A DNA stretch of 37,872 nucleotides from a virus: positions 1-37,872 of the IMG/VR virus record IMGVR_UViG_3300021471_000004, one strand, 5' to 3'. Below, in pieces: positions 1 to 37,872 of this stretch. The number at the start of each line of letters is the position of its first letter. Within the stretch, counting starts at the first letter, position 1. The translations under genes and the position numbers were made by a program. The notes beneath the pieces are model-generated. The model made no database searches and had not been told where the DNA came from. It worked only from the letters and a program-made list of their open reading frames with translations.

Positions 1-127
1 CGTGCGGACAGGCGAGAACGCGCGCAATATACCGCCTCAGAGGGTTAGAACTGTTCCGGGCGAAAAGGGAAGGGTTTTATCGGCATTTTTTGATTTGAAA
101 TCTCCCGTTTCCAAGCTTGGGCAGCAA
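1..127. repeat. Terminal overlap, copy 1 (circular contig)
   Basis: These 127 bases are identical to 37746-37872. A perfect direct repeat of exactly 127 bases at the two ends is the signature of a circular assembly with a 127-base k-mer rather than a biological terminal repeat. A gene reads in frame through the junction, which supports circularity or circular permutation of the phage DNA. Confidence 0.93.
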
Positions 128-319
128 GCTCAAGCAAGCAGTGAAATAACGGCGGCAAAGGAAGCGGTTCAAAACGCGATGCCAGGCAGTCAGCCGCTGG
201 GACGCGAAAGCGGTAAGCCCAGGTACAGGAGGATAAGAAGGTCTCGCAGTGTGTTTACCTCGCCCTTAGGCATAGGGGGACAGGCAATGACATACAAAAA
301 AAGACTATTAGGAGAATAA
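1..319 (+). CDS. Small virion-module protein with C-terminal YKKRLLGE tag (3' part of junction-spanning gene)
   Basis: This is the 3' part of a gene whose ATG lies at 37594; joined across the circular junction it encodes 156 residues. I do not recognise a domain. The visible part is basic and Pro/Gly-rich, and its last ~30 residues carry an Arg-rich stretch followed by VFTSPLG and YKKRLLGE. The next gene ends with nearly the same tail, so the tail is probably a functional signal. The gene lies directly between the large terminase and the connector, where podoviruses often carry small head-associated proteins of unknown role. A structural or assembly function is inferred only from position. 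The next gene begins one base after this stop. Confidence 0.75.
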   Translation, partial: VRTGENARNIPPQRVRTVPGEKGRVLSAFFDLKSPVSKLGQQAQASSEITAAKEAVQNAMPGSQPLGRESGKPRYRRIRRSRSVFTSPLGIGGQAMTYKKRLLGE

Positions 320-320
320 T

Positions 321-671
321 ATGGCAGCGATAACATCAGCGCTTATTCTAGGCGGAGCGATAGCGTACGGAATGAGGCAGTATTCCAAGTCAGTCAGCGC
401 TCAACAGGAGCAATGGAGCGCCTATCAAAGCGCTGCGGACAGGGAAGCTAAGTCTTTCTCAGAGCGCATGAACGCCAGGGCCAAGCAGATAGGCGTCGAG
501 CCTATTCCCAAGCCTCCTGAGATTGACGTAGCTCAGGAAAGGGAAAAAGCTCGCTTGAAGGCCCAGGAGACGGCGCACAGACGCAGGCGCAAAGTAACAC
601 AAACGATATTTACCTCACCGCTGGGGGTAGAAAACCCTCCAGTGTACAAAAAGAGGCTGTTAGGCGAATGA
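321..671 (+). CDS. Small virion-module protein with same C-terminal tag
   Basis: The 116-residue protein starts with a short hydrophobic, alanine-rich segment (residues about 2-17, a possible membrane or packing helix). A charged, helical middle rich in Gln, Glu and Lys follows. It ends RRRRKVTQ, TIFTSPLG and YKKRLLGE, which repeats the tail of the preceding gene (R-rich, FTSPLG, 6-8 residues, YKKRLLGE). The upstream sequence TTAGGAGAATAAT gives a good ribosome site. The stop overlaps the next start (ATGA), so translation is probably coupled. Function is unknown; position suggests a head or connector-associated protein. Confidence 0.8.
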   Translation: MAAITSALILGGAIAYGMRQYSKSVSAQQEQWSAYQSAADREAKSFSERMNARAKQIGVEPIPKPPEIDVAQEREKARLKAQETAHRRRRKVTQTIFTSPLGVENPPVYKKRLLGE

Positions 672-1105
672 GGGTTGAAAAAATAAACGAAAAATACGCC
701 GAGGACGCGATAAATCTCGCGAATAGGTTTTATGATGAGTCGCTTAAGGAATATCAAATTTATCCCGTAAGCCGTGACAGAATATTGGCTTTGCTTAGTG
801 AATTAAAGGATTTCTCTTATGGACTCATTGAAAACAAACGATGTGTGGGCGTGCTGGCGGGCAACCGGATGGTTAACATCGTAGACGGACATTTAATCTT
901 TCAAGAGGTGGCGTTTTACGTCCTGAGAGAGTATCGTACCAAGGGAGTTTTGTTCTTTAAAGAAGTATTGCGCAGGCTAAAGGAAGAAGGCTACCAATCA
1001 GTGGTAATGGCGTGCCTTCACAACAGTAAGACTGAAAAACTGTATAAATTTTATCAACACATGGGCTTTAAACCCATGGAAACGCACTTCATAAAAAAAC
1101 TATGA
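668..1105 (+). CDS. GNAT-family N-acetyltransferase
   Basis: The 145-residue protein has the GNAT fold layout: an N-terminal helix pair (residues about 5-45), central strands (YGLIENKRCVGVLAG), a strand-helix region (VAFYVLREYRTKGV) that matches the acetyl-CoA-binding motif A position, and a C-terminal NSKTEKLYKFYQHMGFKP segment typical of motif B (NxxA..hYxxxGF). GNAT genes of this size are common beside podoviral connector genes; the substrate is unknown and could be a virion or host protein. It overlaps its upstream neighbour by ATGA, and its stop overlaps the connector start, so it sits inside the structural operon. Confidence 0.85.
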   Translation: MRVEKINEKYAEDAINLANRFYDESLKEYQIYPVSRDRILALLSELKDFSYGLIENKRCVGVLAGNRMVNIVDGHLIFQEVAFYVLREYRTKGVLFFKEVLRRLKEEGYQSVVMACLHNSKTEKLYKFYQHMGFKPMETHFIKKL

Positions 1106-2751
1106 ACGCTAACGAGATAATTAAAAAATATAATGAGTTAAAAGGCACCAGGTCGAATTTTGAGAGCTACTGGCAGATACTGCATGATTACTTTTACGTT
1201 GAGGCCGCAAACATCAACAAGTCCTACTATCCCGGCACTGAGCTTGATTTCAGCTACCTCTGGGATTCAACAACCCTTGAGTCCGCTGACGTGCTAGCGG
1301 CCGGATTCATGAATTACCTAACGCCGCCTACTTCAAAATGGTTTGGCTTGCGTCACAAAGAGCCGTCGCTTTCCGGGGATAAGACCGTCAACACCTGGCT
1401 CGATGATGTGGCTCGAGAAGTATATCACGCCCTCAACAAAAGTAATTTCTACCAGCAATTAATCAGCGGATACAAAAGCAGTGGAGTCTATGGCACGGCG
1501 ATTGTGCTTGAGGAGGAGGACATCGAGGATGATATACGCTTCTACAATCTGCCTCTTAAGAGCGTGTTGATTGTGGAGGACGCCAGAGGCAGAATCGTTG
1601 AGTACTATATCGAGTTTGAATATACCGCTTATCAGGCGGTCAGCCGCTGGGGCGTGGAAGCGGTAAGCGAGGAGATTAAAGAAGAATCATCCCGACGCTC
1701 GGATAAAAAATTTAAATTCCTGCTGTATATCGGCAAGCGCTCGGTGAGAGATGTAGACAAGAGCGACAAGTTCAATATGCCGATACAGGCGCTCTGGGTA
1801 GACTACGGGAAGAAAACTATCGTTGATGAAGGCGGCTATCATGAGTTCCCCATTATGGCGCATAGGTTCGATAAGCGACCGTTTATCCCCTGGGGTTTCT
1901 CGCCTGCCATGAAAGCTTTACCGTTCGCCAGATTACTCAACGCCTCAGCTAAGACCAATATACGGAGCATGATGAAACAGACCGACCCTCCGATTGCCAT
2001 CCCGCACGGAGCGTTTCTCATGCCTCTCAACTTTAATCCCAGGGGTGTGAATTACTACAAACGCAAGGAAATTATGGACGCTTCAAAATCTGTTTTTCCT
2101 CTGGGAGCTTACGGCAACGTTGACGTAGGGCTCGCGGCGGTGGAATATTATGCCCAGAAAGTCAGGCGCATAATGTACAACGATGTTTTCCTGGCGTTTC
2201 AGGCGATAGACAAACAAATGAACAATCCCGAAGTGTACGAGCGTATCAACGAGAAAATGGCTATGCTGGGCCCGGCGGTAGGCAGGTTTACCGGCGAGGT
2301 GCTTAATCCCATTATCATACGCACCATTAACATTCTATACCGCAGGGGAAGGCTTCCTAAAGTGCCTGACGTTTTGCTGTTCAACCCCGAATACGAGATT
2401 GATTATGTTTCAGCGTTAGCGCAGGCTCAAAAGCGAAGTCAGCTTAACTCTTTGCTCACGGCGTTACAGGTGGTAGGGGAGATGGCAAATTACTCGCCAC
2501 AGGTGCTAGATAAGGTTGATACGGATAAGGCGGTCAGCGAGACCTGGGATATTCTATCGGCTCCCGCTGGCATACTCAGAGACGATAGGGAGGTGGAAGC
2601 TATAAGAGAAAACAGAGCGAAAATGCAGGAAGAACTAGCTCGTAGAGAAGCTATGGAGCAGGCAGCCCGGACGGTAAAAACGGGGGCTGAAGCCGAAAAG
2701 GCGTTGGCGGAAGCTCGCAACGCTCCGTCATCAAAAGGGGTAATGGAATGA
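1102..2751 (+). CDS. Head-to-tail connector (portal) protein, podovirus T7-type
   Basis: The 549-residue protein has the length and pattern of the bacteriophage head-to-tail connecting protein family. It starts with a helical N-terminus (RSNFESYWQILHDYFYV), followed by the ...LWDSTTLESADVLAAGFMNYLTPPTSKWFGL block that marks this family. Later segments DPPIAIPHG and the helical ...LGPAVGRFTGEVLNPIIIRTINILYRRG stretch correspond to the wing and stem region. The last ~60 residues are Glu/Ala/Arg-rich and probably coiled. The portal forms the dodecameric ring at the packaging vertex. It overlaps both neighbours by a few bases, in a typical connector-scaffold-capsid order. Confidence 0.95.
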   Translation: MNANEIIKKYNELKGTRSNFESYWQILHDYFYVEAANINKSYYPGTELDFSYLWDSTTLESADVLAAGFMNYLTPPTSKWFGLRHKEPSLSGDKTVNTWLDDVAREVYHALNKSNFYQQLISGYKSSGVYGTAIVLEEEDIEDDIRFYNLPLKSVLIVEDARGRIVEYYIEFEYTAYQAVSRWGVEAVSEEIKEESSRRSDKKFKFLLYIGKRSVRDVDKSDKFNMPIQALWVDYGKKTIVDEGGYHEFPIMAHRFDKRPFIPWGFSPAMKALPFARLLNASAKTNIRSMMKQTDPPIAIPHGAFLMPLNFNPRGVNYYKRKEIMDASKSVFPLGAYGNVDVGLAAVEYYAQKVRRIMYNDVFLAFQAIDKQMNNPEVYERINEKMAMLGPAVGRFTGEVLNPIIIRTINILYRRGRLPKVPDVLLFNPEYEIDYVSALAQAQKRSQLNSLLTALQVVGEMANYSPQVLDKVDTDKAVSETWDILSAPAGILRDDREVEAIRENRAKMQEELARREAMEQAARTVKTGAEAEKALAEARNAPSSKGVME

Positions 2752-2999
2752 ATTTAACGCTTCAGGAAGTTAAAGAAATCCAGTCCAACATCAGAGCGGT
2801 ATTTAATACTCCGGCAGGTGAGAAGGTAATGGAGTTTTTAGAGCAGGCTTGCGGCTGGTATGAAAGCGTATTCTCTCCGTCCAACAGGGATTTGACGCTT
2901 ATCAATGACGGCAAGCGTCAGGTAGTGGGCACTCTGAAAACGTTTCAAAAGTTCTCTCCGGAGGAGATATTAAAAATAATCAACTATTATGAAGAATAA
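2748..2999 (+). CDS. Small Bbp19-like phage protein
   Basis: The 83-residue protein starts at an ATG overlapping the connector stop (ATGA). The pattern AVFNTPAGEKVMEFLEQACG followed by a segment with GKRQVVGTLKTFQKF resembles small Bbp19-like proteins that sit between connector and scaffold genes in many podoviruses; this assignment rests on pattern memory and is moderate. Its role is unknown. The protein is mostly helical and has no membrane segment. Confidence 0.75.
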   Translation: MNLTLQEVKEIQSNIRAVFNTPAGEKVMEFLEQACGWYESVFSPSNRDLTLINDGKRQVVGTLKTFQKFSPEEILKIINYYEE

Positions 3000-3067
3000 A
3001 ATTTTAAAAGAGATTAAGGTAGGGAGGAAAAAGCAAAAGGAAATAATATTAAGAAGGAGATTAATCG

Positions 3068-3202
3068 ATGCCAGAAGGAACAAAAGTCCACAACCTTTAC
3101 AAAAAATTACTATTGCAGGGATACAGCAAAGGAAAGGCGGCAAGAATAGCGCAGGCACAGACCGGCCAATCTCTTAAGACCGGAAAGCCTATAAAAAAAT
3201 AA
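3068..3202 (+). CDS. Short basic phage protein (44 aa) upstream of scaffold
   Basis: This short gene starts with ATG at 3068 behind AAGAAGGAG, a strong ribosome site. It encodes 44 residues, with the pattern HNLYKKLLLQGYSKGKAARI followed by AQAQTGQSLKTGKP and a Lys-rich end. Small proteins with the KAARIAQ..TG.SLKTGKP pattern are common just upstream of scaffolding genes in tailed phages; their function is unknown. A competing longer frame (2989-3177) covers the same bases but has less typical composition and no comparable ribosome site. The scaffold gene follows 9 bases downstream behind its own AGGGGG site. Confidence 0.75.
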   Translation: MPEGTKVHNLYKKLLLQGYSKGKAARIAQAQTGQSLKTGKPIKK

Positions 3203-3211
3203 GGGGGTTTT

Positions 3212-4108
3212 ATGTCAGAGGGAACAGTTAACGCCGGACAGCAGACTCAGCAGACTCAGCAGACTCAGCAGACTCAGCAGACTCAGCAGACTCAACAGAC
3301 TCAGCAGGCTCAACAGACAGAGTTTTTCCAATGGAAGGAGAAGCTCGGCCCTGATTTGGCTAATGCTCCGTTTTTGCAGAGCTTCAGCAATGACGCCGAG
3401 GGGCTGGCGAAGGCGGTAAAAAGCCACGCTGAATTACAGCGCCTTTTAGGGCATGAGAAAGTACCTATTCCCAAGGGTGACGATGATACCGAGGGCTGGG
3501 CGAGGTTTTCTAAGGCCATGGGTGTACCGGATGCCGCCTCTCAATACGACTTAAAAGACGTACAGCTTCCCGAAGAACTGGGCGGAATAGCGTTTAACAA
3601 GGAAAAATTCGCCGAGATTGTGCATGGTTTTAAGCTTACTCCCCGGCAGGCTCAGGGATTGTGGAACGCTTATACTGAAATGACTCTGGACGCTTACCAC
3701 AAACAATTCAAGGAATCGCAGGAAAATTTGACTAAGACCGTGAACGAGCTTAGGGGAGAATGGGGAGACGCTTACGAGGCTAATGTTGAGCTGGGACAGA
3801 TGGTAATCAATAAATTCTCAGCCAATGAGGAAATGAACGCCTGGCTTACTGATGTGCTGTCTTCCCATCCGTACGGCGCTAAATTCCTGGCTCAGATTGG
3901 AAAGCAGTTCAGCGAAAACAAAATAGGAGAGTTTAAGTATCAAAGCTTCTCTTTGGCTCCTGACGAGGCGCAAAGCGAAATAGACAAGATACTCAACGAC
4001 CCAAATCATCCGTACAACAACGAGAAAGCCACGGTTCAGGAGAGACAGAGAGCCATTGATTACGTTAATTCGCTCTATGCTATTGTGGTTAAAGGCAGAA
4101 AAGGATAA
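3212..4108 (+). CDS. Scaffolding / capsid assembly protein
   Basis: The 298-residue acidic, largely helical protein sits immediately before the major capsid gene. It contains a conserved scaffold-like sequence: QWKEKLGPDLANAPFLQSF, then ...AKAVKSHAELQRLLG..., KIPxP-like VPIPKGDDD, and near the end a DPNHPYNNEKATVQ segment that is typical of phage scaffolds. Its N-terminus (residues about 10-35) is a tandem Gln-Thr-Gln run encoded by a 9-nt repeat, which is probably a flexible, length-variable linker. The role is to guide procapsid assembly and then leave the head. Confidence 0.85.
   Translation: MSEGTVNAGQQTQQTQQTQQTQQTQQTQQTQQAQQTEFFQWKEKLGPDLANAPFLQSFSNDAEGLAKAVKSHAELQRLLGHEKVPIPKGDDDTEGWARFSKAMGVPDAASQYDLKDVQLPEELGGIAFNKEKFAEIVHGFKLTPRQAQGLWNAYTEMTLDAYHKQFKESQENLTKTVNELRGEWGDAYEANVELGQMVINKFSANEEMNAWLTDVLSSHPYGAKFLAQIGKQFSENKIGEFKYQSFSLAPDEAQSEIDKILNDPNHPYNNEKATVQERQRAIDYVNSLYAIVVKGRKG
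3242..3319 (+). repeat. 9-nt tandem repeat (CAGACTCAG) coding QTQ
   Basis: Eight consecutive 9-base units of CAGACTCAG occupy 3242-3313 (five perfect in a row, then units with single changes), followed by a partial unit. They encode repeated Gln-Thr-Gln inside the scaffold N-terminus. Because the unit is a multiple of three, slippage changes the length without breaking the frame. Confidence 0.95.
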
Positions 4109-4230
4109 GCACGGGCCCCAATCTGCCTTGATATACCGGATAAGCTGAAACGCCCCGGATTGAGTGGACGGCGAGACCCCTTAGAGGATAATCAAGCCAG
4201 AGGCTCTTAACACCAACAGGAGGTTACGCG
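4109..4230 (+). other. 122-bp noncoding gap before capsid gene, possibly structured
   Basis: The scaffold and capsid genes are separated by 122 bases without a convincing reading frame, which is unusual in this otherwise gap-free operon. CTTGAT near 4128 can pair with ATCAAG near 4191, enclosing a CCGG/CCGG pair and a GC-rich middle, so the leader RNA may fold. A strong AGGAGG site lies at 4218-4223 ahead of the capsid ATG. I recognise no known ribozyme, riboswitch or tRNA here. Confidence 0.35.
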
Positions 4231-5106
4231 ATGGCTGACACTCAAAACGTGATTTACGCTCAAGCATACAGCCGGAATATTATGCAGCTAGCGCAGCAGA
4301 AATATTCCAAACTCGTTAACACGGTATATCAAAAGCCTAATGTCCGCGGGAAAGTGTTCTTCCAAGACCAGATAGGGGCTTGGAGTATGAGCGCTAAAGG
4401 CGGGCGCAACGTCCAAACGCCCAACAACGACCCGAAGCTCTCAAGGCGCAGGGGAACTATGCTTGACTTCCATGACAACAGGCTTCTGGACAGAGGGGAC
4501 GAGCTACGTAGTATTTCCGACCCGAAAAGCGCTTATACCATTGCCGCCGCTAGCTCTCTCGGACGTACCATTGACGACCGGGTTCTTGACGGCTTAGTCA
4601 GTTCGGCTGACTCCGGAGAGACCGGCTCTACCTCTGTTACTTTAGGAAGCAGCAGCATTGTGGCCGCTACAACCGGTTATCTCTACCTCTCTAACATCGC
4701 TTCGGTTAAGAAGGTCTTTGATGACAATGACGTTGAGGAGGAAGACCGCTACTTTGTGGTTACTCCTACCACTCTTAGCAATATGCTCCAGCAAGAGCAA
4801 ATGACCTCAGCCGATTACAACGCTATCAAGGCTTTGGTAAGAGGTGAGATTAACACTTTCATGGGTTTTACCTGGATTGTATCTACCAGGATAGGCCAGT
4901 TGACCACCGGCCAGACTCCTTACGCTTCGTCGATTTCCGGAATAGCTTTCCAAAAATACGGCATTTGTCTTGCTATGGGCGCCCAGCCTATGGTTAGGAC
5001 TGACGAAAGGGCCGATTTGAGCTACTCCTGGCAAATCTACTATGAGTTGAATATCGGAACTGTGCGGCTGGAGGAAAAAAGGGTTGTATTGGCTACCAAA
5101 ACTTAG
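4231..5106 (+). CDS. Major capsid protein
   Basis: The 291-residue protein follows the scaffold gene and has a strong AGGAGG ribosome site. It shows the features of the podovirus major capsid proteins: a basic N-terminal region, a KGGRNVQTPNNDPKLSRRRG loop, DRVLDGL..SAD in the helical spine, and a long C-terminal beta-rich segment (GITFxxK-like GIAFQKYGICLAMG, then RTDERADLSYSWQIYYELNIG). This matches the ADERxDksyaxqvY pattern of HK97-fold capsids of this group. Product: the shell subunit, in hundreds of copies per virion. Confidence 0.9.
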   Translation: MADTQNVIYAQAYSRNIMQLAQQKYSKLVNTVYQKPNVRGKVFFQDQIGAWSMSAKGGRNVQTPNNDPKLSRRRGTMLDFHDNRLLDRGDELRSISDPKSAYTIAAASSLGRTIDDRVLDGLVSSADSGETGSTSVTLGSSSIVAATTGYLYLSNIASVKKVFDDNDVEEEDRYFVVTPTTLSNMLQQEQMTSADYNAIKALVRGEINTFMGFTWIVSTRIGQLTTGQTPYASSISGIAFQKYGICLAMGAQPMVRTDERADLSYSWQIYYELNIGTVRLEEKRVVLATKT

Positions 5107-5140
5107 CATCGGCTATAGGCCTTAAAGAGGAGGTATATCA

Positions 5141-5629
5141 ATGGGTACTTTAAAATCGGCTAATGTTACCAAGTACGACGCTGGCGGTGGCGGCGACAAT
5201 TACATTCCTGACGGCTATATCCGCAGTGTTGAGAAGGTCTGGATTGACAGCTATACCATGGCTCAGACCTCGACCAATAACACCTTGCATTTGGCTGTTA
5301 TCCCGGAAAACAAGAAAATCACATCTATTGATATTATCATCGAGACCACCGCTTCCCAGACCAGCGGCACTGTTTCAGTAGGGTTCAGCACTGACGCTTC
5401 GGTGGACACTTTCTTACCGGCCTCTACTCTCACTCACAACCTGACCAAGACTTCTATAAGCTTGCCGGGTGTGGGACTGTTGTCTATCGGGGCTACCGCG
5501 AAACAGTTTCAGGCGAATACCGGAGGTTTTCAGAAGGTTACTTCCGGTACTCAGACGGTAGTCGCCTTGAAACTTAACAACTGGACAGCGTCGAGCGGTA
5601 CGATTAAGAGTATCGTCCGCTACACATAA
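5141..5629 (+). CDS. Beta-rich virion protein, candidate head decoration
   Basis: The 162-residue protein is rich in Thr, Ser and Val with alternating hydrophobic strands (LHLAVIPENKKITSIDIIIE..., ...GTVSVGFSTD..., TQTVVALKLNNWTASSGTIK). It has no charged helices and no membrane segment. It directly follows the capsid gene behind an AAAGAGGAGG ribosome site. In comparable podoviruses this slot often holds a decoration or capsid-stabilising protein, which is an inference from position and composition only. A strong stem-loop lies directly downstream. Confidence 0.7.
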   Translation: MGTLKSANVTKYDAGGGGDNYIPDGYIRSVEKVWIDSYTMAQTSTNNTLHLAVIPENKKITSIDIIIETTASQTSGTVSVGFSTDASVDTFLPASTLTHNLTKTSISLPGVGLLSIGATAKQFQANTGGFQKVTSGTQTVVALKLNNWTASSGTIKSIVRYT

Positions 5630-5643
5630 CGTTCAAGGGGGGT

Positions 5644-5676
5644 TGAGGAGGGGGGCTTTCTGCCCCCCAAACCTCA
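5644..5676 (+). terminator. Strong GC stem-loop after decoration-type gene
   Basis: TGAGG-A-GGGGGGC, loop TTTCT, then GCCCCCC-AAA-CCTCA forms a perfect 7-bp GC stem extended by a further 5 bp across a small internal loop. No U-tract follows, so it is more likely an mRNA-stabilising or processing hairpin (or an attenuator) between the abundant head genes and the tail genes than a classic intrinsic terminator. Confidence 0.6.
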
Positions 5677-5685
5677 CTGAAAACT

Positions 5686-6276
5686 ATGGCAGTAACAAAG
5701 ATTGAATTAATTAACACGGCGTTAACTAAATTAGGGGCGAGGCCGATTGTAAGCCTGGATGACAACTCAGAAAACGCCCGGATAATCAATCGGACTTATG
5801 ATTATTCGCTCAGGAGCGTTTTGTCAGAATGTCCCTGGAACTTTGCCTTAAAGCGCAGGCTGTTAGCTCAAAGCGCGGATGAGCTCGAATGGTATTATTC
5901 AGAAGAAAGTTATGTTTATCAGCTCCCGGCTGATACCGTCCGGGTGTTTTCGGTTAACGACTCAAAGGCTGTGTGGCGGCAGGAGGGAGAATATATCATA
6001 TCAGATACCGCCGACCTGGGGATAAAGTATGTTTACTTCATCACCGATACTTCAAAATACCCTCCGGCTTTTACAGAAGCGCTCGTTGACAGACTTTGTT
6101 CGGATATAGCTTTTGCCGTGCTTAACTCCCGCAGCGTGGGTGATGATTATCTTAAGCGTTACCATGAAATAAGCCTGACTAAAGCCATGGCTGAAAACGC
6201 TCAAACAGGGCTTCACCAGGAGATAACAGACGACGCTTGGGAATTAAGCAAATATGGAAATGATACATACGCTTAG
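5686..6276 (+). CDS. Tail tubular protein A (gp11-like)
   Basis: The 196-residue protein begins KIELINTALTKLGARPIVSL and continues with ...ARIINRTYDYSLRSVLSECPWNFALKR. This is the well-conserved opening of the T7 gp11 / P22 gp4-like adaptor family (INxALxxLG...Y...R...L...PWxFA). Next come a strand-rich LPADTVRVFSV and the YPPAFTEALVDRLCSDIAF helix. It forms the ring that joins the connector to the nozzle. Start ATG at 5686 lies just beyond the stem-loop; the ribosome site is weak. Confidence 0.9.
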   Translation: MAVTKIELINTALTKLGARPIVSLDDNSENARIINRTYDYSLRSVLSECPWNFALKRRLLAQSADELEWYYSEESYVYQLPADTVRVFSVNDSKAVWRQEGEYIISDTADLGIKYVYFITDTSKYPPAFTEALVDRLCSDIAFAVLNSRSVGDDYLKRYHEISLTKAMAENAQTGLHQEITDDAWELSKYGNDTYA

Positions 6277-6287
6277 GGGGGGGGTAG

Positions 6288-6716
6288 ATGTCCGTAACAA
6301 GAGAACAGACGCCTCATCTTGACGCCAGGACAGTAATTGTATACGGTAAGCTTGATATTAACGACACTACCGGTTATCCCATAGCCGTTGACAGCCTCGG
6401 TAATTTGTACGTTAACAGGGTATCGCCGGGGGGTGTGGTGAGCGGTTCTCAGACGGTAGCGGTAAGCGGCTCAGCGGTTAAGCTGGCTGCCTCAGCCACT
6501 CCCTGTTTATATGTGGAGATTTCGGCGGATACCGGAAATGCCGACGTTGTAGCCGTGGGAGATTCTGACGTTAACGCCTCCCCCGGTTCGCAGAAAGGGT
6601 TAATCCTGTTTGCTGGCAATCCGGCAGCCAGAATTTATATCGATGACGTGAGTAAATTATACGTAGACGCCGCTTCAAACGGCGATAAAGTAAGCTTTAA
6701 TTATTACACGAAATGA
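6288..6716 (+). CDS. Beta-rich virion protein (142 aa), unknown role
   Basis: The protein is Ser, Val, Ala and Gly-rich with alternating strands and no membrane segment, and starts behind a GGGGGGG purine-rich tract. Segments such as GGVVSGSQTVAVSGSAVKLA and TGNADVVAVGDSDVNASPGSQK resemble small beta-sandwich tail or head proteins in metagenomic phages. Its stop overlaps the next start (ATGA). It lies between the two tail tubular genes, so a tail-associated structural part is likely. I recognise no enzyme motif. Confidence 0.7.
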   Translation: MSVTREQTPHLDARTVIVYGKLDINDTTGYPIAVDSLGNLYVNRVSPGGVVSGSQTVAVSGSAVKLAASATPCLYVEISADTGNADVVAVGDSDVNASPGSQKGLILFAGNPAARIYIDDVSKLYVDAASNGDKVSFNYYTK

Positions 6717-7522
6717 AAAAATCATTGATTTTATTATCACTGACAGCGCTTTCCCTTCCCTGCTTCGGGGCTGTGCAACTCAAAGATGAAGGGGTAAGCA
6801 AGGGATATATTCAGATTATCGACTGTGCGGGCGACGGGGTAGAATGCTCCCGTTCGGGGATGACCGGAAAGATAGACCTTTCTCCGGCGGACAGCGTGTA
6901 CCTTAAGCTTGACGCCTCCAACGACCCGATTACCGGCTCGTTGCGTATCGGCGGAGACGGCGCTAATTACGCCGAGTTCAAAACCGACGGCGAGCTTAAC
7001 TTGCACGGAACCGCCCGGGTAAAAGTGAATTTGTGGACTGACGCCGCTGGACTGAGGTCTCCCGGAGAGCACTCGGCGACTTTCGTACAGCATGGGTTAA
7101 CCGGAGTGTGGCAGTTCGACGACGCCGGGGAGAATAATGAAGAAAGCATTTCAGGCACGGTTAAAATTCCTTCCGATATGGACAGAACGGTCGCTCCCAC
7201 GTTTAAAATAGGCTGGAGCGCTGACGGAGTGAGTCCCGGTAATTGCGTTTGGCAGTTAGAATATTTATGGATTACTCCCGGAGAGGATACCACCGCCGCC
7301 GCTCAGGAGACTTTAACCGTTACCTCGGCGGCTTCGTCAACGTCAAACGGCCTGGTAATCAGCGAATTCACGGGTATAGACTTACCTAGCTCCTCAGACG
7401 TCGCCATGTTCTTCAGAATTACCAGGCTGAGCGCCGACGCTAACGATACCATTTCTGATACCGTTGAATTAAGAGGAAGGCTGTTTAGTTACACGGCCAA
7501 TAAATTGGGGGAGTCATTATAG
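6713..7522 (+). CDS. Virion-module protein with N-terminal signal peptide
   Basis: The 269-residue protein starts MKKSLILLSLTALSLPCFGA, a textbook Sec signal peptide: basic n-region, hydrophobic core, and a small-residue cleavage site after about residue 19. The mature part starts VQLKDEGVSKGYIQIIDCAG, a pattern seen at the start of some phage tail or adhesin proteins, followed by a beta-rich body ending in an ELRGRLFSY-like strand. A signal peptide inside a tail gene cluster is odd: the product may be exported, or the hydrophobic segment may serve in virion assembly. It overlaps the previous gene by ATGA. Confidence 0.75.
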   Translation: MKKSLILLSLTALSLPCFGAVQLKDEGVSKGYIQIIDCAGDGVECSRSGMTGKIDLSPADSVYLKLDASNDPITGSLRIGGDGANYAEFKTDGELNLHGTARVKVNLWTDAAGLRSPGEHSATFVQHGLTGVWQFDDAGENNEESISGTVKIPSDMDRTVAPTFKIGWSADGVSPGNCVWQLEYLWITPGEDTTAAAQETLTVTSAASSTSNGLVISEFTGIDLPSSSDVAMFFRITRLSADANDTISDTVELRGRLFSYTANKLGESL

Positions 7523-7536
7523 AAGGAGGTTATAAC

Positions 7537-7626
7537 GTGAAAAAACAAACAATCAATATTTTGATTATAGCGGCGGCAATATTGGGTTTTTTGGGATTTT
7601 CCTTTAATCAGGAGTTAGGGATTTAA
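7537..7626 (+). CDS. Small single-TM peptide (29 aa), probably part of a frameshifted gene
   Basis: GTG at 7537 follows a perfect AGAAGGAGG site. The peptide is MKKQTINILIIAAAILGFLG followed by a few polar residues, a single transmembrane helix. Its frame stops at 7626, but the -1 frame carries on from about 7611 to 7706 as LKRDVIRWEKKKENKKIKIK plus nine more residues, and ends at a TAA that overlaps the next ATG (TAATG). Together they would form a ~60-residue protein with a membrane anchor and a charged helix, like a small spanin or holin accessory. Whether the shift is programmed, a mutation or a sequence error is not decided by the sequence. Confidence 0.55.
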   Translation: MKKQTINILIIAAAILGFLGFSFNQELGI

Positions 7627-7705
7627 AAAGAGACGTCATCCGGTGGGAGAAGAAAAAAGAAAACAAAAAAATAAAAATTAAGATAAACGCTACGGATATA
7701 TATTA

Positions 7706-9997
7706 ATGGCTAAAATAAGTTACACGAAAACTTCATTTACCGGCGGTGAACTGGGTTCTTCCCTGTGGGGCAGGGTAGACGTCTCTCAGTATGATAACGC
7801 ATGCGCTTACCTTGAAAATTTTCTTGTCCGCCCTTACGGCCCGGTAATCTCATCTCCTGGTACTGAGTTTATATACGAAAGTAAAATATCCGCCGCCGGT
7901 TCAGACTCAACGGTTAGGATTATACCTTTCGTGTTTTCCAAAAACGACGCCTACATTATAGAAATTGGGGAAGGCTATTTCCGGTTCTACGCTGACGGCG
8001 GGATAGTGGTTACTACCGGCACTACTGTTTATGAAATATCCCACAACTATACCGCTGACGAGATAATGGATATACAATTTACCCAAATGAACGATATCAT
8101 TTTTATGGTACACCCTGACCATAAACCGGCGAAACTTACCCGATTGGGGGCGGCGAACTGGACTTTTGAGGATTTTGATATCAAAGGCGGGCCGTTCAGG
8201 GCTGAAAATTCTACCGATACGACTTTATCTCCTTCAGACTCAACCGGAACAATAAATATTATCGCTTCGCCCGTTGATTCTAATGTCTTTGTGCCTTCTT
8301 CAAGCACTACCAAAGGCCATCATGGAGCGTATTTTAAAATTGGCGGAACAAGAACTGCCGCGACCACTCTGGTTGAGGAGCAGGGTTACGTTGAAATAAC
8401 TTACGTTACCAATAGCTATACCGCTACCGCCAGCGTGATTAAACAACTTACCATCACCGGAGCGACTACCTGGTGGGCTGAGGGAGCGTTTAGCGAAGTC
8501 AGAGGCTATCCGGCCGCGGTGGCGCTGCATGAGGGGCGGCTGGTACTTGCCCGCACCGACTCTGACCCTCAGGGCGTGTGGACTTCCCGCACATATGTTT
8601 ATAATGATTTCATGGCTACCAGCGAGGATGATTCGGGTTTAGCTTATGATTTATACTCCTCAGAAAGCAACGACATAAAATGGCTGGCCTCCAAAAGAGA
8701 CGCTTTGCTTGCCGGTACATTCGGCGGCGAATTTTCCATTACCAGTTCTGAAAACCTACCGCTTACTCCCGATAACTCAGCCGCCAGGAATGAGACTTCT
8801 TACGGCTCTGAGCCTATTCAACCTAAGAAAATAGGCAGTATTCTTTATTATGTCCAGCGGTTTGGTAAGAAAATAAGAGAATTAATGTTTAATTGGGATG
8901 AAAACGTCTATAAATCAGGAGACATGAATATTTTGTCTCCTGAAATAACCGGAGACGGCGTGATAGACATGGCCTTTCAGCAGAGCCCCGAGAGCAGGCT
9001 TTATTGCGTGAAAACCGACGGCACGATATGCGTGCTTACCAGGGAAGTAGACCATCAGGTACAAGGCTGGAGCAGGCTTACGACTAACGGAAAATACGAA
9101 TCTATTGCCGTTATACCCAGTAGAACGGAAGGATACGACGAAGTTTGGGTTGTAGTAAAAAGGGAAATAAACGGCTCAGTCAAGCGCTACATAGAAAGGT
9201 TTAAAAGCCCGATTCCTCCTTCCCGTCAGGATATGTGCTTCTACGTCCATAGCGGGCTCAGCTACAATGCCTATGAGGAGACCGAGGGGATAAACATGTC
9301 TTTATCGGCCACCTCAGGCACAGGGGTTACTCTTACGGTAAGCTCGTCTTATTTTTCAATTGATGATGTGGGTTCTCGCGTGAGGGCCGTGGACGCCGAC
9401 GGAAATATACTGGGCGAGCTTGAAATAACCGGCTATACTTCCGGCACCGAGATAACAGGAAACGTTAAGAAAGATTTCGACTCTCTGGCTTATTCTTCGA
9501 CGGAATGGGGTTTGTCGGTAAGCCAGATAAGCGGATTAGAGCATTTAGAAGCGGAAGAAGTAAAAGTATTGGCTGACGGGGGTACGGCGATAAGTCCGAC
9601 GGTGGCCTCTGGTACTATAACTATGGATTACAATTATTTCATCTTACATATAGGGCTTGGCTACAATCAGAATTTGCGCACTTTGCCCTTTGATGTTGGC
9701 TCGGTGAGAGGTTCTTCCCAGGCCAAAAAACAGCGTATAAGCGAAATAGCTTTTAAGATTAACAACAGCCATCGGGGGTTTTACGTTGGGTATGATGAAA
9801 ATTTTTTGCAGAGAATAGAATTCAGAGACCCCAGCACGCTTATGGGAACGCCTGAAGCTTTATATACCGGCTATATTACTAATCATATTTTTAACGGCGG
9901 ATACGAGTATGGAGCCACTGTTTATATCAGGAACTCCGACCCTCTGCCCCTGGAGATATTGGGATTAACGGTTATTTTAGACACATACGATAAATGA
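7706..9997 (+). CDS. Tail tubular protein B (gp12-like nozzle protein)
   Basis: The 763-residue protein starts KISYTKTSFTGGELGSSLWG, then ...YDNACAYLENFLVRPYGPV and RPGT-like SSPGTEFI. This is the characteristic opening of the T7 gp12 / podoviral stabilisation-nozzle family. Other family marks are FSKNDAYIIEIGEGYFRFYADGG (split here across strands), ...YPAAVALHEGRLVLARTDSDPQ..., the IKWLASKRDALLAGTFGGEF block, and FQQSPESRLYC near the middle. The C-terminal half is beta-rich and may carry receptor-proximal domains. The start overlaps the stop of the preceding small frame (TAATG). Confidence 0.93.
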   Translation: MAKISYTKTSFTGGELGSSLWGRVDVSQYDNACAYLENFLVRPYGPVISSPGTEFIYESKISAAGSDSTVRIIPFVFSKNDAYIIEIGEGYFRFYADGGIVVTTGTTVYEISHNYTADEIMDIQFTQMNDIIFMVHPDHKPAKLTRLGAANWTFEDFDIKGGPFRAENSTDTTLSPSDSTGTINIIASPVDSNVFVPSSSTTKGHHGAYFKIGGTRTAATTLVEEQGYVEITYVTNSYTATASVIKQLTITGATTWWAEGAFSEVRGYPAAVALHEGRLVLARTDSDPQGVWTSRTYVYNDFMATSEDDSGLAYDLYSSESNDIKWLASKRDALLAGTFGGEFSITSSENLPLTPDNSAARNETSYGSEPIQPKKIGSILYYVQRFGKKIRELMFNWDENVYKSGDMNILSPEITGDGVIDMAFQQSPESRLYCVKTDGTICVLTREVDHQVQGWSRLTTNGKYESIAVIPSRTEGYDEVWVVVKREINGSVKRYIERFKSPIPPSRQDMCFYVHSGLSYNAYEETEGINMSLSATSGTGVTLTVSSSYFSIDDVGSRVRAVDADGNILGELEITGYTSGTEITGNVKKDFDSLAYSSTEWGLSVSQISGLEHLEAEEVKVLADGGTAISPTVASGTITMDYNYFILHIGLGYNQNLRTLPFDVGSVRGSSQAKKQRISEIAFKINNSHRGFYVGYDENFLQRIEFRDPSTLMGTPEALYTGYITNHIFNGGYEYGATVYIRNSDPLPLEILGLTVILDTYDK

Positions 9998-9998
9998 C

Positions 9999-10565
9999 AT
10001 GAATATTACAAGCGCTTTATTGTTGGCTAGCGGAGCATTGGGAATAAGCTCCACTCTGGCGGCGGGCAGGCAGGAACTGGCCGAATCTTACGAGGAGGCA
10101 GCGTTAGCCGAGAAACAGGCTGCTTTGCTGGAAGACCAGGCTAAAACCCTTGAAGCGGCTAAAAAGAGCCTGATTCAGAGGAAGCACCTGGAAAGTTATC
10201 GGTATTTCTCGACTAAGTCCAGAATGACCGCCATGACAACTTCAAGGGTGGCTTATTCAGGACTTAAGCTATCCGGCAGTCCCCTGGCCGTTATGGTAAA
10301 CAATCTGGCCGAAGCCGAGCTTGACGAGGCGATAACCAAATACAATATTGACATGGAAAGGTATAATGTTTACGCCAGACAAAAGAGTTATCTGGCAGAG
10401 GCTGAATACACCAGAGAAGAAGGGAGAGCGGCCGTAGCCAGGGGGAAATCAGCGGTAAAAGCAAGCCGCTGGCGGGCGTTCAGCCAACTGTTGGGTACCG
10501 GCTTCACTTATACTAGTAGATATGGGTTGCCCAAATGGGGCGGGAAGAAGGAGAATAAAGAATAA
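9999..10565 (+). CDS. Internal virion protein, gp14-like
   Basis: The 188-residue protein starts with a hydrophobic segment (ITSALLLASGALGISSTLAA) and continues with long Ala/Glu/Lys-rich helices that probably form a coiled coil. Its middle GLKLSGSPLAVMVNNLAEAELDE resembles the conserved centre of podoviral internal virion proteins (GxxxxGSP...v....e.e.D). It precedes two longer helical proteins in the order expected for the ejectosome (gp14, gp15, gp16). Role: an ejected protein that inserts into the outer membrane during infection, inferred from the family. Confidence 0.8.
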   Translation: MNITSALLLASGALGISSTLAAGRQELAESYEEAALAEKQAALLEDQAKTLEAAKKSLIQRKHLESYRYFSTKSRMTAMTTSRVAYSGLKLSGSPLAVMVNNLAEAELDEAITKYNIDMERYNVYARQKSYLAEAEYTREEGRAAVARGKSAVKASRWRAFSQLLGTGFTYTSRYGLPKWGGKKENKE

Positions 10566-12025
10566 TGGCAAGACTTCCGGTGATAGAAGGCCAAAGACAA
10601 TTAACGACTGACGTAGCTACGTTTAAAGCAGTTATCAACCGCCAGGTTGACAGGAGCAAATCAGAAGGATACGCCCGCCAGGCTGAGGCGTTTAAGATGA
10701 CGCAGGATTTGATAGCCAAGTGGCAAGAAGCCTCTGATTTGGTAAAATACACGGCGGCCAAGGCTAATTATGAGGCTAATTCAGTGGATATAATGAACAG
10801 GGCCGAGGCTGACGCGGATTACACGGCGGCTGAAAAGTATATGGGAGAATACGACAGGCTTGCTCATGATATTCTTAAAGATATCCCGGAGAGTCCCGTT
10901 AAGAACCGCGTAAAGTTTGAATTGGAAAAAAGAAATCAGATGGCCAAAATTAAGATAGCCAATATCTACCGCAATAAAGCCATTGATTACACTAAGAAAG
11001 AATTTCTCCCCAAAGCCATAGAGGCGCTTAATGAGAAACGTATGAACGCCTACAGCGAAAAAGAATTCATGGACGCTGACAGGGACATAAAAAACCTGAT
11101 AAAAGAGCAAATATCCAAAGGTATTATCAGCGGGGCAGATGGTGATAAACTGTATTTGAGCGCCCAAAAAGCCCTGATTGATTATGATATTATGGCCCGC
11201 CCGGAAGTGGCTCTGGCCGAACTGCAAAAGGGAAATCACGGATTGTATAAGGGAGTAGCTACCCAGGATAGGATAAAATACATGAAAACCGCCGAAAAAA
11301 GGCTTGAGCAGGTGAAGAAGAACAAAAAGGCCATGCTGGCTATCGCCCGAGATGAAACCGAGAGCGCCCTGTTGGATGAGAAATACAAGGGGACGCTCAC
11401 GCCTACCAAGGTAGAGAATTTAGCCGCCGAGGGTGAAATAAGCCGAGTATTCGCCGACGCTTTGATTTCTTCCCTTACGTCAATACCGCCGATTGAAATA
11501 GGGCCGGTAGAGAAGATGACTAAATACGTTGAGCTTACCGAGAGAGCCGATTTAATCCAGAGCAAAATTGAAGGATGGTTTTCCGAGCCTTCGTTTGAGG
11601 AAGTAACCCAATTTAGAGCCGATGTTCTTACGGCCGAATCACTGGGATATATAACCCATTCCCAGTCAGAAGGGTTAGTTTCAAAGACGGCCGAAGCCAT
11701 AAGGGGCAATGAGGAATTCAAAAGGGCGGTTAATCAGCTTAAAGCTTATTCTTCTATGTATGACGATGAACACGCTCAGATAAAAGTCAAAGCGGAAATG
11801 TATGAGAGTTTAATAAAGAAAGTGCAGAACGGCGCTCCTCCCGAACAGGCTTTAAAAGAGGTGGTGCGGGAAAAAGTCAGTTCTGAAATCAGCGAAGCGG
11901 CCGCCAAGCGTGCTGAATCGATAAGAGGAAGGCTAATAGCTCAAAATGAAACCGGAGAGGAAATCTATTCCGATGATAACGGTAAAACGTGGTATTATGT
12001 TAAAACAGGAAAGAGGGTTGAATAA
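10565..12025 (+). CDS. Internal virion protein, gp15-like
   Basis: The 486-residue protein is almost entirely helical, rich in Lys, Glu and Ala, and lacks membrane segments. It lies between the gp14-like gene and the very large gp16-like gene, and joins both with overlapping or abutting start-stop codons (AATAATG). Position, length and composition fit the middle ejectosome protein. No catalytic motif is visible. It could be a tape-like or tunnel-forming protein; direct sequence recognition is weak. Confidence 0.7.
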   Translation: MARLPVIEGQRQLTTDVATFKAVINRQVDRSKSEGYARQAEAFKMTQDLIAKWQEASDLVKYTAAKANYEANSVDIMNRAEADADYTAAEKYMGEYDRLAHDILKDIPESPVKNRVKFELEKRNQMAKIKIANIYRNKAIDYTKKEFLPKAIEALNEKRMNAYSEKEFMDADRDIKNLIKEQISKGIISGADGDKLYLSAQKALIDYDIMARPEVALAELQKGNHGLYKGVATQDRIKYMKTAEKRLEQVKKNKKAMLAIARDETESALLDEKYKGTLTPTKVENLAAEGEISRVFADALISSLTSIPPIEIGPVEKMTKYVELTERADLIQSKIEGWFSEPSFEEVTQFRADVLTAESLGYITHSQSEGLVSKTAEAIRGNEEFKRAVNQLKAYSSMYDDEHAQIKVKAEMYESLIKKVQNGAPPEQALKEVVREKVSSEISEAAAKRAESIRGRLIAQNETGEEIYSDDNGKTWYYVKTGKRVE

Positions 12026-15000
12026 TGCCGGTACCGCCAGGATTTAAAATAGTCAGGGAAGAAAAGCTTAAACTGCCGCCGGGGTTTAAGATTGTAAGCG
12101 TGCGGGCCGCTCCGCCTGAGCCCAGTTTTCCGCAGTGGATAAAACATAAGTGGGAAATGGATAACGCTAATAAAATATGGGCTTCCTACGGCAAAGCGGC
12201 CAGAGACGGATTGATGAACAGCGAGGAAGCGCTTAACAAAGCGAGAGCCAGCAGGCAGAAGGCTATAGAAACAGCGGGATTCTATAAGGCGCCGGGTTTC
12301 ACGGAGCGCCCATTTACTTACATGGGAGGAGCTTTGGCCGGAATTATGCCTTATATGATTGAATCCACCACAGAGGGGCTTAAAACCGGTATGGCTGTTG
12401 GACTCGGGGCCGCTGGCATGACGGCCGCCAGTGGTTTAGCTCCCATGGCTCCTCAAATGGCTATAACCGGTCTGGGGGTTGGTTTCGCGGCGGGAGTATT
12501 CAAAAACATTTATGACCGGGAAGGCGGAGCTTTGTATCTTGATATATTGGACAGAATAGGCGTAGGCAAAGAAAAAGAGCGCCTGGCGCGGATTTATTCC
12601 ATAGCCGGAGGGGCGATTATCGGCTTTTTGGAAATGGCTCAATTCGGCATGATTGGCAAATTTTTTAAGAGCTCCGTTGCCGGTAAAATATCCAAGAAAG
12701 CCATAGGGAGATTTATTCTTAAATATGGCGGGACTATAGCTCAGGAGACAACAACCGAAGAACTCCAGGAAGTTACTTCTTTAATATCTGAAGCCTTGAG
12801 CGCCCTGCAAACGGGAGAAAAGCCGCCCACTGCCGAGGAATGGAGAACGAGGCTGATAGAGACGGCGAAGGAGATGTCAGCCTCTATGGCTTTGCTGCAA
12901 TTGCCGGGAGTCGCGGTGCACACCGGAAAGGTGTTGGTTGATAAGAGTCTATCCACTGAAATACAAAATTTACCTAACGTCGGGGTCAGAAAATCTATAC
13001 CGCCCCTTGAAAATGTGTCTCAGGCTGTTGATTACGGTAATGAAATAAAAAACAACCTTGTACAGATTAAATCAGTTTATAATACGCTGATGAATGAAAT
13101 ATACTCCCTGTCAAGGTTCGCCGAGAATTATACCGCTGAAGAAAAACAGGCCAAGATAAGCGGTATAAATAATCTGGCTAAAGTAATCGAAACGGCCATA
13201 GGCAGAGAGTTGCCGGAAACCGAAACAGCCAGGGGTATACTTAGGGGTATAACCGAAAAACAGACCAGGGTTGATAAGCTTAAGGGAGAGCTTAAAAAGA
13301 TTAAGGAATCTTCGTCGAAAATAAGGACTAAAACGCTCAAAGAGACTAAACTCGCCCAGCAGGACGTTATCGCCTTTATGGAAGAAGCCGGGATACCCAA
13401 AGAGGAAAGATACAAGTTTTTAAAGACCCTGAAGAATATACAAACCGTGGAGCAGTGGAATAAACAGGTTGATAAAATCACCGAGAGGGCCTACAAAATA
13501 AAAGAAAGGAAGTTAAAAAACGCCCTTAACGCGGCGATAAAGAAAGAATTAAAAACTACAAAGCCGCTTAAAAGAGGAGAATTCCGCAAGGGGCGCTATG
13601 TTCATGAAGGGAACAAGCTATTTGAGGAGTTAATCAGAATTAATAAGCTTAAAAAAACAGACGCCGCCGCCGAGCTCGGGAAATACATTGACCTTGAAAC
13701 CGAAAAGCCTAAGGTAGAGCCGGAGAGCCTAAAAAGCACTGATATACTTAAGATTCAATTATTAAACTTGAAGCGCAAAGGAGCCGAGGCGGGGATACAA
13801 CTAAGAGAGAGTTTTCTTGGGAGGCTTAAGGAATTCAAGTCGCTGTTTGCCGAGGCCGCTAAACTGGAAAAAGAGGGCAAAATAACGGAAACTAAAGCCA
13901 TTGAAGGCAAAATACTGGACGCTATCGATAAGTATTCCATTGATGAAAGGTCTAAAATCAAAAAGAAATTAATGGATATCTACCTTAGGGGCGGTGGCGA
14001 TTTTTATTCGTTTCTAAACGCTATGTTCGGCAGGGAGCTGGCGGACGAGCTTGACCCCACTTTACACGAGCAGAACAGAAATACCGCGGTCTTTTTAAGG
14101 GTTGACGAAGTATCCCGCAAATCCTCCGAGGTTACGGGATATAAAAACCTCCCTGATTTTTTAGGCAATATGAGCAAAGAAGAATATTCCCTGACCTCTC
14201 CTAAGGACGGGGTTACTTTTAAGCTTAATAAATTGCAGATACTCGATATATATTTATCCCTGGAAAATCCGGCTATCAAAGAAAGATATTTAGAATGGTT
14301 TAACAAAGCCGATATCGATTCTCTATGCGGCGTGCTTACGCCTGAAGAAATGAAATTCGGCGAATATATGAGAAATGTTCTGTCTGAATATTTCCCCATA
14401 TTTAATCAGGCGCATATTGAGCGGTACGGCACTGAATTAGGCAAAGTAGCGGGTATATACTGGCCTAGTACGGCAGTAAGAAAAGTGGACGTTTACGAAA
14501 CTTACCGCGCCCAAACGGAAATAGCCAGCGCCATGCACAAAAGGGTTGAAAGTAAAGTTAAACCCCGGCCGGTAGACGCCTGGTCTAAGTTCATGCGCCA
14601 CATATCCCAGGGAGAGCACCTCAGGCATTTAGGCTCAACGTATATAACGCTTAGAAGGCTGTTTGACAGCCATAGAGTAGCCGAGGAAATAAAAAACGCT
14701 TATGGAGAAAAATTATACCAGGCGTTTATAAAAAAGATAAAAAGACTGTCTCTTACCCAGTACGAGCAAGATATTGATATCATAACTTCGACCATGGGGA
14801 AAATGCTTAATAACTGGGTAAAAGCTAAGGTGGGTATTAATCCTTCCGTGCTTGTTAAACAGCTTATTTCAACCGGTTTTTACGCCGAGCAAATGCCGGT
14901 TAAGAAATGGATTGGATATTTCATGGAGGGGATGAGCAAACCCAGGGAAACCTTTGATTTTATGTGGAAAACAATTCCCGATTTAAGAGCAAGATTTGCC

Positions 15001-15798
15001 AGGGGCTATTCAGAAGCCTTACAAAATGCCATTAAAGAAGCTTCCGCTTTGAATTCGGCGAAATACAACTGGACGAGGGCGCTGACTCTACTTAGCCGTA
15101 CCGGAGATATTACCGCCATAATTTACGGAGGCTACCCCCTGATTAAATACGAATTGAATAAACACGGAGACTTAAATAAAGCTATCAATAAATTTTTAAA
15201 AGCTACCGTGAGGGCCCAGCAGAGCGGATTGACCACTACCCGCTCCGAACTTCAGAACAACCGGAGCGTGTTGACCCGCTGGCTTACGGCGTTTAAGAAC
15301 GCTCCCAGTCAATTTATGAGAAAACTTGGAGACGCTACGATATCATATTCAAGGCGGGAGATAAGTGTTAGCCAGTACGCCAAAACCCTGGCTATCTACG
15401 GTGTTGTACAGCCTGTTCTTTATACTACCGTTGGTTATGTTATGGGCAGGCTCATGTATGGCGCTTTCGACGATGAAGATGATTTTTTGTTAAGAGTTTT
15501 TAACTCTATATTATTGAACCCGATAACGGCCCTGCCTATTATCAGTGACGCCGCCAGGGCCAGCTTGCGCAAAATAGAAGGCCTCAAACCTGGCGAAGCC
15601 ATAAGAGAACCGTTGTTAGACGATATAGAAAGAGGTTTTGGCAAACTGCTTAAGCAAAAAATCGGATTAAGCGATATTCTGGAAGGAGTTGGATATACTG
15701 TTATCGAACCCGCTACGGGAGCTCCAGCTGGTACTCTTATAAGTATTCTTAAGCGGAATGAAAAAAAATCTAAATCAGGAGGTATAAAATTATGGTAG
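12025..15798 (+). CDS. Giant internal virion protein, gp16-like (1257 aa)
   Basis: This is the largest gene. The N-terminus repeats PPGFKIV twice (residues about 4-24), a motif seen at the start of large virion proteins of metagenomic phages. A Gly/Ala-rich hydrophobic region follows (residues about 90-160, GALAGIMPYMIESTTEGLKT onward), then a long Lys/Glu helical centre with coiled-coil character (about 340-660), and a C-terminal part with another hydrophobic stretch (YGVVQPVLYTTVGYVMGRLM). I see no lytic transglycosylase signature, although T7 gp16 carries one. Likely role: ejected protein spanning the cell envelope during DNA entry. Confidence 0.8.
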   Translation: MPVPPGFKIVREEKLKLPPGFKIVSVRAAPPEPSFPQWIKHKWEMDNANKIWASYGKAARDGLMNSEEALNKARASRQKAIETAGFYKAPGFTERPFTYMGGALAGIMPYMIESTTEGLKTGMAVGLGAAGMTAASGLAPMAPQMAITGLGVGFAAGVFKNIYDREGGALYLDILDRIGVGKEKERLARIYSIAGGAIIGFLEMAQFGMIGKFFKSSVAGKISKKAIGRFILKYGGTIAQETTTEELQEVTSLISEALSALQTGEKPPTAEEWRTRLIETAKEMSASMALLQLPGVAVHTGKVLVDKSLSTEIQNLPNVGVRKSIPPLENVSQAVDYGNEIKNNLVQIKSVYNTLMNEIYSLSRFAENYTAEEKQAKISGINNLAKVIETAIGRELPETETARGILRGITEKQTRVDKLKGELKKIKESSSKIRTKTLKETKLAQQDVIAFMEEAGIPKEERYKFLKTLKNIQTVEQWNKQVDKITERAYKIKERKLKNALNAAIKKELKTTKPLKRGEFRKGRYVHEGNKLFEELIRINKLKKTDAAAELGKYIDLETEKPKVEPESLKSTDILKIQLLNLKRKGAEAGIQLRESFLGRLKEFKSLFAEAAKLEKEGKITETKAIEGKILDAIDKYSIDERSKIKKKLMDIYLRGGGDFYSFLNAMFGRELADELDPTLHEQNRNTAVFLRVDEVSRKSSEVTGYKNLPDFLGNMSKEEYSLTSPKDGVTFKLNKLQILDIYLSLENPAIKERYLEWFNKADIDSLCGVLTPEEMKFGEYMRNVLSEYFPIFNQAHIERYGTELGKVAGIYWPSTAVRKVDVYETYRAQTEIASAMHKRVESKVKPRPVDAWSKFMRHISQGEHLRHLGSTYITLRRLFDSHRVAEEIKNAYGEKLYQAFIKKIKRLSLTQYEQDIDIITSTMGKMLNNWVKAKVGINPSVLVKQLISTGFYAEQMPVKKWIGYFMEGMSKPRETFDFMWKTIPDLRARFARGYSEALQNAIKEASALNSAKYNWTRALTLLSRTGDITAIIYGGYPLIKYELNKHGDLNKAINKFLKATVRAQQSGLTTTRSELQNNRSVLTRWLTAFKNAPSQFMRKLGDATISYSRREISVSQYAKTLAIYGVVQPVLYTTVGYVMGRLMYGAFDDEDDFLLRVFNSILLNPITALPIISDAARASLRKIEGLKPGEAIREPLLDDIERGFGKLLKQKIGLSDILEGVGYTVIEPATGAPAGTLISILKRNEKKSKSGGIKLW

Positions 15799-16973
15799 AG
15801 AGCACCACTATCAAACAACAGTTTACTTTGGACGGTACAACCCGCCAATTTGATTTTACTTTTCCCACTATGCCTTCATACCCCGAGTATATCAAGGCGA
15901 TAGCTCTCACCGGCTCTACTGAAAATGAATTGACTTACACTACTCATTATACTGTGACTGTGAGTTCTGACGGGATAGGGGGTACGCTTTGGCTTGTTGA
16001 CGCGGGGGCCATCAGCAAAGGCACTTTAACTATTTACAGGGAAACCGACAACCTCCAGGAGAGCGACTACGATGATTATAATCAATTTCCGGCTAATACC
16101 CTTGAGCGGGATATAGACCGGAGGACTTTTGTAGCTCAGGAACTGGCCGAAAAAGCTGGCAGAACTTTAATGTTACCCATTTCAGCAACCGTTGGAGTAA
16201 ATACTACATTGCCCCTGCCGCAGTCATCCAAACTAATAGGTTGGAACTCTGACGCTGACGGTTTAATTAATTACGACGAAGCTCAGGCTGTTTTACCGGC
16301 GATAAATTCAGGCTACGCCGGTTATATATTAAAAGTCAACGCTGAAGGCACGGGGTATGATTTAAGCAATAAGTTGAACGGACTTTCCTTTTACGGTCAA
16401 AATCTTATCGTCGAAAGCGCCGATATAATTATACAAAATAACGTAGGCGGAGGAGGAGCAATAATCTGTGAAAGCGTTCACACTAGCTTACTTAAAGTAG
16501 GCACCCACTCGGTAACTGGTATTTCCACCTCCGGTACTTTGGCGGGCGATTCAAACAGCAACCTCGTTACCGAAAAAGCCGTTAAAACTTACGTTGACGC
16601 TCAGGCATCATCCGCTCAGTTTAAGGTTGGGTATTTTACAAGAGACTTAAGCGTGGCGGCAGGCACTCAATCAGTTACCGGAGTAGGATTTCAGCCTAAA
16701 GCGGTAATATTTTTCGCTTCTCCAAATACGGACGGATTGGTATCAAGCGCTGGCGTAGACGACGGCTCAAGCCACGGTTCTAAATATACCAAAGATAACA
16801 GCGGTATAAAATTCAATCACAATGAAGGTTATAGTTTATATTTAAGAACCGGGAGTGGTACTTATCAAGTAGGTTATATTTCATCAATGGACGCTGACGG
16901 GTTTACTATCACCTGGGTTAAAGCCGGTAGTCCAACCGGTACTTATTATATACAATATTTAGCCATGGGATGA
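15792..16973 (+). CDS. Tail fibre / spike protein with T7 gp17-type anchor domain
   Basis: Residues 1-150 form the T7 tail-fibre N-terminal domain: an FTLDGTTRQFDFTFPTMPSY strand set, ...Y...SDGIGGTLWLVDAG..., ITIYRETD-like LTIYRETDNLQESDYDD, then FPANTLERDIDRRTFVAQEL. This domain docks fibres to the tail. A short beta-rich shaft follows, and a distinct C-terminal domain from about residue 275 (FKVGYFTRDLSVAAGTQSVT and VGFQPKAVIFFASPNTDG) probably binds the receptor. At 393 residues the fibre is short. The start sits behind AGGAGG and overlaps the previous stop. Confidence 0.9.
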   Translation: MVESTTIKQQFTLDGTTRQFDFTFPTMPSYPEYIKAIALTGSTENELTYTTHYTVTVSSDGIGGTLWLVDAGAISKGTLTIYRETDNLQESDYDDYNQFPANTLERDIDRRTFVAQELAEKAGRTLMLPISATVGVNTTLPLPQSSKLIGWNSDADGLINYDEAQAVLPAINSGYAGYILKVNAEGTGYDLSNKLNGLSFYGQNLIVESADIIIQNNVGGGGAIICESVHTSLLKVGTHSVTGISTSGTLAGDSNSNLVTEKAVKTYVDAQASSAQFKVGYFTRDLSVAAGTQSVTGVGFQPKAVIFFASPNTDGLVSSAGVDDGSSHGSKYTKDNSGIKFNHNEGYSLYLRTGSGTYQVGYISSMDADGFTITWVKAGSPTGTYYIQYLAMG

Positions 16974-17317
16974 GAAGCGAAAAACATATAAAAAAGGCTT
17001 GTCTTGACTATCTGAGAACCCTGGAAAACCAAGGATTAATAACCTGGGTGGACAGGCTCAACAGCGGGAAATTTTACATTAGGAGAATTGCCAGGAAGGG
17101 GAGACTTATTAACGGCTGCCGCGCGGGTACTCCCGATAGCTATGTTATATTAAACGACGGCCGCATGCTCTGGATAGAATACAAAGCGAAAGATGGCAAG
17201 ATTACCCAATATCAGCATGACTTCGCCAGAATGGTAACCGGAGTAGGGCATTTGTATTTAGTAATAAGAAGCCTTGACGAATTAATGGAGAGAATGGCCG
17301 AAATAATGGTTGACTGA
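16970..17317 (+). CDS. VRR-NUC family nuclease
   Basis: The 115-residue protein matches a stand-alone VRR-NUC domain. It starts with an HIKKACLDYLRTL helix, has a glycine-containing turn and RAGTPDSYVIL (conserved G.PD), then LWIEYKAKDGKITQYQHDF with the E-x-K catalytic pair and the conserved Q..... after it, and ends VIRSLDELMERM. Phage VRR-NUC proteins are predicted structure-specific or Holliday-junction-like nucleases that trim branched DNA before packaging. It overlaps the fibre stop by four bases and sits before the lysis-like genes. Confidence 0.92.
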   Translation: MRSEKHIKKACLDYLRTLENQGLITWVDRLNSGKFYIRRIARKGRLINGCRAGTPDSYVILNDGRMLWIEYKAKDGKITQYQHDFARMVTGVGHLYLVIRSLDELMERMAEIMVD

Positions 17318-17318
17318 C

Positions 17319-17603
17319 ATGCAGTATTTGAGTTATATTATAGAGGGAATCTTCGGGGCCGGGATATTGTCTTTCATGTGGAAGCTGGCTAAAGACAGTG
17401 AAAACAAAATAGATACTGTTTTTAGGCGGTTTGATAAGCACAAAAGAGACTTCCGGGAGGAATTCGTCAATAAGGACGTCTGCAAGATAATACATGAGCA
17501 TACGTCCAAAGATATAGAGCGGCTTGAACGCAAAATGGAATTGGGGTTTAAAAACCTTGACGACAAGGTTACGCTGATATTAAGGCGTAACGGTGTGAAG
17601 TAA
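17319..17603 (+). CDS. Membrane-anchored coiled-coil protein, holin/spanin accessory type
   Basis: With the ATG at 17319 the protein has 94 residues (a TTG three codons earlier is also possible). An N-terminal hydrophobic segment (SYIIEGIFGAGILSFMWKL) is followed by a long charged helix with NKDVCKIIHEHTSKDIERLE. Short proteins of this layout sit next to holins in many phages (XhlA-like or spanin-like). The downstream gene looks like a holin, which supports a lysis role. No lipobox is visible, so it is not an outer-membrane spanin. Confidence 0.75.
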   Translation: MQYLSYIIEGIFGAGILSFMWKLAKDSENKIDTVFRRFDKHKRDFREEFVNKDVCKIIHEHTSKDIERLERKMELGFKNLDDKVTLILRRNGVK

Positions 17604-17612
17604 GGAGGTAGC

Positions 17613-17798
17613 ATGCAGGGAAAGAAAATTTTTCTCAGTAAGACCTTTTGGGCTAACATTGTGGCTCTGGTGGCCATGATAATTCAGGGGGTTACCGGCA
17701 AACAGTTTATGGATTTGCAGGCTCAGGGCACGATACTCGCGCTTATCAATATCATTCTTAGAGCCGTGACTAAAGAGCCGATAGTCTGGAAAACGTGA
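17613..17798 (+). CDS. Holin-like small membrane protein
   Basis: The 61-residue protein starts at ATG 17613 behind a perfect TAAGGAGG site. It contains SKTFWANIVALVAMIIQGVT followed by QGTILALINIILRAVTKEPI: two hydrophobic helices separated by a short polar turn, and a charged end. The SKTFW and INIILRxxTKEPI signatures are typical of a widespread class of small phage holin-like proteins. The stop overlaps the next gene by four bases. The killer function is inferred from family pattern and position. Confidence 0.8.
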   Translation: MQGKKIFLSKTFWANIVALVAMIIQGVTGKQFMDLQAQGTILALINIILRAVTKEPIVWKT

Positions 17799-18067
17799 AT
17801 CCGGTAATTGGCAAAGCTTTAGATTTCGGGAAGTCTCTTTTATTTTACTTCTCGGCCGATGAGAGAAGGAAGCGCCGCAATTTAAGTTATTCGGCCTCGG
17901 TAAAGAAAGCTATAAATCTTCAGGAGGAGCACTACGACAGGCTTATAGAATTTCTATCATTCGTCAGGCTCAAGGCTAAATTTAAAAACCCCGATGATAA
18001 GAAGAAATTCTCCAAATTAGCCTACCGCCTCAAGAAAGACGGGCGGATATTCAAACGATTGACGTAG
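17795..18067 (+). CDS. Unknown basic protein (90 aa), last gene of virion operon
   Basis: I do not recognise this protein. It is strongly basic (clusters such as DERRKRRN and RLKKDGRIFKRLT), mostly helical, with one weak hydrophobic stretch near residues 12-20 (GKSLLFYFS). It overlaps the holin-like gene by ATGA and ends the plus-strand block, with its stop 17 bases inside the 3' end of a minus-strand gene. A lysis or DNA-binding role is possible, but neither can be supported by motif. Confidence 0.65.
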   Translation: MNPVIGKALDFGKSLLFYFSADERRKRRNLSYSASVKKAINLQEEHYDRLIEFLSFVRLKAKFKNPDDKKKFSKLAYRLKKDGRIFKRLT

Positions 18068-18236
18068 TAGACCGGGTACGGGCGCTTTTGCGGTAGTATT
18101 TATTCCAATACTCCCGCATACTTTTAATGTGATAGCGGTACTGGCATTTTGGGCTTCCGCATGTTTTCTTCTTAACCGGCCGTTCTCCGCAATAGGGACA
18201 CAATTCTTTAGTGCGATAAGTTACTTTTATTTTCAT
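18051..18236 (-). CDS. Small zinc-ribbon-like protein (61 aa)
   Basis: The protein contains LCPYCGERPVKKKTCGSPKC, i.e. a CxxC pair, a short basic spacer and a CxxxxC pair, followed by QYRYH and a basic helical tail. Four cysteines in this spacing can hold one zinc ion; such proteins are common small phage regulators or nuclease-associated factors. The gene is the last of the minus block and starts six bases after another small cysteine protein. Its 3' end overlaps the plus-strand 90-aa gene by 17 bases, and its coding sequence contains the hairpin at 18089-18118. Confidence 0.65.
   Translation of the reverse strand: MKIKVTYRTKELCPYCGERPVKKKTCGSPKCQYRYHIKSMREYWNKYYRKSARTRSTTSIV
18089..18118. 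terminator. Hairpin at the convergence of the two blocks
   Basis: TGCGG-T-AGTATT, loop TATTCC, AATACT-C-CCGCA gives an 11-bp stem with one mismatch. In the plus direction it is followed by ACTTTTAATG, a short U-run. It lies 22 bases after the last plus-strand stop, so it may terminate the virion operon, while being inside the minus-strand zinc-ribbon gene. Confidence 0.45.
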
Positions 18237-18242
18237 AACCGT

Positions 18243-18407
18243 TTAATATTTTGTGAAAGGTTTCACAATCTTTATAGGGCATTTTATCACTTTCACCCAG
18301 GGGAATTGTTTACATGTCCGCGCGCAATCGGCGCAGAACTCGTTAACCGGCTCTACAATGCCTCTATTTCGCGCGAGATTGCCCTTTTTAGTTTTTAGTC
18401 TTACCAT
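18243..18407 (-). CDS. Small cysteine-rich protein (54 aa)
   Basis: ATG at 18407 opens a 54-codon frame. The protein starts MVRLKTKKGNLARNRG, then has FCADCARTCKQFPWVKVIKC: a CxxCxxxC set with a fourth cysteine eleven residues later, again likely to bind zinc. An in-frame stop just upstream fixes the start; AAGG about ten bases ahead is a modest ribosome site. It is followed at once by the zinc-ribbon gene, so the two cysteine proteins form the end of the minus operon. Function unknown. Confidence 0.6.
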   Translation of the reverse strand: MVRLKTKKGNLARNRGIVEPVNEFCADCARTCKQFPWVKVIKCPIKIVKPFTKY

Positions 18408-18457
18408 GTTCGATATACCTTAAGAATAAAACCTCCTTTAAATCGAAAATATGAGCC

Positions 18458-19789
18458 TCATGTGATTATAAACACCTTATCGCCCTTTTTCTTGGGTTTC
18501 AGGAGATTGTTGATTATTTCCTCAGCCTGTTTTTCTTGCCCGGGAATTATGTTGTCCCTGGCTTTATCCAGAAACTCTTTGCTTATGTCAAAACGCCCTA
18601 TAATTTTGTTAACCGCCGCCAGATTATACAATAATTTAAATTCATTAGGTGATAAATTTAACGCTATAGTCCAAAAGATAATGGCTTCCTGATAGCTTCC
18701 GGCCGCCCACCGTTTTAAGGCTCTCGTGTGCCAGCCGTACCAAGCATGGGGGTCTTCCGATACCGAACATTCCACAACCCAAAAATCGTCTCTCCACTGT
18801 TTAAGGCACGAGAAGAACCTGCCGAAATAATATCCGATAACCAGGGCCGAAACATACACCGGAGCGAAGGAAAGAAGCGAAGCCGTAAATACCGTTATAC
18901 CGATAAGGGGGATATATAGATATCTTTCGGATATTTCCTGCTGTACCCTGAATAGATTACTAAAAGGAATTATAGTTATTAAGTACCACAACAGACTTTT
19001 CGTGGCTAAATGATAAGGGAGCTTCCACAATAGCAAAATCGCTGACACGACCAGAGCCAGCCCGGCCAGGAAGTAGCGGTCTATTTTATAAGCTTTATTT
19101 TTCTTGCTGCCAGCGCAGGACTGTAAAAAGTTATGGTAAAAAGCTACCTTATGGCACAGTATGGACGAACAGAAATACCAGCCGATAGTTTTAAGCATTA
19201 ATATAATTTTACCGGCATGAAACGTTTTATCTTCGTTGACCCTCTCGGAAGAAGCCTTAAACGATACCGCCTTAAAAAACTTCTTATACCAGATAAGGCA
19301 GTTTGCTGCAGCCGCGAGAATCCAGACGGGGTGAAAGAGCATTAGAGCGAAGGGGGCCAGATAACCCACGGTGTAGAATCCGCATATAAACACTAAATAT
19401 AACGAAGCCGCGCGGGGGAAAAGCGCCAGAGCGTAAACCATAAATAAAGCGGTCACGGAGTAGGCCCTTCCGGAAATCCAGACGCTTCCGTGCTGTCCCA
19501 TGGGATGGACGGCAAACAATAAAGCCGCTACGAATGAAACGTTATTTTTCCCGAAAGCCAGGAATATCCCCAGCACAACGCCCAGATGTATAAGCATAGT
19601 AAGCAGATGGTCAGCCCAGGGTTTGAGCCTCAGAGAGCCGGTCAGCCATAAGAAATACTTGTGTAATTTATTGCGGTATTTGGGAGGGTTTTTAAACACC
19701 GGAATATCATCGGAAACGTACCCGAACTTCAAAACCGGAAACTGGGAAATCAGAACCGTAAGTATTAAGATTCCAATCTGAACATCCAT
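18458..19789 (-). CDS. TMTC-like GT-C membrane glycosyltransferase with C-terminal TPR
   Basis: The 443-residue protein starts with a membrane helix followed by FGYVSDDIPVFKNPP, where Asp27-Asp28 match the acidic first-loop motif of GT-C enzymes. LLFAVHPMGQHGSVWISGRA (residues 89-107) is close to the hallmark LLFAvHP....vaWisGRa block of TMTC-type O-mannosyltransferases. Further hydrophobic helices follow, and residues from about 345 form TPR-like helices (HTRALKRWAAGSYQEAIIFW and following). Such enzymes transfer a sugar from a polyprenyl-phosphate carrier on the far side of the membrane. The DPM1/GtrB-like gene in the same operon could make that donor. It is the last glycan gene and overlaps the radical SAM gene. 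Confidence 0.8.
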   Translation of the reverse strand: MDVQIGILILTVLISQFPVLKFGYVSDDIPVFKNPPKYRNKLHKYFLWLTGSLRLKPWADHLLTMLIHLGVVLGIFLAFGKNNVSFVAALLFAVHPMGQHGSVWISGRAYSVTALFMVYALALFPRAASLYLVFICGFYTVGYLAPFALMLFHPVWILAAAANCLIWYKKFFKAVSFKASSERVNEDKTFHAGKIILMLKTIGWYFCSSILCHKVAFYHNFLQSCAGSKKNKAYKIDRYFLAGLALVVSAILLLWKLPYHLATKSLLWYLITIIPFSNLFRVQQEISERYLYIPLIGITVFTASLLSFAPVYVSALVIGYYFGRFFSCLKQWRDDFWVVECSVSEDPHAWYGWHTRALKRWAAGSYQEAIIFWTIALNLSPNEFKLLYNLAAVNKIIGRFDISKEFLDKARDNIIPGQEKQAEEIINNLLKPKKKGDKVFIIT

Positions 19790-20763
19790 TTAACACCTTC
19801 CTTTATTCCCCTCCAGATGTATTCTATATCCTCTCTGGTCTTTATATCCCTGAATTTATTATACCAGAAAATAGGGTTTAATGCCGCTGAATAATGCCGG
19901 TCGAGGTATTTTTTTAAATGCTCGCCCTCTGGATTGCCTTTAAGCAGAGGGTTATAATACGAACTCTGGGCGGTCTTAGCGTAGCCTTTTATAAGCATTT
20001 TCCTGACGAATCTTACTGTGTTCATGGTATCTTTGGGAGTTTCCCAGGGATAACCTACCATGTAGCTTATATGCGGCTCAAGCCCCGCCTCTGAGGCCTT
20101 CTTAAGAGTTGACTCGACTCTGTTGACATCGATATTGCCTTTATGTATTCTGTCCAGAGTGTCCTGATTTATGGATTCAAGTCCAAACAGCACCATTCTA
20201 AAACCGGCTTCTCTCATTTTGCGGTAATCGGCTTTTGCGTCAAGGCGCAGGTTACAGCCTAGCCTTATCGGCAATTTAAGAGCTATTATATCGTCACAAA
20301 AAGCGTCAAGCCATTCTCCGTCAGGGAAAGTAGCGCTGTCGTCGAATATTTCCCGGAAGCCCATTTCATGGCACTGGATTATCTCCTCAAGTATCGAATC
20401 CGATGGGCGCACGAACACAGAGTTTTTCAAAGACTCAACGCAGAATAAACACCTTCCCCACAGACACCCTGAAGCTGACATAATATATGTTCCGGGAAGA
20501 TATTTAAAATTTCCGTTGTTCTGGTATTCCCACCATTTCGTGAATATTCTGTCGGGAGGAGGCAGTTGGCGGAAGGGAATATCTTCCGGTTCGGTAATAA
20601 CTTTATCGTAATGGCCGCTTGTGTTGTCCGGGTTCCAGTAGACTTCGTGCCCCCGCTCCCGGTAATACTGAGCCTGCATTGCTAAAAGCACCGGATAGAT
20701 TTTCCTTCTTTTCTGGCGCTGTCTCTGCTGGCTGTAGCAATGGGGTATGTATAGTATCTTCAT
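19765..20763 (-). CDS. Radical SAM enzyme
   Basis: The 332-residue protein contains SASGCLWGRCLFCVE with Cys100, Cys105 and Cys108, a CX4CX2C variant of the [4Fe-4S] site rather than the standard CX3CX2C. Later SPASM-free radical SAM features follow: LRLDA at the beta-strand after the GxIxG-like region, VLFGLESINQDTLDRIHKG (the classic GlE motif), and HISYMVGYPWET. The N-terminal ~90 residues are short for a full B12-binding domain. The substrate is unknown; in a glycan operon it may modify a sugar or lipid. It overlaps its neighbours at both ends. Confidence 0.88.
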   Translation of the reverse strand: MKILYIPHCYSQQRQRQKRRKIYPVLLAMQAQYYRERGHEVYWNPDNTSGHYDKVITEPEDIPFRQLPPPDRIFTKWWEYQNNGNFKYLPGTYIMSASGCLWGRCLFCVESLKNSVFVRPSDSILEEIIQCHEMGFREIFDDSATFPDGEWLDAFCDDIIALKLPIRLGCNLRLDAKADYRKMREAGFRMVLFGLESINQDTLDRIHKGNIDVNRVESTLKKASEAGLEPHISYMVGYPWETPKDTMNTVRFVRKMLIKGYAKTAQSSYYNPLLKGNPEGEHLKKYLDRHYSAALNPIFWYNKFRDIKTREDIEYIWRGIKEGVKWMFRLES

Positions 20764-21755
20764 GACATAAACTCCTCGATTATATCGTCCAGGCTGTAGC
20801 GGTAGTCCCAGGACGGATAATGTTCCATGAATTTGCTGACGTCGCTGACGTACCAGATATGGTCGGCGCGGCGGGGCCTGTCAAGGTAGGTATACCTCAA
20901 CTCGAACCTCTCGATTGCCTCTAAAACCGATATATTATTATTCTTGCCTCCGCCCATATTGTACACTTCGCCTTTTCTGGGGTTGAGGAAGTAATAAAAG
21001 AAAGCCCGCGCCAAATCGTGGGCGTGGATAATATCTCTGACCTGCTTCCCCTTGTATCCGTAGATTGTGTATTTTCTCCTTTCCTTACGGCATTTGGCCA
21101 TATAAGCTAAAAACCCGTGCTGTTCAACCCCGGCGTGGGCCTTGCCTGTGATACATCCGCAACGGAATATTCCGGTATTAAGATTGAAGTATTTGCCGTA
21201 TTCCTGGGCCATCATATCACCGGCGAGTTTAGATACTCCAAATAAAGAATGGGCGGTGTGGTCGATTAGCATGTTCTCGTTAATTCCCGATAAGTTATAA
21301 GGTTCATATCTCTTGGGGAGTTCCCTTAGCGCTATTTTGTTGGGGTTGACTCCGTATACTTTGTTGGTGGAGACATAGATAAAAATCGCCTCCGGGCAGT
21401 ATTTTCTAAAATTATTGAGTAGTATCAGGGTTCCATTGGCGTTGATAGTAAAATCTTCTATGGGATCTACAACGGCCCAATCGTGGGAAGGCTGGGCGGC
21501 GGCATGTATCACCAGCACCGGTTTATAATGCCTAAATAGCTCCTCCATAATAGTCGCGTCTCTTATATCGGCGTCAGCGTGGGTATAATTGTCGTCTATT
21601 ATCTTATTTTTAAACACGTCGCCATCAACGCCGAAGAAGTGCTTCCTTCGGTTGTTATCTATTCCTATTACATGAAAGCCTTTGTTCAGAAAGAACCGGG
21701 AGGCTTCAAGCCCTACTAATCCGCACGAGCCAGTTATCAATACGTTTCTTTTCAT
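20760..21755 (-). CDS. NAD-dependent epimerase/dehydratase, CDP-paratose 2-epimerase-like
   Basis: The 331-residue extended SDR protein has the NAD-binding GSCGLVG (residues 9-15), the STNKVYG segment (129-135) and YKGKQVRDIIHAHDLA, all typical of the tyvelose/CDP-paratose 2-epimerase branch. The usual catalytic YxxxK is FGVSK here (Phe172, Lys176). This is seen in a subgroup with LFGxSK, so activity may use another residue, or the enzyme may catalyse a different step. Role: modification of a nucleotide sugar for the glycan made by this operon. It overlaps both neighbours by a few bases. Confidence 0.87.
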   Translation of the reverse strand: MKRNVLITGSCGLVGLEASRFFLNKGFHVIGIDNNRRKHFFGVDGDVFKNKIIDDNYTHADADIRDATIMEELFRHYKPVLVIHAAAQPSHDWAVVDPIEDFTINANGTLILLNNFRKYCPEAIFIYVSTNKVYGVNPNKIALRELPKRYEPYNLSGINENMLIDHTAHSLFGVSKLAGDMMAQEYGKYFNLNTGIFRCGCITGKAHAGVEQHGFLAYMAKCRKERRKYTIYGYKGKQVRDIIHAHDLARAFFYYFLNPRKGEVYNMGGGKNNNISVLEAIERFELRYTYLDRPRRADHIWYVSDVSKFMEHYPSWDYRYSLDDIIEEFMS

Positions 21756-22453
21756 AGCTTCCTCCTGAAAAATCCTTTGATAAAAGATGCAACATAATGA
21801 TACACAACCCCTATAGTACCCACTAAAGCCTTCTTAATCAAAAAGCCCCGGTGCTTTCCGTATGTTGAAACCTGCTTCCAGAATGGGCGGTACAGCGAGC
21901 GGCGGTTGTGATACACCAAAAGCCCAGGATGGTAATACACGGCACAACCTATTTCCCTGCAGAGTAAGCTGTCCTCTCCGGTAAGATAAGGCTTAAAATC
22001 AACCATGTAGCCTTTTTTGATTATCAGGTTAAACGTGGGAAATTCGTTTACTATCCTGGCCTTTTTGGGAGTAACCCGGTAGGAGTAAGGAAGGAGCTTC
22101 AATATAAAATCAGTTACCTTCTGGGAGTCAGAAGCCGACGGAGGAAGTACGCCGGGCCCGCAGACCGCTCCGTAAGTCCTTAGTAGATTTTTGGCCGTGA
22201 TTAACCAATCATCCGGAGGGTAGGCGTCCGAGTCAATAAAAGCCAAATAACTGCCTTTAGCCATTTTCATGGCGTGATTGCGCTTCTGGGCCGGTAACCC
22301 GGGGCAAACGTTATCGTCGATAGCCAATATTTCCCAGCTTCCCTTAAGCCTCCGGCAGTGCCATAGACAACGGACAATGTACTTGTCGGCTGTTTTGTAG
22401 GGTATTATTATTGAAAAATCCGGATTTTCAGAGTTTCTAAAAAAATGCGCCAT
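21752..22453 (-). CDS. GT2-family glycosyltransferase
   Basis: The 233-residue protein starts with a GT-A Rossmann-like strand (FSIIIPYKTADKYIVRCL), has QKRNHAMKMAKGSYLAFIDS with the DxD at Asp74-x-Asp76 (DSDAYP), and then TGEDSLLCREIG, matching the ED base motif. A C-terminal membrane-associated helix (GFLIKKALVGTIGVVYHYVA) ends the protein. It should transfer a sugar from a nucleotide donor to a lipid-linked acceptor at the inner membrane face. It overlaps the upstream DPM1-like gene by 46 bases. Confidence 0.9.
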   Translation of the reverse strand: MAHFFRNSENPDFSIIIPYKTADKYIVRCLWHCRRLKGSWEILAIDDNVCPGLPAQKRNHAMKMAKGSYLAFIDSDAYPPDDWLITAKNLLRTYGAVCGPGVLPPSASDSQKVTDFILKLLPYSYRVTPKKARIVNEFPTFNLIIKKGYMVDFKPYLTGEDSLLCREIGCAVYYHPGLLVYHNRRSLYRPFWKQVSTYGKHRGFLIKKALVGTIGVVYHYVASFIKGFFRRKL

Positions 22454-22971
22454 AACATTTTTAGCGACACTTTTCCTTTTATACTGGCCTCTATGGGTAT
22501 TTCTATTATTCTGGCTTTGTTTTTCTTAAGCTTGTTTAGTATTTCTATATCGAAAGCGTACCCGTCGGTTTTCCAACTCGGTAAAATATTCCTTCTGAAC
22601 ATCTTTAAACCCGTCTGGGTGTCGAAGGGAAGCGCAAACATCAAGCGGATATAGACGCGAGATAAGTAGGTTATAATCTTACGGTGCAGCGGAGAATTAA
22701 CTACGGTCTTACTTCCTATAACGGCGTCGCAATCCTCAAGAAACGGCAGAAATCTCTTTATCATCTTGGGGGATATATCGCCGTCGGCGTCCAGGAATAT
22801 TATTATATCCCCTTTGGCTTCCTTAAGAGCTTCCCTTAAGGCCCAGCCCTTGCCTTTTCCGTAACGGTCGGTGGCTATTATAATTTGTTCGCAGGGAAAG
22901 GCTTTCTCAATTTCCTTGACAAATTCTTCAATGTTGTTTTCTAAATGATTGGGTATTAGAACTGAGAACAT
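22408..22971 (-). CDS. DPM1/GtrB-like polyprenyl-phosphate glycosyltransferase (GT2, short)
   Basis: The 187-residue protein shows GKGKGWALREALKEAKGDII, then LDADGDISP (DxD at residues 61-63), VIGSK, and FDTQTGLKMFRR. These are the signatures of the dolichol/undecaprenyl-phosphate sugar synthases (DPM1, GtrB). The C-terminal membrane helices of GtrB are missing, and the N-terminus is short, so it is a minimal catalytic domain. It probably loads one sugar on a polyprenyl phosphate for the GT-C enzyme encoded downstream in the same operon. It overlaps both neighbours. Confidence 0.87.
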   Translation of the reverse strand: MFSVLIPNHLENNIEEFVKEIEKAFPCEQIIIATDRYGKGKGWALREALKEAKGDIIIFLDADGDISPKMIKRFLPFLEDCDAVIGSKTVVNSPLHRKIITYLSRVYIRLMFALPFDTQTGLKMFRRNILPSWKTDGYAFDIEILNKLKKNKARIIEIPIEASIKGKVSLKMLWRIFLETLKIRIFQ

Positions 22972-23725
22972 CCAGCAACCTCCTGTATTTTCTATATACC
23001 CCGTCCAAATCCCAGCCCGTGGCGTAGGCGTAGGATTGAACTACGGGGTTGGTATAAAATGGATATTCGTTATCAGTCAGTATAGCCAGCGAATTAACCC
23101 CTTCCGTTAAATATATTATTTTGTCTATTTTAATACGTTTTCGCTTGTAAGGCAACTCCACCCAGATATTAGGCTCAAATATCGGGAACATTTTCGCTCT
23201 AAGCTTGGTAAACACAAAATCAAGCTTTTGGCTGAAGGTAAGAGGATAGTTAATTTTTTTGGCGGTGTGCCAGCTTAAAGAAGTATTGGCCAAAAGAGGG
23301 GTGGCGGTCAAAGTCCTGTCGATTATTACCAGCTCATCGGAACAGAATTTAGCGCCCTGGGATACCTTCTCAAGCACAATGGTAGTCTTTCCTGAATTGG
23401 GAAAGCCAACCGCTAACACCCCCTCGCCGTTTTCCTCCCACGCCGCCCCGTGTATCAACAAGCAATCGTCCTCCACGCAGTTTATTTGTGTAAGCTGTTT
23501 CTGAAGCCAATCGATGTTATGATACTTTAAGAACGACCACATTTTATTCATCATAGGGGTAACGTAGATGTGCTTTAAGGATTTAACGGCGAATTTGCAG
23601 GGAAAGGGATAATCCAGTTGATAAAAAATAGTGTCGCTGTGCTTATCATACAGATAATCGCCTACCCGGCGTCCCACGCATTTTATGTTAGATACTACGG
23701 TCAACGGAACAACGTAACCCATCAT
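22928..23725 (-). CDS. HPr-kinase-like P-loop protein
   Basis: The 265-residue protein has the layout of the HPr kinase/phosphorylase C-terminal fold: LLIHGAAWEENGEGVLAVG (His92 strand), Walker A GFPNSGKTT (residues 107-115), and SDELVIID (129-136). A C-terminal half lacks the usual HprK signature motif as far as I can see. Relatives in bacterial polysaccharide loci are common but their substrates are mostly unknown. It may phosphorylate a sugar or a protein in the glycan pathway. It is embedded between glycosyltransferases with overlaps of 38-44 bases. Confidence 0.78.
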   Translation of the reverse strand: MMGYVVPLTVVSNIKCVGRRVGDYLYDKHSDTIFYQLDYPFPCKFAVKSLKHIYVTPMMNKMWSFLKYHNIDWLQKQLTQINCVEDDCLLIHGAAWEENGEGVLAVGFPNSGKTTIVLEKVSQGAKFCSDELVIIDRTLTATPLLANTSLSWHTAKKINYPLTFSQKLDFVFTKLRAKMFPIFEPNIWVELPYKRKRIKIDKIIYLTEGVNSLAILTDNEYPFYTNPVVQSYAYATGWDLDGVYRKYRRLLDVLSSNTQSFRKQH

Positions 23726-24503
23726 ATACTCCCTTACAAAAATGAAACGCCATATTAGGTTTACATCTGAGGTACATACTTATAACGTACAATGCCACCA
23801 TCACCGGGAAAAACATCAGGCTCAACCCGTGCTTCTTGTTGAATATTACTTTATTCCTGCCCATGAAATAGGCGTTTACATCGCTTCTGAAATCGGGCGT
23901 TCTGGAATAGGTATAAGATTTATGATATACCACGCTGCCGACTGATTTAACTATCCTGTACCCTAAGTTTTTCAGGCGGTAGCAGAGGTCGGCTTCGTCA
24001 AGCTCAATGGGAAAGTTGCAGTGGTCAAACCCCCGCACCTTCTTGAAAATACTCCTCTTAATCAAAAAAGCGTTAGCTACCTCGTCCACTTCATATACCC
24101 CTTTAGGGTTGGCATAGACCATTTCCAGGTAAGAGCGGTTAACGTAGTCGTCGGTAGTAAACCCCAATACTTTGTTTCTCTTCGAACCGCCGTCGCATAC
24201 TTTATCATGATTATAGGCGTAGCACCCCACGAACCCCACAACGCCGACCCTGCTGTATTTAGCTACCTCTATCGCTTCCTCAAGCGAACCTTTCTTTAAG
24301 GTGTTATCATCATCGATGAAAAGCAGATACTCGCTCTTGGCCTGAAAAGCCCCCTTATTCCTCTTTTGAGATAAGCTTAAATTCTCATCGTTTACGACGA
24401 TTACCTCTTTCACCGGAGGCAGAGAGCGGATTAACTGGGCGCATTCTTTCTTTCTTGACGGAAGGGTGGGAATTATTACGCTAACATTTAACATAATCTT
24501 CAA
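23688..24503 (-). CDS. GT2-family glycosyltransferase
   Basis: The 271-residue protein has the GT-A start VSVIIPTLPSRKKECAQLI, SQKRNKGAFQAKSEYLLFID with DDD at residues 64-66, a long acceptor region, and FPIELDEADLCYRLKNLGYR, the usual ED/ExDL..R block. A C-terminal hydrophobic helix (LMFFPVMVALYVISMYL) suggests membrane association. Resembles rhamnosyltransferase-type GT2 enzymes, but donor and acceptor cannot be told. Overlaps the HprK-like gene by 38 bases and the next GT2 gene by 23. Confidence 0.9.
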   Translation of the reverse strand: MKIMLNVSVIIPTLPSRKKECAQLIRSLPPVKEVIVVNDENLSLSQKRNKGAFQAKSEYLLFIDDDNTLKKGSLEEAIEVAKYSRVGVVGFVGCYAYNHDKVCDGGSKRNKVLGFTTDDYVNRSYLEMVYANPKGVYEVDEVANAFLIKRSIFKKVRGFDHCNFPIELDEADLCYRLKNLGYRIVKSVGSVVYHKSYTYSRTPDFRSDVNAYFMGRNKVIFNKKHGLSLMFFPVMVALYVISMYLRCKPNMAFHFCKGVYDGLRCSVDRSI

Positions 24504-25275
24504 CTCCTTTTTTTAAAAGATACCCCAACATTAGTAAAAACCAGATTATTTTTTTGTAATGAAAGTCGCTATGCCTTATATGAAACCTGAGCCAGTTAGC
24601 CAGCCTGCTCATGCCAAAACCTTTAAAGCGTTCTTTGTAGGTCGGCAGTTTTTCGAGCATATGCCAAAGATAGGCGGAGGTAACGTATTTTAATTGATAG
24701 CCTAAATTTTTAATTTTATACACGGCGTCAATATCGTACCATTCGCAAACCCCTTTATAGCTTTCGTCAAACCCTCCTATCCGCCGCAGTAAAAAAGTGC
24801 GCACCGCCCAATTAGTCCCTTCCAGGTAATCTATTTGATATTCTTTTTCAAAATCCAGTTTCTCAGCGAAATTAGAGCCGTAGGACACTGAACCGCATTT
24901 GTATATTTTAGCCGGAGCAAAAGGGTCATTATCAAAGAGCCAGGTTAGCCACGCTGGAGGACACGCAGCAACGCGGATACTGTCTCTGTAACCCCTTCGC
25001 TCCGGCACAACGAAAGTAGGGCCGGTAACTCCCCCTATTTCGGGCCTGGAGAAACCGGATAAAATATTCTCAAGCCATAGTCTTGGTATTCTAACATCTT
25101 CGTCCACCCTTATAAATATATCGCCTTTGGCTTTTTCAAGCGCCAAATTCATGGCCTTGACAATTCCTTTTTCCTTGGCGTGGATTATTTCGAAATTCCT
25201 GTAAGACTGCTTCTTCAAATCGCTGACTACGATTTGGGGGAGCCTTTTGGATAATATTACGATACTTGCTAACAT
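24481..25275 (-). CDS. GT2-family glycosyltransferase
   Basis: The 264-residue protein starts ASIVILSKRLPQIVVSDLKK, carries GIVKAMNLALEKAKGDIFIR with a D-E-D triad at residues 58-60, GGVTGPTF, and WAVRTFLLRRIGGFDESYKG followed by EWYDIDAVYKIKNLGY as the acceptor-side acidic motif. These fit GT2 glycosyltransferases of cell-surface glycans. A hydrophobic helix lies near the C-terminus (IIWFLLMLGYLLKKG). Its start overlaps the small membrane-protein gene upstream by seven bases. Confidence 0.9.
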   Translation of the reverse strand: MLASIVILSKRLPQIVVSDLKKQSYRNFEIIHAKEKGIVKAMNLALEKAKGDIFIRVDEDVRIPRLWLENILSGFSRPEIGGVTGPTFVVPERRGYRDSIRVAACPPAWLTWLFDNDPFAPAKIYKCGSVSYGSNFAEKLDFEKEYQIDYLEGTNWAVRTFLLRRIGGFDESYKGVCEWYDIDAVYKIKNLGYQLKYVTSAYLWHMLEKLPTYKERFKGFGMSRLANWLRFHIRHSDFHYKKIIWFLLMLGYLLKKGVEDYVKC

Positions 25276-25559
25276 ATAATATATATAAGCCAGTTTAGCG
25301 CGGTCAAAAAGAAAAAATTATCCCAAATAAAACGGGCAACGCTTAGATAGTAAAACGGACTTTCCCCATCGCTGAAAAAAGACTCCTCTGGACGGCCCAA
25401 TTTTGCCCTTACTGACGCCCATATTATAAATAATATTATAAATGTTATAATATGTGTCATGATATCGGATAGGGGAAATTCAATATTCAAGGAATTGAAT
25501 TTCCCCTGCTCCCTGAAACCAAGGGTAAAAGCTATCATTAAAGCATCGCCGAGTATCAT
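25269..25559 (-). CDS. Small membrane protein, paralogue 3, carrying a terminase-derived insertion
   Basis: I chose ATG 25559 (96 residues) because AAAAGGGGG lies at the right distance and the leader matches that of paralogue 2. The protein starts MILGDALMIAFTLG and later has IITFIILFIIWASVRAKLGR and GESPFYY, matching the MxLGexL, FxxIWAxxxA and GSPFY elements of paralogue 2. Between them residues 15-30 (FREQGKFNSLNIEFPL) have no counterpart: they are encoded by a 50-bp fold-back copy of the large-terminase gene. Two to three membrane helices are likely. Function unknown. Confidence 0.72.
   Translation of the reverse strand: MILGDALMIAFTLGFREQGKFNSLNIEFPLSDIMTHIITFIILFIIWASVRAKLGRPEESFFSDGESPFYYLSVARFIWDNFFFLTALNWLIYIIC
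25471..25520. repeat. Fold-back insertion copied from the large-terminase gene
   Basis: Bases 25471-25495 are identical to 36575-36599 of the terminase gene (25 of 25). Bases 25494-25520 are the exact reverse complement of 36562-36588 (27 of 27). The two matches abut, so the whole 50-bp block is explained by copying the terminase sequence and folding back. The block contains a perfect 14-bp inverted repeat with a 9-base loop (25471-25484 and 25494-25507). The minus-strand transcript therefore carries 25 bases antisense to terminase mRNA. Confidence 0.93.
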
Positions 25560-25572
25560 TGAACCCCCTTTT

Positions 25573-25947
25573 CTAACGTCCCCAGAACAAAATATATGCC
25601 CCAATACCTCCCCGGAAGAGGTCTTGATCATAGTCGTCTCTTAATACATTATCAAAAGCATAACATCCGGCTAAAAATAGCGAGAATATAGCATAGAAAC
25701 CCGCAGATACTCCCATTAGCGGAAGGTTAAGTGCAAAAGGTATAACGGGGATATGCAACATTATCGTTATCTTGCAAATTCCTTTATGTGTATCAAAGCT
25801 CCCTCTATAAAAAGGACTACCCTTACTATTACCGTCAGGGTCGGGGGAACCTATTAACTTAGTATTTAATGCTATAAACACCGCCCAGATTAGGAAAAGT
25901 GGTAGTAAACTCAGCATAGCGCAAAATAAAACCTCCCCGAGTGTCAT
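25573..25947 (-). CDS. Small membrane protein, paralogue 2
   Basis: The 124-residue protein starts MTLGEVLFCAMLSLLPLFLI behind GAAGGGGGTGC, a good ribosome site. It has an N-terminal membrane helix, NTKLIGSPDPDG (residues about 28-39) and GSPFYRG, then two further hydrophobic helices (MLHIPVIPFALNLPLMGVSA and GFYAIFSLFLAGCYAF). NTKLIGSPDPDG is identical in paralogue 1 and is encoded by a 35-bp perfect repeat. I do not recognise the family. Its place inside a glycan operon hints at a membrane partner for a glycosyltransferase, or a tiny envelope-modifying protein. Confidence 0.75.
   Translation of the reverse strand: MTLGEVLFCAMLSLLPLFLIWAVFIALNTKLIGSPDPDGNSKGSPFYRGSFDTHKGICKITIMLHIPVIPFALNLPLMGVSAGFYAIFSLFLAGCYAFDNVLRDDYDQDLFRGGIGAYILFWGR
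25832..25866. repeat. 35-bp direct repeat, copy 1
   Basis: This 35-base sequence recurs exactly at 26159-26193. Both copies encode the NTKLIGSPDPDG region of two neighbouring small membrane proteins that differ elsewhere. Confidence 0.93.
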
Positions 25948-25965
25948 TAAGCACCCCCTTCACTT

Positions 25966-26280
25966 TCAAGAGTACCGTGAGAGACGCAGGAACGTGACCA
26001 CTCCCATTATTCCGATTGATGGGAACACAATATAACCGCCAAAGCATCCCATTACAGCCAAAAGAAGCAAGTATATGATATGGCCTGTTGACGATATCAG
26101 CATATTCTCTACGCACATGTTGCTAAACGCTTCGCAAAAAGGGCTGTTTTTGTCCCAGCCGTCAGGGTCGGGGGAACCTATTAACTTAGTATTACATGTT
26201 GCATACAGCAGCCAAAACGAGGAAATTGTTATAAATTCCCGCATAAAGGAAAACCAAAGATCGCTAATATTGTATTCCAT
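25966..26280 (-). CDS. Small membrane protein, paralogue 1
   Basis: The 104-residue protein has an N-terminal hydrophobic helix (FITISSFWLLYATC), the shared NTKLIGSPDPDG motif, KNSPFCEAF in place of GSPFY, and a C-terminal pair of helices (IIYLLLLAVMGCFGGYIVF). The ribosome site ahead of ATG 26280 is weak; translation may be coupled to the 53-aa gene whose stop lies six bases upstream. An alternative ATG at codon 13 exists. Same unknown family as the next two genes. Confidence 0.7.
   Translation of the reverse strand: MEYNISDLWFSFMREFITISSFWLLYATCNTKLIGSPDPDGWDKNSPFCEAFSNMCVENMLISSTGHIIYLLLLAVMGCFGGYIVFPSIGIMGVVTFLRLSRYS
26159..26193. repeat. 35-bp direct repeat, copy 2
   Basis: Identical to 25832-25866, 327 bases away, in the same frame of the neighbouring paralogue (NTKLIGSPDPDG). 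Confidence 0.93.
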
Positions 26281-26285
26281 ATAAC

Positions 26286-26447
26286 TTATTGGCTTTTGGC
26301 TTTGTAATTATGGCGATTATGGCTATAATACTTAAAATTCCCCCGGCTTCTGGTCTCTCTCATGTAATCGATAATCAACACCCCCACAAGCCCAATGCTC
26401 CACAACAGCATAGCCCCGGCTAATACCGTAGTCCAATCCCAGTTCAT
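26286..26447 (-). CDS. Small single-TM protein (53 aa)
   Basis: ATG at 26447 sits behind AAGGAGGTAAAATC, a very strong ribosome site. The peptide is MNWDWTTVLAGAMLLWSIGL, VGVLIIDYM, and a basic, aromatic tail (FKYYSHNRHNYKAKSQ). It thus has one membrane helix with a charged C-terminus. Its ATGA overlaps the stop of the preceding 45-aa gene. Function unknown; it belongs to a run of six tiny genes inserted between the GT4 and the first GT2 gene. Confidence 0.65.
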   Translation of the reverse strand: MNWDWTTVLAGAMLLWSIGLVGVLIIDYMRETRSRGNFKYYSHNRHNYKAKSQ

Positions 26448-26581
26448 GATTTTACCTCCTTCTTTTTGCTGAATATTTTAGCTACTCTCTGATAAGCTCT
26501 TTTCAGAGACATATAGATTGTAACCGTGCCCACGAAAACGGTAATCATAGTCAGCAAAGCGATAATATCAAACACGCTCAT
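26444..26581 (-). CDS. Small single-TM protein (45 aa)
   Basis: ATG at 26581 follows GAAAGGAGGCCAAAGG, a strong ribosome site. The peptide starts MSVFDIIALLTMITVFVGTV, then TIYMSLKRAY and a Lys-rich end. One membrane helix is followed by a basic tail. The stop overlaps the next start (TCATGA). No known family recognised; the 45-aa and 53-aa products look like a matched membrane pair. Confidence 0.65.
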   Translation of the reverse strand: MSVFDIIALLTMITVFVGTVTIYMSLKRAYQRVAKIFSKKKEVKS

Positions 26582-26648
26582 CCTTTGGCCTCCTTTCCTC
26601 TATCCAATATTTTTTTCTTGCATTAGGTGTCATTTCAGATTCTAACAT
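26568..26648 (-). CDS. Tiny protein (26 aa) after the GT4 gene
   Basis: ATG at 26648 overlaps the end of the GT4 gene, behind GGAGGTAACGG. The peptide starts MLESEMTPNARKKYWIEERR and is strongly charged. The start is well placed for translation, but at 26 codons, and overlapping the next gene by 14 bases, it could also be only a coupling leader that carries ribosomes to the 45-aa gene. Confidence 0.4.
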   Translation of the reverse strand: MLESEMTPNARKKYWIEERRPKDERV

Positions 26649-27673
26649 TCCGTTACCTCCTTAAATATCTTCTTAGCTATCTCAATGGCGTTGTGTTTTT
26701 CCTTAACGTAAGCATGCCATTTTCCAGCCGTTTTGGTATCTTTGAGAGCTTTTTCAATCTCGCGGGCCAGGTCTTTGGCGTCCGTAAATCGATAGGGATA
26801 TTTAAGGTTTCTGAGAATTTTTCTGTCTGAGGCGACAACCAATTTCCTTAGCGCCAGGTACTTAAGAAAGGGAGAAGTATATAAGATATCATTGGCTGGA
26901 TTGTTACTCCTTACGGCTAAACCCACATCAGCCTTGGCTAACTCTTTATCTAGTGATTCTCTTTTAACCCAGCCGGTAAAGTGCACGTTGCGAACGCATT
27001 CTTTATTTTTTAAATATACCAGCCGTTCATAGTTCGGGCCGTCTCCGATAATATAGAAATCAACATTCGGTAAATATGCAGCGGCTTTTATCACAACCTC
27101 TAGCCCTTTATTTTCGGTAAGCGTGCCGTAGAAGATAACCCGTTTTATTTTATTGTCCGGCTTGGGAGGGATTGTTTCGGGGATCTCCACTGGGTCTAAA
27201 ATTACCTTCACTTTTGTATATGTTTCCCGGGATACTTCTTCCGCCATTTCTTTGCTGATAGCCAGTATTAAATCAATTTTGTTCCAGGCGGCTATTTCAA
27301 GAGGATGAAGAAGCCGGTAAAGCCATGGGGGGAGATTAGCCTTTAGATGGTAATCTCCCAGCCTAAGGATTACCTTAGACTCTGGACTCATGGCTTTTAC
27401 CAACCCGCAGTAGAAAGGGAAGGAGTCATCGCAGTAAATAACGTCGTATTTTCCCTCGCGCACTGAAAAAGGAGCGTATATAAGCCAGAATAAGGCGTTA
27501 AAAAATTTCGTAAAAGGGTTAAAGCGATTTACTAAGCCGCCGCTGATTATGGTATGGCGGATTTTCTGGCTATTGCGGAGCATTTCTTCAACATACGGAA
27601 AAGCTTGATTGGTCTCCGGGATAATTGTTTTGTCGTGGCGGTGCATCCAGGCTACTTTTTTTGTTTCTTTCAT
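26642..27673 (-). CDS. GT4-family glycosyltransferase
   Basis: The 343-residue protein has a GT-B layout. The N-terminal acceptor domain includes GKYDVIYCDDSFPFYCGLVK. The C-terminal donor domain has VIFYGTLTENKGLEVVIKAA (the G...KG region), DFYIIGDGPNYERL, VHFTGWVKRESLDKELAKAD and ILYTSPFLKYLALRKLVVAS; the last contains the P-FK pattern that replaces the E-x7-E of many GT4 enzymes. It should be a cytoplasmic, membrane-associated nucleotide-sugar transferase. It overlaps the methyltransferase by four bases. Confidence 0.9.
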   Translation of the reverse strand: MKETKKVAWMHRHDKTIIPETNQAFPYVEEMLRNSQKIRHTIISGGLVNRFNPFTKFFNALFWLIYAPFSVREGKYDVIYCDDSFPFYCGLVKAMSPESKVILRLGDYHLKANLPPWLYRLLHPLEIAAWNKIDLILAISKEMAEEVSRETYTKVKVILDPVEIPETIPPKPDNKIKRVIFYGTLTENKGLEVVIKAAAYLPNVDFYIIGDGPNYERLVYLKNKECVRNVHFTGWVKRESLDKELAKADVGLAVRSNNPANDILYTSPFLKYLALRKLVVASDRKILRNLKYPYRFTDAKDLAREIEKALKDTKTAGKWHAYVKEKHNAIEIAKKIFKEVTEC

Positions 27674-28344
27674 TTTATCCTCCTTAGCTTATACCATTTT
27701 TGCCAGGTGGGAGTTGACACCTCATCCACTATTTCAAAATTGTTGTGACAGTATCTGTTTATATCGGAGTGGTCGTAGAGGTATAAATGATGTTCCTCGC
27801 TGAATTTCCTGCCCTCGGCTTCTATGGATATATTCAAAATGGCCCGCTTTCTGTCTACTTCTTTGGGCGTGATTGTCCTTTTAACTCCGCCTATATGCCT
27901 TACGGTCTTTTTAAATCTTTCTTTTTCCATTTTATCGTAGTCGTACACGTCAAATATAAAATACCCTCCCGGCTTAACCGGTATCTGGTACCACCAGTTG
28001 TGAAACAGCATATAATTTACCACGTTAAAAAGGGCGTAAACAGCGTCGGCAGTACCGATAATCTCCATAAATCTGCGGTTCTCGGTAAGGCATGCTATAT
28101 CTTCAGCGTATTCTGGGATTATTAGATTCTTGTGGGGAGAGAGCGCTCTCATCGCCTTGGACGGTTCAAGCCCCATTATCTTAACGTGGGGCGGAAAATA
28201 TTTCCAATAGGAAGCAGTACCACAGCCTATATCGAGGATTTTCTTGGGGCACTCTCCCCAGAGGTAAACAAAATCAATCTCTCTCTGGTAGGGCTTTCTT
28301 TTATTTAGCTTGTCGTAATACCTGGCGTAATTTCTGGCAAACAT
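27670..28344 (-). CDS. SAM-dependent methyltransferase (class I)
   Basis: The 224-residue protein contains motif I ILDIGCGTASYWKYFPP (LDIGCGT at residues 37-43), a motif II-like GLEPSKAM with the acidic Glu that contacts the ribose, and the later AVYALFNVVNYMLFH and GGYFIFDVYDY strands of the Rossmann methyltransferase core. It resembles small-molecule and sugar methyltransferases of surface-glycan loci. Likely role: O- or N-methylation of a sugar in the cassette. Overlap with the aminotransferase is 44 bases. Confidence 0.88.
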   Translation of the reverse strand: MFARNYARYYDKLNKRKPYQREIDFVYLWGECPKKILDIGCGTASYWKYFPPHVKIMGLEPSKAMRALSPHKNLIIPEYAEDIACLTENRRFMEIIGTADAVYALFNVVNYMLFHNWWYQIPVKPGGYFIFDVYDYDKMEKERFKKTVRHIGGVKRTITPKEVDRKRAILNISIEAEGRKFSEEHHLYLYDHSDINRYCHNNFEIVDEVSTPTWQKWYKLRRIK

Positions 28345-29494
28345 ATTTTATATCCTCCTTAGTTAAATCCATGCCGCTGGGTAAATAAAAAGCGTGCTTC
28401 CACATATAGTTGGCATAAGGAAAGTCTGATTCTTTTAAACCCCCGATAATGTCTGGTTTATCGATGAATTGAACCATTATTTTATATGGCTCATATAGGC
28501 TCTCCAGCACAAACCTGCGGTGGGGATAACTCAATAACTGATTATAAGGGTTAACAAGGCATTTAATGCGGTGCAGGGGGTAGAAGTACCTCCGGCATTC
28601 TATGCCTTTTTTACCCAGGGCGTTTACTATTTTGCTTGCCGGGTATTTGGTAGTAATGAGATACATCCAGGGAACCGGTACGTCAAATTCTATGCCTGCT
28701 TCTCCCGGCAGGTACTTTTTATACAAATCACGATTGCGCTGTTTAATCTCGGTATATTTATCTATCTTTTCCAATTGGGCCAACGCCAGCGCCGCCTGTA
28801 AATTGGACATAGCGAGATTATTACCAAGATGAGTATGGGAGTAATGGTTCTTCTTGTTCCGGCACATCTCCCGGTAAGCTTTCACCCGCTCGAAAATATA
28901 GGGTTTATCGGTTACCACAATCCCGCCTTCTCCGGCGGTTATCATTTTGTTGTAGTAAAGGGAATAACAGGCCACGTCTTTTACCGGAAACGGTTGCCAG
29001 TATTGGGAGGCGTCGTCAATCATAACGGCTTTGCTGTGTTCCGTATTTTCCCATTTGCCGAATAGGTGGCTTCGGATTATCCACCGTAGATTACCGGTCT
29101 CCTTATCGTAATAGTCTATAACTTTCTTTTTCTTATCATATTGTTTATCGTATAGCTTAACCGTGATACCTAAACGAGAGGACGCCAGCAACGCGGATAT
29201 TATAGTGTCGGCTCTTATGCCCAGCCTTGCCCCGGTAACATAACGGCAGTCATTGATATTTTGGGCGAAATTTCTTGTTAGATTAGGCACGACAGCCCAG
29301 ATAGCCGCTTCAAGAGCCGCTGTTCCGCTGCAGACTGCCACGGCGTATTTAGTGCCGCTCCACCTGGCAAAGGCTTCCTCAAATTTTCTAACGAATTTAC
29401 CCCGGCGGGATACTTCGCCTTGTCTCACGCTTTCAGTGAGATATTTTATTTCGTTACCGTCGAATTTTCGGCCAAATACTGGTAATTTCTTCAT
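28301..29494 (-). CDS. DegT/DnrJ/EryC1-family sugar aminotransferase
   Basis: The 397-residue PLP enzyme has the family blocks: KFEEAFARWSGTKYAVAVCS with SGTAA (residues 56-60, phosphate binding), VMIDDASQYW (Asp160 for the PLP ring nitrogen), and YSLYYNKMITAGEGGIVVTD with the Schiff-base Lys183. The loop between about 65 and 155 is longer and less regular than in standard DegT proteins (for example LYDKQYDKKKKVIDYYDK). It should convert a keto-sugar nucleotide to an amino sugar. It pairs with the epimerase/dehydratase that precedes it in the operon. Confidence 0.88.
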   Translation of the reverse strand: MKKLPVFGRKFDGNEIKYLTESVRQGEVSRRGKFVRKFEEAFARWSGTKYAVAVCSGTAALEAAIWAVVPNLTRNFAQNINDCRYVTGARLGIRADTIISALLASSRLGITVKLYDKQYDKKKKVIDYYDKETGNLRWIIRSHLFGKWENTEHSKAVMIDDASQYWQPFPVKDVACYSLYYNKMITAGEGGIVVTDKPYIFERVKAYREMCRNKKNHYSHTHLGNNLAMSNLQAALALAQLEKIDKYTEIKQRNRDLYKKYLPGEAGIEFDVPVPWMYLITTKYPASKIVNALGKKGIECRRYFYPLHRIKCLVNPYNQLLSYPHRRFVLESLYEPYKIMVQFIDKPDIIGGLKESDFPYANYMWKHAFYLPSGMDLTKEDIKYVCQKLRQVLRQAK

Positions 29495-30431
29495 AACGTC
29501 TCTCTAAATCCCGAATAGTGCGCCTGAGCGCTTCTTCGAGATTTACTTGGGGGCGGTAGTCGATAACGGAATATATTTTACTGTTATCGCTCCATAAGCT
29601 TTCTATATCCCATGGCCTACGCCGCCATTGGTCGGTTTGTACAACAATATCTTTCCCCATAATCCTACCGATTAGCTTAGCTAAGTCGTATATTTTTATT
29701 ACCTCCTCGCTTCCCAAATTGTAAACCTCTCCAAATTCTCCCTTCTCCAGAAGCTCAACAGCGCATTTGGCCTGGTCTCCGGCATAGAGGAAATCTCTTT
29801 GAGTGTTGTTGCCCAGTCGTATAACGTTACTTTTTTTGGCTTGGTAAATTATTTCCGGGATAACATAAGGATGTAAAATATCTCTTTCGCCGACGCAGTT
29901 AAACTGGCGCAGAGAGATAGCTCTTATTTTAGCTTCTCTGTACCTGGCTTGAATTAACATATCTATCGCCAGTTTAGAACTGCCATAACTTGAATGAGCT
30001 TTCACGGGGGAAGTTTCTTTTATTTTTCCGCTGACATCTCCGTATATTTCGGCTGAGGATATTTGCAGGAAGCCTTTTATCCGGGGGAGAGACATCGCGG
30101 CGTTGATGCATTTCAGAGCGCCCATGGCGTTAATCTTAAAAATGTGTAAGGGGCGCTCATAGCTAAGAGGCACATACGGCTCAGCGGCGTAATTGAAAAC
30201 GTAGTCAATCTTATAGTCGCGAAAGATTCCAAAGGTAGTCATTTCGGAATGGGTTATATCGTGCCAAAGAAAGATAGCTTTAGGGTGAATGAAATCACGC
30301 CTGCCGGATATAAGATTATCCAGCACGATGACGTTGCAATTTCTGTTTTCAATGAGATAATCTACCAGGTGACTCCCTAAAAAGCCAGCTCCTCCTATTA
30401 CGGCCACGTTTACGTCGCTGATGTTACGCAT
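29454..30431 (-). CDS. NAD-dependent epimerase/dehydratase (extended SDR)
   Basis: The 325-residue protein has GGAGFLG (residues 13-19), the NYAAEPYVPLSYERP segment, SSAEIYG (125-131), the catalytic YGSSK (Tyr149, Lys153) and GNNTQRDFLYAGDQA. These are typical of UDP-glucose 4-epimerase, GDP-mannose or dTDP-glucose 4,6-dehydratase-like enzymes; the precise substrate cannot be told. All catalytic residues are present. AAAGGAGG lies just before the ATG. It is the first glycan gene after the YqaJ exonuclease, with only a 14-base gap. Confidence 0.9.
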   Translation of the reverse strand: MRNISDVNVAVIGGAGFLGSHLVDYLIENRNCNVIVLDNLISGRRDFIHPKAIFLWHDITHSEMTTFGIFRDYKIDYVFNYAAEPYVPLSYERPLHIFKINAMGALKCINAAMSLPRIKGFLQISSAEIYGDVSGKIKETSPVKAHSSYGSSKLAIDMLIQARYREAKIRAISLRQFNCVGERDILHPYVIPEIIYQAKKSNVIRLGNNTQRDFLYAGDQAKCAVELLEKGEFGEVYNLGSEEVIKIYDLAKLIGRIMGKDIVVQTDQWRRRPWDIESLWSDNSKIYSVIDYRPQVNLEEALRRTIRDLERRYEEITSIWPKIRR

Positions 30432-30445
30432 GAACGTCCTCCTTT

Positions 30446-31042
30446 TTAGATTTTCAGCTTCTTCTCTACCTCCTCCAACTCGGCTATGAATAGTTTTAGC
30501 TCTTTCTCTAAGGCGTTTATATAGTTTTTGTCGCGGTCAACTCTTAAGATTAACGGCTTCATGTTGGGTGAATAGCTCATAAAATCGCACCATTTCCTTT
30601 CGGTGACCAATAACTGCCCCTGAATTTGAGGGTAATACTGGATAGGTACTGACTCAGAGATAACATAACCAACGTGGTTATGAGGAAGGGGGCATTTGAT
30701 CTCTAGCAGGCCGTCAGAATCAACTAGCCCGTCAGGAGAACAGCCGTACCCTTCCTCATCAAGGCAGAAACCCGGAACGTCAACGGTATTCCCAGTTATC
30801 AGCTTATAGATTAATCTAGCTTCTTCTTCGAGATTAGTACCTCTTTCCATGGCTTCGCTGCTGTAGCTTTCCGATGGTATTCCTGACACTCTCTCAGCCG
30901 CCAGCTTGTAGAGGTATTTATCTCGTTGCCGGGAGCGTTTCCCTTCGGAGGTTAATATCTCGTGGAAGTGGGAGGCGGTAGGAATGCCCAGCCTGGCTTT
31001 AAACCATTCTTCGCTTCTTTGAGTTACTTCTATAATTTCCAT
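30446..31042 (-). CDS. YqaJ-type (lambda exonuclease-like) recombination exonuclease
   Basis: The 198-residue protein starts EVTQRSEEWFKARLGIPTAS, the standard opening of YqaJ nucleases. It has MERGTNLEEEARLIY (the conserved G...E.A), then GYGCSPDGLVDSDGLLEIKC with Asp104, Glu114 and Lys116 forming the PD-(D/E)xK site. These enzymes chew one strand of DNA ends to load an annealing protein. The ERF annealase gene lies directly upstream and overlaps it by 44 bases, a typical phage recombination pair. Confidence 0.94.
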   Translation of the reverse strand: MEIIEVTQRSEEWFKARLGIPTASHFHEILTSEGKRSRQRDKYLYKLAAERVSGIPSESYSSEAMERGTNLEEEARLIYKLITGNTVDVPGFCLDEEGYGCSPDGLVDSDGLLEIKCPLPHNHVGYVISESVPIQYYPQIQGQLLVTERKWCDFMSYSPNMKPLILRVDRDKNYINALEKELKLFIAELEEVEKKLKI

Positions 31043-31742
31043 TTTTATTGGCCCTCGCTTTTAAAGCGGTTAATATTTTATTATACATATCTTCGTTCAT
31101 CGCCTCGATGCTGTCAACATTAAAATGCTTTAAGACCTGAACTTCCTTGAGATTAGCGGCTATTATCCAATCACGTAAGGTATTAATCTGGTCTTCAGAC
31201 AACTTTTTTTCAGAGTAAGCCATACCGTCGTCGTCATCATCGGCAGAAAGCCCCAGGAGAGATAGTAAAGTATAGCGCTGCAGATAGGTAATTGTTGAGC
31301 CGATAGCCTGTATGGTGTTCTTTGAGCCTGAATTATCCATAGGAGCGCTTAGGGTGGTCTGTTCAGAGTGGCCCAGCTTGTGCGTGATTTTACAGGTAAC
31401 TACTATCTGCCCATTTTGAGACGTGTCCCAAGACGCGGATAATCCGTATTTGCTGAGAGCGGGATTGATTTTTTTGCAAAGATTGGGAAGCGTAGCGTGT
31501 TTGTACTTTACCCGCTGCCCTAATTTATTGGTATAATCAACTAATTTATCCTTAACAATATCCGGAGCGCTGGCTTTAAATTCCGCCATGGCTTTATGGT
31601 ACGCTTTTTTTGCCTCGTTGTTCTGCCAGCGTTCTTGAAGAATTAAAAGCTTTTCTAGTTTGTCTAAATCTGTGTCTGATTTGATGGCGGAGGCGATTAG
31701 CTCCGCCGGAGACTTGCTTTGCACCTTTTCTAATTCCGACAT
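30999..31742 (-). CDS. erf: ERF-family single-strand annealing recombinase
   Basis: The 247-residue protein carries the ERF domain (about residues 35-190): LEKLLILQERWQNNEAKKAY, FKASAPDIVKDKLVDYTNK, KYKHATLPNLCKKINPALSK, and the highly conserved QAIGSTITYLQRYTLLSLLG followed by a run of Asp residues. ERF proteins form rings that anneal complementary single strands, supporting circularisation and concatemer formation in phages without their own polymerase. The C-terminal tail is basic. ATG 31742 follows AAAGGAGGGCTAA, a strong ribosome site. Confidence 0.95.
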   Translation of the reverse strand: MSELEKVQSKSPAELIASAIKSDTDLDKLEKLLILQERWQNNEAKKAYHKAMAEFKASAPDIVKDKLVDYTNKLGQRVKYKHATLPNLCKKINPALSKYGLSASWDTSQNGQIVVTCKITHKLGHSEQTTLSAPMDNSGSKNTIQAIGSTITYLQRYTLLSLLGLSADDDDDGMAYSEKKLSEDQINTLRDWIIAANLKEVQVLKHFNVDSIEAMNEDMYNKILTALKARANKNGNYRSNSKKRRMV

Positions 31743-31757
31743 TTAGCCCTCCTTTCG

Positions 31758-31823
31758 TTATCCGTATTTCTTAAGCATATAAAATAAACATATGCCACAT
31801 AAAATAAACCCTACCCAAAACAT
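31758..31823 (-). CDS. Putative 21-aa membrane peptide
   Basis: ATG 31823 sits behind AAGGGGGGGCAGC. The peptide starts MFWVGFILCGICLFYMLKKY, a single hydrophobic helix with a basic end. It lies between the 70-aa gene and erf, in the same direction, within an otherwise empty 94-base gap. Short length keeps this tentative. Confidence 0.4.
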   Translation of the reverse strand: MFWVGFILCGICLFYMLKKYG

Positions 31824-31836
31824 GCTGCCCCCCCTT

Positions 31837-32049
31837 CTACCATTTACTTATTAAAAACATGCTCCATTCATAATATCCATTTCGCAAGCGCCTGATTCTT
31901 ATATCACGCGTGGCGAAGGCTTTCAAAAGAAACAGAATAACAGACCTTAGCGTTCCTTTGGGAAGCCCTGCCGCCCGCTTTTTGGCACGCTTTTTGTAGC
32001 GTACTTCGTTGTCGTTTAATTCAATTGTAAGCCTTGTTTTATACTTCAT
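31837..32049 (-). CDS. Small basic protein, possible ribbon-helix-helix regulator (70 aa)
   Basis: The protein starts MKYKTRLTIELNDNEVRYKK and continues with a basic helix and PKGTLRSVILFLLKAFATRD. A beta-strand with alternating hydrophobics followed by two helices is the layout of ribbon-helix-helix DNA-binding proteins (LTIEL...G...R...). It is the first gene after a promoter with a perfect 7-bp inverted repeat, so it may regulate its own operon, which runs on into erf, the exonuclease and the glycan genes. The fold is inferred. Confidence 0.6.
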   Translation of the reverse strand: MKYKTRLTIELNDNEVRYKKRAKKRAAGLPKGTLRSVILFLLKAFATRDIRIRRLRNGYYEWSMFLISKW

Positions 32050-32065
32050 TTCTCACCTCACTTTT

Positions 32066-32094
32066 AGGTTAACATATCTTGACAATTTTGTCAA
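32066..32094 (-). promoter_or_regulatory. Sigma70-like promoter with inverted-repeat operator
   Basis: On the minus strand TTGACA (32089-32094) and TAACCT (32066-32071) are 17 bases apart. The -35 box lies inside CTTGACA-AAAT-TGTCAAG, a perfect 7-bp inverted repeat (32078-32095) that could be an operator. The surrounding sequence is nearly shared with the promoter at 35827-35855. The predicted 5' leader to ATG 32049 would be very short, which is a weak point. Confidence 0.5.
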
Positions 32095-32112
32095 GAGGTT
32101 TTTTTAAAAAAT

Positions 32113-32346
32113 TCATCTTTCTCTAATTCCCATAGCCTCTTTTATAGTTTGCGGTAAGTTAATAGGGTATCCGTTGGCGTTGGGTATTCCTATAGCCATC
32201 ATTATTGCATAAGACTGATTTCGAGGTATAGAATCCCTCCTCTCAAAGTATGCAGGCCATCTTACGGCCCATTCTATTTTTTCCATAGGTACCCTAACGA
32301 CGGCATTCTCAATGTATTTGTTTAAGCGTTTTTCGTACCAACTCAT
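32113..32346 (-). CDS. Unknown small protein (77 aa)
   Basis: I do not recognise it. The protein starts MSWYEKRLNKYIENAVVRVP, has a central MEKIEWAVRWPAYFERRD helix, and ends with PNANGYPINLPQTIKEAMG. It has no membrane helix. It overlaps the replication organiser gene by 38 bases and ends about 20 bases before the promoter region of the next unit. An early accessory role is likely only from position. Confidence 0.65.
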   Translation of the reverse strand: MSWYEKRLNKYIENAVVRVPMEKIEWAVRWPAYFERRDSIPRNQSYAIMMAIGIPNANGYPINLPQTIKEAMGIRER

Positions 32347-32965
32347 TGACTCTATTTACCCCTTCAATATTATACATGGGGGGAAACAACCCCCGCCACC
32401 CATGAGCGATTGATTTCTCAACCGTAAGTATCGCCTGGTCAAGTGTGCAGTGTTTCAATTTGTTGAGGTTTAGTTGAAGCGCCCTTCTTGTATTCGGCGC
32501 CCGCATTTTTCGCCGCACTTCGAGCCAGTCTATAAACAACTGTTTGAATTCATTGTTATTTAAGTGAGTGTATTCTAGTAGATTTATTATCTTAGTATTA
32601 TTTATTTGCTTTTTACTTTTTATTACTTTATTACATTTAATATTTTTTATTGAATTATTTTGTTTTTTATTATTAAGTACTTTATAATATTTTAAGTTAC
32701 TACTATTTAATTTAATACTTTTTCTCTTTTTATATAGGTGTCTTTTTTTGAAAAATTCAAAAAAAATCGCCAACTTTTCTAAGTATTTGGGGTTCAAGGT
32801 AATTATGACAAATTTTTCCAGCCCGGATGCGCCTTCCATGAAAACATTTTCAATTTCAGTGATTTCAACCCTTTTTGCTTTACATAACAGCTTTAAAAAC
32901 TTGGTTTTATAACAACTCAATTGTTCCGGTAGTTCTCCAAATGTGAACAAAATTTTACTTTTCAT
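32309..32965 (-). CDS. Putative replisome organiser / replication initiator
   Basis: The 218-residue protein has three parts: an N-terminal segment (1-75), an Asn/Lys/Ile-rich linker (about 76-125) and a conserved C-terminus (about 130-205) with FIDWLEVRRKMRAPNTRRAL and ILTVEKSIAHGWRGLFPP. That last part matches the C-terminal signature of phage replisome-organiser proteins (W...R....T.ra....l.kL......a...le.SI..gW.GlFP). Its gene starts only seven bases from an array of DnaA-box-like repeats, the usual arrangement for an initiator beside its origin. It would recruit the host helicase. Confidence 0.77.
   Translation of the reverse strand: MKSKILFTFGELPEQLSCYKTKFLKLLCKAKRVEITEIENVFMEGASGLEKFVIITLNPKYLEKLAIFFEFFKKRHLYKKRKSIKLNSSNLKYYKVLNNKKQNNSIKNIKCNKVIKSKKQINNTKIINLLEYTHLNNNEFKQLFIDWLEVRRKMRAPNTRRALQLNLNKLKHCTLDQAILTVEKSIAHGWRGLFPPMYNIEGVNRVNELVRKTLKQIH
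32570..32760. other. Extremely AT-rich segment, candidate unwinding element
   Basis: This stretch inside the replisome-organiser gene is nearly free of G and C for long runs and encodes its Asn/Lys linker. It lies about 200 bases from the DnaA-box array. The arrangement is like lambda, where the origin's AT-rich element lies within the O gene. It is a candidate DNA-unwinding element. Confidence 0.5.
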
Positions 32966-32972
32966 TCATTAG

Positions 32973-33047
32973 TTATTCACAGATTATTCACAGATTATTC
33001 ACAGATTATTCACAGATAATTCATATATTATTCATAGATTATTCACA
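32973..33047. other. Putative replication origin: seven DnaA-box-like repeats at 11-bp period
   Basis: TTATTCACA, which fits the DnaA box consensus TTATNCACA, occurs at 32973, 32984, 32995, 33006 and 33039. Two degenerate copies lie at 33017 (TAATTCATA) and 33028 (TTATTCATA). All seven are exactly 11 bases apart, one helical turn, so bound DnaA molecules would line up on one face. The array abuts the replisome-organiser gene and its AT-rich segment. The same repeats could equally be iterons for the phage initiator. Confidence 0.8.
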
Positions 33048-33080
33048 TGGCGTTCTTATCGTGTCCTCCATCGCGTCCCA
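33040..33080 (-). pseudogene. Remnant of a tetrapeptide-repeat mini-ORF
   Basis: On the minus strand an open stretch reads WDAM-EDTI-RTPCE then stop, in the pattern of the repeats in the neighbouring mini-genes. A stop lies directly upstream, so no complete gene remains apart from a possible 10-codon frame from the internal ATG. I read it as a decayed copy between the origin array and the 21-aa mini-ORF. Confidence 0.45.
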
Positions 33081-33085
33081 CTATA

Positions 33086-33151
33086 TTAATCTAATAAAAT
33101 AGCGTCTCCCACGGCCTCCCATATTGCGGACTCTAACACGTTAACTTTCAT
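33086..33151 (-). CDS. Tetrapeptide-repeat mini-ORF D (21 aa)
   Basis: ATG 33151 follows AAAGGTGAAATAT and overlaps the end of the larger repeat gene. The peptide starts MKVNVLESAIWEAVGDAILL, which follows the xxA[VI] four-residue period (ESAI, WEAV, GDAI). Its opening MKxxVL resembles the mini-ORF at 33772-33855 (MKPDVL). Too short for independent proof, but the ribosome site and repeat pattern support it. Confidence 0.45.
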   Translation of the reverse strand: MKVNVLESAIWEAVGDAILLD

Positions 33152-33344
33152 ATATTTCACCTTTTATGGCGCCCCGCACGGTGTCCCACACGGCCTCCCG
33201 CACCGCGTCCCACGTGGCGCCCCCCACGGCCTCCCCCACCGTAGCCTCCACCGCCTCCCACATCGCGTCCCACGTGGCGTCCCGCACGGCGGCCTGCACG
33301 GCGGCCTGCACGGTGTTTTGTATATAATCATCAATCCTAGACAT
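33141..33344 (-). CDS. Tetrapeptide-repeat protein C (67 aa)
   Basis: I chose ATG 33344 (MSRIDDYIQNTV) because GAGG lies nine bases upstream; an ATG five codons earlier is also open. From residue 10 the protein is a chain of four-residue units: NTVQ-like lead-in, then QAAV, QAAV, RDAT, WDAM, WEAV, EATV, GEAV, GGAT, WDAV, REAV, WDTV, RGAI. Such a period with small/hydrophobic residues at positions 3 and 4 should give an unusual amphipathic or solenoid-like helix. The DNA is a GC-rich 12-nt repeat unlike its AT-rich surroundings. It overlaps the NinB stop. Confidence 0.7.
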   Translation of the reverse strand: MSRIDDYIQNTVQAAVQAAVRDATWDAMWEAVEATVGEAVGGATWDAVREAVWDTVRGAIKGEIYES

Positions 33345-33753
33345 CCACAAGTACCTCATTTGGAAGTGGAATATTTATCCCTAAGTCCAACAACGCCCAA
33401 GTGCGGATATTGTCCAGATATTCTTCGAACTCCGTGGTGCTCAGCTCGGCAGTGGATTTCACCACCGGCAATTTACCGGGCATGATATCGCCGGGCACTG
33501 ATAGAAATTTATGCTTCAAAGCGTCATGACATTCGTGTTTAGTATATCCAAAGAAGTTAGCCAGGATTTCCACTACCACGCCCCAATAATACCGATTTTC
33601 CGAGATTGTTCTGTTTTTGTGAGGGAGGCTTAAACTTATTATTATGCTCTTGCCTTCAAATTTTTGTAATAGGGATTGATACGCTGTCCTGTCAGCCTGC
33701 CGGATGGTTATTTTTCCATTGTCTACTTGTGCGAAGAATTTACGAATTAACAT
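33337..33753 (-). CDS. ninB: NinB-like recombination protein
   Basis: The 138-residue protein shows the NinB family layout: SLPHKNRTISENRYYWGVVV, then EILANFFGYTKHECHDALKH, KFL, STAELSTTEFEEYLDNIRTW and a LGINIPLPNE end. These match the R..nRyYWgvvi, H..LK..fl, Sta.L...eF..Yi..i..wa and IPlP blocks. NinB (Orf of lambda) binds single-stranded DNA and helps RecF-type recombination. It fits with ERF and YqaJ in the same block. Confidence 0.88.
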   Translation of the reverse strand: MLIRKFFAQVDNGKITIRQADRTAYQSLLQKFEGKSIIISLSLPHKNRTISENRYYWGVVVEILANFFGYTKHECHDALKHKFLSVPGDIMPGKLPVVKSTAELSTTEFEEYLDNIRTWALLDLGINIPLPNEVLVDV

Positions 33754-33771
33754 TTAAATTCCTGTATTTAG

Positions 33772-33855
33772 TCATTTTTCCGCACCCCGCTTGGCCTCCC
33801 CCACGGAAGTCCGCACGGCGTACTCTATTTTAATCTTTAGTACGTCTGGTTTCAT
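33772..33855 (-). CDS. Tetrapeptide-repeat mini-ORF B (27 aa)
   Basis: ATG 33855 lies inside the 3' end of the 105-aa gene in another frame. The peptide starts MKPDVLKIKIEYAVRTSVGE and follows the four-residue pattern (YAV, RTSV, GEAK, RGAE). The DNA from 33782 to 33830 is GC-rich and related to the 12-nt repeats at 33060-33330 and 35690-35760. It fills the gap between the 105-aa gene and ninB. Confidence 0.4.
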   Translation of the reverse strand: MKPDVLKIKIEYAVRTSVGEAKRGAEK

Positions 33856-34147
33856 TGGTTTCTGCATCGTATTCTAATTCAATCATTTTTCGATATATTC
33901 CAGGTTCGTACGTTTGCAACCCGTGTTCTTCATGGTCTAGTACGTCGGTTTTTTTAAAGACTTGCATATATAACGTACCATTAGAAGTTTGGTAGAGCTT
34001 GACGTCTTTTTCAGCAGCTAACGTATGAGTGTGTAGACCTTCTCCTTTTTCGATTATGTACCCTTTCTTTGCCGATATTTCCCTGGCGTCTTCGGGAAGA
34101 TTTTTAACCTTAACGAAAATCACGTCTCCATGCTGTTTTCTGCGCAT
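33830..34147 (-). CDS. Small histidine-motif protein, likely partner of the DUF6745-like protein
   Basis: The 105-residue protein starts with KQHGDVIFVKVKNLPEDARE, has EKGEGLHTHTLA (His39, His41), DHEEHG (His72, His75) and ends YEPGIYRKMIELEYDAE. The order GDV..., G...tGHtH..., HeEH..., .PpG.Yrv...rEY is one I associate with small bacterial proteins encoded beside DUF6745 proteins; the DUF6745-like gene lies 1.5 kb upstream in the same operon. The four histidines suggest a metal site. No function is known to me. Confidence 0.68.
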   Translation of the reverse strand: MRRKQHGDVIFVKVKNLPEDAREISAKKGYIIEKGEGLHTHTLAAEKDVKLYQTSNGTLYMQVFKKTDVLDHEEHGLQTYEPGIYRKMIELEYDAETNETRRTKD

Positions 34148-34159
34148 TTCGGCACCTCC

Positions 34160-34393
34160 TTAGTTTAAGGTTACCCTGTAAATCGCCTGGGTAGACCGTG
34201 CCCATTTTGTCCCCTGTAATTCCTCTGGGCGAAGCCGTACCAGGTATCCCTTTTCCAAAAATTCTCGCTTTCTTCGGTCTGCCTGAGCTGTACCGAGTTC
34301 TATACCCTTGGTGACTATCTCCCAAGAACTAACATACTTCCTGCCCTTCAGCCAATCAAGCAGTTTTTGATTTATGCTTTTTTTCTTTATCAT
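34160..34393 (-). CDS. Winged-helix-like small protein (77 aa)
   Basis: The protein reads NQKLLDWLKGRKYVSSWEIV, TKGIELGTAQADRRKREFLE and KGYLVRLRPEELQGTKWARS, ending IYRVTLN. Helix, helix, then a strand-loop-strand wing (LVRLRP...AIYRVTL) is the winged-helix pattern. A regulator or replication-associated DNA-binding protein is plausible. It overlaps the 82-aa gene by four bases. Confidence 0.68.
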   Translation of the reverse strand: MIKKKSINQKLLDWLKGRKYVSSWEIVTKGIELGTAQADRRKREFLEKGYLVRLRPEELQGTKWARSTQAIYRVTLN

Positions 34394-34638
34394 TTTATCA
34401 CCTCTTTGTCACCTCTATGTTCTAACTCGTCTCGCATGTTCAACCGCAGGGCGTAAAATGGAGTTCTCCCTATGGCCTCAACTGTTTCCTCCAATATTTC
34501 GTCGGGTTCGTCTCCCCTAAAGTCGTGTAAAAGGATATTAGCGTAGATACTCATTCCGTTAGGGGTAATTTCTTCTATAATTTTTTGCAGCCAATCCTGT
34601 ATACGCCTAATTTTTTCTTCTGTACTTATGCGCGTCAT
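34390..34638 (-). CDS. Unknown small acidic-basic protein (82 aa)
   Basis: I do not recognise this protein. It is helical and mixed-charged (TRISTEEKIRRIQDWLQKII, then GDEPDEILEETVEAIGRTPF), with no membrane helix or metal motif. Its ATG overlaps the stop of the DUF6745-like gene (TAATGA), and it overlaps the winged-helix gene, so it is translated as part of the early operon. Confidence 0.65.
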   Translation of the reverse strand: MTRISTEEKIRRIQDWLQKIIEEITPNGMSIYANILLHDFRGDEPDEILEETVEAIGRTPFYALRLNMRDELEHRGDKEVIK

Positions 34639-35660
34639 TATTTTACCTCATCCGGTAACAGTTTCTCAAGCTCAGCGTCGCTTTTTGTGTTTTCCCCCAA
34701 TTTTCTCCTGGCTTTCTCCGGGTCATCCCCAAATACTCCGGTCTGAAAAGCTCTCATCTGTACGATTGTTTTCGCCTCCGGGGGTACGGCCTTCGCAAAG
34801 AAAATACCCGGCATGGAAGCATGTTCGTAGCAGAGATACCGCCTGCGGATATTCTTGGTCTTCATTTCCCGCATGGTGTATTTGAGCCCAGTTTTCGGGC
34901 ACACCCACGTCTCAAGTACCTGTGCGTCAGTGGCTTTCAGAATGCGGTCGTACCCCACCTTTCGAATGAGCTCCCTCTGCACGTCAGTATTGTGGTAATT
35001 CAGCACTATCTGCAGGTCAATTTTCTCCGGAGGAGTCATCACCGCCCATTTAGGCATACGTATATTGTTCAGCATATAAACCCCCCAGCCGTCCCGGTAT
35101 TCTATGGCCGGACCGTCTTCCCTGTGAAGTACAGTGTTGTCTTTCATGTAGATTTTCTTAGGCCTATCTGAGATAATACATATCCCCTCCAGCGGATACA
35201 CCAAACCCAGCTTAGTAGTTTTCTTATACCATTCGTATTCTTCCTTATTGGGGTACTTTACGCCAAGAACCTGCTCGCAATAATCATAAAAGGCAAACCA
35301 ATGAACGTAAAAATGCCCATCGACATACGGCCACACAAAGGAAGAAAAGCATTTTTTTCGCTCCTCGGCGGTAGCTTTTTGTTGCCAAAGGCTTACTTCT
35401 TTCCGCAGTTTCTCCGGGTCGGAGATTTCCTTTTTCGTTGCCAGCCACACGGCAACCCAGGCGTGGCGGGGCGAGGGAGCAAGATATACCGGTACATTTT
35501 TCCCTTTTTTCTGGCGTTTCAGAATGTGCCAGTACAAATAATTCGTCACCTCCTGCGCAAGCACTGGATTTACCGGCTCGCAACACAATCCTACGCGTAT
35601 CCATTTGTCACGGTACACAGCGAGAAGTTTCTTTTGTTGCGGAGTAAGGGAATCAAACAT
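34638..35660 (-). CDS. DUF6745-like protein (340 aa)
   Basis: The protein starts MFDSLTPQQKKLL and contains HREDGPAIEYRDGWG (residues 179-193), then VYMLNNIRMPKWAVM and an NTDVQRELIRKVG segment. I associate this series (D.GPA...rDGWg.y...g..vP.w.i..p..i......N.evrr..i...G) with DUF6745. The function of that family is unknown to me. The C-terminal ~80 residues are charged. ATG 35660 overlaps the stop of the mini-ORF upstream, whose first 13 residues are identical to this protein's N-terminus. The ribosome site is AAAGGAGGTAGAAA. Confidence 0.7.
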   Translation of the reverse strand: MFDSLTPQQKKLLAVYRDKWIRVGLCCEPVNPVLAQEVTNYLYWHILKRQKKGKNVPVYLAPSPRHAWVAVWLATKKEISDPEKLRKEVSLWQQKATAEERKKCFSSFVWPYVDGHFYVHWFAFYDYCEQVLGVKYPNKEEYEWYKKTTKLGLVYPLEGICIISDRPKKIYMKDNTVLHREDGPAIEYRDGWGVYMLNNIRMPKWAVMTPPEKIDLQIVLNYHNTDVQRELIRKVGYDRILKATDAQVLETWVCPKTGLKYTMREMKTKNIRRRYLCYEHASMPGIFFAKAVPPEAKTIVQMRAFQTGVFGDDPEKARRKLGENTKSDAELEKLLPDEVK

Positions 35661-35670
35661 TTTCTACCTC
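35623..35670. repeat. 48-bp direct repeat, copy 1
   Basis: These 48 bases are identical to 35768-35815. They hold the ribosome site and the first codons (MFDSLTPQQKKLL) of the DUF6745-like gene. Confidence 0.95.
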
Positions 35671-35805
35671 CTTTACCTTGCCCTCTACGGCGGTCCGGGC
35701 GGCGGCCTCCACGGTGTCCAGCACGACGTCCCGGGCGGCGTCCCGGACGGTGTCCCGTATTCTAAACAGAAGTTTCTTTTGTTGCGGAGTAAGGGAATCA
35801 AACAT
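35653..35805 (-). CDS. Tetrapeptide-repeat mini-ORF A (50 aa) with duplicated N-terminus
   Basis: ATG 35805 follows AGAGGTAGAAA. The protein begins MFDSLTPQQKKLL, identical to the start of the DUF6745-like protein, and then switches to four-residue repeats (RDTV, RDAA, RDVV, LDTV, EAAA, RTAV, EGKV), ending KEVENV. Its stop overlaps the ATG of the DUF6745-like gene by eight bases (ATGTTTGA). It is the first gene of the early operon. The structure suggests that repeat DNA was inserted into the start of the DUF6745-like gene with duplication of 48 bp, producing a new small protein while keeping the old one intact. Confidence 0.6.
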   Translation of the reverse strand: MFDSLTPQQKKLLFRIRDTVRDAARDVVLDTVEAAARTAVEGKVKEVENV

Positions 35806-35815
35806 TTTCTACCTC
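35768..35815. repeat. 48-bp direct repeat, copy 2
   Basis: Identical to 35623-35670. The two copies flank the 97-bp segment that contains the 12-nt tetrapeptide repeats. Confidence 0.95.
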
Positions 35816-35826
35816 TTCTACCTCCC

Positions 35827-35855
35827 AAGATAACATGTATTGTCAATGTTGTCAA
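35827..35855 (-). promoter_or_regulatory. Sigma70-like early promoter
   Basis: On the minus strand TTGACA (35850-35855), a 17-base spacer and TATCTT (35827-35832) make a strong host-type promoter. The region also has an A/T run upstream of -35, possibly an UP element. The leader to ATG 35805 would be about 15 bases. The same arrangement and much of the sequence recur at 32066-32094. Confidence 0.65.
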
Positions 35856-35901
35856 GACTTTTTTTTAAAAAAACTTCCTCCCGATATATAGGGAAAAAGG
35901 C

Positions 35902-35931
35902 TTGATTTTATTGGACTTTTTGGGGTATACT
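35902..35931 (+). promoter_or_regulatory. Sigma70-like promoter for the packaging/virion operon
   Basis: TTGATT (35902-35907), an 18-base spacer and TATACT (35926-35931) on the plus strand lie 60 bases upstream of the small-terminase ATG. The -10 has one mismatch to consensus and the -35 two. Together with the minus-strand promoter at 35827-35855, it makes 35816-35990 a divergent control region. Confidence 0.55.
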
Positions 35932-35990
35932 GAGATTGTGAAAAATTACGCAAAGTATTGAAACGATAAAAAGTACAATTTTAAAATGTT

Positions 35991-36314
35991 ATGGCAGGGA
36001 AGAAAGGGCGTTCAGGACGCAGGCCGTTAAGAGATGAGGAGAGGCGCCTTAAAATAATTGATAAGGCTTGGCAGATATTTCTCGAATACATCACCAATCC
36101 GGAAAATGATTTGAAAGCGCGCGCCGAATTGTGTTCCAAAGTTGTTGCAAAAGATATGCCCACACGTATCGAGGGGAAACTGGCCCATGTGGTAAAAATG
36201 GGAGAAATCACGGTTGATGATACTCCCGTAACATACGCGATAGGCGATGATGTTAAAACTGCCGAAAATTCTGGATGTGCCCCCGAAACTGCGCCCGGTA
36301 ATTCTGCGCCTTAA
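35991..36314 (+). CDS. Terminase small subunit
   Basis: The 107-residue protein starts MAGKKGRSGRRPLRDEERRL, a basic N-terminus typical of small terminase subunits (KGRSGRR), then helical DNA-binding segments (IIDKAWQIFLEYITNPENDL, KARAELCSKVVAKDMP). It lies immediately upstream of the large terminase and overlaps its start by 68 bases. It recognises the packaging site and regulates the motor. The first gene of the plus block, behind the promoter at 35902-35931. No strong ribosome site precedes ATG (TTTTAAA ATG). Confidence 0.85.
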   Translation: MAGKKGRSGRRPLRDEERRLKIIDKAWQIFLEYITNPENDLKARAELCSKVVAKDMPTRIEGKLAHVVKMGEITVDDTPVTYAIGDDVKTAENSGCAPETAPGNSAP

Positions 36315-37590
36315 TGATTTTCGTTATTTTCTCTTAGAAGGCGGCAGAGGGGGAGGAAAAAGCCAAACAATAGGCAGGTTCTTGCTCTATTTGGGCGACA
36401 GGTATAAACTCCGTATAGTCTGCGGGCGTGAAATCCAGAATAGTATCTCTGAGTCTGTATATTCTCTCCTATCCGACCTCATACAGCTTTACGGCTTAAA
36501 TTACGAGATTTTCAGTACCAAAATAACCCACCGCGAGACCGGGACGACTATACATTTCCGGGGTTTCAGGGAGCAGGGGAAATTCAATATTCAAGGAATG
36601 GAAGGTGTTGACATCCTTTGGATAGACGAATCTCAGGCAATAACGAAAGAAACCCTCGATATTCTCATACCCACTATTCGAAAAGACCACGCTAAGATAT
36701 TCTTCTCGATGAACCGCTACCTCAGAGATGACCCAGTGTACGTGAAATTTTGCGGGAGAAACGACTGCCTTCACATTTCCATTAATTATTTTGAAAATCC
36801 GCACTGTACCCAGGCGCTGAAAAAAGAAGCCGAGGAGTGCAAAAAAACAAGCGAAAAAGACTATAATCATATATGGCTTGGCTATCCCCTCGACCAGCCC
36901 GATGATGCCCTTTTTGCGGTTTTAGAGCTTGAAGGCAGTAAACATATCATATACCCCTTACGCCAGGGCTATGGCAGGAAAATAGCGGGGTTTGATATTG
37001 CCCGATACGGCGGCGATAAATGCGCCTGCGTTGTTCTCCGCCAGCAGGGAGCGTTGCATTGGGAAACGACATACGTTGAACAATGGGAAAAGAAAGACCT
37101 TAATTTTACGACAGGTAAAATCCTCTACATCTCAGCCGAGCAGGAGACGGAGCTTAACATTATCGATGAGGACGGTATAGGAGCCGGGCCGCTCGACAAT
37201 CTCAATAAAGGCAGAGGGCTTGAGCATTTTCGCGGATTTCGTAACCGGCAATACAGTTACCAAAACAACAGTTATTATGTCAATCCCCGCACAATGTACG
37301 CCTACAAAGTCAAGGATATGATTACGCAGGGGCACTTGCGGATAACGGACGACGCCCTCATCAGCGAATTATTAACTTTGCGCTATACTTTCGATTCAAA
37401 TCAGCGAAAGATATTGATTTCAAAGGAAAAAATGCGCAGGAAAGGTATTTCTTCTCCCAACCTGGCGGATGCTCTGATTATGGCGGTATCACTGATTGAC
37501 GCTCCCGCGTCTAAGCAGGAGGAAGAATTCGCGGGATTTCCGAAGCAATATATCGAAGAGGATATTCTCAAAGCGGCAGGTATTAGGTGA
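36247..37590 (+). CDS. terL: Terminase large subunit (ATPase-nuclease)
   Basis: The 447-residue protein has the Walker A motif GGRGGGKS (residues 32-39), the adenine-side REIQNSISES, the Walker B VDILWIDESQ (Asp127-Glu128), and the RNase H-like nuclease with Asp250 (AGFDIARYGGD), Asp307/Asp309 (NIIDEDGIGAGPLD) and Asp408 (PNLADALI). This layout fits the PBSX-type Terminase_3 family. It pumps DNA into the prohead and cuts it. The segment at 36562-36599 (coding GFREQGKFNIQG) also appears as a fold-back copy 11 kb away at 25471-25520. The start overlaps the small subunit. Confidence 0.95.
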   Translation: MMLKLPKILDVPPKLRPVILRLNDFRYFLLEGGRGGGKSQTIGRFLLYLGDRYKLRIVCGREIQNSISESVYSLLSDLIQLYGLNYEIFSTKITHRETGTTIHFRGFREQGKFNIQGMEGVDILWIDESQAITKETLDILIPTIRKDHAKIFFSMNRYLRDDPVYVKFCGRNDCLHISINYFENPHCTQALKKEAEECKKTSEKDYNHIWLGYPLDQPDDALFAVLELEGSKHIIYPLRQGYGRKIAGFDIARYGGDKCACVVLRQQGALHWETTYVEQWEKKDLNFTTGKILYISAEQETELNIIDEDGIGAGPLDNLNKGRGLEHFRGFRNRQYSYQNNSYYVNPRTMYAYKVKDMITQGHLRITDDALISELLTLRYTFDSNQRKILISKEKMRRKGISSPNLADALIMAVSLIDAPASKQEEEFAGFPKQYIEEDILKAAGIR

Positions 37591-37593
37591 AAT

Positions 37594-37872
37594 ATGGCTT
37601 ATACGTCAGCATCTATATTTAGGCGTCCAACACTTACCGCTACCTATCATAGGGGGCAGGGGCTCAGCAGGCGTAGGATTACACCGGAACAAGAGCGAAT
37701 GCTTGGTATTGACCCTGGCACAGGAGCGCCCATTGAGGCGAATCTCGTGCGGACAGGCGAGAACGCGCGCAATATACCGCCTCAGAGGGTTAGAACTGTT
37801 CCGGGCGAAAAGGGAAGGGTTTTATCGGCATTTTTTGATTTGAAATCTCCCGTTTCCAAGCTTGGGCAGCAA
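37594..37872 (+). CDS. Small virion-module protein, 5' part of the junction-spanning gene
   Basis: ATG 37594 follows the terminase stop by three bases, with a GGTGAAAT ribosome site. The frame starts MAYTSASIFRRPTLTATYHR, then RRRITPEQERMLGIDPGTGA, and runs to the last base. Continuing at base 2 of the window it ends at 319, for 156 residues in all. No domain recognised; Arg/Pro-rich. The C-terminal tag is described with the other part. Confidence 0.75.
   Translation, partial: MAYTSASIFRRPTLTATYHRGQGLSRRRITPEQERMLGIDPGTGAPIEANLVRTGENARNIPPQRVRTVPGEKGRVLSAFFDLKSPVSKLGQQ
37746..37872. repeat. Terminal overlap, copy 2 (circular contig)
   Basis: Identical to bases 1-127; see the first copy. The non-redundant genome is 37,745 bp. 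Confidence 0.93.

Follow-up and report, generated by a model that had tools for sequence, protein, structure and literature searches.

The small membrane-protein gene smp1 of the virus record IMGVR_UViG_3300021471_000004 contains a 50-bp patch of sequence identical to parts of the large-terminase gene of the same genome, which we judge (probability about 0.8) to be the recent scar of template-switch or fold-back synthesis, a templated insertion of the distant inverted type. The window analyzed is the entire record, one strand of 37,872 bp (positions 1 to 37,872), and the features discussed are collected in Table 1. Read on the smp1 strand, the patch starts with terminase sense sequence (GGTTTCAGGGAGCAGGGGAAATTCAAT) and then runs back along the opposite strand (TCCTTGAATATTGAATTTCCCCT). 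Both matches reported by the first-pass annotation were recovered in full: 25471-25495 equals 36575-36599 (25/25), and 25494-25520 is the reverse complement of 36562-36588 (27/27). They have two bases in common (25494-25495), and their union is exactly 25471-25520 in the patch and 36562-36599 in the donor, bearing out the claim that all 50 bp trace to a single terminase segment. This segment spans 38 bp, or about codons 106-118, and the two ranges within it overlap by 14 bp, with their ends 11 nt apart. The same patch/donor pair appeared among the few significant distant matches in a low-stringency self-comparison of the record, and the 27-mer of the patch had no other occurrence in IMG/VR.

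As a chance test, 60 third-order Markov sequences as long as the record were scored for their longest single matches. The longest direct repeat ranged from 13 to 19 nt, and the longest inverted match from 14 to 20 nt plus one of 26 nt, in a simulation that also counted self-palindromes, such that the 26-nt case may be one perfect palindrome. Two matches to one donor represent a stronger improbability than the single longest matches that the simulations scored. The 14-bp hairpin described previously is likewise present, with a 9-nt loop and a predicted stability of -18.7 kcal/mol. Other identities for the insert were rejected. The hairpin lacks the T run of an intrinsic terminator and went unreported by the scan for such elements; the promoter scan reported none within the insert; and no known RNA family or tRNA was found in the window. 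A mobile palindromic element was discarded as well, given that the sequence is terminase itself and the repeat is not present elsewhere.

Table 1 Features of the smp1 patch, its terminase donor and their surroundings
Feature	Position	Strand	Evidence or remark
Family-2 glycosyltransferase gene, start overlaps smp1 end	24481..25275	-	Pfam Glycos_transf_2 2.5e-9
smp1, small membrane-protein gene with the patch, 96 aa	25269..25559	-	no Pfam or PHROG match
Fold-back patch, 50 bp: 27 nt sense terminase, then 25 nt reverse complement, 2 nt shared	25471..25520	-	exact matches
Hairpin arm 1, 14 bp perfect	25471..25484	.	RNA hairpin -18.7 kcal/mol
Hairpin loop, 9 nt	25485-25493		
Hairpin arm 2	25494..25507	.	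inverted-repeat match
smp2, paralogue without the patch, 124 aa	25573..25947	-	blastp vs smp1 39% over 38 aa, E 0.005; similar start region
smp3, paralogue, 104 aa	25966..26280	-	29% with smp2, E about 2e-10
YqaJ-type recombination exonuclease, candidate contributor	30446..31042	-	Pfam YqaJ 1.1e-22; phrog_149 6.3e-41
ERF-type single-strand annealing protein, candidate contributor	30999..31742	-	Pfam ERF 2.5e-19; phrog_155 6.6e-42
Large terminase subunit gene	36247..37590	+	Pfam Terminase_3 2e-21; phrog_3717 1e-38
Donor segment inside the large-terminase gene (GFREQGKFNIQGM)	36562..36599	+	motif in 10/11 relatives inspected

The recipient gene most likely starts at ATG 25559, which is preceded by AAGGGGG, and its stop overlaps the ATG of the downstream glycosyltransferase gene (ATGTTAG). 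With this start, the insert supplies residues 14-30 (GFREQGKFNSLNIEFPL) instead of the residues 15-30 assigned earlier. The accompanying statement that smp2 lacks this stretch holds, but the size does not: the missing part amounts to about 23 residues, nearer 69 bp, and exceeds the patch, next to which about 18 more bases (encoding SDIMTH) are absent from smp2 and have no matched source. Of the three possible frames of the patch, smp1 uses the single open one, in agreement with the earlier observation that the insert keeps smp1 open; for patch residues 1-9 the reading frame is the same as in terminase. Because 50 is not divisible by three, some flanking sequence must have been removed or added as well.

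None of the three paralogues, smp1, smp2 or smp3, matched Pfam or PHROGs. Two more short membrane-like ORFs (MSVFDIIALL... and MNWDWTTVLAG...) lie at 26281-26641 and precede smp3, and together these make up a five-gene small membrane-protein cassette flanked by two glycosyltransferase genes. The cassette sits in a podovirus-like genome with a long minus-strand sugar-nucleotide/glycosyltransferase operon (18458-30431) that encodes epimerases, an aminotransferase, a radical SAM protein and several glycosyltransferases. The paralogues smp2 and smp3 have in common an exact 35-bp tract (NTKLIGSPDPDG; 25832-25866 and 26159-26193) with much less similar flanks, which suggests either a recent short conversion or strong constraint.

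The direction of copying can be read from relatives of the record. A megablast against 50,697 phage records returned no near relative, and a search by exact seeds in the genome collection yielded no terminase relatives. The relatives available from IMG/VR have terminases 42-65% identical to that of the record, and 10 of the 11 inspected carry the donor motif GFREQGxFNIQGME or a close version of it. The smp cassette is absent between the corresponding glycosyltransferase genes in five of the relatives (L010, L016, L017, L018 and L019), in which these genes overlap or directly abut; because L017 and L018 are near-identical there, the five count as four lineages. The cassette is therefore accessory, and the conservation of the motif combined with the absence of the cassette identifies terminase as the source and smp1 as the recipient. 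No relatives of smp1, smp2 or the smp alignment were detected in IMG/VR, none of smp3 or smp1 in the phage collection, and none of smp2 or the smp alignment within the records of the terminase relatives, in searches that either depended on exact peptide seeds or lacked a positive control and may thus miss distant homologues, in collections from which near-identical records may be absent. Nor was an smp1 orthologue without the insert found in IMG/VR or in the relatives' records.

The age of the event can be gauged from silent sites. In the motif-bearing relatives, only 3-7 of the 12 third codon positions of the donor segment agree with the record, indicating that this segment drifts freely at silent sites, whereas the two copies within the record show 0 mismatches over 50 nt. 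We conclude that the copying was recent; the alternative, that selection holds the nucleotides, is less likely. Nine motif-bearing relatives had no second copy of at least 13 nt of the terminase segment in the sequence searched, several of these records being fragments, and the tenth had one second match of 13-14 nt, the size expected by chance.

How might such a patch arise? Starting at terminase, either a DNA end or a nascent strand would have been extended over 27 nt, after which its 3' end (...TTCAAT) could have re-annealed onto the opposite strand at a near-match (...TTCCAT) about 10-11 nt further. Following this strand switch, 25 nt would have been copied back, and the resulting short fold-back strand may have entered smp1 at a break or gap, with little or no homology at its ends. 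Alternatively, the two segments may have been copied in the opposite order, overlapping by 2 nt where they fold. The microhomology at the switch point is weak, 2 nt if exact (AT), or 5/6 with one mismatch (TTCAAT vs TTCCAT). The work could plausibly have been done by the exonuclease and ERF annealing protein that the phage encodes, or by the host polymerase; a NinB/Orf mediator is encoded as well. Phage Erf with its exonuclease, like other Erf-type recombinases, recombines diverged sequences (PMC3945230), and fold-back insertion was not found in that paper. The reading frame of smp1 remained uninterrupted as far as the overlap with the glycosyltransferase start, and the site lies near the N-terminus of an accessory protein; these two circumstances would account for the survival of the insertion. 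A regulatory function is not needed for this explanation.

Given that the insert is seen in one record, and that fold-back chimeras are common in amplified DNA, we considered whether the 50 bp might be a library or assembly artifact missing from the real genome. This appears unlikely. The matches are just 25 and 27 nt long and the two sites have no further sequence in common, while the exact 127-bp end repeat at the termini of the record suggests a final assembly k of 127 (the end repeat of another record, G010, is also 127 bp), and with such a k, repeats of 25-27 nt should not join assembly paths. A chimera would also need to have formed three junctions, come back to its starting place and left the reading frame intact, and it would have to outweigh the true sequence in the consensus. 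A more serious, if still tentative, alternative is that an smp-like start (MILGDALMIAFTL) was joined by deletion to the body of another smp gene (IEFPLSDI..., compare MEYNISDL in smp3), with the terminase fold-back as deletion filler. This gene fusion is a variant of the templated insertion with a different ancestral state. The smp1 start region does resemble that of smp2 (score 32, reached by 0/2000 shuffles) and MAFFT aligns IEFPLSDI with MEYNISDL, but at the DNA level the smp1 body is no more similar to smp3 than expected by chance, and a simple collinear insertion relative to smp2 fits too.

The first-pass annotation had offered two readings of the patch, a template-switch scar and a trans-acting antisense link by which glycan-operon mRNA would pair with terminase mRNA and tune packaging. 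The former is supported by the anatomy of the patch and by a published precedent of equal structure (PMC11724301); the latter we regard as highly improbable. The 25 nt of perfect complementarity to terminase mRNA are real, and the 25-bp duplex in isolation is predicted at -38.1 kcal/mol. However, 14 of the 25 antisense nucleotides pair with the sense copy that smp1 mRNA also carries, so that the antisense arm is held in a -18.7 kcal/mol hairpin of its own, and opening the two pairing sites is predicted to cost 16.1 and 12.1 kcal/mol. The predicted net pairing gain is -12.9 kcal/mol, a value within the background for the two operons: cofolding of 300 randomly drawn pairs of windows from them gave a median of -9.0, a 5% point of -16.1 and a best value of -22.2 kcal/mol. 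Moreover, pairing would take place about 330 nt into the terminase ORF, far from its start, and the complementarity is explained by origin alone. Neither the relatives' records nor the phage collection yielded a homologue of the cassette in which conservation of the pairing might be seen. The hairpin loop contains a YUNR motif (UUGA), which could point to antisense kissing-loop contacts, but such a motif is to be expected by chance in 9 nt.

Other parts of the genome contain sequences of a similar kind. Positions 183-218 are a 36-bp direct copy (32/36) of the portal-gene segment 1633-1668, read in another frame (PGSQPLGRESGK vs QAVSRWGVEAVS); the copy lies in a post-terminase ORF, in a part that cannot be aligned with relatives and adjoins a tail that does align, and it is likely an older templated insertion. 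This hints that the phage acquired such patches more than once, and the tract common to smp2 and smp3 may be a third case, though these genes are paralogues. No inverted distant patch was detected at E 0.001 in 397 kb from the relatives and two named phages, some of these sequences being fragments. Two further repeats were noted: similar sequences at 32070-32111 and 35831-35872 hold TTGACAAAATTGTCAA-like palindromes on the minus strand, ahead of early genes, and are a possible promoter-operator pair, and a 56-bp duplication (96%; 35623-35678 and 35768-35823) comprises the ribosome-binding site and start of ORF 34638-35660.

It is a doubtful generalization that phages with an exonuclease and an ERF-type annealing protein repeatedly write short patches of their own conserved genes, direct or fold-back, into fast-evolving genes. 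If true, the process would make new coding sequence and new RNA hairpins, and the 50-bp terminase and 36-bp portal patches would be two such events of different ages in one genome. Read as a templated insertion, the smp1 patch would be a clean and recent example, in a phage protein gene, of the complex type detailed at yeast breaks. It would mean that a coding segment and a perfect hairpin can be added together by one mutation, and that complementary antisense stretches of one genome can result from mutation alone, with no regulatory role.

The closest known counterparts are the distant inverted insertions of yeast rad27 and RPA-pathway mutants (PMC11724301), which, like the patch, combine two overlapping inverted fragments of one distant locus, measure tens of bp and have a fold gap of a few to 20 nt. 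In rad27 and rtt105 mutants, most complex insertions consist of two inverted fragments of one locus (15/23 and 14/18), as is the case for the patch and its terminase donor. The rad27 insertions overlap partially, with a median of 50 bp and 2-20 bp between junctions, and the patch has a partial overlap of 14 bp, a total of 50 bp and a distance of 11 nt; in rad27 the two fragments have 2-11 bp of microhomology with each other, and the outer junctions 0-4 bp. Yu et al. tested fold-back within a single ssDNA directly and reproduced it (PMC11724301). The yeast insertions arise during break repair with end joining, whereas the patch belongs to a phage gene whose reading frame was kept. The cases found in the literature searched were from yeast, with no phage precedent for such anatomy, and by analogy we infer that the yeast mechanism may carry over to the phage.

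Hairpin-creating template-switch mutations (PMC8794818) similarly involve copying of the opposite strand and produce a perfect stem in one event, with a short stretch of replication on the complementary or nascent strand yielding the reverse-complement copy; in the patch, by contrast, the donor is 11 kb away and sense and inverted copies both moved. Of two further systems, quasipalindrome-associated mutations of E. coli (PMC7202029) also depend on a polymerase strand switch at inverted homology, but act on an existing imperfect palindrome whereas the patch imported a new one, and protein innovation by template switching in yeast (PMC8604942) likewise altered coding sequence that was then kept but, unlike the patch, acts between existing inverted-repeat arms. 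Seen against these systems, the patch is most likely ordinary in kind and unusual in its setting.
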